Below, one piece after another: positions 1-64,000 of a stretch of DNA of 64,000 bases; position 1 is the stretch's first letter; every line of letters begins with the position of its first letter. Under the pieces are notes generated by a model. It had not been told where the DNA came from. It did not search any database and worked only from the letters and a program-made list of their open reading frames with translations. Source of the stretch: Faecalibacterium langellae (GTDB lineage: Bacteria > Bacillota > Clostridia > Oscillospirales > Ruminococcaceae); contig NZ_NMTR01000021.1 in NCBI RefSeq assembly GCF_002549775.1, forward strand, positions 558,001 to 622,000, given 5' to 3'. The translations under genes were made by a program, and so were the position numbers.

Positions 1-132
1 GTCCACCAGCTGTCCGGCATCGTTCAGACGCAGCTCATAGCTCACCTTGAAGCGGCCGTCCCAGCCGGGTGCGGCGATCTTGCCCTGCCGCAAAAGCTGC
101 TCATAGTAGGCGGTCAATGCTTGCAGGATCAT
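1..132 (-). CDS. cas8c: Cas8c (Csd1), type I-C Cascade large subunit, N-terminal fragment
   Basis: The first 44 codons of a gene that continues past the left edge. The peptide opens MILQALTAYYEQLL and reaches GWDGRFKVSYEL, the characteristic start of Csd1/Cas8c, the large subunit that recognises the PAM in type I-C Cascade. Its ATG overlaps the cas5c stop by four bases (ATGA), which indicates translational coupling. The order cas3-cas5-cas8c is the canonical I-C order, so cas7, cas4, cas1, cas2 and the array should lie to the left of the window. Confidence 0.9.
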   Translation of the reverse strand, partial: MILQALTAYYEQLLRQGKIAAPGWDGRFKVSYELRLNDAGQLVD

Positions 133-776
133 GTGAACACCTCCACATTCCGGCAGTCCAGCACGCCGTCCACCAGCTTTGCCCGGAAGAACTGAGGCTG
201 GATGTTTTCCGGGTCCGCGTAGTCCAGGTCATAGAGCATGAAGCCCAGGTCCTGCGTGACGGGCAGGGCAGGGATGGGCTCCCCGGCGGGCCATTCGCGG
301 AAGTTGGCCGGAAATTCCCGGCAGCCGAAACACGGCTGGTGATAGCACTGGCCTTTGTTCAGCCGCCGCCGCAGGATGTCCTGGAACTTGCCGGGATTAT
401 CGCCGGGTGCGGCCTTGTCCGTCATGGTAAAGTGGCACTCGATGACGTAGTGCACATCCTGCAGCACCAGCGCGGCCCGCTGCTGAATGTCTGCCGAGGT
501 GTACAGCACCGGCGCGGCACCGCCCTTGGCCGCACTGAGCGCCGCCGAGGAAAGCAGGGTGGATTTGACTTCGTTGCGGCGGATGTTGGTGAACCGCACC
601 GGGTTCAGCAGGTAGATGCGATCAATATGGTACTTCATGCCCGGGTGCCAATAGATCGCTTCCACCAACCCTCTTGCCGCGGACGGCGTGATGATGTCGT
701 AGCTCACGCGCTCTGTCTTCATCTCGGGACGGCTGAAGCAGGCGTAATCGCCCCACACTTCGATCAGCATTGACAT
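129..776 (-). CDS. cas5: Cas5c, type I-C pre-crRNA endoribonuclease and Cascade subunit
   Basis: A 215-residue protein of the Cas5d/Cas5c subtype. In type I-C systems, which lack Cas6, this protein cuts the repeat RNA and caps the crRNA 5' handle. The N-terminal strand (LIEVWGDYACFSRPEMK) and the following segment rich in RRNEVKS are typical of the family. The length fits the usual 210 to 240. The start has an AAAGGAGG-type ribosome site eight bases upstream. It overlaps cas8c by four bases, but a gap of 286 bases separates it from cas3. Confidence 0.92.
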   Translation of the reverse strand: MSMLIEVWGDYACFSRPEMKTERVSYDIITPSAARGLVEAIYWHPGMKYHIDRIYLLNPVRFTNIRRNEVKSTLLSSAALSAAKGGAAPVLYTSADIQQRAALVLQDVHYVIECHFTMTDKAAPGDNPGKFQDILRRRLNKGQCYHQPCFGCREFPANFREWPAGEPIPALPVTQDLGFMLYDLDYADPENIQPQFFRAKLVDGVLDCRNVEVFT

Positions 777-835
777 GGGTACCGCCTCCTTTCTGAATCC
801 GGTCGTGCAGTCTGGCAGGAACTTGTCTTAGCCAT
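764..835 (-). CDS. possible 23-codon leader ORF upstream of cas5c
   Basis: ATG at 835 preceded by AGAAAGGAGTG at good spacing. It encodes MAKTSSCQTARPDSERRRYP and stops 13 bases inside cas5c, in another frame. It would place a translating ribosome over the cas5c ribosome site and could couple the two. It resembles no known protein. The good ribosome site is the only positive evidence. Confidence 0.3.
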   Translation of the reverse strand: MAKTSSCQTARPDSERRRYPCQC

Positions 836-885
836 AACGTTCACTCCTTTCTGTTTCAAGCTTCATGAAAAAGGTCTTTGGCGTT

Positions 886-914
886 ATCTTGGCATACAGG
901 CAGACAGCTGTCAA
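886..914 (-). promoter_or_regulatory. candidate internal promoter for cas5c-cas8c
   Basis: A perfect TTGACA (914 to 909) is followed 17 bases later by CAAGAT, which matches TATAAT at three of six positions. It lies in the cas3-cas5 gap, so the Cascade genes could be transcribed apart from cas3. Confidence 0.4.
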
Positions 915-1062
915 TTTGTTTGGCGTATGTGACGCAAAATGGGGAGTGCAGCGCAGATGCCCGCAAAGGAAGAAGCTGCCCGGCCGCTTCTCTCTTTGTC
1001 TGTATTCTACCGGAACAAAAGTCCGATACACAGGACTTCTATCTGTTTTCAGCTGTTTTTTC

Positions 1063-3246
1063 TCAGAAAAACAGGCCAATGCCGGTCTCCGCGTCCAGCG
1101 CAAGGCCGGTTTTGGCGCTGTACTGGTTCAGGTCCGTCAGGATGGCGCTGCCTTCTGGCAGCAGTTCCAGCGCCCCGGCAGCGTCCAGCTTTTCAAACTG
1201 CGGCGCATAGCAGGCCACGCTGTAGGTGCCCAGACGGCGGTACAAACTGCGGCTGACCATGCCGCTGCGCAGCTGGGCACAGAGTGCTTCCCCTTCGCCG
1301 ATGGGCAGATAGACCGTGCGGGTGGGCGTTTCGATCAGCTGGAATTCCGTGGCCACCTGCGCAAACGGGAACTGACAGCCGGAAATGCCGTGGCGGAACG
1401 CATCCAGAATGCCTTTTTTGTCCAGTGCCTCGGCACCCCGTGCAAAGTAAAGCTCCTGAAAATAAGTGCGGATGGCATCCGGGGTGTTGAGCTGCGCATA
1501 GTCATTTTCATGGCAGCGGGCGGCATACTGCAGGGCGTGCACATGCTGGTGCAGCATCTGCGGCACCGCGCAGCCTTCCAGCCGGAAGCAGGATACCCGG
1601 CTCTCTGCCGCGCTGCGGCGGCCCTCGCGGTTGCAGCGCCCGGCGGTCTGCAGCAGCGAGTCCAGCCCGCACTGCTCCCGGTAGGCGGCGGGGAAGTCTA
1701 CGTCCACACCGGCCTCGATCAGGGAGGTGGACACCACCCGGCAGGGCAGGCCGTCCGCCAGCCGCTGCCGGATTTCTTCCAGCTGGCGGCGGCGGTCTGC
1801 GGCGCACAGCAGGGTGGTCAGGCAGAAACTGCCTTCTTCGGGCAGGGCAGCATACAGTTCCTGCGCCGTCTTGCGGCGGTTCACCACGCACAGCACCTGC
1901 GGCAGGGCGGCCAGCTGTGCTGCAAGTTCTTCCTGCGGCAGCGTGCCAATGTCCCGGATGGTCGTGCGGCGGAGGGTCTCATAGAGCGTTTCCGTGTCCG
2001 GGCTGATCTCCTGCATCCGCAGTTCCGGGGCAAATTCCTTGAAAAGGGATTCCAGCGCAGGCTGGGTGGCAGTGCACAGCACAGCGGTGGCGTGGTAATG
2101 CCGCACCAGCTGGGCAATGGCGCTGATGCAGGGCTTGAGGTAGTCCAGCGGCAGAGTCTGTGCCTCGTCAAAAATGATCACGCTGTCAGCGATGTTGTGC
2201 AGCTTGCGGCAGCGGCTGCTGCGGTTGGCATAGAGCGACTCAAAAAACTGCACGGCGGTGGTGACGATGACCGGCGCATCCCAGTTTTCGCTGGCCAGCA
2301 GCTGGCGGTACTGGGCGGGTGTCAGGTCTTCGGTGTTGGTGGTCTTGTATTCGGCGCTGGAGTAATCCGCAAGGACGTTTTCCTCCCCCAGAAGCTTTGT
2401 GAAGTTTGCAGCGGTCTGGTCGATGATGGACATATACGGGATGACGTAGATCACCCGCTTCATGCCCTGCGCGGCGGCGTGCTCCAGCGCGAAGGCCAGC
2501 GATGCAAAGGTCTTGCCGCCGCCGGTGGGCACAGTGAGGGTGTAGAGCCCCTGCGGCCCGTGGGCCCCTTTGTCCAGACAGGCTTGCAGCACGGCGTTGC
2601 GCTGGCGGCTGACCGGGGTGGTGCTCTCCGCGCCGAGATAGCGCTCTGCCTGTGTCCGGGCCTTTTCCAGCAGGGCGGGGATGCCCTCGCCGCCGCCGCG
2701 GGGCGCGGCCCGGCCGTTCATGAAGGTCTCGGTATCAAGAAAATCTGCGTCTACCAGGCAGGAGTAGAGCATCCGGGTGAAGAAGGCAAAATCCAGTGGG
2801 TCGCGGTTGGCCCAGGCGGGCGGGGCGCTTTGCGGCAGGGGCACTTCCTGCCAGCCGCCGTAAGGCTCCACGGGCTTTTTCAGGCGGCCGAACAGGGTGC
2901 CGTCCTCCGGGTCCGCATTCCGCTGATTGCCGCCGTCCGGCAGGCCGGTGTGATGGCCCGCAACGGCAAAGGCCGCCTGCGGGTGCGGCGGGCGGCATTT
3001 CATGGCTTCCTGCGCCCCGGCGGTGGCGTGGTCCACCCGGGGGCCGTCTTCCAGCAGCCGTTTCTGGAAGGCAGTGCTGTATTTGCCGATATCGTGGAGC
3101 CAGCCGGCGAAGCGGGCTTCCTCCGTTGCGCCGAAGGGTGCGGCAAACTCTCCGGCCAGGTCAGCTGTGCCGGAAAGGTGCTCATAGACGGTTTGTGTGC
3201 GGGCTTTATCCTCGCTGATGTGGGCAAGTGCCGGATTTGAATTCAT
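1063..3246 (-). CDS. cas3: Cas3 HD nuclease-helicase, type I-C
   Basis: A 727-residue protein. The N-terminal HD domain shows WLHDIGKYS near residue 65. A superfamily 2 helicase follows, with Walker A (PTGGGKTFASLAF), a DEAQ box (VIIFDEAQTL) and the late motif QTAGRCNREG. Cas3 is recruited by Cascade to nick, unwind and degrade target DNA. The ATG at 3246 is chosen because AAGGAG lies eight bases upstream and the HD domain follows at normal distance; a longer in-frame extension exists but has no ribosome site. It is first in the operon. Confidence 0.93.
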   Translation of the reverse strand: MNSNPALAHISEDKARTQTVYEHLSGTADLAGEFAAPFGATEEARFAGWLHDIGKYSTAFQKRLLEDGPRVDHATAGAQEAMKCRPPHPQAAFAVAGHHTGLPDGGNQRNADPEDGTLFGRLKKPVEPYGGWQEVPLPQSAPPAWANRDPLDFAFFTRMLYSCLVDADFLDTETFMNGRAAPRGGGEGIPALLEKARTQAERYLGAESTTPVSRQRNAVLQACLDKGAHGPQGLYTLTVPTGGGKTFASLAFALEHAAAQGMKRVIYVIPYMSIIDQTAANFTKLLGEENVLADYSSAEYKTTNTEDLTPAQYRQLLASENWDAPVIVTTAVQFFESLYANRSSRCRKLHNIADSVIIFDEAQTLPLDYLKPCISAIAQLVRHYHATAVLCTATQPALESLFKEFAPELRMQEISPDTETLYETLRRTTIRDIGTLPQEELAAQLAALPQVLCVVNRRKTAQELYAALPEEGSFCLTTLLCAADRRRQLEEIRQRLADGLPCRVVSTSLIEAGVDVDFPAAYREQCGLDSLLQTAGRCNREGRRSAAESRVSCFRLEGCAVPQMLHQHVHALQYAARCHENDYAQLNTPDAIRTYFQELYFARGAEALDKKGILDAFRHGISGCQFPFAQVATEFQLIETPTRTVYLPIGEGEALCAQLRSGMVSRSLYRRLGTYSVACYAPQFEKLDAAGALELLPEGSAILTDLNQYSAKTGLALDAETGIGLFF

Positions 3247-3274
3247 GCGTGCCACTCCTTTCCTATCTGCCCCA

Positions 3275-3303
3275 ACGATACCGCGCTTTGGGAATGCTGT
3301 CAA
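3275..3303 (-). promoter_or_regulatory. cas operon promoter
   Basis: TTGACA (3303 to 3298), 17-base spacer, TATCGT (3280 to 3275), ending 28 bases upstream of the cas3 start codon. No operator-like palindrome is evident. Confidence 0.65.
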
Positions 3304-3363
3304 GAAATGGCAAAATCTTTGGTGCTCTGCACGAAACGGGCAGCGCGTTCCCCGGCATTCTGC

Positions 3364-3412
3364 CAAAAACAAAACCGCCCTCCCGCGCCCGGAAGGGGCA
3401 GGGGAGAGCGGT
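3364..3412 (-). terminator. terminator after the ttcA-like gene
   Basis: On the minus strand an ACCGC...GCGGT stem (3412 to 3374) with CTCCC/GGGAG pairing is followed by TTTTGTTTTT. It separates the sulfur-transfer operon from cas3. Confidence 0.7.
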
Positions 3413-3425
3413 GAAAAGGGACGGT

Positions 3426-4289
3426 TTAATCTTCTTCGTGGGATTCCATGGCGTTGAACCGCTCAAGAAAGCTGTGCTCCACGCCCTCGGACTTATAGCC
3501 CGGCATGGTGTCCAGCGCCACGGCGTGGATGCTGCGGAAGATGCTGTTCTCGATGTTGGGGTTGTCGCGCTTCAGGCGGCGCAGCAGGGTCTTGACCTCC
3601 TGCCGCTTGGAACCGCCGCCGCCGTTGTCGCACATGGTGCAGTTTTCGGTAAAGCGGCAGGCGCACTGGATGAATTCCAGCTCGTTGTAGCGCTTCCACG
3701 CGAGGATATCTTCCTCCCGGATGCAGTACATGGGCCGGATCAGCGTCATGCCGGGGAAGCTGGTGCTATGGAGCTTGGGCGGCATGGCCTGCAGCTGGGA
3801 GCCGTAGAACATGCTCATGACGGTGGTTTCGATCACATCGTTGAAGTGGTGGCCCAGTGCAATTTTATTGCAGCCCAGCTCCTTGGCCTTGCTGTACAGG
3901 TGGCCGCGGCGCATCCGGGCGCAGAGATAGCAGGGATTTTTGTCGGTGTTGTTGGCCACGGCAAAAATGTTGCTTTCAAAGATGGTCACCGGGATGTGCA
4001 AAAGCTCTGCATTGCTCTCAATTTTCTGGCGGTTAATCTCATTGTAGCCGGGGTCCATCACCAGAAACACCAGCTCAAAGGGCACGTCGCTGTGGCGCTG
4101 CAGTTCCTGCATGAGCTTTGCCATCAGCATGGAGTCCTTGCCGCCGGAGATACACACGGCAATGCGGTCACCTGCCTGCACCAGCTCGTAGCGCTTGACC
4201 GCCACGATGAAGGGCGTCCACAGTTCTTTCCGGTACTTTTTGATGATGCTGCGTTCGATCAGCTGATAGGGTTCCAAATCTCGCTTCAT
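3426..4289 (-). CDS. TtcA-family PP-loop ATPase (tRNA 2-thiolation enzyme)
   Basis: A 287-residue protein with the PP-loop SGGKDSMLMAK near residue 48. It has a CYLCARMRRG motif near residue 118, the CxxC pair that helps hold a [4Fe-4S] cluster in TtcA, and later cysteines (CRFTENCTMC). TtcA adenylates and thiolates C32 of certain tRNAs. The cysteine desulfurase gene ends 11 bases upstream on the same strand, so the pair probably forms a sulfur-relay operon. The extended C-terminus leaves room for a related PP-loop function. Confidence 0.8.
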   Translation of the reverse strand: MKRDLEPYQLIERSIIKKYRKELWTPFIVAVKRYELVQAGDRIAVCISGGKDSMLMAKLMQELQRHSDVPFELVFLVMDPGYNEINRQKIESNAELLHIPVTIFESNIFAVANNTDKNPCYLCARMRRGHLYSKAKELGCNKIALGHHFNDVIETTVMSMFYGSQLQAMPPKLHSTSFPGMTLIRPMYCIREEDILAWKRYNELEFIQCACRFTENCTMCDNGGGGSKRQEVKTLLRRLKRDNPNIENSIFRSIHAVALDTMPGYKSEGVEHSFLERFNAMESHEED

Positions 4290-4300
4290 AATACTCCTCT

Positions 4301-5422
4301 TTATTGGGTCAGGGCGTTGTAACAGGCATCGAACGCCTGCAGAAAGCCGGTGATCTCATCCTCGGTGGTCAGGTGGCTCAGGCTGATGCGCCACGAGGAC
4401 AGGGCGTTGCGCCGGTCATGGCTCACGGCGAACACCGCCCGGGAGGGCAGGCCGTCCGACGAGCAGGCCGATTTGACCGAGACGCACACGCCTTTGGCGT
4501 CCAGCTCTCGCTGGAACACGGTGCCCTTCACGTTCTGTACGCTCAGGTTCAGGATCTGCGGCACGGCGTGCTCCGGGCTGTTGATGCGTACCTTGGGGTA
4601 CTTTGCCAGCTCTGTGCGCAGGCGGGCGTTCAGGGCGCGGATGTGTTCCACCCGGGCGGGCAGCTCGGTCACGGCCTTGTCCAGTGCCAGCGCCAGCGAG
4701 CAGGCCAGCGCCACGGTGGGCGTGCCGCTGCGGTAGATGGTGGTGCTTTCGCCGCCGTGGATGAGGGGCTCCAGCGCAAGGCCCCGGCGCTTGACCAGCA
4801 CGCCGATGCCGTTCAGCCCGTAGAACTTATGGGCGGTCAGGCTCATGGTGTCGATGCCGTCGAAAGAAACCGGCAGCTTGCCCACCGCCTGGGTGGCGTC
4901 TACATGAAAATGGCAGTGGGGGCGGTCTTTCAGAAGTTCCGCGATTTCCGCCACCGGCTGCACCACGCCCAGTTCGCTGTCCACGGCGGTGACGGCCACC
5001 AGAATGGTGTCCGGCCGCAGCAGCTCGTTCAGGTGGTCAAGATCCACCGTGCCGTCCTGCCGGATGTCCACAAGGTCGATCTCGTATCCCTGCTCCTGCA
5101 AAGCGGTCAGGCTGCCGCTCACCGAGGAATGCTCCAGCGGGGTGGAGATGATGTGCTTGCCGTGGTGGCGCTCCAGCCGGGCGATGCTCTTGATGGCAAA
5201 GTTGTTGGCCTCGCTGGCACCGGATGTATAGATGATCTCGGCGGGCTGCACCCCCAGGCTGCGGGCGATGCTCTGGGTGGCCTCGTCGATGGCGGCCTTG
5301 GCGGCGGCACCGGCCGCATGGCGGGAGTTGGCATTGCCCGGGCAATGGCGCTCTATTTCACAAAACCGCGCCAGCACGGCTTCATCCACCGGCGTGTTCG
5401 CGGAATAATCCAGATAGATCAT
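4301..5422 (-). CDS. cysteine desulfurase (NifS/IscS-type, PLP enzyme)
   Basis: A 373-residue aminotransferase class V enzyme that removes sulfur from cysteine. It opens IYLDYSANTPV, has the PLP-lysine context SLTAHKFYGLNG, and carries the mobile-loop cysteine in KSACSSDG. The ATG at 5422 has AGGAGG five bases upstream; the track-length start seven codons earlier has no ribosome site. Together with the downstream TtcA-like gene it suggests sulfur delivery for tRNA thiolation. Confidence 0.88.
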   Translation of the reverse strand: MIYLDYSANTPVDEAVLARFCEIERHCPGNANSRHAAGAAAKAAIDEATQSIARSLGVQPAEIIYTSGASEANNFAIKSIARLERHHGKHIISTPLEHSSVSGSLTALQEQGYEIDLVDIRQDGTVDLDHLNELLRPDTILVAVTAVDSELGVVQPVAEIAELLKDRPHCHFHVDATQAVGKLPVSFDGIDTMSLTAHKFYGLNGIGVLVKRRGLALEPLIHGGESTTIYRSGTPTVALACSLALALDKAVTELPARVEHIRALNARLRTELAKYPKVRINSPEHAVPQILNLSVQNVKGTVFQRELDAKGVCVSVKSACSSDGLPSRAVFAVSHDRRNALSSWRISLSHLTTEDEITGFLQAFDACYNALTQ

Positions 5423-5472
5423 AGATCCTCCTGAGATACACATTATAATAGTAGGAAATTGCAGCAGGTTCT

Positions 5473-5501
5473 ATTATAGTGCGCTTTGGCCCGGATTGCA
5501 A
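5473..5501 (-). promoter_or_regulatory. promoter of the desulfurase-ttcA operon
   Basis: TTGCAA, 17-base spacer, TATAAT (5478 to 5473). It is divergent from the uraA promoter. Confidence 0.65.
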
Positions 5502-5554
5502 GAGAGCGGCGCAAAACTTCCGGGCTGGAAATCCAAGAGAATTGCCCAAAACGG

Positions 5555-5583
5555 TTGCGAAGCGGCAAAAAGTCTGCTATAAT
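5555..5583 (+). promoter_or_regulatory. uraA leader promoter
   Basis: TTGCGA at 5555-5560, 17-base spacer, perfect TATAAT at 5578-5583. Transcription would begin near 5590, giving a leader of about 230 bases before uraA. The leader also holds an early hairpin with arms ACTGCC (5594-5599) and GGCAGT (5625-5630). Confidence 0.7.
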
Positions 5584-5668
5584 CACAAAAAAGACTGCCA
5601 GCGGCCTTTTGCGGGGCTTTGGGCGGCAGTTTTGTTTGGAAAGAGCCTGAAGGAAAGGGGAGAGCACC

Positions 5669-5761
5669 ATGCTGCACACGAATCACCGACTGCGCTGCAC
5701 AGCTTTTTCCATTTTCCGGGCGGAATCATTGTTCCCAAATTTCAGAGGCATTGCCGTTTGA
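5669..5761 (+). CDS. putative uraA leader peptide, 30 residues
   Basis: ATG at 5669 follows AGGAAAGGGGAG. The ORF reads MLHTNHRLRCTAFSIF and continues to a UGA at 5759-5761. That stop lies in the five-base loop of the terminator upstream of uraA, so a ribosome finishing the ORF would cover the 5' arm and prevent termination. U-rich stretches (CTTTTTCC, ATTTTCC) lie within it. This arrangement recalls UTP-sensitive attenuation as in enterobacterial pyrBI. No homologue is known to me. Confidence 0.55.
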   Translation: MLHTNHRLRCTAFSIFRAESLFPNFRGIAV

Positions 5762-5784
5762 ACAACGGCGGTGCCTCTTTTTTT
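5745..5784 (+). terminator. attenuator upstream of uraA
   Basis: A 14-bp stem (arms 5745-5758 and 5764-5777, two G-U pairs), loop TGAAC and seven T's. It lies between a good promoter and uraA, so most transcripts should end here unless it is disrupted. Confidence 0.85.
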
Positions 5785-5818
5785 GGGCTGGGAAGTTCTG
5801 TAGGAGGCAGAAAAACTC

Positions 5819-7180
5819 ATGAGTGAAAAAATCGACTACTCCAAAGGCATTTACGACGCGCGCCAGCTGGGCACGGGCCGCATGTTCATCCTGGGCGTAC
5901 AGCACATGTTTGCCATGTTCGGCGCAACGGTGCTGGTGCCGCTGCTCACCGGCCTGAGCGTTTCCACCACCCTGCTGTGCGCGGGTCTGGGCACCCTGCT
6001 GTTCCACCTCATCACCAAAAAGAAGGTGCCCGCATTCCTGGGCTCCTCCTTCGCTTACCTGGGCGGCTTCTCCATCGTGGCTCCCATGCTGGCAGATGCA
6101 GACGGCAACCTGACCGTGGCCAACACCAAGATGCTGCCTTACGCCTGTGCCGCCGTCGCTTTCTCCGGCCTGGTATATCTGGTGGCCAGCCTGCTCATCT
6201 CCACCTTTGGCATCCGCCGCATCATGAAGTTCTTCCCGCCGGTGGTCACTGGCCCCATCATCATCTCCATCGGCCTGATCCTGGCTCCCTCCGCCATCTC
6301 CAACTGCCAAGCCAACTGGCTGCTGGCCTTTGTGGCGCTGGGCGTGGTCATTATCTGCAACATCTGGGGTAAGGGCATGGTCAAGATCCTGCCCATCCTG
6401 ATCGGTGTGCTGGTGTCCTATGCAGTGGCACTGGTGACCGGTGCCGTGGACTTCCAGCGCATCTCTGAGGCAGCCTGGATCGGCATCCCCCTGCACAAGG
6501 AGGCCATGGGCCTGTTCGCCATCGACGGCAGCCCCGAGTTCATCAGCGCACTGTTCACCATCATCCCCATCGCTCTGGCAACCATGATGGAGCATGTGGG
6601 CGACATCGCCGCCATCAGCGCCACCGTTGGCCACAACTACATCAATGACCCCGGCCTGAACCGCACCCTGCTGGGCGACGGTCTGGCCACCACCATGGCC
6701 GGCCTGCTGGGCGGCCCGGCCAACACCACCTACGGCGAGAACACCGGCGTGCTGGCTCTGAGCAAGATCTACGACCCGCTGGTCATCCGCATTGCCGCTG
6801 TGCTGGCCATCATCCTGAGCTTCAGCCCCAAGTTTGAGGCCGTCATCAACACCATCCCCACCGGCATCATCGGCGGCATCAGCTTCGTGCTGTACGGCAT
6901 GATCTCCGCCATCGGTGTGCGCAACGTGGTCGAGAACCGCGTGGACTTCACCAACAGCCGCAACCTGATCGTGGCCGCTGTCATTCTGGTGTGCGCTCTG
7001 GGCTTCAACTCGGTGGGCGGCGTCAGCTTTGCCATCGCAGGCGTCACCATCAACCTGTCCGGTCTGGCTGTGGCTGCCATCGCAGGCATCCTGCTCAACG
7101 CCATCCTGCCGGGCAACGACTACGAATTCGACGCTGCCGACGGTGCCGAGGCCGCTTCCAGCAGCAACCTGCAGGTCTGA
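5819..7180 (+). CDS. uraA: uracil permease, NCS2 family
   Basis: A 453-residue inner-membrane protein with the alternating hydrophobic segments of the 14-helix NCS2 fold. The signature GGPANTTYGENTGVLALSK and the helix-8 region MMEHVGDIAAIS, which holds the substrate glutamate, point to uracil rather than xanthine as substrate. The start has TAGGAGG ten bases upstream. It is the only gene of its transcript, ending at a hairpin at 7209. Control is probably by attenuation in the leader. Confidence 0.88.
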   Translation: MSEKIDYSKGIYDARQLGTGRMFILGVQHMFAMFGATVLVPLLTGLSVSTTLLCAGLGTLLFHLITKKKVPAFLGSSFAYLGGFSIVAPMLADADGNLTVANTKMLPYACAAVAFSGLVYLVASLLISTFGIRRIMKFFPPVVTGPIIISIGLILAPSAISNCQANWLLAFVALGVVIICNIWGKGMVKILPILIGVLVSYAVALVTGAVDFQRISEAAWIGIPLHKEAMGLFAIDGSPEFISALFTIIPIALATMMEHVGDIAAISATVGHNYINDPGLNRTLLGDGLATTMAGLLGGPANTTYGENTGVLALSKIYDPLVIRIAAVLAIILSFSPKFEAVINTIPTGIIGGISFVLYGMISAIGVRNVVENRVDFTNSRNLIVAAVILVCALGFNSVGGVSFAIAGVTINLSGLAVAAIAGILLNAILPGNDYEFDAADGAEAASSSNLQV

Positions 7181-7208
7181 TATCTATACTATAATAGTAC
7201 AAACCGCG

Positions 7209-7240
7209 AAAGCCGCTCTGCGCACTGCAGGGCGGCTTTT
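7209..7240 (+). terminator. uraA terminator
   Basis: AAGCCGCTCT / AGGGCGGCTT stem (one G-T pair) followed by TT and a weak T-run. Confidence 0.7.
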
Positions 7241-7333
7241 CTGCTGGGTTCGCATAGGCGCAGAAAGGGTGCATAAGGCAAATGAACTAAAATTCAAACC
7301 GTGTTTTTGGTGACTCTGCCAGATTTTAAAAAG

Positions 7334-7348
7334 TAGGAATAATTCTTA
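7334..7348. promoter_or_regulatory. Fur/PerR-like 7-1-7 operator 1
   Basis: TAGGAAT-A-ATTCTTA is a 15-base inverted repeat matching in 6 of 7 pairs. It lies just upstream of the rubrerythrin promoter and has the architecture of Fur-family boxes. A near copy occurs 33 bases downstream. Confidence 0.45.
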
Positions 7349-7357
7349 AAATTATCC

Positions 7358-7386
7358 TTGACTAACTAGGAATCATTCGCTATAAT
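7358..7386 (+). promoter_or_regulatory. rubrerythrin promoter
   Basis: TTGACT at 7358-7363, 17-base spacer, TATAAT at 7381-7386. The second GAATNATTC box fills the spacer. Confidence 0.8.
7367..7381. promoter_or_regulatory. Fur/PerR-like operator 2 inside the promoter
   Basis: TAGGAAT-C-ATTCGCT shares TAGGAATNATTC with operator 1, three helical turns away. It sits between -35 and -10, a position suited to repression. Confidence 0.4.
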
Positions 7387-7467
7387 AGAGCCATGAGAAG
7401 CGCCGGTGAGTACCAACACCGCTGCTTCGGTCAAAAGAAAAACAGAGAATGATGGAGGTCTATTCTT

Positions 7468-8019
7468 ATGAAGAAATATGTTTGCACCGTTTGTGGTTAT
7501 ATTGCTGAAGGCGAGATCCCGGCTCAGTGCCCCGTCTGCAAGGCTCCGGCCTCTGCATTTGTGGAAAAGACCGGCAACACCTACGTCACCGAGCATGTGG
7601 TGGGCATCGGCAAGGCCGAGGGCGTGCCGCAGGAGATCGTGGACGGTCTGCGCGCAAACTTTGAGGGCGAGTGCAGCGAGGTCGGCATGTATCTGGCTAT
7701 GGCTCGTGTGGCCGAGCGCGAGGGTTACCCCGAGATCGCCGAGGCTTACAAGCGCTATGCTTATGAGGAAGCGGACCATGCATCCCGTTTTGCCGAGCTG
7801 CTGGGCGAGGTTGTCACCGACAGCACCAAGAAGAACCTGATGATGCGTGCCGAGGCCGAGTGCGGCGCCTGTGCCGGCAAGATGGACCTGGCCAAGAAGG
7901 CAAAGGCTCTGAATCTGGATGCCATCCACGACACCGTCCATGAGATGGCAAAGGACGAGGCCCGCCACGGCCGTGGCTTCGAGGGCCTGCTGAAGCGCTA
8001 CTTCAACACCGAAGTCTGA
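7468..8019 (+). CDS. rubrerythrin-type NADH peroxidase with N-terminal rubredoxin domain
   Basis: A 183-residue protein. Residues 1-40 form a rubredoxin-like iron site (CTVCGY and CPVCKAP). Residues 45-183 form a ferritin-like four-helix bundle whose diiron ligands appear in [23 protein letters not shown] and [10 protein letters not shown]. The rubredoxin-first order is that of reverse rubrerythrins, which reduce hydrogen peroxide in strict anaerobes. GGAGG precedes the ATG. It is monocistronic, with its own promoter, paired Fur-like boxes and a terminator. Confidence 0.92.
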
Positions 8020-8044
8020 TCAGGTTTCCCCAGTCATCCATTCT

Positions 8045-8082
8045 GCCCGCTGCAGGACGCATTGCCCTGCAGCGGGCTTTTT
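8045..8082 (+). terminator. rubrerythrin terminator
   Basis: GCCCGCTGCAGG pairs with CCTGCAGCGGGC and is followed by TTTTT. Confidence 0.85.
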
Positions 8083-8086
8083 GCGC

Positions 8087-8116
8087 TTGACAGCCTGCGT
8101 CTCGGCGGCTTATACT
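8087..8116 (+). promoter_or_regulatory. promoter of the DUF1624 gene
   Basis: TTGACA at 8087-8092, 18-base spacer, TATACT at 8111-8116. It rules out an upstream start codon at 8124, which would lie at the transcript end. Confidence 0.65.
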
Positions 8117-8147
8117 GGGAAAAATGGGGAACAAAAGGGGAATGGGA

Positions 8148-8912
8148 ATGGAGAAACTTGCCAAAAACAAAACGGCCCCGGGCCGCTACGCCCTGCTGGA
8201 CGAGCTGCGCGGACTGGACCTTGTCAGCATGATGCTGTATCATGCCTGCTGGGATCTGGTGTTCCTGTTCGGTGTGCAGATGAACTGGTATGCCGCGACG
8301 CCGGGTCATCTGTGGCAGCAATCCATCTGCTGGGTGTTCATCCTGCTTTCCGGCTTCTGCGTGCCGCTGGGGCACCACACTCTGCGGCGCGGCGCGACGG
8401 TCTTCGGAGCCGGGGTGCTGGTCACGGCGGTGACGCTGCTCTTTATGCCGGAGGACCGGGTCGTCTTCGGCGTGCTCACCCTGCTGGGTTCGGCCATGCT
8501 GCTGACCGGCCTGCTGGAACCGCTGCTGAAAAAGGTACCGCCCGCTGTCGGTCTCGCCGTGGCGGCGGTGCTGTTCGCGCTGACCTATCATGCGGCGGAC
8601 CACTACCTCGGCATCGGTGCGCTGCGGCTGGCCCTGCCGGAAAGTCTGTATGCCAACTACTTCACGGCCTATCTGGGTTTTTACCCGTGGTGGTTCTATT
8701 CTACCGATTATTTCCCGCTGGTGCCGTGGCTGTTTTTGTTCTGGTGCGGCTATTTCCTGCACGGGGTCGTGGGCCGCACACGCATGGAACCGCTGCGCCG
8801 TTCGGTCTGCGCCCCGCTTGGCTGGATGGGGCGGCATTCGCTGGTGCTGTATCTGCTGCATCAGCCGGTCATCTTTGGGGTGCTTTGGGTCATCTTCCAA
8901 ATTTTTCACTAA
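8148..8912 (+). CDS. DUF1624 (HGSNAT-like acyltransferase) membrane protein
   Basis: A 254-residue integral membrane protein of the DUF1624 family. It opens with the family motif LLDELRGLDLVSMMLYHACWD and has about seven hydrophobic helices, plus a late HSLVLYLLHQPV motif in which a histidine is conserved. Relatives move acyl groups across membranes; the substrate here is unknown. The start at 8148 is preceded by AAGGGG, and the promoter position supports it over the upstream ATG. Confidence 0.75.
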   Translation: MEKLAKNKTAPGRYALLDELRGLDLVSMMLYHACWDLVFLFGVQMNWYAATPGHLWQQSICWVFILLSGFCVPLGHHTLRRGATVFGAGVLVTAVTLLFMPEDRVVFGVLTLLGSAMLLTGLLEPLLKKVPPAVGLAVAAVLFALTYHAADHYLGIGALRLALPESLYANYFTAYLGFYPWWFYSTDYFPLVPWLFLFWCGYFLHGVVGRTRMEPLRRSVCAPLGWMGRHSLVLYLLHQPVIFGVLWVIFQIFH

Positions 8913-8918
8913 AAAGGC

Positions 8919-8971
8919 TTGACATGGCCCGTCAGCTGTGGTATCCTATCAGTGGTTAGAGAGAGCTAACC
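8919..8971 (+). promoter_or_regulatory. flavodoxin promoter with palindromic operator
   Basis: TTGACA at 8919-8924, 17-base spacer, TATCCT at 8942-8947, then the perfect inverted repeat GGTTAG-N6-CTAACC at 8954-8971 over the expected transcription start. The palindrome recalls DtxR/IdeR-type boxes, which suggests metal control; this is inference. Confidence 0.55.
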
Positions 8972-8981
8972 GTTAGGAGAG

Positions 8982-9007
8982 CGCGTCTGCAGTTCCAGAC
9001 GCGTTTT
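8982..9007 (+). terminator. hairpin with T-run in the flavodoxin leader
   Basis: CGCGTCTG / CAGACGCG stem followed by TTTTC, between the two palindromes. It could act as an attenuator. Confidence 0.45.
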
Positions 9008-9020
9008 CACGGAACATAAA

Positions 9021-9036
9021 GTTAGAGATATCTAAC
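9021..9036. promoter_or_regulatory. second flavodoxin palindrome
   Basis: GTTAGA-GATA-TCTAAC, perfect 6+6 inverted repeat, 30 bases before the flavodoxin start. Same motif as at 9568. Confidence 0.5.
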
Positions 9037-9066
9037 TAATATTGATTTGAGAGAGGTCGATCTTTT

Positions 9067-9483
9067 ATGAGCAAAGTAGCAGTCGTATTCTGGAGCGCAA
9101 CCGGCAACACCGAGACCATGGCAAACTGCGTCGCAGAGGGCGCAAACGGCACCATCGTGCCCTGCGGCGAGATGAACGCTGCAAAGCTGGCTGAGTTTGA
9201 TGCAGTGGCTTTTGGCTGCCCCGCAATGGGCGCCGAGCAGCTGGAGGAGAGCGAGTTCGAGCCCATGTTCTCTGACCTGGAGGGCTCCCTGAACGGCAAG
9301 AAGATCGCCCTGTTCGGTTCTTACGGCTGGGGCGACGGCCAGTGGATGCGTGACTGGGTCGAGCGTGCGCAGGGTGACGGCGCACAGGTGCTGAACGGCG
9401 AAGGCCTGATCTGCAACGAGGCACCGGACGACGATGTTCAGGCAGCCTGCCGCAAGCTGGGCGCAGACCTGGCTGCATGGTAA
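9067..9483 (+). CDS. flavodoxin
   Basis: A 138-residue short-chain flavodoxin that carries electrons through FMN, often replacing ferredoxin when iron is short. The phosphate-binding loop WSATGNTETMA is at residues 11-21. The FMN loops GCPAMGAEQLEE and GSYGWGDGQWM follow at the expected distances. It is monocistronic, downstream of a promoter with two GTTAG-type palindromes, which fits nutrient-dependent control. Confidence 0.92.
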   Translation: MSKVAVVFWSATGNTETMANCVAEGANGTIVPCGEMNAAKLAEFDAVAFGCPAMGAEQLEESEFEPMFSDLEGSLNGKKIALFGSYGWGDGQWMRDWVERAQGDGAQVLNGEGLICNEAPDDDVQAACRKLGADLAAW

Positions 9484-9499
9484 GCCGGAAAAGCTTCTC

Positions 9500-9528
9500 T
9501 TGACAAAAAAGGTCTGGTGCGCTAAACT
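9500..9528 (+). promoter_or_regulatory. promoter downstream of flavodoxin
   Basis: TTGACA at 9500-9505, 17-base spacer, TAAACT at 9523-9528. A short GCCG-CGTGT-CGGC hairpin with TTTTT follows, then the palindrome at 9565, the same layout as at the flavodoxin gene. Confidence 0.55.
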
Positions 9529-9564
9529 GTAAAAATGCCGCGTGTCGGCGTTTTTATAAGGTTG

Positions 9565-9586
9565 AAAGTTAGAAGACTCTAACTTT
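9565..9586. promoter_or_regulatory. third GTTAGA-N4-TCTAAC palindrome
   Basis: AAAGTTAGA-AGAC-TCTAACTTT, a perfect 9+9 inverted repeat, the longest of the three in this region. It suggests one regulator controls flavodoxin and the YgbA-like locus. Confidence 0.5.
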
Positions 9587-9623
9587 TCCGGGCGCAGCAG
9601 ACCCTGTACAGAATGCAAAATGG

Positions 9624-9669
9624 CGGCAGGGGACAGCAGGCGGAAAAAGCCTGTGCTCCTGCCGTTTTT
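9624..9669 (+). terminator. strong terminator before the YgbA-like locus
   Basis: A stem of about 18 bp between CGGCAGGGGACAGCAGGC and its partner, ending in TTTTT. With the promoter at 9500 it defines a transcript of about 135 bases that has no evident ORF and holds the palindrome: an attenuated leader or a small RNA. Confidence 0.75.
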
Positions 9670-9689
9670 CGTTTGAAAAGGCGGTGTGT

Positions 9690-9791
9690 ATGGCAGTGGC
9701 TGCAGCAATTGGTGTAACGGTAGGCTTTGCATTTCTGCGTGGTGCGGTGCGCCGCGCTGCGATCCGTTCGGCCCGGAAAAGCAGAAGGTGA
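9690..9791 (+). CDS. 33-residue hydrophobic and basic small protein
   Basis: Starts MAVAAAIGVTVGFAFLRG and ends in an arginine-rich tail, suggesting one membrane helix with a cytoplasmic basic end. It lies between the terminator and the YgbA-like gene, 21 bases from the latter. No family recognised; the reading rests on its hydrophobic pattern and position. Confidence 0.4.
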   Translation: MAVAAAIGVTVGFAFLRGAVRRAAIRSARKSRR

Positions 9792-9812
9792 AGATCAGGA
9801 GGAACGGACCCG

Positions 9813-10169
9813 ATGTCGAAGGCCCCGAAGAATTTGGACAAAAAACGCGCAGAGGAAAAGCTGCTGGTCAGCGAGATGATCGCTCTCTACTGCCGCAAAC
9901 AGCACGGCACCCCCAAAGGCAGCCTGTGCCCGGAGTGCCAGCAGCTGCACGACTATGCCCTGGCCCGCATCGACCGGTGCCCGTTCATGGAGACAAAGAC
10001 TTTCTGTTCGGCCTGCAAGGTGCATTGCTACAAGCCGGAAATGCGGGAGAAGATCCGCGCTGTCATGCGCTGGGCCGGCCCGCGGATGCTGCCGGTGCAC
10101 CCGGTGCTTTCCCTCAAGCATGTGGCGGTGACCCTCAAGGCGAAGCGCGAAGCCCAAAAGGCTGGCTGA
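9813..10169 (+). CDS. YgbA-like (nitrous oxide-stimulated promoter family) protein
   Basis: A 118-residue protein with the conserved cysteine-rich layout of the YgbA_NO family: CRKQHG, CPECQQLHDYA, CPF, and CSACKVHCYKPEMREKIR, then MRWAGPRM. The founding member in enterobacteria is induced by nitric oxide and linked to iron metabolism. The cysteines suggest a metal or Fe-S site. Its upstream palindrome is shared with flavodoxin, which supports an iron or nitrosative-stress role. Confidence 0.75.
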   Translation: MSKAPKNLDKKRAEEKLLVSEMIALYCRKQHGTPKGSLCPECQQLHDYALARIDRCPFMETKTFCSACKVHCYKPEMREKIRAVMRWAGPRMLPVHPVLSLKHVAVTLKAKREAQKAG

Positions 10170-10227
10170 GTTTTCCAGCATAAAGCCTCTGCACCCGGGG
10201 CAACCTAAGGGCAGAGAGGTGATAAAC

Positions 10228-10386
10228 ATGGAAAACATCGGCGTGACCTGTGATGTCTGCGAGTGCTGCCACAATGTTGGCGGCTGCAAGTGCGACCTGC
10301 CCCAGATCAAAGTGACGGAGCAGTGCACCTGCACCACCCAGCAGGTGGAGACCCCGCACTACTGCCAGAACTACGAGAAAAAGTAA
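10228..10386 (+). CDS. DUF1540 small cysteine-rich protein
   Basis: 52 residues with eight cysteines in the DUF1540 order: CDVCECCHNVGGCKC, then CTCTT and a late C. Members are tiny, probably metal-binding proteins of unknown role, common in Clostridia. GAGAGGTG precedes the ATG. A bidirectional terminator follows. Confidence 0.75.
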   Translation: MENIGVTCDVCECCHNVGGCKCDLPQIKVTEQCTCTTQQVETPHYCQNYEKK

Positions 10387-10400
10387 ACCCCTGACGCAAA

Positions 10401-10442
10401 ACAGCTCCCGCCAGAGCATTCCTCCGGCGGGAGCTGTTTTCG
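10401..10442. terminator. bidirectional terminator
   Basis: ACAGCTCCCGCC pairs with GGCGGGAGCTGT with T-runs on both strands, between convergent genes. Confidence 0.85.
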
Positions 10443-10455
10443 TTGTACTGTAAAG

Positions 10456-11070
10456 TTACCGCAGCGTCACGTTGCAGGTGGCAAGGCTGCGCACCAGCGT
10501 GCCGACGCTCTCCTTCATCTGGATGCCGGCAAAGCCCAGCGCAAAGGCGGCCTGCACATTGGCCAGGTTGTCGTCGATGAAGACGCACTCGTCCGCCTTC
10601 AGGCTGTATTTGTCCAGCAGGGCCTGATAGATGCGGGCATCGGGCTTGTTGATGTGCACCTCGCAGGAGGCCACGCCGCCGTCAAACTGGTCCAGCACGC
10701 CGCGGGCGGTCAGTAGTTCCAGGATGTCCTCGGGGATATTGCTCAGGTAATAGACGCAGTAGCCGTGGTTCTTCAGGCGGCGCACCAGCTCGATCATCCG
10801 GTGGCGGGGCCGCAGGATGTGGGTCCAGTCGTCCAGCACGCCCTGCACCTCGAACTCGCACCCGGCGGCCTGGGCATTCTTCAGCATGGTGGCATTGCCC
10901 TCAAAGCGGGAGATGAGCCCGGCGTCCAGCTTTTTCCACTCCTCGCTGCCAAAGGTGAGGTCGTAGACCTTTTCCTCCATCTCGGCACTGCACAGCCGGT
11001 CCACCAGATAAGCTTTCGGGTCAAAATCGACCATCACGCCGCCGATATCAAAAATAATGCTTTTATACAT
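10456..11070 (-). CDS. HAD-superfamily hydrolase (YihX-like)
   Basis: A 204-residue phosphatase. Motif I is DIGGVMVDFD, where the usual first DxD aspartate is kept but the second position is glycine. Motif II is YLSNIPED, motif III KPDARIYQ, and motif IV FIDDNLANV. The pattern fits HAD subfamily IA variant 3, which includes sugar-phosphate phosphatases such as YihX. The ATG at 11070 has a GGCGG site; a longer frame lacks one. Substrate unknown. Confidence 0.8.
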   Translation of the reverse strand: MYKSIIFDIGGVMVDFDPKAYLVDRLCSAEMEEKVYDLTFGSEEWKKLDAGLISRFEGNATMLKNAQAAGCEFEVQGVLDDWTHILRPRHRMIELVRRLKNHGYCVYYLSNIPEDILELLTARGVLDQFDGGVASCEVHINKPDARIYQALLDKYSLKADECVFIDDNLANVQAAFALGFAGIQMKESVGTLVRSLATCNVTLR

Positions 11071-11207
11071 AACTGCCGCCTCGCTTGTATTGGATAGTTT
11101 TCTCAGATATTTTCCATAGTATACCACAACCGGGCGGGTGCTTTCCACCCCTTTGGCATAGAAAATGCCGCCCCGGCGTATGCTGTGGCAGAAAGGGGAG
11201 AGGTGCC

Positions 11208-11507
11208 GTGACCATCCGGGAATTGTGTGAAAAAGAGGTCGTGCAGCTGGAGCGCGGCGTGTGCCTTGGCCGGGCCGATGATCTTGATTTTGACCCGGCC
11301 ACCGCCCGGCTGCAGAGCCTGATCCTGCTGGGGCGGCCCCGGCTGTTCGGGCTGCTGGGCCGGGACGAGAGCCTGACCATCCCCTGGCAGGAGATCGAGA
11401 CCATCGGCACGGATGCCATCCTTGTGCACACGGCCCTGCCGGAACCGCCCCCGCAGGCGCAGGAGCTGACCTTCTGGCAGAAGGTAAAGAAAACGCTGGG
11501 AATGTGA
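11208..11507 (+). CDS. YlmC/YmxH-family PRC-barrel protein
   Basis: A 99-residue protein starting at GTG with GGGGAGAGG upstream. The body TIRELCEKEVVQLERG with a later VCLGRADDLDFD matches the YlmC/YmxH PRC-barrel family, found in spore-forming Firmicutes and their relatives. Function is unknown. It stands alone between a HAD gene on the other strand and the LtaS-like gene. Confidence 0.75.
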   Translation: MTIRELCEKEVVQLERGVCLGRADDLDFDPATARLQSLILLGRPRLFGLLGRDESLTIPWQEIETIGTDAILVHTALPEPPPQAQELTFWQKVKKTLGM

Positions 11508-11527
11508 GTTTTTTGTAAAATCAGGGG

Positions 11528-11555
11528 TGGACTTTTTCGGAGAAGTGACTATAAT
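11528..11555 (+). promoter_or_regulatory. candidate promoter of the LtaS-like gene
   Basis: TGGACT, 16-base spacer, TATAAT at 11550-11555. The -35 is weak. Confidence 0.45.
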
Positions 11556-11660
11556 AATCGCAGAAGCTTTGTGCAAAAAGCATAGAGAAATCGTTCTTTC
11601 AAGCCCTGCCGGGGCTTTCATGACGTTGAAAACACGGATCGTGGAAAGGAAAACAGACCA

Positions 11661-13598
11661 ATGAAAACTCCCAAACCGCTTCTGACCCTGCGGATGGTGT
11701 TCCCTGCGGCGGCATCGCTCATCGTGCTGCTGCTGGGCGAGTGGATCGCCCGCGGGTCGCTGACCGCTGATACATTTGTAAGCTTTATTTTCCCGCATAT
11801 CGGGGCCTATCTTCTGGCCTGGCTGCTGCTGTTTCTGGTGTGGATGCTGCTGGACTGGATCTTCCGCTTTCCACCGCTGTCCACGCTGGGCATGGCGGTG
11901 CTGGGCTGTGCGCCCTGCGCGGTGAACTTCTACACCCTGCAGCTGCGCGGTGAGCCCTTTCTGCCGTGGGATCTGATGCAGGTGTCCGAGGCTGCCGGGG
12001 TGGCCTCGGCGGCCGGCATCAAAATTCAGACCAGCATGATCGTCACCATCGTCGTGGTGCTGGTGCTGATGGTGGGCAGCTTTTTCCTGTACCGCGGGCG
12101 GCATAAGCAGCGGTGGCTGCCCCGTCTGGCGGGCAGTGCGGCCACCGCTGCCGCCATCTGCCTGCTGGTGTTCGGCGTGTATCTGCAGCCCGCCGTCACC
12201 CAGGTGCTGGGCATCACGCCGGACGCCTGGATGCAGGACCGCTATTACCGCTATTACGGCGTCGTCACCGGCTTTATGACCAACCTGACCAATCTGGAGA
12301 TCGACAAGCCGGAGGGTTATTCCGAGGAGACGGTGGACGACCTGCTGGACAAGGTGGACGAGAGCCGGAACTTCAGCACCGGCCCGCTCTATTCCACCAG
12401 CTACAGCGCCACTACCCCGAAGGACGAGCAGGAAAAGCAGCCCACCATCATCTATGTGATGGACGAATCCTACTGGGATGTGTCGGAGCTGGAACAGTAC
12501 GGCATCGAGTTCGACACCGACGTTTCCGCCAACCTGCACGCCCTGCAGCAGACCAGTGCCTATGGCCGGGCCTACAGCCCCAGCTTCGGCGGCGGCACCT
12601 GTGACGTGGAGTTTGAAGCTCTCACCGGCTACTCGGTGTCCTTCCTGCCCAGCGGCAGCAAGCCCTACCAGCAGCATGTCACCAAACCCATGTTCGCCCT
12701 GCCCAATTACCTGCGGCTCAAAGGCTACCAGACGGCGGCGGTGCACTGCTTCTGGGCCAAGTACTGGAGCCGCGATAAGGCTTACCCCAACCTCGGCTTT
12801 GAGGATTTCATCAGCCTGGAAGACATGCATGGCGTGAACAAAGTGCGCAAGCACTACTGGACCAGCGGCCTTGTCACCGACGATTCCATGGCCGACCAGA
12901 TCATCCAGCAGTACGAGAAGATGAGCGCTTCCTCGAACGAGCCCATCTTCCTGCACGCGGTCACCATGCAGAACCATACCAATTATAATAAGGACAACTA
13001 CCCCGACGACGAGCGGGTGAAGGTGCTCAAGCACCCGGCGGGCATGTCGGCCAGCACCGTGGGCGCGCTGGAAGACTTCGCCACCGGCATCCGGGATGCA
13101 GATGCCATGCTGGGCAAGCTGACCGAATACTTCTCGCAGGTGGACGAGCCGGTCATTCTGGTGTTCTGGGGCGATCACTATAACCCCATCGACTCCAACT
13201 ACGATGTTTACACCACCACCGGCTACGCCAGCGATTCCAGCTCGGACCCGCGCCTGCACCAGACCACGCTGCTCATGTGGTCCAACTACAGCCAGCAGCA
13301 GGTGGACCTTGGCACCATCGCCGCCTATGACATCTCGCCGGTCATGATGGACATCTTCGGGCTGGACGAGCCGCTCTACTTCCAGTTTTTGAACCGGCAG
13401 CTGCGGGTGGCCAGCCGCACCAATACCCGCGGCACCACCATGAACCTGGACGGCACGACCACCACCGAGCCTACCGAGTTCCAGCAGCGGTGGAGCAATG
13501 AGCAGTGGTTTTTGCAGTACGACCTGATGTTCGGCAAGGGGTACGCCCTCAAACGCATGGGTCTTGCGGGTCTGAGCGGCGTGGATACAGGCAAATGA
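11661..13598 (+). CDS. LtaS-like phosphoglycerol transferase (sulfatase fold)
   Basis: A 645-residue membrane enzyme. Five hydrophobic segments fill the first 200 residues, followed by an extracellular sulfatase-like domain. The catalytic threonine sits in FGGGTCDVEFE near residue 313, the metal-binding start is VMDESYWDVSE, and late ligands are in VFWGDHYNP. LtaS enzymes polymerise glycerol phosphate from phosphatidylglycerol onto lipid or glycan at the outer face of the membrane. It is monocistronic. Confidence 0.85.
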   Translation: MKTPKPLLTLRMVFPAAASLIVLLLGEWIARGSLTADTFVSFIFPHIGAYLLAWLLLFLVWMLLDWIFRFPPLSTLGMAVLGCAPCAVNFYTLQLRGEPFLPWDLMQVSEAAGVASAAGIKIQTSMIVTIVVVLVLMVGSFFLYRGRHKQRWLPRLAGSAATAAAICLLVFGVYLQPAVTQVLGITPDAWMQDRYYRYYGVVTGFMTNLTNLEIDKPEGYSEETVDDLLDKVDESRNFSTGPLYSTSYSATTPKDEQEKQPTIIYVMDESYWDVSELEQYGIEFDTDVSANLHALQQTSAYGRAYSPSFGGGTCDVEFEALTGYSVSFLPSGSKPYQQHVTKPMFALPNYLRLKGYQTAAVHCFWAKYWSRDKAYPNLGFEDFISLEDMHGVNKVRKHYWTSGLVTDDSMADQIIQQYEKMSASSNEPIFLHAVTMQNHTNYNKDNYPDDERVKVLKHPAGMSASTVGALEDFATGIRDADAMLGKLTEYFSQVDEPVILVFWGDHYNPIDSNYDVYTTTGYASDSSSDPRLHQTTLLMWSNYSQQQVDLGTIAAYDISPVMMDIFGLDEPLYFQFLNRQLRVASRTNTRGTTMNLDGTTTTEPTEFQQRWSNEQWFLQYDLMFGKGYALKRMGLAGLSGVDTGK

Positions 13599-13641
13599 GC
13601 GAAAAACAGACGATTTCTTTGTAAAAAACAGAGAAAAACTC

Positions 13642-13670
13642 TTGCAACCGGCTTTTATTTGTGATATTAT
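13642..13670 (+). promoter_or_regulatory. rpsB-tsf promoter
   Basis: TTGCAA, 17-base spacer, TATTAT at 13665-13670. Confidence 0.65.
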
Positions 13671-13708
13671 AACAAAGCATTACACACGCATCACTATGCC
13701 CTTTTGTG

Positions 13709-13772
13709 CTCCGCAGGGAGTGGAGGGCAGTCCGAAGCCGTCCGATACGGCCAAGGATCACGGTGTGCGGAG
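13709..13772 (+). ncRNA. structured rpsB leader, candidate S2 autoregulatory RNA
   Basis: CTCCGCA (13709-13715) pairs with TGCGGAG (13766-13772) and closes a domain that contains a GCCGT-loop-ACGGC hairpin (13737-13751). The element lies 30 bases before rpsB. S2 is known to repress its own operon through leader RNA in other bacteria; this structure has not been matched to those models. Confidence 0.45.
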
Positions 13773-13801
13773 GCAAAACAATATCTGGAGGTATTTTTAC
13801 T

Positions 13802-14524
13802 ATGGCAGTCGTTTCTATGAAGCAGCTTCTCGAGGCAGGTGTGCACTTCGGTCACCAGACCCGCCGCTGGAACCCCAAGATGAAGAAGTACATCTTCACC
13901 GAGCGCAACGGCATCTATATCATCGATCTGCAGAAGACCGTGAAGAAGCTGGACGAGGCTTACAACTATGTGAAGGAAGTTGCAGCTGAGGGCGGCGACA
14001 TCCTGTTCGTCGGCACCAAGAAGCAGGCTCAGGAGTCCATCCGTGACGAGGCTCTGCGCTGCGGCATGCACTATGTCAACGCTCGCTGGCTGGGCGGTAT
14101 GCTGACCAACTTCCGCACCATCCGCAAGCGCATCGACCGCATGGATCAGCTGGCTAAGATGAAGGAGAACGGCACCTTCGAGCTGCTGCCCAAGAAGGAA
14201 GTGGCTAAGCTGGAGCTGGAGATGGAGAAGCTGGACAAGTACCTGGGCGGCGTCAAGAACATGAAGACCCTGCCGAAGGCTATGTTCATCGTCGATCCTC
14301 ACAAGGAGCGCATCGCTGTTGCTGAGGCCCGCAAGCTGAACATCCCCATCGTGGCTATCGTTGATACCAACTGCAACCCCGACGAGATCGACTACGTCAT
14401 CCCCGGCAACGACGACGCTATCCGCGCTGTCAAGCTGATCGCCGGCGCTATGGCTGACGCTGTGCTGGAAGGCAAGCAGGGCAACCAGGAGGCCGCTCCC
14501 GCTGAGGATGCAGCAAACGCCTGA
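13802..14524 (+). CDS. rpsB: 30S ribosomal protein S2
   Basis: 240 residues beginning [20 protein letters not shown], the universal S2 start, and containing [14 protein letters not shown] and [17 protein letters not shown] lies nine bases before the ATG. It is co-transcribed with tsf, 48 bases downstream, as in most bacteria. The tail is rich in Ala and Glu. Confidence 0.98.
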
Positions 14525-14572
14525 TTTCCCATCCCACAAACAACAAAATAACGTGTAAGGGAGAATACGAAA

Positions 14573-15496
14573 ATGGCTATTTCTGCAAAGGACGTTATGG
14601 AACTGCGCAAGCAGACCGACTGCGGCATGATGGAGTGCAAGAAGGCTCTGACCGAGGCTGACGGCAACTTCGAGAAGGCAATCGAGATCCTGCGCGAGCG
14701 TGGTCTGGCTACCGCTGCAAAGAAGGCAAGCCGTACCGCTGCTGAGGGCATGGTCTACGCAGATTACTGCCCCGAGTGCAAGGTCGGTGTTGTCATCGAA
14801 GTCAACGCTGAGACCGACTTCGTTGCCAAGAACGACAAGTTCGTTGCTTTCGTCAAGGAAGCTACTCAGGTCATCATGAAGCAGAACCCCGCTGACGTCG
14901 AGGCTCTGATGGCTTGCAAGACCGAGAACGGCGAGACCGTGGACGAGGCTCTGAAGAACCTGATCCTGGTCATCAAGGAGAACATCAAGGTTCGCCGCTT
15001 CGTCCGTTACGAGGGCGTCTGCTCTGCATACGTCCACGGCGGCGGCACCCACGGCATTCTGGTCAACTTCGAGACCACCAACGGCATCGATGCTAAGGAC
15101 GAGTTCGTTGCTTACGGCAAGGACATTGCTATGCAGGTCGCTGCTGCCAACCCCGGCTACGTCGATGAGGCTTCTGTCCCCGCTGAGGTCGTGGCCAAGG
15201 AGAAGGAGATCATGCTGGCTCAGATGGCCCAGGATCCCAAGAACGCCAACAAGCCCGAGAACGTGAAGCAGAAGATGATCGAGGGCAAGATCAAGAAGTT
15301 CTTCAAGGAGAACTGCCTGGTCGATCAGGAGTTCGTCAAGGACGGCGACCTGTCTGTTGCTCAGTACACCGCTAAGGTCGCAAAGGACCTGGGCGGCGAC
15401 ATCAAGATCGTCAAGTTCACCCGCTTCCAGAAGGGCGAAGGCCTGGAGAAGCGTGCTGACGACTTCGCTGCTGAAGTTGCAAGCATGGTGAAGTAA
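14573..15496 (+). CDS. tsf: elongation factor Ts
   Basis: 307 residues, the usual length. The N-terminal UBA-like domain carries VMELRKQTDCGMMECKKAL, and the EF-Tu contact motif appears as NAETDFVAKND. It exchanges GDP on EF-Tu. It is the second gene of the rpsB operon, ending at a strong terminator. Confidence 0.97.
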   Translation: MAISAKDVMELRKQTDCGMMECKKALTEADGNFEKAIEILRERGLATAAKKASRTAAEGMVYADYCPECKVGVVIEVNAETDFVAKNDKFVAFVKEATQVIMKQNPADVEALMACKTENGETVDEALKNLILVIKENIKVRRFVRYEGVCSAYVHGGGTHGILVNFETTNGIDAKDEFVAYGKDIAMQVAAANPGYVDEASVPAEVVAKEKEIMLAQMAQDPKNANKPENVKQKMIEGKIKKFFKENCLVDQEFVKDGDLSVAQYTAKVAKDLGGDIKIVKFTRFQKGEGLEKRADDFAAEVASMVK

Positions 15497-15523
15497 TTGA
15501 ACTTCCATTCCAAGGTTGAATTG

Positions 15524-15565
15524 GGAGCCGCAGTACCCGTAACAGGGCGCTGCGGCTCCTTTTTT
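15524..15565 (+). terminator. rpsB-tsf terminator
   Basis: GGAGCCGCAG pairs with CTGCGGCTCC and is followed by TTTTTT. Confidence 0.9.
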
Positions 15566-15696
15566 GTTTGTGGTATCTTTGTTTGAATGGGCTTTACTGC
15601 GGAGCAGGGAAGGGAAAGTACACGATTTAGAATTGTCTCCGCTTCGCTCTGACAATAATAGCGGAAGTTTTATTTATATTTCGTGTTTGTCTACGA

Positions 15697-15895
15697 GTTG
15701 CGGCACCCAGCATTCGTTTCGTGCCTTGAACGGCACTCACGTCTTGCTGGCCGCTGCCCCAACAGCTTCTCCCTGTATTCCCCTTTTTGGCTTCGCCATC
15801 TTCCCCCGGCCGGGGGAAGTCTTTGCCACTGGCGGCGGTCGTCGCCGTTGCAGCCTGCGGGCCGCTCCAAACACATTTTCACGAGAAGGGGCCCC
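15697..15895 (+). repeat. dispersed repeat family A, copy 1, with nested insertion
   Basis: Shares GTTGCGGCACCCAGCA, GTCTTGCTGGCCGC, GCCCCAACAGC and GGCGGCGGTCGT...CCGTTGCAG with the copy at 28287. Relative to that copy it carries an extra block at about 15777-15827 that contains GGCTTCGCC and a TTCCCCCGGCCGGGGGAA palindrome, so one repeat seems inserted into another. Confidence 0.75.
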
Positions 15896-16028
15896 ATCGG
15901 GAAGATGCATGTCTATCAGCAAATGCTGTGCAGCGTTTACGTCGCTTTTCGCGAATGAGACCGTAAGATCGATCGCAATTGACGTTAAAAATGAATTTTG
16001 CCTTTAGGTCCCTTCCCGTGAAAAAGTG

Positions 16029-16058
16029 TTATAGAAACGACCGCAGTCGTTTCTATAA
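16029..16058. repeat. perfect 13-bp inverted repeat
   Basis: TTATAGAAACGAC-CGCA-GTCGTTTCTATAA. It has no T-run, so it is not a plain terminator; it may be an operator or a small mobile element end. Confidence 0.6.
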
Positions 16059-16132
16059 TACATAACAAAAAATAAATATACATCTGTTATGCCCAGAGTG
16101 AAACGGAGGGCATTCTAAATCGTAAACACCGC

Positions 16133-16174
16133 AAACAAAAACGCCGCTGACAGTTTTGAAGCCGTCAGCGGCGT
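16133..16174 (-). terminator. cstA terminator
   Basis: ACGCCGCTGAC pairs with GTCAGCGGCGT and the minus strand continues into TTTTTG. Confidence 0.8.
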
Positions 16175-16210
16175 TGTGCTTATTCCGTTAAGCGATGCCT
16201 AAATCTGCAA

Positions 16211-17938
16211 TCAGGCCTTTGCTTCGCTGTTGTGCTCAGCCTTCTTGTAAGCGGAGAAGGAGTGGAACACAATGTTCAGGCCCAGAACGATCAGCAGCAC
16301 AGCCAGGATCAGCTGCAGGCCGTTTGCGATGAACACAGCGCCCCAAGTGGTCTCACCGGCAGGGATGGTAACAGAAGCGGCGGTGCTGATGGCCTTGACC
16401 ATAGCGATCAGGCGCTGCACCAGTGCGGTAAAGGTGACGCACAGCATGATGATCAGCGGGGGGAACAGCATCTTGTTGCTGCGGCCGGTCACCTTCAGGA
16501 ACACGCACAGGGTAGCCAGCACCAGTGCGCTCAGCAGCTGGTTGGCAGAGCCGAACAGCGGCCAGATGTTGGCGTAGCCGATTTTGGTCAGGATGAAGCC
16601 GAACACCAGCGTGATGAAGGTGGAGAAGTACACATTGCACAGCAGCTTGCGCCAGCCCTCAGCGTGCTCCATGTCGTCCACGCTGAACAGCTCCTGGAAG
16701 CTCATGCGGCCAATGCGGGCCACGGCATCCAGACTGGTCAGAGCCAGTGCGGAAACACACATGGTCATGAACACGGTGGCAGCGTAAGCGGGCACGCCGA
16801 ACATCTCAAAGAAACCGGCAACGCCGCGGCTGAAGATCTGGAACGGGGTACCGGCGGCAGGGGTGCCGTCGGCAGCTGCGGCAGCACCGGCAACGCACAG
16901 AGCCAGAACAGCCAGCAGGCTTTCAAGGATCATGGCACCGTAGCCGACCTTCAGCATATCCTTCTCGTTATCAACGGTCTTGGAGGAAGTACCGGAAGAA
17001 ACAAGGCTGTGGAAGCCGGAAACTGCACCGCAGGCCACGGTGACGAACAGGATGGGGAACATGGTACCCAGCTTTTCGTTGGTAAAGCCGGTGAACACAG
17101 GCAGGTTCATGGTGGGGTGTGCAACCAGCAGGCCAACCACAGCGCCCACGATCATGGCCACGAACATAAAGGTGGTCATGTGGTCACGGGGCTGCTTGAG
17201 CAGCCACATGGGCAGCACAGCGGCAAAGAAGATGTATACGAAGGTGATGTAGCTCCAAGCGGCCTTGCCCAGGATCAGGGGCAGGTTTGCGCCGATGACA
17301 AAGGACAGCACGATGAACACGATGCTGATAACGCTTTCCTTCCAGCCGGAGAAGTTAAACTTCTTCTGCAGCAGGCCAAAGACAACGGCGAACACCATGA
17401 ACATGATGGAAACCATACCGGCAGCGCCGTTGGTCTTGGCGGCTTCGACCATTGCGCCGTCTGCGCCAAAGGCGTTGAAGGTGCCGGCAACCATGTCCGC
17501 AAAGGCAGCGATGACGATGCCGCAGAACAGCCAGCAGAACAGCAGGAACAGCTTGCGGCCGGTCTTGCCGATGTACTTTTCGATCAGCATACCCATGCTC
17601 TTGCCGTCGTTCTTAACGGAAGCATACAGAGCGCCAAAGTCGGTCACGGCACCAAAGAAGATGCCGCCCAGCAGCACCCACAGCAGCACCGGCAGCCAGC
17701 CGAAGGCAGCGGCCTGAATGGCACCGGTAACAGGGCCTGCACCGGCAATGGAGCTGAACTGGTGAGCAAACACCGTCCAGCCGTTGGTGGGCACATAGTC
17801 CCGGCCGTCCTCATGGACAACTGCCGGGGTCTTGGCAGCGGGGTCGATGCCCCACTTGTTTGCCAGCCAGCGGCCGTAAAGCATATAAGCGCCAAACAGA
17901 CACACGGCTGCGATCAATACGATGACCAGCGTATTCAT
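16211..17938 (-). CDS. cstA: CstA-family carbon starvation protein (pyruvate or peptide transporter)
   Basis: A 575-residue membrane protein with many hydrophobic helices. Family signatures include ANKWGIDP, the region HQFSSIAGAGPVTGAIQAA, and a late NIWPLFGSANQLLSA. Members import pyruvate or peptides. The ATG at 17938 follows AAAGAGG. The gene lies behind a T-box leader, so in this organism its expression answers to the charging of one tRNA, which points to amino-acid or peptide uptake. Confidence 0.9.
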   Translation of the reverse strand: MNTLVIVLIAAVCLFGAYMLYGRWLANKWGIDPAAKTPAVVHEDGRDYVPTNGWTVFAHQFSSIAGAGPVTGAIQAAAFGWLPVLLWVLLGGIFFGAVTDFGALYASVKNDGKSMGMLIEKYIGKTGRKLFLLFCWLFCGIVIAAFADMVAGTFNAFGADGAMVEAAKTNGAAGMVSIMFMVFAVVFGLLQKKFNFSGWKESVISIVFIVLSFVIGANLPLILGKAAWSYITFVYIFFAAVLPMWLLKQPRDHMTTFMFVAMIVGAVVGLLVAHPTMNLPVFTGFTNEKLGTMFPILFVTVACGAVSGFHSLVSSGTSSKTVDNEKDMLKVGYGAMILESLLAVLALCVAGAAAAADGTPAAGTPFQIFSRGVAGFFEMFGVPAYAATVFMTMCVSALALTSLDAVARIGRMSFQELFSVDDMEHAEGWRKLLCNVYFSTFITLVFGFILTKIGYANIWPLFGSANQLLSALVLATLCVFLKVTGRSNKMLFPPLIIMLCVTFTALVQRLIAMVKAISTAASVTIPAGETTWGAVFIANGLQLILAVLLIVLGLNIVFHSFSAYKKAEHNSEAKA

Positions 17939-18011
17939 TGTTTTTACCTCTTTCCTTTCTTGGCATCCGGCAAATGTCAGCGGCATGGGCTCTTTTGCGG
18001 CGGCAGGGTGT

Positions 18012-18350
18012 AAAAAAGGCCCCGTCCTCCTGTGTTCGTTCCATTTGGGACGAACCATCGAAGACGAAGGCCTTCACATACACTGCACATTGTGTATGGA
18101 ATACTCCGCGGTACCACTTCGTTTGCTGCACAGGGCAGCCACTCCCAGCGTACATATATACGCAGCCCCGTAACGTGGGCAAAACGGCCATGCATTACTG
18201 GAAGGCGGGGTCAGCGCCTTTGTTCACACAGGCTGCTCGCAGGGGAGAACGCTTTGCTCCTGACTGCCGCCCTTGCATCAGATGGGCGGCTCTCTGGGAG
18301 AGGGTGCTGCAAAGAATCATGTCCTGTTCATCGCATTTGCCGAATGATTG
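18012..18350 (-). ncRNA. T-box riboswitch upstream of cstA
   Basis: The minus strand contains the T-box core AAGTGGTACCGCGG (18119-18106). Stem I lies upstream with a GATGAACAGGA start, AGAGAG, and a CCGCCC/GGGCGG distal arm. A terminator follows, in which AAGGCC pairs with GGCCTT and a T-run at 18017-18012 ends it. The upper Stem I helix CTTTGC/GCAAAG leads into CGTTCTCC, where the specifier codon must lie. GUU, UUC and UCU are all possible, so the amino acid is not decided. Confidence 0.88.
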
Positions 18351-18355
18351 TCCGT

Positions 18356-18384
18356 ATTTTAGTGCGGAATTCACAGATTGTCAA
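18356..18384 (-). promoter_or_regulatory. promoter of the T-box/cstA transcript
   Basis: TTGACA (18384 to 18379), 17-base spacer, TAAAAT (18361 to 18356). Confidence 0.8.
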
Positions 18385-18518
18385 TATCTTTGGCACAAGT
18401 TCGGAGGATGCACTAATTCAGGAAAGCGTTCTGCAATAATTTTTAGATGATTTTTGTTCATGCGTGAAACGAAAAAAACTATACACATCCACGAATGAAA
18501 AGAGTTCACACAAAGCAC

Positions 18519-18547
18519 TTGACTTTCACACTTTGATGTGCTAAAGT
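18519..18547 (+). promoter_or_regulatory. promoter of the TrpR-like gene
   Basis: TTGACT, 17-base spacer, TAAAGT at 18542-18547. AGCAC and GTGCT flank the element as an inverted repeat, a possible autoregulatory site. Confidence 0.55.
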
Positions 18548-18625
18548 GATGATGCGAAAGAGCAAAGCGATAAATACAATGGAAAAACAGGGGATGCCTC
18601 CCGAAAAAGGCACAAGGAGACGGCT

Positions 18626-18928
18626 ATGGCAGAGAAAAATTCCAGAAGAAACCCCACGACGGATGCGCTGTTCGACGCGATCCTCAGCCTGGAAACGCGG
18701 GAGGAGTGCTACAACTTCTTTGAAGACCTGTGCACCGTGAAGGAGATCTCCGATATGGCGCAGCGGCTGGAAGCCGCAAAGCTGCTGCTGGACGGCAGCA
18801 CCTACGACCAGATCGTGAAGGCAGTGGAGATCAGCACGGCCACCATCAGCCGCATCAACCGCTGCATCCAGTATGGCTCCGGCGGCTACCGCGCGACCAT
18901 TGAAAAGGTGCGCCAGACCCAGCCGTAA
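18626..18928 (+). CDS. YerC/YecD-family TrpR-like DNA-binding protein
   Basis: 100 residues. After an acidic start, EECYNFFEDLCTVKEISDMA leads into the helix-turn-helix STYDQIVKAVEISTATISRI, the hallmark of the YerC/TrpR family. It is a small all-helical dimer that represses by binding palindromes. The regulated genes are unknown; the flanking palindrome suggests autoregulation. Confidence 0.85.
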   Translation: MAEKNSRRNPTTDALFDAILSLETREECYNFFEDLCTVKEISDMAQRLEAAKLLLDGSTYDQIVKAVEISTATISRINRCIQYGSGGYRATIEKVRQTQP

Positions 18929-18996
18929 CACCGGCCCTTCCCGGGGCATAGAATGGGGCGTATGAAGCCCATCTGCACCGAAAGGAAGGAACTGCT

Positions 18997-19329
18997 ATGT
19001 CTGATACGACCAACTGCCCCCGCACCGAGTGTTCATGCCCCTGCCTGCCCAAGGTCACGCTGGACCAGGCTGTCATCGACCTGGTGGAGAGCATCGCTCT
19101 GCAGGAGAACGCACTGAGCCACATCCTCTGCGCCGAGAGCCGCAAGATGAATGCCGCCATGGAACTGGACGGCCTGGACCTGTGCAAGCTGCTGGAAGTG
19201 AACGACTCGGCCACCAACATGGTCCATGCCGTGGCAAACCTTGAGCTGGTGCTCAAGGATAAGCTGGAGTTCATCTCCAACAATCTGTATTACCCGCCTG
19301 CAGGTACGGATACGTCGTCTGCCTGCTGA
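18997..19329 (+). CDS. hypothetical protein with Cys-Pro-rich N-terminus
   Basis: 110 residues. It begins with NCPRTECSCPCLPKVT and continues as a helical region with repeated SIALQENALSHIL-like heptads. GAAAGGAAGG precedes the ATG. The helical tail with a cysteine cluster recalls small proteins common in Clostridia, but I recognise no family. It ends 11 bases before a terminator hairpin. Confidence 0.7.
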   Translation: MSDTTNCPRTECSCPCLPKVTLDQAVIDLVESIALQENALSHILCAESRKMNAAMELDGLDLCKLLEVNDSATNMVHAVANLELVLKDKLEFISNNLYYPPAGTDTSSAC

Positions 19330-19340
19330 GCGCGCAAGCC

Positions 19341-19371
19341 TGCCTGCCCGGATGCCGGGCGGGCATTTTTT
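19341..19371 (+). terminator. terminator
   Basis: TGCCTGCCCGG / CCGGGCGGGCA stem and TTTTTT. Confidence 0.85.
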
Positions 19372-19414
19372 GTCTGCAGAATTGTATAAATTTGAGAAAA
19401 ACCATTTGTTGGAA

Positions 19415-19443
19415 TTGCTGATGCGGGCAATCTGTGCTATACT
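19415..19443 (+). promoter_or_regulatory. promoter of the phosphoglycolate phosphatase-like gene
   Basis: TTGCTG, 17-base spacer, TATACT at 19438-19443. Transcription would start near 19450, so the in-frame ATG at 19449 is too early. Confidence 0.5.
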
Positions 19444-19481
19444 ATACAATGTATCACCATGAAAGTGAGGGAATTTACAAA

Positions 19482-20135
19482 TTGCTGAACTACGATGCGA
19501 TCCTGTTTGATGTGGACGGGACCCTGATCGATTCCGCTCCCGGTATCATAAATACATTAAAAGAAGTCTTTGATAAGATGGGCGTGGACACCACGAATGT
19601 CAACCTGCGCCGTTACCTGGGCCCGCCGCTGCGCAAGAGCTTTGGCGAGCACTTCACCGACCCGGCCCTCATTGAAAAGGCCACCGAGCTTTACCGCGAA
19701 AGCTACGCCGTCAAGGGCAGCCATGAGGGTGCCGCCTATCCGGGCGCAGCCGAGATGCTGCGCCGCCTGAAGGAAGCGGGCCTTGTGCTGTGCACCGCTA
19801 CCTCCAAGCCCACGCGGGTCGTTACGCCGATCCTGAAAGAAAAGGGCCTTGCAGACTATTTTGATTTTATTGGCGGCGCGTCCATGGACGAGAGCCGCGA
19901 TACCAAGACGGACGTCGTGCGCTATGTGCTGGCCCAGCCCATGCTGCAGGGCAAGCGCGTGCTGATGGTGGGCGACCGCAGCGACGATATGCGCGGCGCA
20001 GCGGACTGCGGCCTGGATGCCGCCGGTGCGCTGTACGGCTACGGCAGCAGGGAAGAACTGGAACCCTTCCACCCGGTGCTGCTGGCCGAAAGCTGTGCCG
20101 ACCTTGCTGCACAGCTGCTGGACGGCCGGGCGTAA
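19482..20135 (+). CDS. HAD phosphatase, phosphoglycolate phosphatase-like
   Basis: A 217-residue HAD subfamily IA enzyme with motif I DAILFDVDGTLIDS, motif II CTATSKPTRV, motif III lysine in TKTDVVRYV, and motif IV MVGDRSDDMRGA. The TTG at 19482 is preferred because it is preceded by GTGAGGG and lies 30 bases after the expected transcript start. Starts further upstream fall at or before the promoter's -10. Substrate not determined. Confidence 0.82.
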   Translation: MLNYDAILFDVDGTLIDSAPGIINTLKEVFDKMGVDTTNVNLRRYLGPPLRKSFGEHFTDPALIEKATELYRESYAVKGSHEGAAYPGAAEMLRRLKEAGLVLCTATSKPTRVVTPILKEKGLADYFDFIGGASMDESRDTKTDVVRYVLAQPMLQGKRVLMVGDRSDDMRGAADCGLDAAGALYGYGSREELEPFHPVLLAESCADLAAQLLDGRA

Positions 20136-20175
20136 GGCCGCACCAGTGCCCGATAAAAAGAGAATGGTGAGAGAT

Positions 20176-22044
20176 ATGAAACAGAATACACAACCGGAAA
20201 AGCAGTCGCTTACCCCCATGCAGAAGCAGGCCGTGCTGGTGTGCATCGTGTGTGCGCTGGCGGTCCTGCTGACCACCGGCATCACCCTTGCACTGATTCG
20301 GCGCGGCAAGACGCCCTCGGTGCCCAGCGAGGAGCCGGGCAGCCAGGAGCTGGTGCCGGGCGAAGACGATATCTCGGATCATTATCAGATCAATGAGACC
20401 TCCAGCGCCCTGCTGCAGGAGACAGCAGATGCCGGCCAGGCCTACCAGGACGAAACGCTGTTCATTGGCGACTCCAACACGGTGCGCCTGTATGCCAGCG
20501 GCCTGATCAGCCTGCAGCAGTTCTGCGCGCAGACGGGCATCGGCACCTCGGCCGCCCTCTCGGAAAAGATCGTTACCTTTAAAAAGGATAACAACGCCTA
20601 TACCATCGCCCAGGCAGTGGCCAAAATGAAGCCCCGCCGCGTGGTCATCATGCTGGGCACCAACGATACCGGCATGTCGGTGAATGAGTTCATTGCGAAT
20701 TACACCGCGCTGGTGGAGGCCATCCAGCAAAGCTATGAGTACACGGACATCATCGTCAACACGGTGCCGCCGGTGCCCGCCGACCACTCCAACTACCCCA
20801 ACATGGACCAGACCAAGATCGACGACTTCAACATGGCGCTGCTGGAGCTGTGTGAACAGAAGGGTCTGAAGTTCCTCAACAGCGCCGAAGCCCTGAAGGA
20901 CGCCAACGGCTATGGCCGCGCGGACTACTATCAGTCCGGCGACATCCACCTGACTTCCGCAGGTCTCAAGGCTCTGCTGAGCTATGTGCGCACCCACGCT
21001 TATGAGAGCGAGGACCGCCGCCCGGATACCAGCAACATCCCGGCCCGTGCGGAGTACACCCCTGACCCCAGTTCGGCTGTGGCCGCGTCCAGCTCGGAAG
21101 CAGCCTCCTCGGAGGAAGCAGTGCAGTTCACGGCAGAGTACCGCGTCGATAAGACGGGCGGCGGCAGCCTGACCAGCGGCAGCGACACCGGAAAGTCCTC
21201 GCTGGCCTATGACATCACCAGCAGTGCACAGTCCGTCAGCGTGACGGCCGTGCCGCAGGAAGGCTATGTCTTCGTCAAGTGGAGCGACGGCGTCACCCAG
21301 AGGACCCGCACAGACTCGAACTTCAAGCAGAACCTGGATGTGACGGCGGTGTTCTCCGCAGCGTCCATCCACATCAGCAGTTCCGGCAAGGCGACGGTCG
21401 GCAGCCACTGCACCTTCACCGCCAAGATCAGCGGCAAGTATCTGGATTCCGCCTCTATCCGCTGGTACACGAACGGCACCGAGGTCACGCGGGCGGCCGG
21501 TCAGACCAGTGTGCCGGTGCTCATCACCGAGGAGATGCAGGGCACCACCTTCAAGATCCAGGCCGTGGTGACCTACAACGACTGCACCGTGACCAGCAAC
21601 ACGCTGGAGGTGATGGTGGCCGGTGCACCGGCAGCTTCCGGCAGCTCCAGTTCGTCCAGTTCGTCTTCCAGCTCGTCCGGCAGCACCGGGTCCTCCGGCG
21701 CATCGTCGGGCAGTTCTTCCGGAGCTTCCTCCGGAACTACATCTTCCTCCACGGCTTCGTCCGGCTCCAACAGTGCTTCGAACGGTGCTGAGAGCAGCAG
21801 CTCGCACAGCACGGCGTCCTCCGGCAGCAGTTCTTCTTCCGGCAGCGCCAGCACGTCCCACAGCTCCTCTGCTTCTTCGTCGCACAGCACTTCGGAGAGC
21901 AACAGCGCTTCCCACAGCTCCTCTGCTTCTTCGTCGGGCAGCTCGTCCCACAGCACGTCGGCAAGCACTTCTGGAAGCAGCAGTGCTTCCGGCAGCACCG
22001 AGGCCGAAAACGACTCGGCAGAGCAGCAGGCGTCCCGCTCCTGA
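20176..22044 (+). CDS. membrane-anchored SGNH hydrolase with long serine-rich tail
   Basis: 622 residues. One membrane helix near residues 17-38 is followed by an SGNH esterase domain: block I LFIGDSNTVRLY, block III MLGTNDTGMS, block V DIHLTSAGLKAL. Beta-sandwich-like repeats follow (residues about 310-480), then a tail of some 135 residues made mostly of Ser, Ala, Gly and Thr. It probably deacylates a cell-surface glycan, the tail serving as a wall-spanning spacer. No sorting motif is seen. An alternative start lies four codons upstream. Confidence 0.8.
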   Translation: MKQNTQPEKQSLTPMQKQAVLVCIVCALAVLLTTGITLALIRRGKTPSVPSEEPGSQELVPGEDDISDHYQINETSSALLQETADAGQAYQDETLFIGDSNTVRLYASGLISLQQFCAQTGIGTSAALSEKIVTFKKDNNAYTIAQAVAKMKPRRVVIMLGTNDTGMSVNEFIANYTALVEAIQQSYEYTDIIVNTVPPVPADHSNYPNMDQTKIDDFNMALLELCEQKGLKFLNSAEALKDANGYGRADYYQSGDIHLTSAGLKALLSYVRTHAYESEDRRPDTSNIPARAEYTPDPSSAVAASSSEAASSEEAVQFTAEYRVDKTGGGSLTSGSDTGKSSLAYDITSSAQSVSVTAVPQEGYVFVKWSDGVTQRTRTDSNFKQNLDVTAVFSAASIHISSSGKATVGSHCTFTAKISGKYLDSASIRWYTNGTEVTRAAGQTSVPVLITEEMQGTTFKIQAVVTYNDCTVTSNTLEVMVAGAPAASGSSSSSSSSSSSSGSTGSSGASSGSSSGASSGTTSSSTASSGSNSASNGAESSSSHSTASSGSSSSSGSASTSHSSSASSSHSTSESNSASHSSSASSSGSSSHSTSASTSGSSSASGSTEAENDSAEQQASRS

Positions 22045-22099
22045 GCGGGGAACCTTCCCGCCCTGCGCCGCATAGGCTGGCAGGAAGGGAGGCGTTTCC

Positions 22100-22321
22100 A
22101 TGCTCTGTGAAGAACCCCGCGTCCCGGGTCTGCCGGGCGCAGAGGATGTGACCGACGGCGACGTGGATTACTACGGCACCGATTGGGAAAATGTGGACAA
22201 TGGTGCACTGGAGGAGGAAATGCAGAAATGTGCTTCCACCCCGTGTGACGCAAAAACCACCTGCCCGGACAATGACCCGGAACAAACCGACGCACAGACG
22301 TATCAAATCGTTTCAGAATGA
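22100..22321 (+). CDS. hypothetical acidic protein, 73 residues
   Basis: It starts MLCEEPRVPGLPGAEDV and contains DYYGTDWENVDNGALEEEM with three cysteines. GGAAGGGAGG lies well placed upstream. No family recognised. A GAAGCCAG/CTGGCTTC hairpin without a T-run follows at 22325-22357. Confidence 0.5.
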   Translation: MLCEEPRVPGLPGAEDVTDGDVDYYGTDWENVDNGALEEEMQKCASTPCDAKTTCPDNDPEQTDAQTYQIVSE

Positions 22322-22418
22322 TCGGAAGCCAGCTCTGCCTGGGGTAGGGCTGGCTTCTCCCTGTTGTAGAACGCCCGGGCAAATGCGGCCCGTGCAGAAG
22401 GGAAAAGAGGGAAAAACT

Positions 22419-23159
22419 ATGGCAAAGTATTATTGTGTATTGTTTGATGCAGACAACACGCTGCTCAACTTTGATGCAGCCGAAAGCAAGGCACTGGCCG
22501 AAACGCTGGTGAACTACGGCATCGAGCCGGACGCCGAGACGGTGCAGACCTACCGCACCATCAACGAGGAACTCTGGCGCGCGCTGGAAAAAGGCCAGAT
22601 CAAGCGGGAAAAGCTCATGGCGGAGCGGTTCACCCGCTTCCTCAAGGCCATCGACGCGGCAGGTGACGGCGCGGAGATGAACCGCTTCTATCTGGAACAG
22701 CTCTCCACCCACCCGGACCTGATGGGGCCGGAAGTGCTGGATGTGCTGCGGGAGCTTTCCGAGGTGGCAACGCTGGCCGTCGTGAGCAACGGGTTCCAGA
22801 AGGTGCAGACCCGCCGCCTGGCAGAATCCGGCATCCTGAACTTTATGGAGGACGTGTTCGTCTCCGAGAAGATGGACTGCGAAAAGCCCGGCCGCAGAAT
22901 TTTTGATGCGGCCCTGCGCGCCCTTGGCGTGGAGAACCGCGAGCATGTGCTGGTGGTGGGCGACAGCCTCACCAGCGACATCCAGGGCGGCGTGAACGCG
23001 GGCCTTGACACCTGCTGGTTCAACCCGAACCACGCCGAGAACCCCGGCAAGGTGGTGCCCACCTACGAGATCGCAAGCCTGGAAGAACTGTATCCGCTGG
23101 TGATGGAGTCGGACGAGCTGGCCAATGTGGGCCTGAAGAACCGCCGCCACCAGTGCTGA
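22419..23159 (+). CDS. YjjG-family HAD nucleotidase
   Basis: 246 residues. Motif I is VLFDADNTLLNFD, motif II VVSNGF, motif III KPGRRIFDAAL, motif IV VVGDSLTSDIQGG. The DADNTLLNFD form with the following helical cap matches YjjG, a 5'-nucleotidase that removes non-canonical pyrimidine nucleotides. The start has AGAGGG upstream; a longer frame does not. Confidence 0.82.
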   Translation: MAKYYCVLFDADNTLLNFDAAESKALAETLVNYGIEPDAETVQTYRTINEELWRALEKGQIKREKLMAERFTRFLKAIDAAGDGAEMNRFYLEQLSTHPDLMGPEVLDVLRELSEVATLAVVSNGFQKVQTRRLAESGILNFMEDVFVSEKMDCEKPGRRIFDAALRALGVENREHVLVVGDSLTSDIQGGVNAGLDTCWFNPNHAENPGKVVPTYEIASLEELYPLVMESDELANVGLKNRRHQC

Positions 23160-23194
23160 ACCAATAAGCGGATGGAGAACGGAATCATAAAACT

Positions 23195-25087
23195 ATGCTG
23201 ATACATTTGGAAAAACTAGGCAAGAGCTTTGGCGAAAAGATCGTCCTGCACGATGTGACGGCCAGCGTCGAGAAAGAGGACCGCATCGGCATCGTGGGCC
23301 AGAACGGTGCGGGCAAGACCACCCTGCTGAAGATCCTCACCGGCGAATATCAGGATTACGAGGGTGAGTTCAGCGTGACCCATGGCGTGACGCTGGGCTA
23401 CCTCGAACAGAACGCAAAGCTGGACCCGACGCTGGATATCTACGGCGAGATGCGCTCCACCTTTGCGCCGGTGCTGGACGCCATGGCGCAGATGCAGATC
23501 CTGGAGCGCCGCATGGCCGCTGCGCCGGAAGACGCTGCCCTGCTGGCCCAGCACGACCAGCTGCAGAACATCGTGGATGCAGCCGACGGCTACAACATGG
23601 ATGTGAACATCAAAAAGGTGCTGTCCGGCATGGGCTTTGCGCAGGATACCTGGCAAAAGAACATTGCGGTGCTCTCCGGTGGTGAGCTGACGAGGCTGCG
23701 TCTGGCAAAGCTGCTGCTGGAAAAGCCGGATGTCCTCATTCTGGACGAGCCCACGAACCACCTGGACTTTGCCACCATGGAATGGCTGGAAAATTACCTC
23801 AAGGGCTACTCCGGGGCCGTGCTGGTGGTCAGCCACGACCGCTACTTCCTCGATAACGTGTGTACAAAGATCTGGGAGGTATCCTTCCAGACCATGACCA
23901 CCTACAAGGGCAACTTCTCGACCTACCTGCCCCAGAAGGAAGCCGCCGATGCCTTGCGCCAGAAGCAGCACGACGCCGATGTGGCGCTGGCCGAAAAGCT
24001 GCAGGACTACGTGGACCGCAACCTTGTGCGCGCCTCCACCACCAAAATGGCGCAGAGCCGCCGCAAGCAGCTGGAAAAGCTGGAGATCACCGAAGCTCCC
24101 AAGGACGAGACGAACCAGCTCAAGTTCCGCTTTGAATATGACGTAGAGCCGTGGAATGAGCTGGTGCTGCTCAAGAACCTGACCATCCGGATCGGGGAGC
24201 GCACCCTGCTGGAACCCTTCACCTACACGGTGTGCCGTGGCGAACGGCTCATCATCGCGGGCCCCAACGGCGCGGGCAAATCCACCCTGATGCAGGTGCT
24301 GGACGGCAAGCGCCGCCCCTCCGGCGGTATGGTGCGGCTGGGCACCGGTGCACGGCCCAGCATTTTTGCCCAGCAGCAGAACCGTCTGGGGCAGGGCAGG
24401 GTCATCGATGTCATCTGGAACAAGTACCCCCGCATGACCGAGCTGGAAGTGCGCAGCCATCTGGCAAAGCTGGGCTTCCGGGGCGAGACGGTGTTCAAGC
24501 CCTGCGAAGCGCTTTCCGGCGGCGAGCTGGCCCGCCTGCGCTTTGCGGAGATCGTGCTGGAACGGCCCAACCTGCTGTTCCTCGACGAGCCCACGAACCA
24601 TCTGGACATCTACACCCGCGAGAACCTCACCGAGGCCCTCATGGCTTACACCGGCACGCTGCTGCTAGTGACCCATGACCGCCACCTGATGAACAGCCTG
24701 GCCTGCCCGATCCTGTATCTCGAGGACGGCAAGGCCACCATCTACCCCAGCTACGATGCCCTGATGGGCCGCAGCGCCCCGGCACCTGCCGTGCAGAAGG
24801 CCGCCGAACCCGCCAAAGCCGGTTACGGCAAGGAGCAGCGCCGCCGCCGCGCCGAGCTGCGGGCCAAGATCAAAGCCTGTGAGGATGAGATGGAGGCCTG
24901 CGGTGCCCGCGAGGTGGAACTGGACAACGAGATCAATTCCCCGGAGGTGTACAACGACCCCGACCTGCTGCGCCAGAAAAGTGACGAGCTGAGCGACCTG
25001 CGGTTCCATCAGGAAGAACTGTTCGCCGCCTGGGAGGCCGCCATGGAGGAGCAGGAAAGCTACGAGCAGAGCCAGACCGAAGAATAA
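23195..25087 (+). CDS. ABC-F family ATPase (translation factor type)
   Basis: 630 residues with two ATP-binding domains and no membrane segments. Walker A motifs are GQNGAGKTTLL and GPNGAGKSTLM; signatures are LSGGELTRLRLA and LSGGELARLRFA; each ends LDEPTNHLD. A charged linker near residues 250-310 and a C-terminal coiled coil (residues about 540-630) resemble the Uup/YdiF group, which acts on ribosomes. A Gx transporter gene follows 13 bases later. Confidence 0.92.
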   Translation: MLIHLEKLGKSFGEKIVLHDVTASVEKEDRIGIVGQNGAGKTTLLKILTGEYQDYEGEFSVTHGVTLGYLEQNAKLDPTLDIYGEMRSTFAPVLDAMAQMQILERRMAAAPEDAALLAQHDQLQNIVDAADGYNMDVNIKKVLSGMGFAQDTWQKNIAVLSGGELTRLRLAKLLLEKPDVLILDEPTNHLDFATMEWLENYLKGYSGAVLVVSHDRYFLDNVCTKIWEVSFQTMTTYKGNFSTYLPQKEAADALRQKQHDADVALAEKLQDYVDRNLVRASTTKMAQSRRKQLEKLEITEAPKDETNQLKFRFEYDVEPWNELVLLKNLTIRIGERTLLEPFTYTVCRGERLIIAGPNGAGKSTLMQVLDGKRRPSGGMVRLGTGARPSIFAQQQNRLGQGRVIDVIWNKYPRMTELEVRSHLAKLGFRGETVFKPCEALSGGELARLRFAEIVLERPNLLFLDEPTNHLDIYTRENLTEALMAYTGTLLLVTHDRHLMNSLACPILYLEDGKATIYPSYDALMGRSAPAPAVQKAAEPAKAGYGKEQRRRRAELRAKIKACEDEMEACGAREVELDNEINSPEVYNDPDLLRQKSDELSDLRFHQEELFAAWEAAMEEQESYEQSQTEE

Positions 25088-25100
25088 AGGAGGGGACAGA

Positions 25101-25646
25101 ATGCCAAGGAATCGACGCAGCTATGAAAAAACACGGCACATTGCGCTTTCCGGCCTGCTGTTTGCGCTGGCCATGGCGCTGTCTTTTATTGAAGGCACAC
25201 TCACCATCCCGGGCCTTTTGCCGGGCATGAAGCTGGGCCTTGCCAACATCGTAGTGATGTATGCGCTGTTTTTCATGGGGCCAAAGCAGGCACTGGTGCT
25301 GGATGTGCTCAAGGCGCTGTTCGTGTTTCTGGTGTCCGGCTTCACAGCGGGCTTCCTCTCGCTGTGCGGCGGCCTGCTTTCGCTGCTGGTGATGTGGGTG
25401 CTGTACTACCTGCTGCCGGTGCGGCCCACCTGGTTCATCCTGTCGGTGTGCGGTGCGCTGACCCACAACGTGGGGCAGCTGCTGGGCGCGGGCGTCATCA
25501 TCTCGTCGTCACTGTCCTTCTACTATGCACCGGTCATGCTGGTGCTGGGCCTTGTGATGGGCGCGCTGACCTCCGTCACCCTGAAAGCCATTCTGCCTGC
25601 TCTGGGCAAAATGGGCTTTTCCACCCAGGAAAAGCGGGGAGAATAA
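25101..25646 (+). CDS. Gx transporter family membrane protein
   Basis: 181 residues with five or six hydrophobic helices and the conserved IPGLLPGMKLGLANI motif of the Hpre_diP_synt_I/Gx family. Once described as heptaprenyl diphosphate synthase component I, the family is now treated as a small transporter in ECF-like systems. GGAGGGG precedes the ATG. Its partner is probably the upstream transcript. Substrate unknown. Confidence 0.8.
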   Translation: MPRNRRSYEKTRHIALSGLLFALAMALSFIEGTLTIPGLLPGMKLGLANIVVMYALFFMGPKQALVLDVLKALFVFLVSGFTAGFLSLCGGLLSLLVMWVLYYLLPVRPTWFILSVCGALTHNVGQLLGAGVIISSSLSFYYAPVMLVLGLVMGALTSVTLKAILPALGKMGFSTQEKRGE

Positions 25647-25667
25647 CCAACCGTCCATGCACCACAG

Positions 25668-25695
25668 TTGCATTTTGCCCGGAAATCAGTATAAT
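25668..25695 (+). promoter_or_regulatory. lon promoter
   Basis: TTGCAT, 16-base spacer, TATAAT at 25690-25695. No CIRCE or CtsR-like repeat is obvious downstream. Confidence 0.65.
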
Positions 25696-25784
25696 AAGGA
25701 AACAACCCACAATTTTAATAGATACCCGATCTTACAGGGCTGCCATATGGGGAAAGTGTATGGCAGCCGGGAGGTGTTTGCATA

Positions 25785-28241
25785 ATGAGTGAAAAAGTTA
25801 CCATCAAGGTGGAGCATCGCGAGCTTCACCTGCCCACCATCGCTCTGCGCGGCCTTGTGGTGTTCCCCAACAACCTCGTGCACTTCGAGGTGGGCCGGGA
25901 AAAGAGCATCGCTGCCGTGGAATGGGCCATGGCCAATAACTCCAACGTTTTTCTGGTGGCCCAGAAGGCGATGGAGACCAGCGACCCCACCCAGGCAGAC
26001 CTGTTCAGCTACGGCGTTGTAGCCGAAGTCAAGCAGGTGCTGCGGGTCTCCGAGGACCTTGTGAAGGTGCTGGTGGAGGGCAAGTACCGCGCCAAGCTCA
26101 CCGAGCTGGACACCAGCGGCGATTTTCTGCTTTCTGCGGTGCGCCCGGCCCCGGTGCGTGCCGGCAAGGCCGAGGATGCCGTGGAGACCGAAGCACTGCT
26201 GCGGGCCCTCAAGACCGGCTTTGATGAATACCTCGGCATGAACCCGCGTCTGGGCAAGGACGTGGTGTTTGCCATCGTTTCCAGCGACGACCCGGCGTTC
26301 CTCAGCGAGTACATGCCCGCAAACCTGTTGTTCCGCTATGAGGACAAGCAGGCTGTCATGGACGAAAGCACTCTGAACGGGCGGCTGAAAAAGCTGGTCG
26401 AGATGCTGCGCCGCGAGTGTCAGGTGATGAAAATTGAAAAGGAGATCGCGGAAAAGGTCAACGAGTCCATGGACAAGAACCAGCGCGATTACTACCTGCA
26501 CGAACAGCTGCACATCATCAGCGATGAACTGGGCGAGGGCGACGACACCCACGCCGAAGCCGACGAGTACCGCCGCAGGATCACGGAACTGCACCTTGCG
26601 GAGGACAGCGAGAAGAAGCTGCTCAAAGAAGTGGACCGCCTTTCCAAAATGCAGGGCTCCAATCAGGAAGCTACCGTTATCCGCACCTATCTGGACACCT
26701 GCCTGGACCTGCCGTGGAACACCTTCACGGTGGATGACCTGGACATTGCCCGTGCCCAGCAGATTTTGGACCGTGACCACTACGGCCTGAAGAAGGTGAA
26801 GGACCGCATTCTGGAAACGCTGGCCGTGCGCAAACTGGCACCGGACGTGAAGGCACAGATCATCTGCCTTGTGGGCCCTCCGGGCGTCGGCAAAACCAGT
26901 ATTGCACGCTCCATCGCCGAAAGCCTGGGCCGCAAGTATGTGCGCATCAGTCTGGGCGGCGTGCGGGATGAAGCCGAGATCCGCGGCCACCGCCGCACCT
27001 ACATCGGCGCCATGCCCGGCAAGATCATCAGCGCGATGATCTCGGCCAAGAGCTCCAATCCGCTGATGCTGCTGGACGAGATCGACAAGCTGGCAGGCGA
27101 CTTCCGGGGCGACCCGGCGGCCGCTCTGCTGGAAGCACTGGACCCGGAGCAGAACAGCACCTTCAACGATCATTTCATTGATATCCCGTTCGATCTGAGC
27201 CATGTGCTGTTCATCACCACTGCCAACGATCTGGGCAGCATCCCCGGCCCGCTGCGCGACCGCATGGACGTCATCGAACTGCCCAGCTACACCCGCGTGG
27301 AGAAGTACAACATCGCCCGCAAGCACCTGCTGCCCAAGCAGCTCAAGGCCTGCGGCCTGACCGGCAAGGTCACCCTGAGCCAGAGCGCGCTGTACGGCAT
27401 CATCGACGGCTACACCCGCGAGGCCGGTGTGCGCAACCTGGAGCGCACCATCACCAGTGTGCTGCGCAAGTGCGCCCGCAAGATCGCATCCGGCGAGGTG
27501 GAGAGTGTGTCTGTCACCGGCACCATGCTGGAAGAACTGCTGGGCCCCCGCTTCGTCAAGCCCGACTTCCTCAACCGCACCAATGCCATCGGCATCGCCA
27601 ACGGTCTGGCCTGGACCAGTGTGGGCGGCGAGACCCTGCCCATTGAGGTGCAGGTGATGGACAACGGCAGCGGCAAGATCACGGTCACCGGCTCACTGGG
27701 CGACGTGATGAAGGAAAGTGCCCAGCTGGCCATCACCTGGGTGCGCGTCCACGCCGAGGAGTACGGCATCGACCCGGAGCGTCTCAAGAAATGTGACCTG
27801 CACATCCACGCCCCGGAGGGCGCGGTGCCCAAGGACGGCCCCTCTGCGGGCGTCACCCTGACCACGGCACTGGTGTCCTGCCTGTCCGGGATGCCGGTGC
27901 GCGGCGATGTGGCCATGACCGGCGAGATCACCCTGCACGGCAACGTGCTGCCCATCGGCGGCCTGCGCGAAAAGAGCATGGCGGCCTACCGCGAGGGCAT
28001 GAAGACCGTGCTCATCCCCAAGGACAACGAACCCGACCTCTACGAAGTGGACGACGAGGTGAAGAAGAACCTGACCTTCCTGCCCATGCAGAGCCTGACC
28101 CAGGTGCTGAATGCAGCCCTGCTCAAGCCCCAGGACCCGAAGAAGGCCAAGGCCCCGGCCAGCCGCACCCGCACAAAGAAAAAGGCGGACGCCATCGTGC
28201 CGCCCACCGCAGAAAAGCCCCAGCCCGGCGCAGTGTGCTGA
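25785..28241 (+). CDS. lon: ATP-dependent protease Lon
   Basis: 818 residues. The N-terminal LON substrate domain opens [16 protein letters not shown]. The AAA+ domain has Walker [14 protein letters not shown] near residue 364 and Walker [10 protein letters not shown]. The protease domain has the Ser in [11 protein letters not shown] near residue 687 and Lys in [10 protein letters not shown]. It degrades damaged proteins in the cytosol. The C-terminal 30 residues are a Lys-Ala-Pro-rich extension beyond the conserved core. Confidence 0.97.
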
Positions 28242-28286
28242 GAATAGGGCGGGCCAGCAGATAGCTTTCTCCGCGAACAGCGACGG

Positions 28287-28431
28287 GTTGCGGCACCCAG
28301 CATCCGCTTCGCTATCGCTTGCGTCTTGCTGGCCGCGGCCCCAACAGCAACTCCTTGTTTCCGCCACCGGCGGCGGTCGTTGCCGTTGCAGGACTGCAGT
28401 CCCGCCCCAACGCTTGCGCGCCGGGGCCCCA
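28287..28431 (+). repeat. dispersed repeat family A, copy 2
   Basis: The uninterrupted copy of the element at 15697. Shared blocks are GTTGCGGCACCCAGCA, GCGTCTTGCTGGCCGC, GCCCCAACAGC, GGCGGCGGTCGT, CCGTTGCAG and GGGGCCCCA. It lies between lon and engB. Confidence 0.75.
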
Positions 28432-28504
28432 CCCCCAGGACATTCGCTGGAGAAACTATCTGCCGGCCCGCCGGACAAGCCCCTATAAAAGAAAGGAAAG
28501 CTCC

Positions 28505-29107
28505 ATGAATTACAACAAAGCTGATTTTATTGCCAGCTATGGCATTTCCAGCCAGCTGCCCGAGAGCGACCGCCCGGAACTGAGCTTTTCGGGGCGGTCC
28601 AATGTGGGCAAATCCAGCCTCATCAACAAGCTGTGCAGCCGCAAAAACCTCGCCCGTGTGTCCAGCACCCCGGGCAAAACGGCCACCATCAACTTCTACT
28701 CGGTGGACGACTGCTATTTTGTGGACCTGCCCGGCTACGGTTACGCCAAGGTGAGCAACGCCGACCGTGAGCGCTGGGATGACCTGATCAACAGCTACTT
28801 CGAAGCCCCGCGCCACCACACCCTGCTGGTGCAGCTGCTGGACTGCCGCCATGCGCCCAGCGCCGATGATGAGCAGATGCTGCGCTACCTGCACTATCAT
28901 CAGATCCCCTATGTGGTGGCCCTGACCAAGGCCGACAAGCTGAAAAAGAGCCAGCTGGCCAAAACGCTGGAAGACTTCGAGAACCTCTGCCGCCCCTACG
29001 GCTGCCAGAAGGTGGTGCTGACCAGCGGCGAGAACGGCTACGGCATCCCGGAGCTGCAGGCGGTGCTCAACGCCGCGGTTGCCGCCGAGAGCGAGGAAGC
29101 GGAGTAA
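28505..29107 (+). CDS. engB: ribosome biogenesis GTPase EngB (YsxC/YihA)
   Basis: 200 residues with the small EngB GTPase layout. G1 is GRSNVGKSSLIN, G2 includes SSTPGKT, G3 DLPGYGYAK, G4 TKADKL. EngB helps assemble the large ribosomal subunit and is usually essential. GAAAGGAAAG precedes the ATG. It heads a tight operon: the next gene begins four bases after its stop. Confidence 0.95.
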   Translation: MNYNKADFIASYGISSQLPESDRPELSFSGRSNVGKSSLINKLCSRKNLARVSSTPGKTATINFYSVDDCYFVDLPGYGYAKVSNADRERWDDLINSYFEAPRHHTLLVQLLDCRHAPSADDEQMLRYLHYHQIPYVVALTKADKLKKSQLAKTLEDFENLCRPYGCQKVVLTSGENGYGIPELQAVLNAAVAAESEEAE

Positions 29108-29110
29108 ACC

Positions 29111-29860
29111 ATGGCCTACAACGAATTTGCCTATTTTTACGATGAGTTCAACGGCGAGGCCGACTATGATGCGCTGTATGCCCACATCCGCGAAAAGCTG
29201 GAAGCCCACGGCATCCGGGACGGCATCGTGGCGGACCTGGGCTGCGGCACCGGGGAACTGACCCTCATGCTCACCCAGGCAGGCTATGATATGATCGGCA
29301 TCGACCAGTCGGAGGAGATGCTCTGCGTTGTGCGCGATAAGGCCGAACAGCTGGGCCTTTCCGGCAAATTGCTGCTTTTGCGGCAGGATCTGCTCAAGCT
29401 TGACCTCTACGGCACCATCCGGGCGGCAGTGTCCACCTTTGACACCTTCAACCACATCCCGGACCTGGACACGGCCATTGCCAACGCGGGCTTTTTCATG
29501 GAGAAGGGCGGCGTGTTCCTCTTTGACATGAACACGCCATATAAGCACCAGAACGTGCTGGGTGACAACGAATTCACCTTTGAGGAAGAAGATGCGTCCT
29601 GCATCTGGCGCAACCACTACGACGCGGAGAACCGCCGAGTGGAGATTACCGTGGACATCGACTACCACGAGACGGCAGAGCACTTCCACGAGCAGTTCTA
29701 TGAGTACACCTACGACCTTGACACCATCCGCACTGCGCTGGAAAAGCACGGCTTTGCGCTGGAAAGCGTCTGCGACGGCGAGACCTTCGGCCCGCTGACC
29801 GAGGAGAGCCAGCGCTACTTCTTCTGCGCAGTCAAGCAGTATACACAATTGGAGGGATAA
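29111..29860 (+). CDS. class I SAM-dependent methyltransferase
   Basis: 249 residues. It starts with AYNEFAYFYDEFN, common in this small-molecule methyltransferase group. SAM motif I is ADLGCGTGELTLML, with the acidic ribose-binding residue in GIDQSEEML. Later segments carry FDTFNHIPDL. The substrate is unknown. It is the middle gene of engB-methyltransferase-hslO. Confidence 0.85.
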   Translation: MAYNEFAYFYDEFNGEADYDALYAHIREKLEAHGIRDGIVADLGCGTGELTLMLTQAGYDMIGIDQSEEMLCVVRDKAEQLGLSGKLLLLRQDLLKLDLYGTIRAAVSTFDTFNHIPDLDTAIANAGFFMEKGGVFLFDMNTPYKHQNVLGDNEFTFEEEDASCIWRNHYDAENRRVEITVDIDYHETAEHFHEQFYEYTYDLDTIRTALEKHGFALESVCDGETFGPLTEESQRYFFCAVKQYTQLEG

Positions 29861-29863
29861 CCT

Positions 29864-30751
29864 ATGGCAAATCTGATCCGCGGCCTGTCGGAAAACGGCG
29901 GCGTCGTGTTCTGTGGCGTGGACTCTACGGAAATCGTCCGCAAGGCCGAGCAGCTCCACACCACCAGCGCCACCTGCAGCGCCGCTCTGGGCCGTCTGCT
30001 CACCGGTGCGGCCCTGATGGGCTCCATGCTCAAGGATGACCGCGACAAGATCACCCTGCGCGTGTCCGGCGGCGGCCACACCGGCGTGGTCATTGCCTGC
30101 ACCGACGGCACCGGCAACGTGAAGGGCTGCATCGACAACCCGCTGGTGGAGCTGCCCCTGAAGGAGAACGGCCACCTGGACGTGGGCGGTGCCGTGGGCC
30201 GCGACGGTGTGCTGACCGTCATCCGCGACAACAGCCTGCAGAAGGAGCCCACCGTGGGCCAGGTGCCGCTGGTCTCCGGCGAGATCGCCGAGGACCTGAC
30301 CGCCTACTACGCCTACAGCGAGCAGGTGCCCACCGTCATGGCACTGGGCGTGCTGGTGGACAAGGACCTGTCCATCCTGTGCGCAGGCGGCTTTATGGTG
30401 CAGCTGCTGCCCGGTGCCACCGATGCTGAGATCGATCAGCTGGAAAAGAATATCGCGGCCATGCCGTCTGTCACCACCATGCTGCACGAGGGCAAGACCC
30501 CCGAGGACATGATGCAGATGGCACTGGCAGGTTTTGCCCCCAACGTCCTGGACGAGCGCGACGTGCACTACCAGTGCGACTGCAGCGCTGAGCGCACCAA
30601 GGAGATGCTGTTCAGCCTGGGCCGCAAGGAACTGGTGAAGATGCGCGACGAGGACCCGAACTGCGAAGTGGTGTGCCACTTCTGCCACAGCAAGTATCAG
30701 TACGACCTCAACGATCTGATCGCGGAGTACGACGCCCAGAAACAGGAATAA
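29864..30751 (+). CDS. hslO: redox-regulated chaperone Hsp33
   Basis: 295 residues. The C-terminal zinc switch has the CxC and CxxC pairs (CDCSAER and CHFC) that form disulfides under oxidative and heat stress. The N-terminal domain includes GSMLKDDRDKITLRVSGGG. It is the last gene of the engB operon and ends at a strong terminator. Confidence 0.95.
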   Translation: MANLIRGLSENGGVVFCGVDSTEIVRKAEQLHTTSATCSAALGRLLTGAALMGSMLKDDRDKITLRVSGGGHTGVVIACTDGTGNVKGCIDNPLVELPLKENGHLDVGGAVGRDGVLTVIRDNSLQKEPTVGQVPLVSGEIAEDLTAYYAYSEQVPTVMALGVLVDKDLSILCAGGFMVQLLPGATDAEIDQLEKNIAAMPSVTTMLHEGKTPEDMMQMALAGFAPNVLDERDVHYQCDCSAERTKEMLFSLGRKELVKMRDEDPNCEVVCHFCHSKYQYDLNDLIAEYDAQKQE

Positions 30752-30772
30752 ACAGTAAAATAAGCAGCAAAA

Positions 30773-30800
30773 AAGACCTTCCCGCCGGGAAGGTCTTTTT
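30773..30800. terminator. bidirectional terminator of hslO and yqfD
   Basis: AAGACCTTCCCG / CGGGAAGGTCTT stem with T-runs on both strands. Confidence 0.85.
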
Positions 30801-30805
30801 GCGTC

Positions 30806-31942
30806 TTACGCACAAATATCGGCCACGATCGTATAGGTCACCGTATAGTCCAGCGCATCGCCGCTGGCCGTGCAGTCCTCTTTGCGGGCAACGATCTCTG
30901 CGTCTGGGAAGGTCTCTTTCAGTGCCTGCAGGCTCTGCAGCCGGGCCAGCGCGGCGGCCTGTTCCTCGGTGCGGCAGAGCACGGCGGGCTGCTGGGCGTA
31001 CCAGCAGGTCTCCTGCACCGAGCAGGGGAGCGGCAGCCCGAAAAGATCTGCCGCAAAATGCCGGGTCTGGCTTGCGGCATTCTCCGCTGCCGGGGCGGCA
31101 GGCAGTGCGAAATGGTGCCCGAACAGCAGCAGTTCGTATTCGACAGAAACCGCTCCGGACCGCTGCAGAACGTCCTCCTTCAGCAGCACTTGCCGGGTGT
31201 CGCTCCACTCGAACTGGGCGGTCACGGTGCCCGCCGCCGGCGCAAAGATCAGGGTGCCGTCCCGCTCGGCGCGGGCCGTGCCGATCAGCCCCTGCCCGGC
31301 TTCCACCTGCTGCCCGGGCACCACCAGCATGGTGCCGCTGACAAGGTTTGTGCGCACCACCGTGCCGCCGCACTTGGCCCGGATGCCGTGCAGCGTCCCG
31401 GCGGCAATGTCCGGTTTCGGCTTTGCGGCAGCAGCTTCCACCACCAGGCGGCCCTTCGCAAAGTTCAGGCTGGCCCAGGAGAACTCGCCGCTTTGCAAAA
31501 GGGCGTATTCCCCGGCGGTGAGCTTTGCTTCGGTCACGGCAGAGCCGGGCTGCAGGTCGTTTGCCCGCAGAACGGCCGCCGCCCGGGCGGCCTGCCCGGT
31601 GGTGAGGGTGCTGGTATCCACCGTCCAGACATACTGCTGCGCCCAGAGCAGCAGCGGCACGAACAGCGCCAGCCCCGCCCAGAGCCCGGCCCGCCGCAGC
31701 AGGGGCCGGATGCAAAAATAAAGTCCCTGCCGCTTGTGCACCCGCAGCCGCACCCGCAGTTTCCGCGCCAGCGCGGCGAACCGTCGGTACTGCCACGCGG
31801 CGCAGTGGGCGCAAAAGCCGCCGGGCCGGGCCGAGACACCGTAGGGGTGCAGCCCCTGCGCCGATGCCTCGCTCAGAAGGGCCTCGACGCTGCCGTTTTG
31901 TGCGGTGAACTCCACCGCGGCCCAGAATCGTACCGGCTCCAT
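30806..31942 (-). CDS. yqfD: sporulation protein YqfD
   Basis: 378 residues. One membrane helix near residues 80-100 follows a short globular start; the rest is extracellular, with VVRTNLVSGTMLVVPGQQVEAGQ typical of YqfD. In spore formers, YqfD is a mother-cell protein needed for engulfment or cortex stages. It is adjacent to yqfC with no gap, the same order as in Bacillus. Confidence 0.85.
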   Translation of the reverse strand: MEPVRFWAAVEFTAQNGSVEALLSEASAQGLHPYGVSARPGGFCAHCAAWQYRRFAALARKLRVRLRVHKRQGLYFCIRPLLRRAGLWAGLALFVPLLLWAQQYVWTVDTSTLTTGQAARAAAVLRANDLQPGSAVTEAKLTAGEYALLQSGEFSWASLNFAKGRLVVEAAAAKPKPDIAAGTLHGIRAKCGGTVVRTNLVSGTMLVVPGQQVEAGQGLIGTARAERDGTLIFAPAAGTVTAQFEWSDTRQVLLKEDVLQRSGAVSVEYELLLFGHHFALPAAPAAENAASQTRHFAADLFGLPLPCSVQETCWYAQQPAVLCRTEEQAAALARLQSLQALKETFPDAEIVARKEDCTASGDALDYTVTYTIVADICA

Positions 31943-32239
31943 TCAGGCCTCCTGTTCATCGGAAAAATCCACGCGCAGAATTTTTCCGGAAAGGGTCAAC
32001 CGGTCTGCCGTGAGGGTGAGGATCCTCAGCCCGTCGCCGCAGATCGTGAGCTGTCCGCGCGGCATCTGCAGGCGCAGCTGGTCCTCGTCGTAGAGCAGGA
32101 TGGCCCGGAAGTGCTCGACCTCCAGCCGGTTGCCGCTCTGGTAGATGGACGGCGTGCGGTAGAAACCGGCGGGCGGTTGGCGGAACAGCGCGGCCAGCCA
32201 GCTGCGCAGGGAAAGCCGCCTGCTGTGCTTGTTTGGCAT
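31943..32239 (-). CDS. yqfC: sporulation protein YqfC (YabP/YqfC family)
   Basis: 98 residues with a small beta-rich YabP fold: NRLEVEHFRAILLYDEDQLRL and a later TICGDGLRILTLT. The ATG at 32239 has GGGAGG upstream; a longer frame starting at 32278 lacks a site. It directly precedes yqfD. Confidence 0.82.
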   Translation of the reverse strand: MPNKHSRRLSLRSWLAALFRQPPAGFYRTPSIYQSGNRLEVEHFRAILLYDEDQLRLQMPRGQLTICGDGLRILTLTADRLTLSGKILRVDFSDEQEA

Positions 32240-32312
32240 TTCCGCTCCCTCCCATCCGGCAGTGTTAGGCATGGCCAATTGCTACATATATATGGACGGG
32301 GAGGGTGAGCTT

Positions 32313-33380
32313 ATGAATCGGAGGCTGAAAATCCGGCGGGCTGCGTTTCTGGTGCTGGCGCTGGCCACGGCGGTGCTGGTGTTTGCCGCCCCGGGCCTTT
32401 GCGCCGATACGCTGCGGCAGGGGCTGCAGCTGTGCGGCGGGCCGCTGCTGGTGTCGCTGTTCCCATTTTTGATCGTCTCGGCCCTGCTGATGCAGAGCGG
32501 GGCGGGGGAATGGCTGGGCGTTTTGTTCCGCCCGGCGGCGCGGCTCATCGGCGTCCGGGCCAAAAGCGCGGGCGGCGTGCTGCTCATCGGGGCGCTGGGC
32601 GGTTTCGCCCCGGCGGCTTCGGCGGCAGCACAGGCGGTGCAAACCGGGCAGCTCTCGGCAAAGCAGGCATCCGCGCTGCTGCCTGCCTGTATTTGTTCCG
32701 GGCCATCTTTTGTCATCCTCACGGTGGGGGAGCAGATGTTGGGCAGCCGGGCGCTGGGGGTGCGGCTCTTTGCGGCACAGCTGTTGGCGGGGTATCTCTC
32801 GGCGGCACTGCTGTACCGCCTGCAGGGCGGCGGCGCAAGCGGGAGCACGCCGCCCCTGAAAGCGCCCGGCCTGCTCCAGCCGCTGGATGCCATCATCGCG
32901 CAGGCGGCCGTGACCTACCTCAAGCTCTGCGGCTTTGTGCTGTACTTCCGGCTGCTGGCGGCAGGCTGCGGCCATTTTCTGCCAGGAGGCTTTGCTGCCC
33001 TGCCTGCCATGCTACTGGAAGTGTGCTCCGGCTGCGACTATGCATCCCGCACCGGCTTTTGGGCCAGCAGCCTGTGCTGCGCGGCACTGAGCCTGCAGGG
33101 CGCTTCGGTGCTTTTGCAGGTGCGCACCATCTGCCCGCCGGAAATTTCCTTCCGGCCGCTGCTGGCCGCCCGGCTGCTGCACCTGCCGCTGTCACTGGCA
33201 CTGTTTTATCTCGGCCTGCCGCAGCAGGCGGTGGAGACCTTCACCACCCTGCCGGAGCGGGTCATTCTGATGCGCCGCGTCCCGCTGGACTGCGCCCTGC
33301 TGGCCTTTGCCCTGTGCTGCCTGACGGCATGGGAGCTGTGCAAAGCCTGCGCAGAACAAAAAACTCCCGGAGACCCATAA
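32313..33380 (+). CDS. YlbJ-like sporulation membrane protein (gate-domain)
   Basis: 355 residues with about eight hydrophobic segments. It shows the nucleoside-recognition gate-domain pattern: LFPFLIVSALLMQSG near residue 55, GALGGFAPAASAAAQ and CICSGPSFVILTVG. This matches YlbJ, a mother-cell membrane protein in spore formers. GGGGAGGGTGA precedes the ATG. It is divergent from yqfC-yqfD. Confidence 0.78.
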   Translation: MNRRLKIRRAAFLVLALATAVLVFAAPGLCADTLRQGLQLCGGPLLVSLFPFLIVSALLMQSGAGEWLGVLFRPAARLIGVRAKSAGGVLLIGALGGFAPAASAAAQAVQTGQLSAKQASALLPACICSGPSFVILTVGEQMLGSRALGVRLFAAQLLAGYLSAALLYRLQGGGASGSTPPLKAPGLLQPLDAIIAQAAVTYLKLCGFVLYFRLLAAGCGHFLPGGFAALPAMLLEVCSGCDYASRTGFWASSLCCAALSLQGASVLLQVRTICPPEISFRPLLAARLLHLPLSLALFYLGLPQQAVETFTTLPERVILMRRVPLDCALLAFALCCLTAWELCKACAEQKTPGDP

Positions 33381-33397
33381 CGTCTCCGGGAGTTTTT
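33362..33397 (+). terminator. ylbJ terminator at the host-prophage border
   Basis: AACTCCCGGAGAC / GTCTCCGGGAGTT stem with TTTTT. It overlaps the ylbJ stop and abuts the tRNA fragment. Confidence 0.85.
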
Positions 33398-33442
33398 GGA
33401 GCTACTGACCTGATTCGAACAGGCGACCTGCTCATTACGAGC
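33397..33442 (-). other. tRNA-Thr 3' fragment: prophage attachment site
   Basis: On the minus strand GCTCGTAATGAGC (anticodon loop with CGT and 3' stem) leads into GCCTG-TTCGAAT-CAGGT (T arm), an acceptor half CAGTAGC and TCCA. The 5' half is absent: the upstream bases do not pair as a D arm. This is the 3' half left at one end when an element integrates into a tRNA gene, and the integrase lies 78 bases away. The intact tRNA-Thr(CGT) should be at the other end, outside the window. Confidence 0.8.
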
Positions 33443-33519
33443 GGGCAAATATATCAAAATAAATGGCATACTATCGAGAAGAAAGAAATTGCTTGCGCCA
33501 CTTTTGCGCCACCGAAGGG

Positions 33520-34653
33520 CTAGCCCGTCTGTTTTCGGAGATAGGAGTCGAGCCGGTTGATCTTCTTTTTCTTAAATTTTTTATCAAGAGATGTATAGAT
33601 GCCGAGGGTGACGCTGATGTCTTTATGGCCCATCTGATCGCGGGCGGTGAGGACATCGACACCGGCAAAGTACATCAGGGTGCAGAAGGTGTGCCGCAGC
33701 TGATGCGGGGTAAAGGGCTCGATGCGCATGGGCAGGCCGCCCGGGCGTTTTTTGCTTTCCGCACCGTTGTAGCCGTACTTCACGTTCAGGTCGGCCATGT
33801 AGCTGCTCCACAGTGTTTTCCATGCCTGCTCGGTCATGCGGCGGCCCTTTACCGTGTGCAGCACATACAGACAGCCGTCCTGCTGGGTCTTGAGGTAGTC
33901 CACGAGGATGCGGGGAATGTTGACCACACGGCGGCCTGCCGCAGTCTTGGGCTTTTTGGTCTTTTGGTTGTGGAAGTTATAGCCGCTGTTGACAGTGATC
34001 GTGGCGGCGTCCAGGTCTACGTCGGCCCATGTGAGGGCGGTGGCTTCGCCGCGGCGCAGGCCGGAGTAAAGCAGCAGCATGGCAGCGCGCTGGGCGCGGT
34101 GGGGCGTTTCACGGATCCAGCGCTGCTGTTCTTCCGAGATGGGTTCACGGGGCTCGGGGTCGGCACCGGCAGGGCAGGTGGTCTTGACGATGGGGTTATA
34201 CTGGACGATCTCAGGGATGGCCAGCTCATACGCGGCCTTTGCGCTGCTGCGCAGGTTGGACAGGGTGAAGTGGGACAAGGGCGGCTTGCCGTCGTGCCAG
34301 TCGGCCAGAGCGTTCAGCACCTTCTGAAAATCGGCCGTCCGCAGGTCGGCGGCGGGATGCTCCAGCAGCGGACCCCAATGATTTTTGTTATCCTCGTAGC
34401 GGTCAAGGCTTTTCTGGCCGATGCCCTTGGCCTTTTTGGCTGCGATCAGGTTATCGTACAGGGTGGCAAGGGTGGCCTTGGCCTGCGCCGGGTCCATGCC
34501 TTTGCCCAGTGCTGCGCGGTAGGCTTCCGCTGCAGCGCGGGCTTCGCGGGCGGTGGTGCCATAAAAACTTTTGTATTTTGGCTTGCCGCTTTCATCCTTA
34601 CCGATACAGACGCGATAGCGGTAACGGCCATCGGAACCTTTTTTGTTTGTCAT
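33520..34653 (-). CDS. int: phage integrase, tyrosine recombinase
   Basis: 377 residues. An AP2-like arm-binding start (MTNKKGSDGRYRYRV) and a SAM-like core domain precede the catalytic domain. The latter shows arginine in YSGLRRGEATAL, HQLRHTFCTLM with the HxxR, GHKDISVTLGIYTSL with histidine and the nucleophilic tyrosine. The ATG at 34653 has GGGAGG upstream; a longer frame lacks one. It is beside a tRNA fragment, its expected target. Confidence 0.93.
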   Translation of the reverse strand: MTNKKGSDGRYRYRVCIGKDESGKPKYKSFYGTTAREARAAAEAYRAALGKGMDPAQAKATLATLYDNLIAAKKAKGIGQKSLDRYEDNKNHWGPLLEHPAADLRTADFQKVLNALADWHDGKPPLSHFTLSNLRSSAKAAYELAIPEIVQYNPIVKTTCPAGADPEPREPISEEQQRWIRETPHRAQRAAMLLLYSGLRRGEATALTWADVDLDAATITVNSGYNFHNQKTKKPKTAAGRRVVNIPRILVDYLKTQQDGCLYVLHTVKGRRMTEQAWKTLWSSYMADLNVKYGYNGAESKKRPGGLPMRIEPFTPHQLRHTFCTLMYFAGVDVLTARDQMGHKDISVTLGIYTSLDKKFKKKKINRLDSYLRKQTG

Positions 34654-34808
34654 GCAGCAAAACCTCCCGGCTTGCGCGCCCGGCCGGGAGGTGGTACAAT
34701 AGACCCGGCAGGCGCAAAAAGATTTACCTTCGTTTTGTGTAAGCTTCCATTCAGCCCGGCGTTGCTCGTACCAGCGCCGGGTACTTCTTTTTTCAAAAAA
34801 CTCACGGC

Positions 34809-34950
34809 TTGCAGAAATCACAGGGCCGCGCTACAATCAAAGAGCGGAAACGCGATGGGTTGTAAGGCATTCATGATTACTCCTACTTATTCGGGCAACA
34901 GGCAGCAGAAGGTCCCCCGGCTGGAAACAGCTGGGGGATTTTCTGTTTTT
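34809..34950 (+). ncRNA. candidate prophage small RNA of about 107 bases
   Basis: Promoter TTGCAG (34809-34814), 17-base spacer, TACAAT (34832-34837) predicts a start near 34844. A terminator stem CCCCCGGCTG-GAAA-CAGCTGGGGG (34914-34937) and a T-rich tail close it at about 34950. No convincing ORF lies between. It sits between int and hicA in an otherwise empty 425 bases. Confidence 0.45.
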
Positions 34951-34999
34951 AAAAACGCAAATAAACGCAATAGATGTTGCGTATGCAACTTTTGGAGTG

Positions 35000-35054
35000 T
35001 TTACAAGTGTTGGATGAATTAGTATAATGATGGTGTAACTGATATCCAGTTACA
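35000..35054 (+). promoter_or_regulatory. hicAB promoter and operator
   Basis: TTTACA, 17-base spacer, TATAAT at 35023-35028, then a perfect palindrome TGTAACTG-ATATC-CAGTTACA at 35034-35054 over the transcript start. This is where the ribbon-helix-helix domain of HicB would autoregulate. Confidence 0.65.
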
Positions 35055-35079
35055 GAAAAACGGAGGCCATGCATAATGT

Positions 35080-35343
35080 ATGAGCAAAATTGATACACTG
35101 ATAAGGAAACTCTGCCAGAAACCAACACCGGCAGACTTTCGTTATACAGACCTTTGTAAAATCATGAAGCATTTTGGGTACGAAGAATCCAATAAAGGAG
35201 CAACCTCTGGTTCACGGGTGCGATTTTACAACCCGGAAACAGGGGCGATGGTATCACTCCACAAGCCGCATCCAGGTGATCAGATGGTAAAAGGCTCGGT
35301 GGAAAGCGTGGTACAGTTTTTGAAGGAGCATGATCACGTATGA
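35080..35343 (+). CDS. hicA: HicA-family mRNA interferase toxin
   Basis: 87 residues. HicA toxins are small double-stranded-RNA-binding-fold ribonucleases with a catalytic histidine that cleave translated mRNA. The fold's pattern is visible in FRYTDLCKIMKHFGYEE, the strand RVRFYN, and the HKPHPG loop with the conserved histidines. It overlaps hicB by four bases (ATGA), which couples toxin and antitoxin synthesis. Confidence 0.85.
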   Translation: MSKIDTLIRKLCQKPTPADFRYTDLCKIMKHFGYEESNKGATSGSRVRFYNPETGAMVSLHKPHPGDQMVKGSVESVVQFLKEHDHV

Positions 35344-35840
35344 AAAATGTACTGCATTATAAGGGATATTCCGCAAAACCGGAATATTCCGCCGAAGATC
35401 AGGTGTTTTACGGAAAAATTCTGGGTATTGACGATCTGGTAGATTTCTACACAGAGAATGCAAAGGAACTTGAGCAAGAATTTCATGCAGCAGTAGATGA
35501 CTATCTGGCATTCTGCCAAGAAGTTGGAAAGCAGCCGCAGAAAGAGTTTAGCGGGACATTCAATGTCCGCATTTCACCGGAATTGCATCGAAAAGCGTTC
35601 CGGAAAGCACAAGAGGATGGAATCGCGTTAAACAAAGTTGTAGAGAATGCACTGACGGAATATCTTTCTCCTGCATGGCACGAGAATCGTACCGTTATTC
35701 TGCCGGAAGAAATGGCGAAAATGTATTCAGCAGAAGAACAGACAGTGGACACCGCACCAGATGATGCCAGCCATCTGGCATTATGGAAGCGGAACTGGAC
35801 TGTAGTAAATGGAAGAACGGAGATGAAGAAAAGATGCTGA
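35340..35840 (+). CDS. hicB: HicB antitoxin with C-terminal extension
   Basis: 166 residues. An N-terminal RNase-H-like toxin-binding domain (YSAEDQVFYGKILGIDDLVDF) is followed by a ribbon-helix-helix DNA-binding domain (TFNVRISPELHRKAFRKAQ, then ALNKVVENALTEYL). About 50 extra residues follow, ending in an aromatic stretch LALWKRNWTVVNG. In TAC systems such tails are chaperone-addiction segments that make the antitoxin depend on its SecB-like partner. The next gene overlaps its stop and looks like SecB. Confidence 0.82.
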   Translation: MKNVLHYKGYSAKPEYSAEDQVFYGKILGIDDLVDFYTENAKELEQEFHAAVDDYLAFCQEVGKQPQKEFSGTFNVRISPELHRKAFRKAQEDGIALNKVVENALTEYLSPAWHENRTVILPEEMAKMYSAEEQTVDTAPDDASHLALWKRNWTVVNGRTEMKKRC

Positions 35841-36262
35841 AAGAACTGTTGAACAATCGATGCCGGATCCAGCTGGAAAAAGTAGAAATGAACGCATTGG
35901 ACGATCCGGCGGAAGAAACAGGCAGTCTGGAAGTAATTGTATCGGATTCGGTGACTACAAAAAAGAAATCGGATTGCCTGCGGGTAGAGTGCACACGGCA
36001 TGTTGGATTTGAACCTGCCTGCAATTTTGAAATTACGGTAACATATTCTGTGGAGCATTATCTGAAAGAATCAGATTCGCTGAAAGAAGTATCTGATGCG
36101 GCAATCCAGAAGGAAGTGGAAGAAAACATACCGTTCTATATTCAGGAAAAGCGTGGATTGATGAATCGCGTATCGTTAATTATTGCACAACTGACCTCTG
36201 CGTTTGACAGCGCACCTATGATTTTGCCGCCGTATTTTCAGACCGAAGAATCTACAACTTAA
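35834..36262 (+). CDS. SecB-like chaperone, third gene of the HicAB module
   Basis: 142 residues. Its last third reads NIPFYIQEKRGLMNRVSL then LTSAFDSAPMILPPYF, the helix and LPP(x)F-type end seen in SecB-like proteins, and the earlier part alternates like SecB's beta-sheet. Length matches SecB. The ATG overlaps the hicB stop by seven bases, so the three genes are translationally linked. This supports a toxin-antitoxin-chaperone triad, known mainly with HigBA partners. Similarity is motif-level only; an unrelated phage protein is possible. Confidence 0.55.
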   Translation: MLKELLNNRCRIQLEKVEMNALDDPAEETGSLEVIVSDSVTTKKKSDCLRVECTRHVGFEPACNFEITVTYSVEHYLKESDSLKEVSDAAIQKEVEENIPFYIQEKRGLMNRVSLIIAQLTSAFDSAPMILPPYFQTEESTT

Positions 36263-36274
36263 TAGAGCGCGTTG

Positions 36275-36304
36275 GCCTGCCGGGCAAAACCGGTGGGCTT
36301 TTTC
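36275..36304 (+). terminator. hicA-hicB-secB terminator
   Basis: GCCTGCCGG / CCGGTGGGC stem followed by TTTTT. Confidence 0.75.
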
Positions 36305-36340
36305 TTTTGCAAAAAGAGCGCCCGGCGGGGCGCTCATGAA

Positions 36341-36388
36341 TCAGAACAGATCGCTATGGGTACCGGTGCGGGTCAGATACAGGATCAG
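36341..36388 (-). pseudogene. C-terminal remnant of a YafQ/RelE-type toxin
   Basis: Directly after the antitoxin stop the minus strand reads LILYLTRTGTHSDLF and stop, the usual tail of YafQ toxins. The body of the toxin is missing, so only 15 codons remain, in the frame a four-base overlap would give. It is an excision scar rather than a working gene. Confidence 0.7.
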
Positions 36389-36660
36389 CGCAGCTCCTTC
36401 ATCATTTCATCCACGTCGGTGTAGGTCTTGCCCAGAGTGGGGTCTGCCTTCATCTGCTTGACTTCACGGATCGCTTCCTGCGTTTCGGCATTGGGCACAT
36501 CGCCGCTGATCTCGAACGGAATGCGGTTCTCCCGCACGGCCTTGCGGGCAAAAATATTGACAGCTGTGGTCATGGTCATGCCCATATCGGCGCAGAATGC
36601 TTCGAACTGCTTTTTAAGATTGGCATCCATACGGATGTTAATGTTTGCGGTATTGGCCAT
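36385..36660 (-). CDS. RelB/DinJ-family antitoxin without a toxin
   Basis: 91 residues. The ribbon-helix-helix N-terminus NINIRMDANLKKQFEAF with ADMGMTMTTAVNIF is that of DinJ/RelB antitoxins. The C-terminal toxin-binding tail is intact (QMKADPTLGKTYTDVDEMM). The toxin has been lost apart from a C-terminal scrap, so this can act only as a repressor or as an antidote to related toxins. Confidence 0.85.
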   Translation of the reverse strand: MANTANINIRMDANLKKQFEAFCADMGMTMTTAVNIFARKAVRENRIPFEISGDVPNAETQEAIREVKQMKADPTLGKTYTDVDEMMKELR

Positions 36661-36681
36661 AGTATCACCTTCCTCATGCTC

Positions 36682-36710
36682 ATTGTATTGCGATTTGCGC
36701 ACAATGTCAA
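36682..36710 (-). promoter_or_regulatory. promoter of the RelB/DinJ gene
   Basis: TTGACA, 17-base spacer, TACAAT (36687 to 36682), with ATTGTG/AATACAAT-like dyads overlapping, a plausible autoregulatory site. Confidence 0.6.
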
Positions 36711-36794
36711 CATAAAAGAAATGAATTTTACGTTAAATCGTTGATCGGAAGATGGGACGGCTTGCATAGACTGAATGGAGATGCTAAAATAAAA

Positions 36795-37214
36795 TCAAGC
36801 AAGCTCGCGGATTGCTTTTACGATGGATGCAGAGTTCCAACCGACTTGCCGGGTGGCTTTGGACTGGAGCTCAAGCGGCATATAAACACCGCCCCAGGGC
36901 ATAATAGCAATAATAGGTTTCCCCATACGCATGGCTTCGTTTACTTCATACGCCATCCATTCATGATAAAGCGTATACATGCCGCCGATCACAAGAACGA
37001 CTTGTGCATTTTTAATTTTAGCGGTGATGGCTTCTTTGATTTCTGCCTTAGAGGCATGGGAGGAAGAAAGCGCCAAAGGCTTTTCTTTTGGTGCGGAATA
37101 ATTGTAATAAGAAAAGTTTGAAGTACTATCCAGAAGGGCAACGAGGCGATCATATTCTTCGCCATACTTCCATGCGTGGCTGATAAAGATACGGTAATTA
37201 GATAAAGCAGGCAT
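36795..37214 (-). CDS. MTH538-type TIR-domain protein (ThsB-like)
   Basis: 139 residues: a single TIR-like domain. It starts ALSNYRIFISHAWKYGEEYD, the usual first strand of the DUF1863 family. The catalytic glutamate of TIR NADases would be E90 in HEWMAYEVNEAMRMGKPI. In Thoeris the equivalent ThsB makes a cyclic nucleotide signal that activates a partner effector. Its likely partners are the SLATT protein and the three-helix protein on the same strand. No ThsA is present. AGGA lies nine bases before the ATG. Confidence 0.82.
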   Translation of the reverse strand: MPALSNYRIFISHAWKYGEEYDRLVALLDSTSNFSYYNYSAPKEKPLALSSSHASKAEIKEAITAKIKNAQVVLVIGGMYTLYHEWMAYEVNEAMRMGKPIIAIMPWGGVYMPLELQSKATRQVGWNSASIVKAIRELA

Positions 37215-37248
37215 TTTGAACGTCCTTTCTTAACATTCGGAGGAATAT

Positions 37249-37434
37249 ATGAAATTTCAGAAAAAACCAGTTGTGGTTGATGCATACCAGACGGATAAAG
37301 ACATGTACATTGAAACGCTGGAAGGCGTGATGCATGCGTCGCCTGGTGACTGGATCATTACAGGGGTAAACGGAGAAAAATATCCCTGCAAACCTGATGT
37401 CTTTGAAAAAACTTATGAGCCGGTTTCAGAGTGA
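37249..37434 (+). CDS. small phage protein
   Basis: 61 residues beginning [16 protein letters not shown], with [20 protein letters not shown], a familiar small phage family of unknown role. GGAGG precedes the ATG. It lies on the opposite strand to its neighbours, its 3' end overlapping the SLATT gene by 22 bases. Confidence 0.75.
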
Positions 37435-37937
37435 GCTTTTTCTTTGGACGAAGCAGACTTGGCATTGGAAGCCTTCCATTTGTTGCCTTCTGAAGAAAGC
37501 AAATCTTCAATGTTGTGCACAAAGAGCTGTTCTTTAGTCTCATCGGTGCCATAGGGATATGCATTCATGAGATAGAGATTCTTTTCGTGCTTCAGCGTTT
37601 CACATGCGGAACGGTACTCGATCCAGTTTTCGTGGTAACGGCCGAGATGCTCAGTACCTTCGATAACGGTGATCGCAGCGCCCAACAGGCCAACGACAAA
37701 AGCGACTGCAGGGCAGCTGGCTGTATAATTGGCAAGCAGCGGAATGGCTGCAGCAATGACAAACTCTGCAAACTGCAGCCGCTTGTAAATGCGTTGCGCC
37801 TGCTGGGCCTTTTTATCGTACCACCTGATCTGATCATTCAGGCGGTTCTGAATATAGCTGTTGATATCACCCGGCTCAACATCGGGCGGGGTGTAAGATT
37901 CTTTTTCAGCAGATTTATTCCGACAAAACGAAAACAT
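37413..37937 (-). CDS. DUF4231 (SLATT) two-helix membrane protein
   Basis: 174 residues. A helical start [20 protein letters not shown] is followed by two hydrophobic helices (residues about 55-95) and the DUF4231 signature [25 protein letters not shown] domains are 2TM effectors associated with SMODS and SLOG nucleotide-sensing defence systems and are thought to perforate the membrane. AAAGGAG precedes the ATG. It is in line with the repressor, a three-helix protein and a TIR gene. Confidence 0.82.
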
Positions 37938-37951
37938 GAAACTCCTTTCAT

Positions 37952-37981
37952 CCTCGGCACATTTGTGCCGGGGATTTTTTT
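37952..37981 (+). terminator. plus-strand terminator between minus-strand genes
   Basis: CCTCGGCAC-ATTT-GTGCCGGGG followed by ATTTTTTT on the plus strand, upstream of the SLATT gene. It would end an antisense transcript running from the small phage gene across SLATT. Confidence 0.7.
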
Positions 37982-37985
37982 ATGA

Positions 37986-38531
37986 TTAGCGGCGGAAATA
38001 TTCAATAATTCCATAGATGATCTCAACCATCAAGGGCAGAAGCACAAAAAAGGCAAGTTTTACTTTTTGAGAGGATTTATAGAGCAAATAGAAATCAGGA
38101 TCCTTGCCAAGGTGCTCCGAAATTCCGTAGGTATAGACGATGCCGATAAGTGATAGAATGACAGAAAAAGCGATAGAGCCAGCAACGGCCAATAAGGGTG
38201 AAAAAGACAAAGAATGTGCAAGCAACGGTATGATGAAAGCACTCAAAAAACCGCAGAGCAGAAGAAGCATTGGAAAAATACTACGGTCGAGGAATTGACA
38301 CTTTTCGCGTTCCTGATCTAGGAGAGACTTTGTGGCGGCGAGTTCCTGCATGGCATTCTCTAAGTTGAGCGCCAAACCCATGTAACTGATGGCTTGCCGT
38401 CCTTCTTCCGCATAGACGGTCTCGGCTTTTCGGAGGTCGGAGAGACTTTTTTCATAGTCTGCACGCATGGAAGGGTCAAGTTTCTGAATGGCAGATTCGG
38501 CTTCATTGTAAGAAATACCAGTAGAAAACAT
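37986..38531 (-). CDS. coiled-coil, multi-helix membrane protein
   Basis: 181 residues. The first 80 form a likely coiled coil (SAIQKLDPSMRADYEKSLSD, then RKAETVYAEEG). Three hydrophobic helices follow: near residues 85-105, 108-130 and 160-178. GGAGTG precedes the ATG at 38531. It lies between the CI gene and SLATT on the same strand and probably shares the repressor's transcript. I recognise no family; by topology it could be a second SLATT-like effector. Confidence 0.65.
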   Translation of the reverse strand: MFSTGISYNEAESAIQKLDPSMRADYEKSLSDLRKAETVYAEEGRQAISYMGLALNLENAMQELAATKSLLDQEREKCQFLDRSIFPMLLLLCGFLSAFIIPLLAHSLSFSPLLAVAGSIAFSVILSLIGIVYTYGISEHLGKDPDFYLLYKSSQKVKLAFFVLLPLMVEIIYGIIEYFRR

Positions 38532-38555
38532 GAAAATCACTCCAGTACAAACGAA

Positions 38556-38588
38556 CCGTTTCGGCAAGTAGCGAAACGGAATTTTTTT
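38556..38588 (+). terminator. second plus-strand terminator in the immunity operon
   Basis: CCGTTTCG / CGAAACGG stem and ATTTTTTT on the plus strand, between the repressor and the membrane gene. Confidence 0.65.
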
Positions 38589-38590
38589 AT

Positions 38591-38965
38591 TTATGCTTCT
38601 TTTGTGCCCAGGCCAAGCGCAGCACATTTTTTATAGCGCCCGGTGAGCACCAGATCTTCGACATAGTCCACGGCTTTCTGCTGGCCTTCCTCATTGAGCT
38701 GGTCGAAGGACGAGAGCAGCGCGGACTGCTGGGGAGTAAGGAGTACCGGTTCGGCGCTGTCAGGCGAAAAGCTATCCTGATACAAGAAATTCGGTTCGAC
38801 GTGTAGGACATCGAAAATTTTCAAAAGAACATCCCATTTAGGACTGCTGACGCCGTTTTCATAGTTGCCTATGGCACTTTTTGTAACGCCAAGTTTTTCA
38901 GCTAAATCCTGCTGAGTAAGACCGGACTGTTCACGCGCCTGTCGGAGACGACTGGCAAAAGACAT
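38591..38965 (-). CDS. CI-like phage repressor (XRE family)
   Basis: 124 residues. The N-terminal helix-turn-helix is LRQAREQSGLTQQDLAEKLG with TKSAIGNYENGVSSPK; a short C-terminal helical domain follows without a LexA-type protease site, so induction may involve an antirepressor. The ATG at 38965 has GAGGAGG seven bases upstream. It is divergent from the Cro-like gene across three operator-like palindromes. Confidence 0.88.
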   Translation of the reverse strand: MSFASRLRQAREQSGLTQQDLAEKLGVTKSAIGNYENGVSSPKWDVLLKIFDVLHVEPNFLYQDSFSPDSAEPVLLTPQQSALLSSFDQLNEEGQQKAVDYVEDLVLTGRYKKCAALGLGTKEA

Positions 38966-39000
38966 TGGAAACACCTCCTCAAAATCATCGTTCTAGGGTC

Positions 39001-39029
39001 AGTATAAATGCGCTGTCTTGAAAAGTCAA
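39001..39029 (-). promoter_or_regulatory. repressor promoter (PRM-like)
   Basis: TTGACT (39029 to 39024), 17-base spacer, TATACT (39006 to 39001). Operator 1 overlaps it. Confidence 0.75.
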
Positions 39030-39074
39030 GATGAAAGTACAAGAAAATTGTACAAAACTCTTGACGAAGCAAGA
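39016..39074. promoter_or_regulatory. tripartite lysogeny operator
   Basis: Three palindromes: TCTTG-AAAAGT-CAAGA at 39016-39031, GTACAA-GAAAA-TTGTAC at 39037-39053, and TCTTG-ACGAAG-CAAGA at 39059-39074. Sites 1 and 3 share arms; site 2 differs and may bind the Cro-like protein. They overlap both divergent promoters. Confidence 0.65.
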
Positions 39075-39089
39075 ATCTTGTGATATTGT
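39061..39089 (+). promoter_or_regulatory. early lytic promoter (PR-like)
   Basis: TTGACG, 17-base spacer, TATTGT at 39084-39089, directed toward the Cro-like gene. Confidence 0.6.
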
Positions 39090-39130
39090 AAAAATGTCCA
39101 AGAAACTTGTACCCGAAAGGAGCGTATGGA

Positions 39131-39358
39131 ATGAGTGCAACGGACATGATTTACAAAATCATTGACGAGAAGTGCTTAAAGCAATCAGCGGTGGCACGGG
39201 CAGCAGGGTATGACCCGAAGAAGTTCAATGCTTTACTTCGCGGAAGAAAGCGGTTGACATCGGATGATGTGGTACCAATTTGTAAGGCGCTGGGTGTCAC
39301 TCCGAATGAACTTTTCGGAATCGAACCGCACACCGCCCAGCCGGGCAAGAGCGCATGA
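39131..39358 (+). CDS. Cro-like phage regulator
   Basis: 75 residues with one helix-turn-helix (LKQSAVARAAGYDPKKFNAL). The ATG at 39131 has AAAGGAG eight bases upstream; an in-frame start eight codons earlier lacks a site. First gene on the rightward side of the switch. Confidence 0.8.
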   Translation: MSATDMIYKIIDEKCLKQSAVARAAGYDPKKFNALLRGRKRLTSDDVVPICKALGVTPNELFGIEPHTAQPGKSA

Positions 39359-39391
39359 AAAAAGCCCCGGAGAGGGGCAGGAGGTGAAAAA

Positions 39392-39544
39392 ATGATCGTA
39401 GTATTGACCGCAATGAGCTGGCTTTTTGCGCTGGGAAGTGTCTGGTGTACCAAGACGTTCATTGGCAAAGTACAGTGGTACGCGTGGGTCGCAGTAGTAG
39501 TGAGCGCGGCAAACACTGTGGTGCAGATTGGAGCATTACTTTAG
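39392..39544 (+). CDS. small two-helix membrane protein, cassette 1
   Basis: 50 residues: MIVVLTAMSWLFALGSVW, a short linker TKTFIGKVQWYAW, and a second hydrophobic helix. GGCAGGAGGTG precedes the ATG. Its end overlaps the converging gene at 39536 by nine bases. A related gene with the same convergent layout occurs at 40036. Confidence 0.65.
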   Translation: MIVVLTAMSWLFALGSVWCTKTFIGKVQWYAWVAVVVSAANTVVQIGALL

Positions 39545-39937
39545 CTTTGACAATTCCAGAATGATCTCGTTCAGGAGAGTGGATTCGTCTGGGTCAGTGC
39601 CATAAGCATACTTCCCGGTATCGATTTGTTTTTGAAGCTGCATCATTTTCTCCTGCAGATAGGGAGGAGCGTAGTACAGCGCCAGACCGGAGCACATGCT
39701 GAAGTCATGAATGGCTTCTTGACTTTTGAAGTGAACGCAGGCACTGGCGGCCAGAATGTAGTCTTCGTAGATTTTTCGCAGATGGGCTATAGAAGATTCA
39801 TGTTCATTGTGAGAAAATTCGAGCTTCTTTAATTTCAATTGAAAAGAGTTGGTGAGGTAAGAGGTCAGAATGGAAGAACCAAAAGCACTAAGTGTAACTA
39901 CGATAGAGACAAGGGCAGAAAATTGTTCGATCGTCAT
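39536..39937 (-). CDS. N-terminally anchored protein A, cassette 1
   Basis: 133 residues: a hydrophobic segment (FSALVSIVVTLSAFGSSIL) anchors a soluble helical domain with YEDYILAASACV. The ATG at 39937 is 11 bases after AAAGGA. It has the same size and layout as protein B at 40193 and is probably a diverged paralog. Unknown family. Confidence 0.65.
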   Translation of the reverse strand: MTIEQFSALVSIVVTLSAFGSSILTSYLTNSFQLKLKKLEFSHNEHESSIAHLRKIYEDYILAASACVHFKSQEAIHDFSMCSGLALYYAPPYLQEKMMQLQKQIDTGKYAYGTDPDESTLLNEIILELSKLK

Positions 39938-40035
39938 GATAACGCACATCCTTTCTGACGGAAGTGTAACACAGGACGGCAGATAAGGGCAAGAGCGCAT
40001 GAAGAAAGCCCCGGAGCGGGGCGGGAGGTGAAAAG

Positions 40036-40200
40036 GTGATAGCAGCAATCTGCATAGCAGGAATATGGGGCGCGGCATTGGTCGGCGTTGCGCTGATGGA
40101 ACGCTGGGCACCGGAACAAATGACGTGGTATCGGTGGTATGCGCCGATAGTGACGGCAATTGGTACGCTGAATGTTTTGCTACTTGGCGGAATTATTTAA
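40036..40200 (+). CDS. small two-helix membrane protein, cassette 2
   Basis: 54 residues from a GTG with GCGGGAGGTG upstream: VIAAICIAGIWGAALVGV, a linker EQMTWYRWYAP, then a second helix. The linker echoes the QWYAW of the protein at 39392. Its end overlaps the converging gene at 40193 by eight bases. Confidence 0.6.
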   Translation: MIAAICIAGIWGAALVGVALMERWAPEQMTWYRWYAPIVTAIGTLNVLLLGGII

Positions 40201-40591
40201 ACGTCCGCATATCAGTCTGCATAGCCAAAAGGCAGTCAGCTTTAGAGTCAATGAGTTTCTGAACGTCTTTCTCCGAAGGATTTCCGGGACAAGAAAGCAA
40301 AGCGGAAAAATATTTACTGACGGCATTTTGAACGGTTTCGTTTGAAAAAATGAGTACGCGAGAAGATGCGTCCGTAAGCTTGCGAAAATCTTCTGGAGTT
40401 AGCGGATAAGAGGCCGACGCGGCAGCAGATAGGAAATCTTTATAGGCTTCCATTTTGGAAGCAAAGAACAGCTTGGCGGACAGCCTTTTATACTCCGCAC
40501 GATTATTGATGAACGCAGTAACAGAGGGCGAAACCAGTGCAATGATAGTCGTGAGTGCAGACAAAATCAAAGTGAGCTGAGCAGTATCCAA
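40193..40591 (-). CDS. N-terminally anchored protein B, cassette 2
   Basis: 132 residues starting at TTG (40591), chosen because AGAAAGGATGTG lies at the same position as in gene A. A hydrophobic start (TLILSALTTIIALVSPSV) leads into a helical domain with MEAYKDFLSAAASAS. The soluble domains of A and B share the YxDYxxAAxA-like block but little else. Unknown function; a membrane-level immunity role is conjecture. Confidence 0.6.
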   Translation of the reverse strand: MDTAQLTLILSALTTIIALVSPSVTAFINNRAEYKRLSAKLFFASKMEAYKDFLSAAASASYPLTPEDFRKLTDASSRVLIFSNETVQNAVSKYFSALLSCPGNPSEKDVQKLIDSKADCLLAMQTDMRTFK

Positions 40592-40670
40592 GAAAACCAC
40601 ATCCTTTCTGTCGGAAAGTGTAGCACAGAACGGCAGATAAGGGCAAGAGCGCATGAAAGGAGCGGAGAAC

Positions 40671-40979
40671 GTGGACGAGGACAAGAAAAAGCCCTGCACA
40701 CCTGAGCGAGAGGTGAGCAGGGACTACAACGAACTGGGGCTGTACTTACACAGCAAAGAAAATAACCGAACACTGGAAGCGGCACAGACCCTTTGGGAAT
40801 TCCTGCCGGGGTGGATGGCGGCCAGAAAGATGGCTGTGTATGACCCTGATTATAACAGGTCGCTTTCCGGGGTGATTGCCGAGAATGCAGAAATCATTCT
40901 GAAAGCAGCTCAAGACATGGCCGGATGGGGTCAGGCAGAGTGCGAACCGGCCAGGAAGGAAGAAACTCCACAGGGATAA
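40671..40979 (+). CDS. hypothetical early phage protein
   Basis: 102 residues from GTG at 40671, eight bases after AAAGGAG. Charged, helical, with WEFLPGWMAARKMA in the middle. The upstream sequence repeats the region before 40036, so it follows the same duplicated boundary. No family recognised. Confidence 0.65.
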   Translation: MDEDKKKPCTPEREVSRDYNELGLYLHSKENNRTLEAAQTLWEFLPGWMAARKMAVYDPDYNRSLSGVIAENAEIILKAAQDMAGWGQAECEPARKEETPQG

Positions 40980-41187
40980 GCCCCTGCCGGAACATCTGAT
41001 AGATTGCGCCAGTGCATTGCTGACATTGCTCAAAGTTTGTGTCGTTGCAGCGGTCACAGACGTTAGGAACCGAGAAAACCGGAGACTTTCCGGGGACAAC
41101 GCTGCAGCAGATTTCGGATTCCATTGCAGGCAGAATTCCCAGAGCGTCAAAGGGACATTGAATTTCAAACATGATTTTGTAAAGCAC
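40894..41187 (-). CDS. possible antisense Cys-rich phage protein
   Basis: 97 residues from GTG at 41187 behind GAAAGGAG. It contains CDRCNDTNFEQCQQC, a four-cysteine pattern that suggests a zinc site. Its last 86 bases run over the end of the plus-strand gene at 40671-40979, an unusual overlap. The protein-like pattern and ribosome site support it; the overlap argues against. Confidence 0.45.
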   Translation of the reverse strand: MLYKIMFEIQCPFDALGILPAMESEICCSVVPGKSPVFSVPNVCDRCNDTNFEQCQQCTGAIYQMFRQGLIPVEFLPSWPVRTLPDPIRPCLELLSE

Positions 41188-41282
41188 GGGTGGCTTTCAT
41201 CTCCTTTCAGTGCAAGTATAGCACAAATCGGAGAATAAGGGCCAGCCGGGGAAGAATGCATGAAACCAAGGAGGACAAAGAG

Positions 41283-41495
41283 ATGGGCAAGAAGAACGAG
41301 GCGGCCCGGATGCTGGCAAACCTGAACGGGCCGTGGAGCAATGCAGCCTGCATGGGCTATTGTCTGATCGCTATGCGCCGGGCAAACCTGCGCCCCGGCG
41401 CACAGCGCCGGGTGCTGATGGTGCTGGAGCAGTGTTTTGACGATGTCAGCGTGGAAGACGCCGAAAAAGCAGGCTATGCCAATACGGAGGGATAA
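41283..41495 (+). CDS. hypothetical phage protein, 70 residues
   Basis: GGAGG precedes the ATG. The peptide MGKKNEAARMLANLNGPWSN continues as a helical, basic protein. Four bases separate it from the DUF3846 gene. No family recognised. Confidence 0.65.
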   Translation: MGKKNEAARMLANLNGPWSNAACMGYCLIAMRRANLRPGAQRRVLMVLEQCFDDVSVEDAEKAGYANTEG

Positions 41496-41499
41496 GGAC

Positions 41500-41913
41500 A
41501 TGGAACGTTTTGTGATCGTGATGCCGGTGGACACCAGCGCTTACCTTTTGCCCTGTGACGACGGGGATACCTGCACGCTGGAAACGCTGCAGGCGCTGGT
41601 GGGTGGGCCCATTGAGGCGGCCGACACCTGCCTGGCGGCCAGCTGGGCGCGGGAGGATGTGGACAGCATCCAGCTGATCGTGAACGAAGAAGGGCTGCTG
41701 CAGGAGCTGCCGTTCAACGAGCGGGCCACCGACCTGTACCAGTACCGTTACATGGGCACAGGCATTGTGGGCACGGCGGTGCTGATGACTGCGCGGGGCG
41801 ATGAGCTGATCGGCTTTGCGAGGCCGGTGTGTGAGACCATTGGCAGCGAGTGGAATCTGGATCTGGAAGAAACCGGCGAAGAATACCGGTGCCAGACCTT
41901 CAGTCCGGATTGA
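41500..41913 (+). CDS. DUF3846 phage protein
   Basis: 137 residues: ETLQALVGGPIEAAD, LIVNEEGLLQELPFNERAT, then GTAVLMTARGDELIG, the conserved sequence of DUF3846, common in phages and conjugative elements with no known function. CGGAGGG precedes the ATG. Confidence 0.78.
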   Translation: MERFVIVMPVDTSAYLLPCDDGDTCTLETLQALVGGPIEAADTCLAASWAREDVDSIQLIVNEEGLLQELPFNERATDLYQYRYMGTGIVGTAVLMTARGDELIGFARPVCETIGSEWNLDLEETGEEYRCQTFSPD

Positions 41914-41927
41914 AAGGAGAAATAACC

Positions 41928-42185
41928 ATGCGGAAGGCGCGAATCTATGATGCGCGGCAGCTGCCGGCATACCTGAGCCCGGCGCAGTATGCCGAGCTGA
42001 TGGGCGTTACCCCGAAGACGGTGCAGAGGATGTGCCGCACAGGGCTTTTGCCGGCCGAAAAGGTGGGGCCGAAGCTATGGCGCATTGACAAAAACGCAGC
42101 GCTGGAACAGGGAGCGCTGAACCGAAAAAACAAAAAGCCCGCCGGTGCAGCGAACACCGGCGAGCCTACAGGTGATAGAGTCTGA
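41928..42185 (+). CDS. excisionase-like HTH protein
   Basis: 85 residues with a winged-helix segment LSPAQYAELMGVTPKTVQRM and GLLPAEKVGPKLWRID, as in MerR-type excisionases. GAAAGGAG precedes the ATG. It could direct prophage excision or regulate early genes. Confidence 0.7.
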   Translation: MRKARIYDARQLPAYLSPAQYAELMGVTPKTVQRMCRTGLLPAEKVGPKLWRIDKNAALEQGALNRKNKKPAGAANTGEPTGDRV

Positions 42186-42230
42186 CAACGCCTATCACCA
42201 GAAGTTTAACACAAAACGGAGGTTTTGACA

Positions 42231-42548
42231 ATGCGGAAATGGAACGGATGGGCCGTGTTGGCGGCGGGCGCTGCGGCGCTGTGGCTGGGCGGCAAGCTGA
42301 TTGGGCTGGCAGAGGCGGGCATCACGCTGGCGCTGATGGCCTTTGGCGGCATGGGCCCGGGCGCGGCCGCCACGCGGGCACCGCTGATCTTATGGGCGGT
42401 GCTGTGCACGCTGGCAGGGGTGGGGCTGTACGGCTGGAACTGCCGGCAGGAGAACCGGCAGTACGAAGCTGCGGCCCGGCGGCAGCAGGCAGACGAAGCG
42501 GCCGCCAAGACCATGGACAAGCGCGGCCGCCGGAGAAAGGCGGGCTGA
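42231..42548 (+). CDS. two-helix membrane protein
   Basis: 105 residues. Hydrophobic helices at residues about 5-40 and 48-70, then a charged, alanine-rich coiled-coil tail. CGGAGG precedes the ATG. Function unknown. Confidence 0.65.
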   Translation: MRKWNGWAVLAAGAAALWLGGKLIGLAEAGITLALMAFGGMGPGAAATRAPLILWAVLCTLAGVGLYGWNCRQENRQYEAAARRQQADEAAAKTMDKRGRRRKAG

Positions 42549-42552
42549 CGCC

Positions 42553-42750
42553 ATGGGCCTGAAAAAATACCGGGTACATGTGGAGCTGAGCAAGCAGCTG
42601 CCGCAGACGAACAGCCTTTACACCCTGCGTATGACCTACATCGTGCGGGCCGCCACGAAGGTGGACGCAAAGCTCAAGGGCGAATTTGCGGCGAAGGTAG
42701 AGAACCCCACCTGCCGCGCGAAAGCCTACCATGTGGAGGAACTGCCGTGA
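42553..42750 (+). CDS. hypothetical phage protein, 65 residues
   Basis: Basic, beta-rich peptide starting GLKKYRVHVELSKQLP. It overlaps the next gene by four bases (GTGA). No family recognised. Confidence 0.6.
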   Translation: MGLKKYRVHVELSKQLPQTNSLYTLRMTYIVRAATKVDAKLKGEFAAKVENPTCRAKAYHVEELP

Positions 42751-42962
42751 AACCTGTAAATCTGACCCCGGACGAGGAAGAAATCTGGGCCCGGGTGGAC
42801 ACCTTTGGCAACGAGCTGGTGCGGGACATGGGCGCGGCCCTGCTGCAGGTGGACCAGCTGCCGGAGTGGATGAAGGAAACGGCGGTGAACCATTTATGCA
42901 GCAAGCTGGCCGAAGCCAGAGCGCTGGCGTGCAGCTGGATGAACGACCGCGGCGAGCCGTGA
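42747..42962 (+). CDS. hypothetical phage protein, 71 residues
   Basis: Starts at GTG in the overlap with the previous stop. Acidic, helical; LTPDEEEIWARVDTFGNELV and EWMKETAVNHLCSKL. Unknown. Confidence 0.6.
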   Translation: MKPVNLTPDEEEIWARVDTFGNELVRDMGAALLQVDQLPEWMKETAVNHLCSKLAEARALACSWMNDRGEP

Positions 42963-42973
42963 AAGGAGAGACC

Positions 42974-43159
42974 ATGACCTTAGAGGACTACAAGGCCCGG
43001 ATGGCCCAGGAGCTGGAAAAGCTGGACTGGCAGCACCCGGGCGACAAGGAGAGCGGCGCTTACCGGCTTTTGAGCGAAGCGGGCCGGGACAAGCAGCTGG
43101 GCACGCAGGACTGGATCGTGTTATACAACCAGTACCGGGAAGGGGTGAAGCGGACATGA
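42974..43159 (+). CDS. hypothetical phage protein, 61 residues
   Basis: AAAGGAG precedes the ATG. It reads MTLEDYKARMAQELEKLDWQ and ends in QYREGVKRT. It overlaps the next gene by four bases. Unknown. Confidence 0.6.
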   Translation: MTLEDYKARMAQELEKLDWQHPGDKESGAYRLLSEAGRDKQLGTQDWIVLYNQYREGVKRT

Positions 43160-43905
43160 AACGGAACATGAGCCTGAGCCAGGAGCTGGACCTGACGCGG
43201 GACGGCACGGCCGAGATGACCCGGTGGTGCATCATCATCGCGCTGCACCAGTGCTTCGGCGTGGGGAAGGACCGGCTGAACAAGATCGAGGCCCGGGCGG
43301 AAGCGCTGGCCTACGAAAGCCTGGACGTGGCCATGACGGCCAACGACAAAGGGATGCCCAGCACCGACCGCAGCCGTGCGCTGCGGGAAGGCTGGCTGCC
43401 GGAGGGCGTGGAACCGGAGTTCCGGGTGCCGGTGCTGCGCGCACCCCGCACCCGGCGGGAGCAGCAGCTGCGCATGGCGGGCGACGTGGCCGCCAGCATG
43501 GTGTGGACCATCTACGCCCGGGCCTGCATGGAGCTGCTGGGCTACAGCAGCAAGCGGCTGAACCGGCTGCGGGAAGAAACCCTGGCCAACTACCGGCAGG
43601 TGAACGAGGAAGGCCACGAAAGCCTGAGCTGGGCCATGGAACGGCTGCGCCGGTGCGCCGAGGACGCACTGAAGGAAGACATTACGATCGAGAACGTGCC
43701 GGACGAGGAGCGGGCAAAGCAGGCCGACCGGGACTACCAGGAGCAGAAAGCGGCGTTTATCCGGCGGAACATGGCAAAGGCGCTGGGGCACCGGGCGGCC
43801 CCGGCGGGGGCCAATGTGCTGGCGCCGGGCGAGATCGAAAAGAAGATCAACACGATCCTGCAGCAGCCGGGCATGCCGGACAGCTGGGAGAGGAGAAGAA
43901 AGTGA
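43156..43905 (+). CDS. conserved early phage protein, 249 residues
   Basis: Mostly helical and Arg/Glu-rich. ALHQCFGVGKDRLNKIEARA suggests a DNA-binding N-terminus; the middle shows MVWTIYARACMELLGYSSKR. It lies in a run of translationally coupled early genes. I recognise no family. Confidence 0.65.
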   Translation: MKRNMSLSQELDLTRDGTAEMTRWCIIIALHQCFGVGKDRLNKIEARAEALAYESLDVAMTANDKGMPSTDRSRALREGWLPEGVEPEFRVPVLRAPRTRREQQLRMAGDVAASMVWTIYARACMELLGYSSKRLNRLREETLANYRQVNEEGHESLSWAMERLRRCAEDALKEDITIENVPDEERAKQADRDYQEQKAAFIRRNMAKALGHRAAPAGANVLAPGEIEKKINTILQQPGMPDSWERRRK

Positions 43906-44096
43906 GCAAAGACAAATGCAAAATGACCCGCAAACGGTTTGAAAAGCTGATGGCGGGAAGGCACGGCGTGCAGCTGCGCGAGGTGCACGACATGGTCAGC
44001 CGCGATATGGTGGACCCCAAAAAGCGGCGGGAGGAAGCGTGGCAGACGGCAAAGCACCGGTACGCGCGCAGCGAAAGCGAGGCGAAGCAGGCATGA
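43902..44096 (+). CDS. hypothetical phage protein, 64 residues
   Basis: Starts at GTG in a four-base overlap with its neighbour. Basic peptide KMTRKRFEKLMAGRHGVQL. It overlaps the next gene by four bases too. Unknown. Confidence 0.55.
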   Translation: MSKDKCKMTRKRFEKLMAGRHGVQLREVHDMVSRDMVDPKKRREEAWQTAKHRYARSESEAKQA

Positions 44097-44314
44097 CACT
44101 GGAAGAAGCCATGAAATACCGGGGCGAGACGGTGCGCTCGCTGGCGAAGGCGACCGAAACGGCACCGAGCTGTGTGAAGCGCTGGGTACAGCCCGGCGGG
44201 CTGGAACGGCTGAGCGCGGTGCGGCTGCAGCAGATCGCCAGGGCGCTGGACGGCGGGGTGCTCGTCACCGAAGACGGCTGCGAAGTGGAGCTGTACGGAG
44301 GGAAGGCAAGATGA
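44093..44314 (+). CDS. small HTH-like phage protein
   Basis: 73 residues. TVRSLAKATETAPSCVKRWV followed by LSAVRLQQIARALDGG looks like an XRE-type helix-turn-helix. Overlaps both neighbours by four bases. Possibly an early regulator. Confidence 0.55.
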   Translation: MTLEEAMKYRGETVRSLAKATETAPSCVKRWVQPGGLERLSAVRLQQIARALDGGVLVTEDGCEVELYGGKAR

Positions 44315-44946
44315 GTGCACATTACGTCTACCGCCTGTACGACCCGAAGACCGGCGCGCTGCTGCACGAAGGCACCCCCACCGAGCTGGTGGCGGCGGGG
44401 CTGTTCCCGGACCGGGACCGGCTGCAGAGCGAGTACATGCGCCAGAAAAAGACCGTGAAAAAGCCGCGCATCTGGCGGATCGAGCGGGAAAAGCGGCCCC
44501 CGGCGGCCACAAAGACGCTGCTGCGGGAGGTGTGGGAGTACACCGCCTGGGATGCAGCGGGCAACCGGATGGCGAAGGGCACGGCGGCAGAACTGGTGGA
44601 GCAGGGATTTTTCGACTGCACCCAGATGGCGGCAAACTGGGCCCGGAAGGGCTGCTGCCCGGCGCGCGGCATTGCAAAGCTGACCCGGGAAAAGGTGCGG
44701 CGGAGCATCGTGCAGCGGAACGCGGCGGGGGCGAAGAAGCTCCCGAAGGCAGAGCAGCACCGGGCACCGGCGTCGAAGCCGCAGAAAAAGGCGGCGAAGG
44801 GCGTGATCCCGAAGCTCAAGGACCCGGACGCGCTGCAGCTGGACGTGCACGCGCTGTGCGGGTACAACGCAGCGGCGCGGAAGCGGGGCCTGCCGGAGCT
44901 GAGCTACGGCGTGTGGGCCGCACGGGGAAAGCCGGAAATACCATAA
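44311..44946 (+). CDS. phage protein with two similar halves
   Basis: 211 residues. HYVYRLYDPKTGALLHEGTPTELVAAG and, later, EVWEYTAWDAAGNRM with GTAAELVEQGFF appear to be two copies of one domain. A lysine-rich linker follows, then a C-terminal helical tail. Such internal duplication with YDxxTG and GTxxELV motifs is common in phage-coded regulators. Function unknown. Confidence 0.6.
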   Translation: MSAHYVYRLYDPKTGALLHEGTPTELVAAGLFPDRDRLQSEYMRQKKTVKKPRIWRIEREKRPPAATKTLLREVWEYTAWDAAGNRMAKGTAAELVEQGFFDCTQMAANWARKGCCPARGIAKLTREKVRRSIVQRNAAGAKKLPKAEQHRAPASKPQKKAAKGVIPKLKDPDALQLDVHALCGYNAAARKRGLPELSYGVWAARGKPEIP

Positions 44947-45211
44947 AAACGGCCCTCAGGCAATCAAGCCTGGGGGCTTTGGCGACAAAAGACAAGGCGT
45001 GCCGGGTGGTGTGCAGCGGACGGCTGCACCTTAGCCGGAATGGTTTGTCGGGCCCCGGAAGGGGCAGGACCTACCTTATTATAATGCGTGATTGCTCCAG
45101 GGCGTCCGGCGGGACGCTTTTGGGGGGCTTGTATACCCGTTATTTCTGTGACGGTGATGATCATGGAAACGGAAAAACACAGGACGCTGACGACCAGCAG
45201 GAGGTGCCGGG
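44947..45211. other. structured noncoding region before the replication gene
   Basis: Hairpins include CCCTCAGGC/GCCTGGGGG (44953-44977) and GTGCAGC-loop-GCTGCAC near 45014, with GC-rich inverted repeats to about 45080 and a TATAAT-like box near 45082. No gene is evident. Position beside the HUH initiator makes a replication origin or nick site conceivable; this is conjecture. Confidence 0.35.
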
Positions 45212-46096
45212 ATGCGAAGAAGCTACATCCGGGAAAAGAAATACCAGTGCGGTGACGAGTACATGACCGTGGGCGTCTATGCAGTGACCGACCAGGAGCA
45301 CCGGCAGCGGGGCAAGAAGCGCAAGGAGAGCGACCGGGGCCAGAAGGAGCGGAACAAGTACGCCAGCCTGCGCCGAAAGCAGCGGAAGGTGCTGGCGAAT
45401 TTTGACAAGAACGGCTTTTTCCTGACCGGTACATACGAGGACGGCTATTTACCTGCAGACTTTGCGGCCTGCCGGAAGGACGTGGAGAACTACAAGCGGC
45501 GGGTGATCACGGCGACCTGCAAGCGATTTGGCGTGCCGAAGGACAGCATCCGGCTGATGCTGTGGGCGGTGCGCAAGGGCGAAGCCGGACGGCTGCACCT
45601 GCACGGGTTTGCCCAGTGCAAAGGACTGGATGCGGCCGACCGGCGGGAGTGGCGCGAGATGCTGGAAGACCTATGGCGGCGGCGTATCCCGGGCACCGGC
45701 GAATACGACCCGCTGGGCACCATGAATGTGGACCGCATGGACATGAAAAAGCTGCTGGGCATTGACGGGCAGGGCAAAAACGGCACGGTGGGGTACATCT
45801 ACGGCCACAAAGAGCGCAGCTGCATCGAGACGCGGAACCTGCGGCAGCCGGACGAGCTGGCCGCCTGCGACACCAAGTGGAGCCGGAAGCAGCTGCGCAA
45901 GGGCTGCACCGAGTGCGCGGAGAACGCCTACTGGTGGGAGCAACGGTTCCCGGGGTGGGAAGTGGTACAGGTGGCGGTGTATGACCCGCAGCAGCTGTAC
46001 GAGACGGACAGGCCGCGGCCGGAGGGCTGGGAAAGCAGTGAACCGCAGGCGTATCTGATCCTGCGGCGGAGAGAGTTTGCGAAAGTTCGCACCTGA
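45212..46096 (+). CDS. HUH-family replication initiator
   Basis: 294 residues. Motif 1 is FFLTGTYEDGY (residues 69-79), motif 2 the histidine pair RLHLHGF (H129 and H131), motif 3 a tyrosine-lysine block GYIYGHK (Y195 and Y197, K200). This is the signature of rolling-circle nickases. A Cys-rich stretch (KGCTECAENAYWW) may bind zinc. No helicase, primase or polymerase is seen nearby, so this probably starts phage DNA replication using host enzymes. Confidence 0.75.
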   Translation: MRRSYIREKKYQCGDEYMTVGVYAVTDQEHRQRGKKRKESDRGQKERNKYASLRRKQRKVLANFDKNGFFLTGTYEDGYLPADFAACRKDVENYKRRVITATCKRFGVPKDSIRLMLWAVRKGEAGRLHLHGFAQCKGLDAADRREWREMLEDLWRRRIPGTGEYDPLGTMNVDRMDMKKLLGIDGQGKNGTVGYIYGHKERSCIETRNLRQPDELAACDTKWSRKQLRKGCTECAENAYWWEQRFPGWEVVQVAVYDPQQLYETDRPRPEGWESSEPQAYLILRRREFAKVRT

Positions 46097-46139
46097 CAGA
46101 CAGGATTATTTTATTTTGCGCGCGGAAGGCGGTGGACGG

Positions 46140-46409
46140 GTGACAAAGCAGCAGAAAAAGGCGGTGCGCAAGGCGCTGCGGAAGTTTGACGGCAGCGGGC
46201 AGTGGGAAGACGTGCTGGGCCGGGTGCGGGACTACTATGCCAGGGAGGACCCGGTGTGCTGGGACCTGCTGCGGCTGCGGTACATCGAGGGCCGGAGCGA
46301 GTGGGACGTGGTGGGGCTGCTGCACATCGGGCGGACGACCTACTACCACAAGGAGCTGGAGGCGCTTTCCACCGTGGCGGTGTATGCGGCGGCGGCGGGG
46401 CTGATCTGA
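46140..46409 (+). CDS. ArpU/RinA-like late transcription regulator
   Basis: 89 residues from GTG at 46140. DLLRLRYIEGRSEWDVVGLL then HIGRTTYYHKELEAL resembles sigma region 4 as in the ArpU/DUF1492 group, which switches on late genes. It is the last gene before terminase, where such regulators usually lie. Confidence 0.72.
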   Translation: MTKQQKKAVRKALRKFDGSGQWEDVLGRVRDYYAREDPVCWDLLRLRYIEGRSEWDVVGLLHIGRTTYYHKELEALSTVAVYAAAAGLI

Positions 46410-46443
46410 ACAGGCTGGACACGAATGTGTGCGGCCTGTTTGT

Positions 46444-46500
46444 GCTGCAACGACGACGACCGCCGCCAGCGGCGGAAACAGGGAGGAGTTGTTGGGGCAG
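46444..46500 (-). repeat. dispersed repeat family A, copy 3 (in the prophage)
   Basis: On the minus strand: GCCCCAACA, CTCCCTGTTTCCGCC and GGCGGCGGTCGTCGTCGTTGCAGC, matching the core of the copies at 15697 and 28287. It is only the central 57 bases, so a partial or minimal unit. It fills the gap before the terminase genes. Confidence 0.65.
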
Positions 46501-46654
46501 TGTTCTGATTTTTCAAAGCGCCGTAAGGCCGCTGAAGAAAAACCAGCAAACACAACCCGTACTCGCCGCGCGAGACCGCTGAAAAAAGTCCGTAGTTTTT
46601 TTGCAGACAGAAACGTGATAGGCTGGAAGCAAAGCACGGGAAGGAGGGCCGGGA

Positions 46655-47365
46655 ATGGCGACGCGCAGATACTGCAAGAACACGGTGCCCGGCCGACAGG
46701 GCCGGGGCAAGAAGTACCCGGCAAAGGTACGGGCGGACGTGGTGATGGCCATGATCGGCTCGAACTCCATCTGCGCGGTGGCCCGGAAGTACGGCGTGCC
46801 GGAAAGCACCATCCGCAGCTGGATGGCGGAGGAAGCCAAGCAGCCGGACGGGGCCTTTGCCCAGGCGCGGGCCGAAGCGGCGCGGGAGATCGCAGCGCGG
46901 GCAGCGCTGGGGGCCCGGGCCCAGGTGGGTTATCTGCAGCAGCGGGTGGCCGAGAACCAGCGGGCGGCGGATATCCGGGCAAAGCTGGAGCAGCGGCTGG
47001 ACGAGGACGCCCGATCGCGGCGGTACGAGATCGGCGGGCTGCTGAAAAGCGAGGCGGAAGACCTGCAGGACGCAGCGGAGACCGGCCTTGTGGTGCGCAG
47101 CGCACCGGGGACCTACGACCGGCAGCTGAGCGACGAGGAACGGGACGAGCTGGCAAAGCAGCTGGAACGGTACGAAGCGAAAGCCATGACCGACAAGGAC
47201 GCGGCGAACATTGCGGCGGTGCTTTTGACGACGGCCGCCAACGCTGCGGCGCTGGTGCCCCGGGACGAAGGCAGCAGCCAGAGCGCGGCCCCGGCGGTGC
47301 TGATGGAAGGCCAGGACAGGAGCGAGCAGCAGGAGGTGGTACTGGATGGCCGGGGAGACGTATGA
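46655..47365 (+). CDS. terminase small subunit-like protein
   Basis: 236 residues. An N-terminal helix-turn-helix (MIGSNSICAVARKYGVPEST, with IRSWMAEEAKQ) is followed by a long helical middle and a Gln/Glu-rich tail. This fits DNA-recognising small terminases. AAGGAGGG precedes the ATG. It overlaps the large subunit by 20 bases. Confidence 0.75.
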   Translation: MATRRYCKNTVPGRQGRGKKYPAKVRADVVMAMIGSNSICAVARKYGVPESTIRSWMAEEAKQPDGAFAQARAEAAREIAARAALGARAQVGYLQQRVAENQRAADIRAKLEQRLDEDARSRRYEIGGLLKSEAEDLQDAAETGLVVRSAPGTYDRQLSDEERDELAKQLERYEAKAMTDKDAANIAAVLLTTAANAAALVPRDEGSSQSAAPAVLMEGQDRSEQQEVVLDGRGDV

Positions 47366-48806
47366 CGGCAGGCCCATCCTCTGGCGGCCGCAGCCGAAGC
47401 AGGCCGCCTTCATGCGGCGCAGCGAGGACGAGGCCCTGTACGGCGGGGCCGCAGGCGGCGGCAAGAGCGACGCGCTGGTGATCGAGGCGCTGCGGCAGGT
47501 GGACATCCCACACTATCGCGGGCTGATCGTGCGCAAGACCTACCCGCAGCTGAGCGAGCTGATCGACAAGACCATGCAGTACTACAAGCCGGTCTTCCCG
47601 AAGGCGAAGTACAACGCGTCGAGCCATGTGTGGACCTTCCCCAGCGGGGCGAAAATCTACTTCGGCAGCATGTTCCGCACCCAGGACAAGTACAACTACC
47701 AGGGCAAGGCCTTTGATTTTATCGGGGTGGACGAGCTGACCCACTTTACCTGGGAGGAGTACAGCTACCTCATGAGCCGCAACCGCCCCACAGGCCCGGG
47801 CACGGTGGTGTACATGCGGGCCACGGCCAACCCCGGCGGCATCGGCCACGGATGGGTGAAGGCCCGGTTCATCACACCGGCACCACCGGGCACCCGCATG
47901 GTGCAGCTGGTGGACGTGAAGAAGCCGGACGGCACCGTGCAGCAGATGCGGCGCACGCGGGTGTTCATCCCGTCCACGGTGTTTGACAACAAAAAGCTGC
48001 TGGAGAATGACCCGGGATACCTGGGCACGCTGGCCAGCTTGCCGGAAGCGGAAAAGCAGGCGCTGCTCTACGGCGACTGGGACAGCTTTTCCGGCCAGGT
48101 GTTCACCGAATGGCGCAACGACCCGGACCACTACGAGGACCAGCGGTGGACCCACGTCATCAAGCCGTTCCGCATCCCGGCACACTGGCGCATCTGGCGC
48201 GGGTACGACTTCGGCTATGCAAAGCCTTTTTCCGTGGGCTGGTACGCGGCCGACGAGGAAGGGCGGCTTTACCGCATCAAGGAGCTGTACGGCTGCACCG
48301 GTACGCCGAACGAAGGCCTGCGCATCGACCCGGTGGAGCAGGCAAGGCGCATCCGGGAGGCAGAGCAGAACGACCCCATGCTGCGGGGGCGGCAGATCAC
48401 CGGCGTGGCAGACCCGGCCATCTTCAACGAGAGCCAGGGCGAGAGCATTGCCGAGATGCAGGAAAAGCACCCGAACTACATCTTCTGGAAGCCCGGCGAC
48501 CACACGCGGCTTGCGGGCAAGATGCAGTTCCACTACCGGCTGGCCTTCGACCGCGAGGGGCGGCCGATGTTCCAGGTGTTCGACACATGCAAGCATTTTA
48601 TCCGCACCATCCCGAACCTGGTCTATGACGAGAGCAACGTGGAGGACATTGACACCACACAGGAAGACCACATTTACGACGAGTGCCGGTATGTGCTGAT
48701 GGAAAACCCGCTGAGCCCGAAGCAGGCGGTGCGGGATGTGCCGATGAAGGACGACCCGCTGGACCTGGACAAGAGAAAGAGCCGGACGCGGGTGATGAGG
48801 GTGTAG
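47346..48806 (+). CDS. terL: terminase large subunit
   Basis: 486 residues. Walker A is GGAAGGGKSDALV near residue 35, Walker B FIGVDELTHF, with a TANPGG coupling motif. The C-terminal RNase-H-like nuclease has aspartates in GYDFGYAKPF and GVADPAIF. It translocates DNA into the procapsid and cuts it. Confidence 0.95.
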   Translation: MAGETYDGRPILWRPQPKQAAFMRRSEDEALYGGAAGGGKSDALVIEALRQVDIPHYRGLIVRKTYPQLSELIDKTMQYYKPVFPKAKYNASSHVWTFPSGAKIYFGSMFRTQDKYNYQGKAFDFIGVDELTHFTWEEYSYLMSRNRPTGPGTVVYMRATANPGGIGHGWVKARFITPAPPGTRMVQLVDVKKPDGTVQQMRRTRVFIPSTVFDNKKLLENDPGYLGTLASLPEAEKQALLYGDWDSFSGQVFTEWRNDPDHYEDQRWTHVIKPFRIPAHWRIWRGYDFGYAKPFSVGWYAADEEGRLYRIKELYGCTGTPNEGLRIDPVEQARRIREAEQNDPMLRGRQITGVADPAIFNESQGESIAEMQEKHPNYIFWKPGDHTRLAGKMQFHYRLAFDREGRPMFQVFDTCKHFIRTIPNLVYDESNVEDIDTTQEDHIYDECRYVLMENPLSPKQAVRDVPMKDDPLDLDKRKSRTRVMRV

Positions 48807-49005
48807 ACGCTCCGCTGGGCCAGAGGACAAGAGGGGCGTTTCGACGCGCCCCTCTCATCCTCTGGACTCCACTTACCCCTGACGAGAAAGGGGTTGCTCG
48901 CCCCTTTCAGACCCCAAAGAAGAAGTCGAAACGGAAAAAATCTAGCCGCTTCGCTAAACGATTTTTTCACGTTTCTCCGATTTGAAAAACGAGAAGGTGA
49001 AGCGC
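48807..49005. repeat. palindrome-rich spacer before portal
   Basis: It holds a long hairpin (CCAGAGGA...AGAGGGGCG with its complement, about 48820-48862) and a second one, AAGGGGTTGCTCGCCCCTT (48895-48913). These look like the host-type palindromic elements. The end of it carries the portal ribosome site. Confidence 0.55.
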
Positions 49006-51012
49006 ATGAATGAAAACGAGCTTTTGCAGGGGATGCTGAAGCGCTACCCGGACCAGAGGGACGGGGCCTTTGGAGAAATGCAGAATGCCGCAGCTGCCCC
49101 TCATCAGTCGGCTTTGCCGACAGCTTCCCCCGAGGGGGAAGCCTTCGAACTGCCCACGGCGCAGGTGATCGGGGAGGAAGAAGTCAAGAAGGCAAACGAT
49201 ATCCTGCAGAAGTACAAGACCGGCAAGGCGGCGCTCGACAAGCGGATCATCGACAACGAGCTGTGGTTCCGCATGGGGCACTGGAAGAACTACGAAAACA
49301 AGATGATGGAAGGCAAGCCGAAGCCCTCCAGCGGGTGGCTGTTCAACAGCATCGCCAACAAGCACGCCGACGCCATGGACAACTACCCGGAACCCAACGT
49401 GCTGCCCCGGGCGGCGGACGACGAGGAGACCGCGAAGGTACTCTCCAAAATCCTGCCCACGGTGCTGGAACAGTGCGACTACGAGACGGTGTACAGCGAC
49501 ACCTGGTGGCGCAAGTTGAAGACCGGCACCGGCGTGAAGGGCATCTTCTGGGACCCGACGGCCCGCAAGGGCCTGGGCGAGATCAGCATCCGCAGCGTGA
49601 ACCTGCTGATGCTGTACTGGGAGCCGGGCGTGGAGGACATTCAGGACTCGCCGAACCTGTTCAGCCTGAGCCTGGCAAACTCGGAACAGCTGGAGGCGCA
49701 GTACCCGCAGCTGAAGGGCCACACCGGCCACAGCCTGGACGTGGCAAAGTACATCCACGATGACAGCATCGACACCGCCGACAAGAGCGTGGTGGTGGAC
49801 TGGTACTACAAAAAGGCCCAGCCCGGCGGGCAGACGGTGCTGCACTACTGCAAGTATTGCAACGGCATCGTGCTGTATGCCAGCGAGAACGACCCGCAGT
49901 ACGCGGAGAGCGGCTTTTACGACCACGGAAAGTATCCCTTTGTGTTCGACCCGTTATTCCGCGAGGAGGACAGCCCGGCGGGCTTTGGGTACATCGACGT
50001 GATGAAGGACACCCAGACCGCCATTGACGAGATGAACCACGCCATGGACGAGAATGTGAAGCTGAGCGCAAAGCAGCGGTACATCCTGAGCGACACGGCG
50101 GGGATCAACGAGGAAGAACTGGCCGACTTTGGCCGGGACATCGTGCATGCGGCGGGCCGGGTGACCGACGAGAGCATGCGGCCGCTGCAGACGGCGGGGC
50201 TTGCGGGCAACCTGATCACCTACCGGGACGACCGGGTGAACGAGCTGAAGGAGATCAGCGGCAACCGCGATGTTTCCCAGGGCGGCACCACCAGCGGCCT
50301 GACGGCGGCCAGCGCCATTGCAGCGCTGCAGGAAGCAGGCAGCAAACTTTCCCGCGACATGCTGAAAAGCGCCTACCGGGCTTTTGCGCAGGAGTGCTAC
50401 TTCATCATCGAGCTGATGCGGCAGTTCTACGACGAGCAGCGGGTATACCGCATCACGGGAGAGAGCGGCGGCACGGAGTATGTGCCCTTCAGCAATGCGC
50501 AGTTACAGCCCCAGCCCGGCGGCATGGTGGGCGGTGTGCAGCTGGGCGACCGGGAACCGATCTTTGACATCACGGTGAGTGCGGCGAAGAAAAGCACCTT
50601 CAGCCGCCTTTCCCAGAATGAGACGGCGAAGGAATGCTACCAGATGGGATTCTTTGCACCAGCCAATGCTGACGCGGCGCTGGCTGCGCTGGACATGATG
50701 GACTTTGAGGGCATCGAGAAGGTGCGCCAGCGGGTGGGCCAGAACGGCACACTGTACCAGCAGCTGCAGCAGATGGCCCAGCAGCTGCAGAAGATGGCGG
50801 CGATCATCGACGCACAGAACGGCACCAACGTGAGCGCGGCGGCGGGGGCAGCCAGCCAGGCGGCAGCGGGCAGCGGGGGCGGAAGCGGCGGAAAGACCGC
50901 AGCAGCCAGCACCCTGAACAGCCTTGGCGGCGTGGTGGGCGACAGTTCCACCAGCCTTTCGAGCCAGGCGGCGAAGCGGGCGATGAACGTGAACAACCCG
51001 AATAAGGAGTAA
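49006..51012 (+). CDS. phage portal protein
   Basis: 668 residues. It forms the dodecameric DNA gate. The wing and stem regions show LAGNLITYRDDRVNELKEIS and GGTTSGLTAASAIAALQEAG, with a Gly/Ala/Ser-rich tail. The ATG at 49006 has AAGGTGA upstream. Near residues 31-47 it carries an in-frame palindromic repeat (49097-49145) that adds PHQSALPTASPEGEA, probably an inserted element tolerated in a flexible N-terminus. Confidence 0.85.
   Translation: MNENELLQGMLKRYPDQRDGAFGEMQNAAAAPHQSALPTASPEGEAFELPTAQVIGEEEVKKANDILQKYKTGKAALDKRIIDNELWFRMGHWKNYENKMMEGKPKPSSGWLFNSIANKHADAMDNYPEPNVLPRAADDEETAKVLSKILPTVLEQCDYETVYSDTWWRKLKTGTGVKGIFWDPTARKGLGEISIRSVNLLMLYWEPGVEDIQDSPNLFSLSLANSEQLEAQYPQLKGHTGHSLDVAKYIHDDSIDTADKSVVVDWYYKKAQPGGQTVLHYCKYCNGIVLYASENDPQYAESGFYDHGKYPFVFDPLFREEDSPAGFGYIDVMKDTQTAIDEMNHAMDENVKLSAKQRYILSDTAGINEEELADFGRDIVHAAGRVTDESMRPLQTAGLAGNLITYRDDRVNELKEISGNRDVSQGGTTSGLTAASAIAALQEAGSKLSRDMLKSAYRAFAQECYFIIELMRQFYDEQRVYRITGESGGTEYVPFSNAQLQPQPGGMVGGVQLGDREPIFDITVSAAKKSTFSRLSQNETAKECYQMGFFAPANADAALAALDMMDFEGIEKVRQRVGQNGTLYQQLQQMAQQLQKMAAIIDAQNGTNVSAAAGAASQAAAGSGGGSGGKTAAASTLNSLGGVVGDSSTSLSSQAAKRAMNVNNPNKE
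49097..49145 (+). repeat. palindromic repeat family B, copy in portal
   Basis: Starts CCCCTCATCAG, holds hairpins TCGGC-TTT-GCCGA and CTTCCCCC-GAGGGGGAAG, and ends GCCTT. The 49-base unit recurs at 60435 with the small stem changed on both sides (compensatory). Confidence 0.75.
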
Positions 51013-51022
51013 GGAGAACGGC

Positions 51023-52375
51023 ATGATCAGAATTACCTATAGAGAAGCCAAGGAGAACGTGCTGAAGCTGCGGGCAGAAGGGCACGCGGGATATGCACCG
51101 AAAGGGCAGGACATTGTGTGCGCGGCGGTAAGCACGCTGATGCAGGCGCTGGCGTTCAGCGTGAACGACAGAGAAGACGGCTTTGCGGTGGCATCCAGCA
51201 GCGGAGCTGCAGGAACGTATCTGGAACTGCAGGCGAGAGCGACCCCGGAAAACCGGGTAAAGTTTGAGCTGGTGACGGACGGGCTGGAACTTGTGGCGCA
51301 GCTGTACCCGAAGTTTGTGACCTTTAACGACGGGACGGGCACGGAGGATATGGTGGATCTGCAGTTGTTTGCCGACGGCGGAGACGGCGGGACGGCTGGC
51401 GATGGTGCGGAGAGCGCACCGGCGGTGCAGGCACCGGAACTGCGCCCCGCACAGGAGCGGCTTGCAAAGAGAAGCCACCCGGGAAAGAGCGCGAAAGCGG
51501 GCGCACCGGCCCCGGCTGCCGATAGCGGCGCGGATACCGGCAGCGAAGCTGCAAAAGAGGATGCACCCGGCGAAGAAAAGCCGGAGACGCAGCAGGAGAA
51601 ACAGGAACCGGAGCACAAACCGGCAGACCCGGCGGAAAAGCGCCGGGCCTTTGGCCAGCTGATGCAGGGCGAGTACGCGGCGGAGTTTGAGGAAGCCATG
51701 CAGCGCGCGGCACAGGTGGCGGCGCAGAACATCCAGAACAACCCCCAGGTGAAGGCGCTGATGGACGCGCTGGGCGAGGCCTACGGTGTGGACGCCAGCA
51801 GCCCGGACAGCCTGACCGCGCTGACCGACGCGGTGAAGAACGGCAAGGTGAAGAACGACGCCTATTACGAGACCCTTGCCGCCGAAAAGGGCATCAGCGT
51901 GAAGACGGCCCGGGAGATGGACCGGATGGAAGGGGAGCTGCAGCGGGCCAACGCCGAGAAGCAGCGGGCCGAACAGATGCGCGCGGCCGCCGAGCACCAG
52001 CAGCGTGTGGCGGCGGTGCAGGCGCAGTGGCAGGCGGAAGCGGAAAGGCTGCAGCAGAAGTACCCGAGCTTTGCGCTGGACGAAGTGCTGAACAACCCGG
52101 CCGTGGCGGACATGATCCGGCGGGGCATCGGGTTGGAAGCGGCGTACCGCGCAGCCTACTTTGACCAGCTGATGGAGAACCAGACCGCCAAGACCGCAAA
52201 GCAGGTGGAACAGGGTGTGGCAGCCCGCATCCAGCAGCGCGGCCAGAGACCCACCGAGAACGGCGTGCGCCCCGGCGGCGCGGCAGAGACCAAGGTGGAC
52301 GTGGAGCACATGACCCGCGCACAGCGGGCCGAGCTGGCACGCCGGGCACGGCGCGGGGAACGGATCGTGCTGTGA
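51023..52375 (+). CDS. Prp-like cysteine protease fused to a scaffold protein
   Basis: 450 residues. Residues 1-105 match Prp (YsxB): the catalytic dyad is H21 in AEGHAGYAPKG and C33 in DIVCAAVST. A motif VDLQLFADG (residues 111-119) follows, resembling the LNLQFFA-type N-terminus that Prp cuts from ribosomal protein L27. An acidic, Ala-rich scaffold with coiled coils (residues about 200-400) comes next. The capsid protein just downstream carries the same DLQLFAD near its start. The protease probably trims both during assembly. Confidence 0.75.
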   Translation: MIRITYREAKENVLKLRAEGHAGYAPKGQDIVCAAVSTLMQALAFSVNDREDGFAVASSSGAAGTYLELQARATPENRVKFELVTDGLELVAQLYPKFVTFNDGTGTEDMVDLQLFADGGDGGTAGDGAESAPAVQAPELRPAQERLAKRSHPGKSAKAGAPAPAADSGADTGSEAAKEDAPGEEKPETQQEKQEPEHKPADPAEKRRAFGQLMQGEYAAEFEEAMQRAAQVAAQNIQNNPQVKALMDALGEAYGVDASSPDSLTALTDAVKNGKVKNDAYYETLAAEKGISVKTAREMDRMEGELQRANAEKQRAEQMRAAAEHQQRVAAVQAQWQAEAERLQQKYPSFALDEVLNNPAVADMIRRGIGLEAAYRAAYFDQLMENQTAKTAKQVEQGVAARIQQRGQRPTENGVRPGGAAETKVDVEHMTRAQRAELARRARRGERIVL

Positions 52376-52437
52376 GAATGAATTTCCCGCGCGAAGGGTG
52401 CGAGAAAGATAAAAACCTTTTGAAGGAGGACCAACAA

Positions 52438-53457
52438 ATGAGCAACAAGAGACTGGACCTGCAGCTGTTTGCTGACGCAAGCGCACAGCTGCAGAACACC
52501 ACCGCCACCAGCGGCATGTCCGCTGAAATGAAGACCTACTACGAGAAGACCCTGCTGGACCTGGCAGAGCCTGCACTGGTGCATGACCAGTTCGGCGACA
52601 GCTACCCCATCCCGGCCAACAACGGCAAGACCATCGAGTTCCGCAAGTACACGGCGCTGCCGAAGGCCACCGAGCCCCTGACCGAAGGTGTGACCCCGGC
52701 GGGCCAGACCCTGACCGTGACCACGGTGACCGCAGACGTGCACCAGTACGGCGGCTGGGTGTCCCTGACCGACATGCTGGACCTGACCGCCATCGACAAC
52801 AACGTGGTGCAGGCCACGAACCTGCTGGCAAGCCAGGGCGGCCGCACCATGGACACCATCGTGCGCGACATTCTGAACGGCGGCACCAACGTGATCTATG
52901 CGCCCAAGGTGGCCGACGGCGTGGAGACGGCCGTGACCAGCCGCGCAGGCCTGGACAAGACTGCGCAGCTGACCGTGGACGTGATCAACCAGGCCGTGGC
53001 CCTGCTGCAGGCCCAGAACGCGGACCCCATCGGTGACAGCTATGTGGCCATCGTGCACCCGTACACCAGCTACGACATCCGCAAGGACCCGGCATGGGTG
53101 GACGCCCACAAGTACGCGGCCCCGGAGGAAATTTTCAACGGCGAGATCGGCAAGATCAACAACGTGAGGTTCGTGGTGTCGAGCGAGGCGAAGATCTGGA
53201 CCGGCACCGGCTGCCCGACGGGCCTGGCGGTTTTCAGCACCCTGGTGCTGGGTGCCCACGCCTACGCTACCACCGAGCTGGAAGGCGGCGGCATGCAGCA
53301 CATCGTGAAGCAGCTGGGCTACGGCGACGACCCGCTGAACCAGCGCGCTTCCGTGGGCTGGAAGGCCACCAAGACCGCCGAACGCCTGAGCGAGCCGTAC
53401 ATGGTGCGCATTGAGAGCTGCAGCGAGAGGTACAGCGCAAAGGCACTGGCGAACTGA
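52438..53457 (+). CDS. major capsid protein, N4-gp56 family
   Basis: 339 residues. It opens with LDLQLFADASA, the predicted Prp cut site, then SAEMKTYYEKTLLDLAEP and the N4-gp56 landmarks KTIEFRKYTALP and VTADVHQYGGWVSLTDM. The late motif GWKATKTAERLSEPYMVRI is usual in the family. HK97-fold shell protein. GAAGGAGGA precedes the ATG. Confidence 0.88.
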   Translation: MSNKRLDLQLFADASAQLQNTTATSGMSAEMKTYYEKTLLDLAEPALVHDQFGDSYPIPANNGKTIEFRKYTALPKATEPLTEGVTPAGQTLTVTTVTADVHQYGGWVSLTDMLDLTAIDNNVVQATNLLASQGGRTMDTIVRDILNGGTNVIYAPKVADGVETAVTSRAGLDKTAQLTVDVINQAVALLQAQNADPIGDSYVAIVHPYTSYDIRKDPAWVDAHKYAAPEEIFNGEIGKINNVRFVVSSEAKIWTGTGCPTGLAVFSTLVLGAHAYATTELEGGGMQHIVKQLGYGDDPLNQRASVGWKATKTAERLSEPYMVRIESCSERYSAKALAN

Positions 53458-53461
53458 CACA

Positions 53462-53560
53462 AAGCCGCTGGCGCGGCATGATGTGCTGCGCAATGAGGAT
53501 GCCCGGACGGGCAAATGATGTCTGCCCATGGGGCAGATGATGTGCGCTGCGGCGCATGAA
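53462..53560 (+). other. series of short hairpins after the capsid gene
   Basis: Consecutive stems GCCGC-TGGC-GCGGC, TGCCC-GGAC-GGGCA, TCTGCCC-ATG-GGGCAGA and TGCGC-TGCG-GCGCA are separated by ATGATG-like linkers. No terminator T-run. It may stabilise the abundant capsid mRNA. Confidence 0.5.
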
Positions 53561-53570
53561 AGGAGAAACT

Positions 53571-53876
53571 ATGGCAGTAAAGAAGCAGGAAGCTGCGGTG
53601 CAGGACGCTGCAGCAATGACCGAAGCTGTGCAGGAGAACGCACAGGCAGAGAAGGACACCGAGATCGTGCATCTGTTCAAGGACGGGCACCGCTACAGCG
53701 AGCCCGTTTTCGTGGGCGTGAACGGCGAGACTTATCTGATCCAGCGCGGTGTGGACGTGGAGGTGCCGAAGGCCATTGCCGAGGTGCTGCGCCACAGCGA
53801 GGAGATGGACAACGCTGCAGCGGAGAAAATCGCGGCAGCAGAGGCGGCAGCGGTGCAGCAGGCACAGCGCGTGTAA
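53571..53876 (+). CDS. small capsid-associated protein
   Basis: 101 residues. An Ala/Gln/Glu-rich start and end flank HRYSEPVFVGVNGETYLIQR, with a VEVPKAIAEVL motif. Small proteins like this often follow N4-gp56 capsid genes. AAAGGAG precedes the ATG. A terminator follows. Confidence 0.6.
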   Translation: MAVKKQEAAVQDAAAMTEAVQENAQAEKDTEIVHLFKDGHRYSEPVFVGVNGETYLIQRGVDVEVPKAIAEVLRHSEEMDNAAAEKIAAAEAAAVQQAQRV

Positions 53877-53893
53877 TCTGACAGAAACAACGG

Positions 53894-53935
53894 ACACCCG
53901 GTACAGCGGCACTCTGGCTGTGCCGGGTGTTTTTG
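53894..53935 (+). terminator. terminator after the capsid block
   Basis: ACACCCGGTACAGC / GCTGTGCCGGGTGT stem and TTTTT. Confidence 0.85.
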
Positions 53936-53953
53936 CATGAAGGAGTTGATGAG

Positions 53954-54337
53954 ATGACGGCAGGACAGGCAATTGAACAGGCCGACGAGATGCGGCCGAA
54001 CAACGAATTTTCGGACGGGCTGAAACAGAACTGGCTGCGGCAGTGCGACGCGCGGCTGCGCTCCAGCGTGGTGCAGCGCAGCGTGTGCAGCGACTTTGAC
54101 GCGGTGGGCGCGGACAAGGCATGGGCAGACGGCCTTGCCTACGACACCGAACTGCTGGCACCGGAGGAGTTTGGCCCGCTGTACACCCACTGGCTGTGTG
54201 CACAGATGGACCTTGCACTGGGCGAGACGGCCCGGGCCACGAACGCGCTGCAGATGTACAGCGACTATGTGCAGGAGTTTGCTGCGTGGATGCGGCGAAA
54301 GTATCCCCCGGCGGGCGGGGTGCAGTGGAGGTATTGA
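53954..54337 (+). CDS. head-tail connector-like protein
   Basis: 127 residues, helical: MTAGQAIEQADEMRPN, DFDAVGADKAWADG and LYTHWLCAQMDLALGE. Position and size suit a gp6/gp15-type adaptor between portal and tail. AAGGAG precedes the ATG. Confidence 0.55.
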   Translation: MTAGQAIEQADEMRPNNEFSDGLKQNWLRQCDARLRSSVVQRSVCSDFDAVGADKAWADGLAYDTELLAPEEFGPLYTHWLCAQMDLALGETARATNALQMYSDYVQEFAAWMRRKYPPAGGVQWRY

Positions 54338-54339
54338 CG

Positions 54340-54404
54340 CCCTCTCACCGCTTCCGTCCGCCTGACGGCGGCGCGTTGCGGAGCTCCCCCAAGGTGGGAG
54401 CCTT
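54340..54404 (+). repeat. palindromic repeat family B variant, intergenic
   Basis: Starts CCCTCTCACCGCT, has a GTCCGCC-TGAC-GGCGGC hairpin, and ends GGAGCTCCCCCAAGG...GAGCCTT. It shares its ends with the in-frame copy at 60326. Confidence 0.65.
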
Positions 54405-54423
54405 GTTTAAAGGAAGGTGCAGC

Positions 54424-56313
54424 ATGATAGATGGAACCAATTTGAACATTTTACAGGCCGGGCGGCAACTGCTGCGGGCCTTTGGCGGCGTGAACGAGAC
54501 CTATGGGTGCAGCGAGGCAGAGCTGAGCCGGGAGATGAACTTTTCCAGCCGGGGATACCCGGCGCTGCAGACCCGGGCCCCGCGCAGGAAGACCCGGGAG
54601 GTGAAGGACGTGAACGGCATGTACCACCTGAACGGGCTTTTGCTCTGCCGGGGCACCACGCTGGAGTACACGCCGGACGCAGATGAGGGCCGCAGCGGGG
54701 CTGTGGTGCTGGAAAATGCTCTGACCGACGAGCACAAGGCGCTGGCGGGCATGGGCACGAAGGTGCTGATCTGGCCGGACAAGAAGGCCTTTGACACCGA
54801 GACGGGCACCCTGACCGACCTTGCTGCGAAGTGGGAGCTGGGGGACGAAGCCATGACTGTGACGCCCTGCGACACGGAAGGCGTGCTCTACCACCCCACC
54901 GGCGCGGGAGACACCGAACCGGAAAAGCCGGAGGACGGGCAGCTGTTTTTGAAAAGCACCGACGACGCGCCCTACGGCACCGGCAGCGTGCTGCTGAAGT
55001 ACAGCGCAAAAAACAAGAAGTGGCAGGAAGTGCTTTTGCAGACGGTGCGCATCCACTGCCCGGGCGTGGGCGGCGTGCTGAAGGAGGGCGACACCGTGAC
55101 CCTGAGCGGGATGCAGCAGGCCGTGTGCGACGCGGTGGCGGCGGGGCTGAACGGAGAGATCACGGTGGGGACGCTGGAAGAAGATGACATCATTGCGACG
55201 CTGGTGCCCACGGAGGACACGGACCGGTATTACGGCAGCTGGACCATCAGCCGCACCGGCACCACCTGGCAGAGCCTGGACGGCAAAGCGACCGAGAACG
55301 AGGCGGCGACCGCGCCGGTGACCATGGAACGGCAGGTGCCGGACTTCGATTTTGTGACCGAACAGGGCAACCGGGTGTGGGGCTGCAGCCGGAAGGAGAA
55401 CACCATTTACGCCTGCGCCCTGGGCGACCCCACCAACTGGTACAGCTACCGGGGCATCGCTTCGGACAGCTACGCAGTGAGCGTGGGCAGCGACGGGGCG
55501 TTTACCGGCGCGGCCAGCTGCATGGGGTATGTGCTGTTCTTCAAGGAGAACTGCATCCACAAGCTGTACGGCTCGAAGCCCAGCGACTACCAGCTTTCCA
55601 GCGTGCGGTGCCGGGGCGTGGCGGCGAACGCAGCGGGCAGCCTGTGCGTGATCGCGGAGACGCTTTATTACCTTTCGCCGGACGGGGTGATGGCCTGGGG
55701 CGGCAGCCTGCCCACAAAGGTGTCCGGGACGCTGGCCACCGGCAGGCTGACGGCGGTGGAGTGGGCCATGGGCGGCAGCCTGGATGCGCGGTACTACCTT
55801 TACCTGAAACGAAAAACGGAGACCGGCGGGCGGCTGCTGGTGTACGACACGGAGACGGGACTGTGGCACGAGGAAAGCCCGGCGGGCACCGAAATGGTGG
55901 GCACCGGGCAGCAGCTGTATCTCTGGGACGGCAATGCCCTATGGGCGGCAGACCCGGACCGGGAGGAGGACGGCGAGACCGAGACGCGGTTACAGTTTGA
56001 GGCGGTGACCGGCGACATTGGCATGAGCAGCCCGGACGACAAGTATGTGAGCCGGGTGACGCTGCGGCTGGATGCACTGGCCCACACGGTGGTGGACGTG
56101 GCCGTGAGCTACGACGGCGGGGACTGGGAGACGGTGGGCAGCTGCGCAGCGGTGCGGGCCGACGAGCGGATCAACCTGCCCTTTGTGCCGCGGCGGCACG
56201 ACCTGATGCGGCTGAAGTTTTCCGGCAGCGGGCAGATGGTGCTGCGCAGCGTGGCCCTGACGCTGGCGGACGCAGCCGGAGGACGGGTGAGCGGCGCGGT
56301 GCCGAGACGGTAG
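54424..56313 (+). CDS. podovirus-type tail/stabilisation protein
   Basis: 629 residues, mostly beta-strand with repeated aromatic-Gly turns: YACALGDPTNWYSYRGIASD, GYVLFFKENCIHKLYG, LYYLSPDGVMAWGG. The blade-like repetition suggests a propeller similar to packaged-DNA stabilisation or tail-tube proteins of podoviruses. AAAGGAAGG precedes the ATG. The precise role is inferred from the pattern and position. Confidence 0.6.
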   Translation: MIDGTNLNILQAGRQLLRAFGGVNETYGCSEAELSREMNFSSRGYPALQTRAPRRKTREVKDVNGMYHLNGLLLCRGTTLEYTPDADEGRSGAVVLENALTDEHKALAGMGTKVLIWPDKKAFDTETGTLTDLAAKWELGDEAMTVTPCDTEGVLYHPTGAGDTEPEKPEDGQLFLKSTDDAPYGTGSVLLKYSAKNKKWQEVLLQTVRIHCPGVGGVLKEGDTVTLSGMQQAVCDAVAAGLNGEITVGTLEEDDIIATLVPTEDTDRYYGSWTISRTGTTWQSLDGKATENEAATAPVTMERQVPDFDFVTEQGNRVWGCSRKENTIYACALGDPTNWYSYRGIASDSYAVSVGSDGAFTGAASCMGYVLFFKENCIHKLYGSKPSDYQLSSVRCRGVAANAAGSLCVIAETLYYLSPDGVMAWGGSLPTKVSGTLATGRLTAVEWAMGGSLDARYYLYLKRKTETGGRLLVYDTETGLWHEESPAGTEMVGTGQQLYLWDGNALWAADPDREEDGETETRLQFEAVTGDIGMSSPDDKYVSRVTLRLDALAHTVVDVAVSYDGGDWETVGSCAAVRADERINLPFVPRRHDLMRLKFSGSGQMVLRSVALTLADAAGGRVSGAVPRR

Positions 56314-56327
56314 AAAGGAGCGAAACA

Positions 56328-56513
56328 ATGGCAAGTGTGGCGGGACTGGCGGGCATTGGCCTGCCGAAGTTCAGCGAGGACATGCCGGCCGAAGATGCCG
56401 AAGCGCTGACCAACTACCTGTACCAGCTGCAGGAACAGCTGGGGTATGTGCTGACCAATCTGGACAGCGAGAACATGAACGAGGACTTTTTGAAGAAGGT
56501 GAAGAACGCATGA
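56328..56513 (+). CDS. small virion-associated protein
   Basis: 61 residues with LTNYLYQLQEQLGYVLTNLD, a common small protein in the tail region of Clostridium-type phages. AAAGGAG precedes the ATG. It overlaps the next gene by four bases. Confidence 0.6.
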   Translation: MASVAGLAGIGLPKFSEDMPAEDAEALTNYLYQLQEQLGYVLTNLDSENMNEDFLKKVKNA

Positions 56514-57091
56514 GTAGACTGACGGACGCGAGAAGCGAGCTGGAACGCTACGAGCAGACGAAGCCCGCGGACTATCAGAGCAAGTACCAGGGGCAGATCA
56601 AGGACGTGATGGGCCAGATCGACGGCATGGGCGACTATGACTATGACCCGGCGGCGGACACGGCATACCAGCAGTACAAGAGCCAGTACACCCAGAAGGC
56701 GAAGCTGGCAAACCAGAACGCCCAGGCGGATGCCAGCGCACGGACCGGCGGCTACGGCTCCAGCTACGGCACCCAGGCGGGCCAGAAGGCCTATGCATCG
56801 ACCATGAACGACCTGGACAACGTGCTGGACGGCCTGATGAGCCAGAGCCGCAGCGAGTACAACACGAAGAAGGCCGGGCTGCAGACAGAGCTGAGCGGGC
56901 TGCAGAGCGCCGAGGAGAACGACTACAACAAGTACCAGAAGGACCTGGCGAACTGGAAGGACGGGCTTTCTTACCGGCAGAACGAATACCAGAACGCCTA
57001 CAACGAGCACCAGCAGAACACGCAGGACTTTTTGAACGGGCTGTTCCAGGTGATCGGGCTGGCGGCGCAGATTTTGCCGTTCTTTTTGTAA
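56510..57091 (+). CDS. internal virion protein, coiled-coil
   Basis: 193 residues rich in Gln, Tyr and Ala: KSQYTQKAKLANQNAQADAS, then TGGYGSSYGTQAGQKAYAS. A hydrophobic end (QVIGLAAQILPFFL) could insert in a membrane. It resembles ejection proteins stored in podovirus heads. Confidence 0.55.
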   Translation: MSRLTDARSELERYEQTKPADYQSKYQGQIKDVMGQIDGMGDYDYDPAADTAYQQYKSQYTQKAKLANQNAQADASARTGGYGSSYGTQAGQKAYASTMNDLDNVLDGLMSQSRSEYNTKKAGLQTELSGLQSAEENDYNKYQKDLANWKDGLSYRQNEYQNAYNEHQQNTQDFLNGLFQVIGLAAQILPFFL

Positions 57092-57106
57092 AGAAAGGAG
57101 AACACA

Positions 57107-58477
57107 ATGGGCGTATTTTCGAGACTGAACAATGCACAGAAGAAGCTGACCGACGCGGAGAACGCGATGCCGGGGGCTTATGACAACAGCTATGACCAGG
57201 ACATCCAGGACGCTTTGCAGAGCATGACCGGCCAGAACCAGGCGGGCACGGGCTACGCTTCGACCGGCGACAGCTACCGGGGCGCGCTGAGCCGCCTGTT
57301 TAACAATGCGGGCGCTGGGGCCGACGCGGCCGCGCAGACGGCACAGGGGCTTTCCGGCGGGTACGGGGCGGACTGGGCCCAGAGTGCGGCGAACCAGGCG
57401 GCGGCCAGCCAGACCGGCAGCACGGCGGGCACGCTGGCGCAGGCCCGGGCGGACGCACTGACCCAGTGGCAGCAGCAGCTGAGCGGAACCAGCAGCCAGC
57501 TGAACGCGCTGCTGGGACAGGACCAGCTGGAGCGCAGGGAGTACGACGGCAGCGTGAGCAACGCGGCAGACTGGCGAAACTACCAGTACGACCAGACCCA
57601 GCAGGCGCGGCAGGAAAAGAGCGATTTCCTGAGCAATGCGTGGAATGTGCTGAAGAACGTGGGCGCAGCGGCGCTGGAAGGGTATGACGCTTACCGCGGA
57701 TACCGGCAGCAGGACTGGGAGAACGCTTTCGCAGAGCGGCAGTACAATGACAGTCTGACCCGGAACGAGCTGAGCGACCAGATGGCGGCACTGCAGCAGG
57801 CGGCTGCCTACAAGCAGGCCGGTTTTGATGACGCAGCAACGCAGCTGCTGGCAAAATACGGGCTGGACAGCACGATGCTGGACACCTGGCAGGGGCTGTC
57901 GCAGGTGGACCAGGATAAGCTGACCTATCTGACCACGGCAGCGGGTCTGGCAGGCAGCGGCTACGACACGGCGGCCAAGAGCTATCTGACGGCGGTGGGG
58001 CTGGACCCGAACAGCATCGACTATTACAGCACCATTGCAAACCGGCAGAACCAGAGCAACCTGAACCTGCTGAGCGGTCAGCTGCAGCTGAAGCGGAAGT
58101 ACGGCACGAAGACCGGCAGCAGTAGGAGCTCGGGCAGCAGGTCGAGCGGCAAGAGCGGGAGCACCTTTACTACCAGCCAGCTGCAGACGATGGCGAAAGA
58201 TTTCAAAAGCATGAAAGAGGGAGACCCGCTGTATGACTTTTACAAGCAGACCCTGACGGATGCGGGATGGCTGCAGAGTGAGAGTATGGGCAGCACTGTG
58301 GGAGCATCCACTCGGGCAAGCACTCGATCCAGCCCGCTGCGCAGCGGGCTGGCAACAGCAGAAAGCATGAAAAATCAGGGATACACGCTGGAGCAGATCG
58401 CAGGGCGGCTTTCCTCGGATGGCATTACAGACAATACACTGGCATCCATCATGAAAATCATTCAGGCGGAAAAATAA
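57107..58477 (+). CDS. internal virion/ejection protein
   Basis: 456 residues. It shares the Gln/Ala/Tyr composition and the TGQNQAGTGYASTGDSY type of motif with the previous gene. It has a helical core, then a Ser/Gly-rich linker (GSSRSSGSRSSGKSGS) and a C-terminal domain with GYTLEQIAGRLSSDGIT. GAAAGGAG precedes the ATG. Part of the same ejection set. Confidence 0.55.
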   Translation: MGVFSRLNNAQKKLTDAENAMPGAYDNSYDQDIQDALQSMTGQNQAGTGYASTGDSYRGALSRLFNNAGAGADAAAQTAQGLSGGYGADWAQSAANQAAASQTGSTAGTLAQARADALTQWQQQLSGTSSQLNALLGQDQLERREYDGSVSNAADWRNYQYDQTQQARQEKSDFLSNAWNVLKNVGAAALEGYDAYRGYRQQDWENAFAERQYNDSLTRNELSDQMAALQQAAAYKQAGFDDAATQLLAKYGLDSTMLDTWQGLSQVDQDKLTYLTTAAGLAGSGYDTAAKSYLTAVGLDPNSIDYYSTIANRQNQSNLNLLSGQLQLKRKYGTKTGSSRSSGSRSSGKSGSTFTTSQLQTMAKDFKSMKEGDPLYDFYKQTLTDAGWLQSESMGSTVGASTRASTRSSPLRSGLATAESMKNQGYTLEQIAGRLSSDGITDNTLASIMKIIQAEK

Positions 58478-58489
58478 GGAGACGTAAAC

Positions 58490-61400
58490 ATGGAAACGTG
58501 GACACCGGAGCGACTGAAAAAGGCAAGAGAAAACTGGGAAGCGGGAAATCAGAAACCCGCAGCACAGACGACCAAAGCGCCAGAAACCAAAGCGTCCCCG
58601 AAGGAAACAAGCGGAGAGTGGACGCCTGAACGAATCAAAAAAGCGCGGGAAAGCTGGGAGACAGGAACTCCCGCCCGGGCAACGGCAGCCAGCGGCATGA
58701 CCACCGCCGGAAGCCTGGGCGGGCAGGTGCTGGCGCAGATGATGGGCAGCACGGGCAGTGCACGCAGCACGAACCCGAAGCTGCAGCTGGAGGTGGCGAA
58801 GAACGGCACCGGGAACCTGCAGGCCTACCCGGGAAAGAATGGCATTGTGCAGCCTGCCGAAATCCGGGGCGGCACGGAACAGCCGGAATGGCTGGGAAAG
58901 GCTGGCAGCAGCACCCCGGCGGCGCAGGTGCGCGGCACGGTGAAGCCGACCGAAGAACAGCGTATCGCGGCCATTGCCAGGGGAGAAGAAGGCCTCTGGG
59001 GCGCTATGGCGCAGGCGCAGAAAGATGTGTTTACGGAAGAAACACAGAAACTGAACCAGAGCCGGTTCCGGCAGCTGAACCAGTGGATGGACGAAAGCCC
59101 GCGCCACCGGGAACTGGTGGACCTGATGCGGATGACCAGCAATCAGCTGGAGACGGCGACCGGCATCAAGGAATCGGATTGGACGACACAGGATGCTGGA
59201 GACAAAACGCCGAAATATAGCAATGGCGATTTGCTGCGGATGGGCTACACAGCAAAAGAAATCCAGGAAGCACGGAAATACATCGAAGACTATGACGGTG
59301 TTTCCATGCTGGAGAAAGTTGGAACACGGGCATTTGACTTTGTGGGCAGCTGGGTGGACTCGCCGATGGGATGGCTTATCGGCGAAGGTGAAAGCCTGGC
59401 CCAGAAAGCCAATGACGGAGAAAGCAGCCTGAAAAATCTGGACGCACTGCGAGAGGAGGTTGCGGGAGACGAGCGCCAGAGAACATTGCTGGAGCTGATC
59501 GTGACAGGCGATGAGCTGAACCCGACAGGGCTGATCAAAGCAGGAGATGACCGTCTTTCGGGGAGCTTCCGGGACAAAGATGCTGACTTGCTGAAGATGG
59601 GATACAGCCAGGACGAAATCGACAAAATGCGCGGCCGATATCAGCTGACCAAAGTAAGCACAAAAATGGACCCGGAAAAGAGCATCGGATATCAGTGGTC
59701 GAAGCAGGGGCAAAGATACGCACAGTCTTCGTTGAGCGGCCTTTCACCGCTGGCACAGAAGGCGCTGGGCATCGTGGGCAGTGCAGCGCAGAATCTGACT
59801 GTGGCGGAACTGATGGGTCCGGAAGCAGTGCTGATGATGCTGAGCGGCTCCGGCGCTTCAGATGCACTGATACAAAGCATGGAACGGCATGACAGCGCAG
59901 ATAAAACAGCGAAAAACGGTGCGCTGAAGTTCGGCGCGGGGTATCTGATCAACAGCGTGGGCGTGGCAGACCTGACCAAAACGCTGGGGCTGGACGGCGC
60001 CAAGGACACGCTGGCGAGCAAACTGGCAGACCTGGTGCGCAGCGTGGCCGACAACGGCCCGCTGGCGCAGCAGTACCCGGCAATCGCGAACGCCGTCTCG
60101 GGCGGCGTGGACAACGCCATGCAGGCCTTTGTGGAGACCTATGCAGACCAACTGATCGATGCTTGGCTGGGCGACAGTGAAGCAGCGCAGAACCTGTTCA
60201 AGAAAGACACCTTCCTGAACGCGGTGGAAAGCGGCCTGACCGGCGGCGCTTCCGGTGCGCTGGGCGGCGCTGTGGGCACCGGGCTGGGCAAGATGAACGC
60301 CCGGTTTGATGCGGCAGCGGGCGGACCCCTCTCACCGCTGCAGTCCGGCGATGCCGGAGCTGCAACGGAGCTCTCCCGAGGGGAGAGCCTTTCTCAAAGG
60401 AATGCAGAGCAGGAAGAAAGCGCGCACGCGGCTTCCCCTCATCAGTCGCCTTCGGCGACAGCTTCCCCCGAGGGGGAAGCCTTGAGCCCGGCGGACATGC
60501 AGGCACAGCAGGCTGCAGAGATGGTGCAGGCTGCACAGGAAGCGATGGGCGCGCAGAGCACGGCACAGACGGTGCGCAGCGAAAACCAGGCGGTGCAGCA
60601 GCTGGCCGCTGCCATGGCGGACGGGGAACTGACCGGAAAAACCATCAACCTGTTTACCCCGAATGCGGCGAACGAAGCAAACCGAGCGGCGTTTGCGGAA
60701 GAATACGGCATGGAACTGCCGGAGACAGCGGCAAAGACGCGTCAGACACTGCGGGAACTGGCAGCACAGCAGCAGAGCACCCAGGCAGCGGCTGCATCTG
60801 CGGAAACCGCAGCGGAAACACCGGCGCAGCAGGCGGAAAGCGGGCAGGGCTACAGCGTGAGCCTGAGCAACGACACCATGACAGTGCGCTTTGCAGACGG
60901 GACCGAAACGGTGCAGAAAGTAGACCTGGAAGACCCGAAGACACTGCTGTTTGACCCGGAACAGCTGCACCGGCAGGCGCAGGCAGAAAGCCATGCTGCG
61001 CAGCAGAACGCTGTGGAGAACACCGGGGAAACGGTGGAAAGCAGCCCGGCAGAACAGCACAGCGGGCTGCGGGAGACCTACGGTCTGACGCAGCAGAGCC
61101 GGAGCACACAGCAGCGGCAGGTGCAGCAGGAGTTGACCCGCTGGAAGGTGTCGGATGCGGCGAGCGAGACCATCAGCAAAAACATGCCGGTGGGCATTGG
61201 AGATGCCGAGCGGTATGCGGCCGCAGCCAGCAGTCTGTACCGTCTGGGCCAGATGGAAGATGTGACCACCTTTGACAAGGCGATGGAGCTGGCGCAGGGC
61301 ATGAACGGGCTTGCGGTGAACACCGAGTATGTGCTGGCACAGGACGGCGGCAGGCAGGCTTTACAGCTGGCGTGGCTGCAGGGGCACGGCGAGATGGAAG

Positions 61401-64000
61401 CCGGGAGCATGCAGCGGGGGACCCTGGGCGGAGAACTGACCGAAAAGAGCACCAGCGGCAGCGGACGGGTGCTTTATAAGGGGACCATGCGCACGGCAAA
61501 CGATGTGGGCACCCAGTTGATCGAGCTGAACGCCCGGGCTACGGACACCGACGCAGTGCTGAAGACGGTGCTGCAGGGCAATGACCGGGTGAAAGCCTAT
61601 GTAGACACCGAGGTGGCACAAATCTATTTTGCGGACAGCGCCGAGGACGTGTTCGGCACCATCCTGCACGAGGACTACCACTGGTACAACTCGCTGGACG
61701 CCGAAGGCGCACAGGCACTGCAGCAGCACGCGCTGGAATTTCTGGCCAAGAGCGAGGGCTATGAGAACATCGACGCGATGATCCGGGAGAAAGCTGCGGA
61801 CTATGCACAGCAGGGCCTGACCTATGAACAGGCGGCGGAAGAACTGGTGGCGGACGCCTGGCGCGGCATCTTCAGCGATGAAGCAAGCTTCAAGCGCTGG
61901 GTGGAGTTCCAGCGGCAGCAGGCTGAGAAGAATGCGGGCCGGGCAGGCACCATCCGCAAAGTGATGAACAAGGTGAAGGAACTGCTGAGCGACATCGTGA
62001 GCCGCGCAAAGGAAGTGCTGGCCAAGGACCCGGAGAACAAAGCGGCCCTGCGGGCACAGCGCCTGGCCGAAGCGGAAAAGCGGGTGCTGCAGGACGAATA
62101 CTTTGCCCACGCGGAAAAGGCTCTGGACAGCCTGCGGAGTGCAAAAGAAAACGCCGCAGCCCTTGAGAACAAGGGTGCGGCGGAAGGAACACGATTCAAG
62201 CTGCATGAGGACAGCGAGTCTCTGACAGAACAGATGAACGATCATCTGGGTGAACTGGAAGAAATGGAGCCGGTAGCGGAAATCCGTGGAAATGAGGTGA
62301 ATTTCGGGAAAAACGCGAGGGAGAATGTTGAGAACATTGATGCTTTTTTCGATTCGATCGGAAATAAAGTGGAAAGAGAAAACTTTGGAATCGTTGAATT
62401 AAAGCATTATGGCGCGAATAAAACAGTGCGTCATGGAAATAGTGCAGCAAAGCAGGCTGCGGTCGCAGCTATTCCGGGAGTGATTCGTAACGGCAATCAG
62501 ATTGGATATGAAAAAAACTGGCAAGGCAAGGGCTATGACACATATGTTTTTGCTGGGCCGGTAATTATGGATGAAACCAGAATCAACGAAGCGGTAATTG
62601 TGAACTCTTACACAAGAGAAGACGGCAGAAAAGCTTTTTATACACACGAAGTGTGTTGGTCGGATGGTAGTTATGTGACATTTGACGATGCCGGAAAACC
62701 GACAAAAAAAGAAGATACTCCCACACATCTCCCGATGGATGTGCGGAGCAGCGCTATGGCTGCTCAGGAAGTATCTTCTGACACAAGTATAGCACAGGAA
62801 ACCGCCGAAAACAAGGGAAATAACGGGACGCTGAAGAAAAATGTGCGGTATCAGCTGAGCGAGACAGACGAGCTGACGAAGCTGCGCGACGAACAGCAGC
62901 AGCTGGACAAGCAGCGGCGGGCCCTGAAGGAAGAACGCAGTGCCTGGCTGGAAAGCGATGCAGTGAAGGCAATCGAAGCGAAGAAGAAAGCACTGGGCAT
63001 CTTTTCTGCGGAAGCAAAAGCCTACCGGGACAGCGAAGAATACCAGAATTACCTTGCAAAGCGCAAAGACTACAATGCCCGCATGGCGCAGCTGGATGAC
63101 CAGAGCGCCGCGCTGGACGACCGGATGAAAGCGGTCAATGCCCGGATGCAGCAACAAAGAGCGGCAGAGGGCAAGGCAGAACAGGCGGCGTATGATGCAA
63201 AGGCCGAAGCCTACGGCAGCAAGGCAGAATACCGCCGCGCACTGGCAAAGGAACAGTTTGGTACGACCGAGGATTTCAACCGGGCGGGGTACATCCTGCC
63301 GGACGGTCAGATGCTGAACTTTGCCCAGAATGACCGCACCCGAGACACCGACCACCGGGAGATCATGAGTGTGTTCGGCCCGGCGGAGGTAAAGACTGGA
63401 ACGGAAGCCTTAAATGAATTTTTGCTGGACGGCAACGTGCGCGTGATGGCCGAGGGACCTGGCATCGACCTTTCGGCAGACACGGCACCCACCGCGCAGC
63501 AGCTGGAACAGATCCGGCAGATGGCGCAGGAGCTGGGCAGCGCACGCAGGCAGTTCACGCTGGACATCTCTACGGCGGACGGCCGGGTGGCGGCCAGCAA
63601 GGAGTACAGCGGCCGGGTGGACGCTGACCGCGTGGTGCGGGAAATCCGGGACTATTACCGGACCGGAGAGCTGGCACAGGAAAGCGGCCTTGCGAAGTTC
63701 CGCTATCAGCTGGCAGAGCAGGCCAGCCGGGACGCGAAGAAGAACGACCAGCAGACGGCGAGCCGGGCCATTGCGGACAAGGCGGCAGCGCTGGACACGC
63801 TGAGCCAGTTCTTTGGGCTGACACGGGGCGTGAAGGTGAGCCAGAGCGCCATTGAAGGGCTGGCCAGCCGCTGGGCAAAGGCCAACGGCAGCAGGGTGGA
63901 CCGGGCAAAGCTTGCACGGGAGACCGAAGTGTTGGTGGAGTACCTGAAGGCGGACGGCGCGGACATGGAGAAGGGCCAGGCGCTGGCAGAAACGCTGGCA
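58490..64000 (+). CDS. giant phage polyvalent protein, truncated by the window
   Basis: 1,837 codons without a stop to the right edge. The start (residues 1-60) repeats WTPERxKKARExWExG twice. Residues about 540-600 hold a Gly/Ala-rich hydrophobic part. Two palindromic repeats are inserted in frame near residues 613-634 and 649-665. A zinc metallopeptidase follows with HEDYH at residues 1060-1064 and a downstream EELVADAW. A nuclease-like domain (about 1280-1400) contains IPGVIRNGNQIGY and AFYTHEVCWSDG, resembling the phage barnase/EndoU/colicin-type (PBECR) group. Then come coiled coils. Such proteins are injected with the DNA. Confidence 0.75.
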   Translation, partial: METWTPERLKKARENWEAGNQKPAAQTTKAPETKASPKETSGEWTPERIKKARESWETGTPARATAASGMTTAGSLGGQVLAQMMGSTGSARSTNPKLQLEVAKNGTGNLQAYPGKNGIVQPAEIRGGTEQPEWLGKAGSSTPAAQVRGTVKPTEEQRIAAIARGEEGLWGAMAQAQKDVFTEETQKLNQSRFRQLNQWMDESPRHRELVDLMRMTSNQLETATGIKESDWTTQDAGDKTPKYSNGDLLRMGYTAKEIQEARKYIEDYDGVSMLEKVGTRAFDFVGSWVDSPMGWLIGEGESLAQKANDGESSLKNLDALREEVAGDERQRTLLELIVTGDELNPTGLIKAGDDRLSGSFRDKDADLLKMGYSQDEIDKMRGRYQLTKVSTKMDPEKSIGYQWSKQGQRYAQSSLSGLSPLAQKALGIVGSAAQNLTVAELMGPEAVLMMLSGSGASDALIQSMERHDSADKTAKNGALKFGAGYLINSVGVADLTKTLGLDGAKDTLASKLADLVRSVADNGPLAQQYPAIANAVSGGVDNAMQAFVETYADQLIDAWLGDSEAAQNLFKKDTFLNAVESGLTGGASGALGGAVGTGLGKMNARFDAAAGGPLSPLQSGDAGAATELSRGESLSQRNAEQEESAHAASPHQSPSATASPEGEALSPADMQAQQAAEMVQAAQEAMGAQSTAQTVRSENQAVQQLAAAMADGELTGKTINLFTPNAANEANRAAFAEEYGMELPETAAKTRQTLRELAAQQQSTQAAAASAETAAETPAQQAESGQGYSVSLSNDTMTVRFADGTETVQKVDLEDPKTLLFDPEQLHRQAQAESHAAQQNAVENTGETVESSPAEQHSGLRETYGLTQQSRSTQQRQVQQELTRWKVSDAASETISKNMPVGIGDAERYAAAASSLYRLGQMEDVTTFDKAMELAQGMNGLAVNTEYVLAQDGGRQALQLAWLQGHGEMEAGSMQRGTLGGELTEKSTSGSGRVLYKGTMRTANDVGTQLIELNARATDTDAVLKTVLQGNDRVKAYVDTEVAQIYFADSAEDVFGTILHEDYHWYNSLDAEGAQALQQHALEFLAKSEGYENIDAMIREKAADYAQQGLTYEQAAEELVADAWRGIFSDEASFKRWVEFQRQQAEKNAGRAGTIRKVMNKVKELLSDIVSRAKEVLAKDPENKAALRAQRLAEAEKRVLQDEYFAHAEKALDSLRSAKENAAALENKGAAEGTRFKLHEDSESLTEQMNDHLGELEEMEPVAEIRGNEVNFGKNARENVENIDAFFDSIGNKVERENFGIVELKHYGANKTVRHGNSAAKQAAVAAIPGVIRNGNQIGYEKNWQGKGYDTYVFAGPVIMDETRINEAVIVNSYTREDGRKAFYTHEVCWSDGSYVTFDDAGKPTKKEDTPTHLPMDVRSSAMAAQEVSSDTSIAQETAENKGNNGTLKKNVRYQLSETDELTKLRDEQQQLDKQRRALKEERSAWLESDAVKAIEAKKKALGIFSAEAKAYRDSEEYQNYLAKRKDYNARMAQLDDQSAALDDRMKAVNARMQQQRAAEGKAEQAAYDAKAEAYGSKAEYRRALAKEQFGTTEDFNRAGYILPDGQMLNFAQNDRTRDTDHREIMSVFGPAEVKTGTEALNEFLLDGNVRVMAEGPGIDLSADTAPTAQQLEQIRQMAQELGSARRQFTLDISTADGRVAASKEYSGRVDADRVVREIRDYYRTGELAQESGLAKFRYQLAEQASRDAKKNDQQTASRAIADKAAALDTLSQFFGLTRGVKVSQSAIEGLASRWAKANGSRVDRAKLARETEVLVEYLKADGADMEKGQALAETLA
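60326..60391 (+). repeat. palindromic repeat family B variant, in-frame in polyvalent gene
   Basis: CCCCTCTCACCGCT, hairpin GTCCGGC-GAT-GCCGGAG, then GGAGCTCTCCCGAGGGGAGAGCCTT. It matches the ends of the intergenic copy at 54340. Confidence 0.65.
60435..60483 (+). repeat. palindromic repeat family B, copy in polyvalent gene
   Basis: Same 49-base unit as at 49097 and in the same reading frame relative to its host gene (codes PHQSPSATASPEGEA). The first small stem reads TCGCC-TTC-GGCGA instead of TCGGC-TTT-GCCGA, keeping its pairing. Confidence 0.75.

Follow-up and report, generated by a model that had tools for sequence, protein, structure and literature searches.

Why should a phage gene join a Prp-type cysteine protease to a putative scaffold, and why does the motif between the two recur at the start of the capsid protein? 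A Faecalibacterium prophage raises this question in the window, the 64,000-nucleotide stretch of DNA that was analysed here. As judged from sequence comparison and structure prediction, this is very likely a head assembly and maturation gene of the phage, encoding a polyprotein in which Prp frees itself from the scaffold and trims the capsid protein.

Architecture of the Prp-scaffold gene and its prophage

The element is an integrated phage in which integrase, repressor and replication protein are followed by terminase, portal, Prp-scaffold and major capsid protein (MCP). It is also present in IMG/VR as a contig of 38,985 bp (L004). Its features, in window coordinates, are:

33520–34821, reverse strand: integrase, left end of the prophage (PHROG 1, E 5e-59); the IMG/VR contig starts here by coordinate arithmetic
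38591–38974, reverse strand: repressor-like regulator (PHROG 8, E 2.8e-19)
45212–46096, forward strand: replication initiation protein (PHROG 3584, E 4.5e-30)
46655–47365, forward strand: HTH protein with weak HTH matches directly before the terminase, possibly the small terminase subunit
47346–48806, forward strand: terminase large subunit (PHROG 979, E 4.5e-64)
48982–51012, forward strand: portal protein (PF16510, P22-like portal, 4.2e-32)
51023–52375, forward strand: Prp-scaffold fusion, a single ORF of 450 residues between portal and MCP
51023–51370, forward strand: Prp cysteine protease domain, residues 1–116, expected N-terminal product (PF04327, model and PDB matches)
51356–51376, forward strand: cut motif DLQLF/AD of the linker, residues 112–118, expected self-release site
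51371–52375, forward strand: scaffold-like part, mostly helical, residues 117–450, expected C-terminal product (PHROG 13908)
52438–53457, forward strand: MCP, 339 residues (PHROG 1357 major head protein, E 8.6e-90 on the longer ORF)
52456–52476, forward strand: cut motif DLQLF/AD of the MCP, residues 7–13; the expected trim removes residues 1–11

A giant ORF (58490–64000, forward strand, at least 1837 residues) exceeds the end of the window and contains one LPD3 (large polyvalent protein) domain.

Residues 1–99 of the fusion match Pfam Peptidase_Prp (PF04327) with 59.2 bits (cut-off 27, E 4.7e-16), and residues 1–101 match PHROG 4478 'peptidase'. The expected catalytic pair is His21 and Cys33, the counterparts of His22 and Cys34 in S. 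aureus Prp. Both residues are invariant in 25 aligned fusions, and so are Leu113 and Phe116 of the motif within an otherwise variable linker. The first-pass annotation had described a Prp domain with this pair that runs into DLQLFAD and a scaffold, and its description is borne out by the family profile, the fold and the motif at residues 112–118. The conservation of Cys33, on which it relied, also holds: the catalytic His and Cys are kept in all 38 distinct fused Prps.

In the AlphaFold2 model of the fusion (24 aligned fusions as input, mean pLDDT 76.7, pTM 0.38), the Prp domain spans residues 1–103. In blocks of ten over residues 1–100 the pLDDT varies between 62 and 95, and the lowest block (residues 21–30) is the loop bearing His21. 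The linker (residues 106–136), which holds DLQLFAD, is disordered with pLDDT values below 50. Long helices are found in residues 203–408 of the scaffold-like part. The N-terminal part of the model has 14 PDB matches at E ≤ 0.001 (best 4.4e-7). These include 2g0i/2g0j, 2idl, 1s12, 4peo and S. aureus Prp (7kld and 7jvs), peptide-bound S. aureus Prp being among the matches; 2g0i, 2idl and 4peo are presumably Prps too. For 1s12 this assignment is given in PMC9405229. Profile, catalytic His/Cys and fold thus all place the domain in the Prp protease family (PF04327, MEROPS C108). The linker is not docked in the active site of the model, which therefore lends no structural support to cutting in cis.

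Residues 112–449 match PHROG 13908, a PHROG of unknown function. Most likely the C-terminal part is the scaffold, as suggested by its position between portal and MCP, its helices and this unnamed PHROG. Protease and motif are seen in one reading frame, and with the putative scaffold they would constitute a self-processing protease-scaffold polyprotein. The motif is of the LxLQxFA type, a candidate site for Prp, which cuts between F and A.

The gene directly after the fusion encodes the MCP. Its start reads MSNKRLDLQLFAD, also given as MSNKRLDLQLFADASAQ; a 361-residue ORF from 52372 is a longer mechanical start of the same protein. The MCP does begin with the same DLQLFAD, as had been noticed at first pass, at residues 7–13. 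The position of the cut, by contrast, had been given as LFA/D and is corrected here to an expected LF/AD, because Prp is reported to cut between F and A in phage 80alpha (PMC5744158).

A chance origin of the linker and MCP motifs was rejected by pattern counts over the whole genome of 2.82 Mb. The degenerate pattern (L/F)Q-x-F-A-(D/E) gave seven matches in the genome and two in the reversed sequence, which served as control. Two of the seven are the linker and MCP sites, 1.1 kb apart. When frames are read from ATG starts only, and not from GTG or TTG, three of the other five lie at least 47 residues after the first ATG and two lie before any ATG.

That cutting occurs, where and in which order, we infer from these sequences. 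The scaffold part would recruit the capsid protein and thereby carry the protease into the head during assembly. The Prp domain would cut its own linker after LF (116/117), releasing a protease of 116 residues and a scaffold of 334 residues, and would cut the MCP after Phe11, leaving a capsid protein 11 residues shorter. The phage would supply the enzyme itself, in a host with neither a ribosomal Prp nor a cleavable L27. Among relatives the commoner arrangement is a separate Prp gene immediately ahead of a scaffold gene whose product opens with the motif. The window gene may have arisen by fusion of such a pair, the old scaffold start becoming the release site.

Ribosomal Prp and L27 in the host

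The first-pass annotation had supposed that the host's own Prp might also act on these sites, and had proposed a comparison with the L27 start of this genome. The idea of a host enzyme is refuted. The genome has only two PF04327 matches. One is the window fusion and the other belongs to a second head cluster (L002/L069), so that both lie in phage-type head clusters. Host L27 starts with MAHKKG and has no N-terminal extension; the gap between rplU and rpmA is just 14 bp, with no prp in between. With a fused Prp that sits in a prophage and an L27 of this kind, the enzyme does not correspond to a ribosomal (L27-processing) Prp. Since the host has no ribosomal Prp, it cannot process the phage with one.

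The same relation is found more widely. In 32 L27 loci of the family (the 30 best-scoring plus two of Faecalibacterium), an extended L27 has prp alongside in 17 of 17 cases, and an L27 starting with MAHKKG has no prp in 15 of 15. A Prp match is present in 30 of 31 Faecalibacterium genomes, and all 32 places are within loci holding the MCP family. The 31 genomes gave 27 L27 matches, three of them unreadable; all 24 readable starts are MAHKKG, with no Prp close by.

Cutting by a host Prp, with the fused domain dispensable, is the arrangement reported for 80alpha (PMC5744158). It is also likely, from the sequences, in one relative of the window phage, L269 in genome G250. Here no Prp is found within 7 kb upstream, the only Prp of the genome adjoins L27, and the motif of capsid protein and scaffold (LNIQLFA) is identical to that of host L27 (INIQLFA) in six of seven positions. 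In contrast, no ribosomal prp is present in the window genome or near the Faecalibacterium L27 loci that were read. Barring a Prp outside PF04327, the host enzyme is refuted for the window host, and we consider this explanation extremely improbable for the window phage.

The idea that phages carry Prp because their hosts lack one is not general. Among 30 hand-chosen hosts of related phages, 28 have L27, and 22 of these 28 have prp beside it (adjacency judged from coordinates); the hosts of the fused cases L233, L245 and L246 are among them. Two further L27 starts were observed. At L340 (G239) the L27 reading frame starts with FFAHKKG and no prp adjoins, perhaps as a relict of a lost extension. 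Record L083 (MT839050.1, 3951–4624), filed as 'Bacteriophage sp.', contains a Prp gene with the start of a long L27 behind it, MLKMNLQLFAHKKG, and is probably bacterial DNA.

Paired cut motifs in related phages

An alignment of 12 MCPs was used to find relatives and yielded 80 of at least 590 confirmed loci on viral contigs and 80 of 434 on genome contigs. Of 210 loci scanned, 205 carry the MCP family (some genomes are counted twice): 109 have a separate Prp, 62 a fused one and 34 none that was found. In all 109 separate cases the standalone Prp ORF lies upstream of the scaffold. For the 144 loci with more than 2.5 kb upstream, the numbers are 95 separate, 40 fused and nine without a Prp found. 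Among 95 distinct standalone phage Prps the catalytic Cys is kept in 95 and the His in 94, with one gap.

In most phages scored, the MCP opens with a motif like that of the scaffold start (or of the linker), and the two drift in step. Examples of scaffold/MCP pairs are LNLRLFD/LNLRLFD (L163), SFIQHFA/FDIQHFG (L162) and LHTQMFD/LHTHMFD (L085). In 71 non-redundant phages the mean agreement is 4.76 of 7 positions versus 3.63 after shuffling, and none of 10,000 shuffles was as high; the motif picker prefers consensus-like words, so that the raw agreement is not free of bias, but the shuffles carry the same bias. Shuffling inside single-linkage clusters of 70% MCP identity gave 3.98, and none of 5,000 shuffles reached the observed value. 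Furthermore, the MCP motif is closer to that of its own scaffold than to the mean of the scaffolds of the five nearest phages in 55 of the 71, farther in 10 and tied in six. These 71 remain from 97 non-redundant pairs, 26 having been dropped for want of a scorable motif in one of the two proteins (wrong starts surely in some cases, perhaps real loss in others); all 12 fused pairs were scored.

Where host L27 could be included (16 phage-host pairs), mean agreement is 4.56 between MCP and scaffold, 3.50 between MCP and L27 and 3.13 between scaffold and L27. The MCP-scaffold agreement is the highest in 12 of the 16.

Two further sets of phages were compared additionally. In the more distant Page, API480, StenR_269, Y3 and Kumquat, hand-chosen from 120 records, the MCP is homologous, no Prp is present in the whole record, and the motif is absent from both proteins (5/5). 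Conversely, six Prp-bearing records were taken from 14. Five are annotated isolates with MCPs outside the family model, namely TP712 and PLgT-1 (closely similar), Krappator27 and phiS11 (related) and BL3, and all five have the motif on scaffold and MCP. In the sixth, the unannotated L338, the motif is found near the start of one 311-residue frame.

In near relatives the rule 'no Prp, no motif' is not clean. The nine loci in which no Prp was found although more than 2.5 kb upstream is available have the motif on both proteins in four cases, on one in three and on none in two (one of them mis-called). The four are L160 and L263, which are the same phage by sequence, L202 and L269. Their enzyme may be encoded elsewhere or be the host's.

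The first-pass proposal that the fused Prp releases itself and trims the capsid is thus supported indirectly by the co-variation of the motifs, the kept His and Cys and the five distant, motif-free relatives without Prp. Compatible with self-release is a gene with two products, in which the fusion delivers the protease and the scaffold is also made alone from an internal start. The lambda C/Nu3 and herpesvirus UL26/UL26.5 genes are precedents for such a pair. The site in question is:

51343–51355, forward strand: possible relict or internal scaffold start, with GGAGG and then an in-frame ATG (51350) and GTG (51353) before the motif; suggestive only

GGAGG lies five bases ahead of the GTG, and in 32 of 40 distinct fusions a Met is found at the first letter of the motif or up to three residues before it. 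This Met is missing in the other eight, and it may be a mere relict of the old start. The mean anti-Shine-Dalgarno energy at the site is −7.3 versus −4.6 at other in-frame ATGs. However, synonymous shuffles give −6.8, so that the signal comes mostly from the amino acids and is not clearly above the shuffles. A second product from this start is therefore regarded as possible but doubtful.

Prp and the motif could also act mainly as an assembly chaperone or timer that holds the N-termini of scaffold, capsid protein and linker, cleavage being incidental. In 80alpha the N-terminus of the scaffold is reported to be needed for assembly whereas its cutting is not, and an uncleavable capsid protein is viable (PMC5744158). 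Prp has also been proposed as a chaperone of L27, with the cleaved peptide as a competitive inhibitor (PMC9405229). Against this stands the retention of His and Cys, which binding alone would not require, in all distinct fused phage Prps and in almost all standalone ones. We hold a mainly chaperone-like role to be unlikely and prefer a protease that releases itself and trims the capsid protein. Nevertheless, the viability of 80alpha with uncleavable capsid protein or scaffold implies that the cutting may matter little and that its purpose may be subtle.

Probable repeated fusion, the Faecalibacterium cassette and known systems

MCP trees were built with 110 and with 112 rows by a quick search, rooted at the midpoint and supported by SH-aLRT values only. 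They show four changes between fused and separate state, and starred branches force each of them. The first tree lacked three full-length loci of Faecalibacterium in which Prp is separate; adding these did not alter the count. The MCP tree itself does not tell gain from loss of the fusion; if separate genes are taken as ancestral, the preferred reading is that of three fusions and a single split. The three fusion groups are the Faecalibacterium-phage clade, L188/L201 and L233/L245/L246. The split concerns a clade of four Faecalibacterium loci (98, starred) next to the fused cassettes described below.

In a Prp tree (unrooted, 97 columns) the phage Prps separate from 30 ribosomal Prps, the best-scoring of the family sampled, with 98% SH-aLRT. 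The first-pass term 'ribosome-type protease' is to be qualified accordingly, the phage enzymes forming a lineage apart from the ribosomal Prps sampled. This tree does not show which way transfer between the phage and the ribosomal Prps went.

The second fusion of the window genome (L069, G000:C11:30000-49000) belongs to a cassette of ~10 kb that extends from terminase to virion proteins. The host genes around it are syntenic in G224, G222 and G221, and partly so in G212, G198 and G210. By Prp match, a counterpart exists in 30 of the 31 Faecalibacterium genomes searched. Prp and scaffold are fused in 23 of 29 loci of the genus and in separate ORFs in six, including L112, which is split by a frameshift. 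The fused cassettes form a single clade (96, starred) of the MCP tree, nested within the group of Faecalibacterium phages; the window type is not part of this clade. Across 22 sequences the median dN/dS is 0.31 for the cassette Prp (221 of 231 pairs, 10 being saturated) and 0.45 for the scaffold, which indicates that both are kept.

L112 (G222, 725–1821, reverse strand), with Prp and scaffold parts in different frames, and L080 (4513–5680, forward strand) have a linker insert with a second LQLFA motif. The unannotated faecal 'phage' records L078–L081 (MT836159, MT838973, MT836324, MT838161) contain fusion genes that resemble the chromosomal cassette type; they may represent the cassette or packaged host DNA and not phage.

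The cassette fits operon I of FpGTA, a gut gene transfer agent (Borodovich et al. 2026, PMC12946183), described as 10.5 kb with ten ORFs and as present in all twelve Faecalibacterium genomes examined there, including strains APC923/51-1 and 61-1. The identification was made on layout and strain and not on accession numbers; the loci of these two strains (L222 and L251) carry the Prp-scaffold fusion. Operon I shares the gene order terminase, portal, scaffold, MCP with the window element, and by our reading (L069, L066) its scaffold gene, too, encodes a fusion of this type. FpGTA lacks integrase and replication genes and sits as a head operon at a fixed chromosomal place, the layout that L069 has. 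The window element differs in being a prophage that carries an integrase, a repressor and a replication gene. The words 'Prp', 'protease', 'peptidase' and 'cleavage' do not occur in the main text of PMC12946183, and PMC10846135 mentions Prp in general terms. Among the open-access matches listed, no title or beginning of an abstract concerns a Prp-scaffold fusion or an FpGTA protease; a description in a subscription journal may exist.

Taken together, it appears probable that in Faecalibacterium Prp and the long L27 are gone from the ribosome and Prp is found only inside capsids. The self-releasing Prp-scaffold, which apparently evolved three times, would then be the unrecognised maturation protease of FpGTA and its phage kin, and Prp and its two cut sites would co-evolve within each phage as a private set distinct from that of the host. 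A likely maturation protease could thus be named for FpGTA, a cultured and purifiable particle, and tested on existing proteomics. Prp would serve phages in head maturation, its paired cut sites evolving together, and its repeated fusion to the scaffold would be a delivery route. These findings also bear on whether phages were the source of ribosomal Prp or its recipients.

Among known systems, Lactococcus phages TP712 and PLgT-1, Oenococcus phages Krappator27 and phiS11 and Brochothrix phage BL3 resemble the window phage in having a phage Prp and the motif on scaffold and MCP. They differ in that their Prp is a separate 'peptidase' gene between portal and scaffold and their MCPs are unrecognised by the family model. 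A self-processing protease and scaffold in one reading frame is found in phage P2 gpO, lambda C/Nu3 and herpesvirus UL26, which are serine proteases of other folds, whereas Prp is a cysteine protease. Phage Cp-1 is a pneumococcal phage. In PMC9405229 it is called staphylococcal, and its capsid protease is given as the other member of MEROPS clan CR. Like the fused Prp would do, this clan CR cysteine protease is reported to trim the N-terminus of the capsid protein; the extension there is ~40 residues, unlike the 11 expected in the window MCP. The same enzyme family acts on Staphylococcus phage 80alpha, whose capsid protein and scaffold are reported to be cut by host Prp between F and A (PMC5744158, PMC9405229). 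Scaffold and capsid protein bear an N-terminal motif of the same kind as in the window phage. 80alpha, however, encodes no protease, whereas the window phage encodes a Prp fused to its putative scaffold, in a host lacking one.
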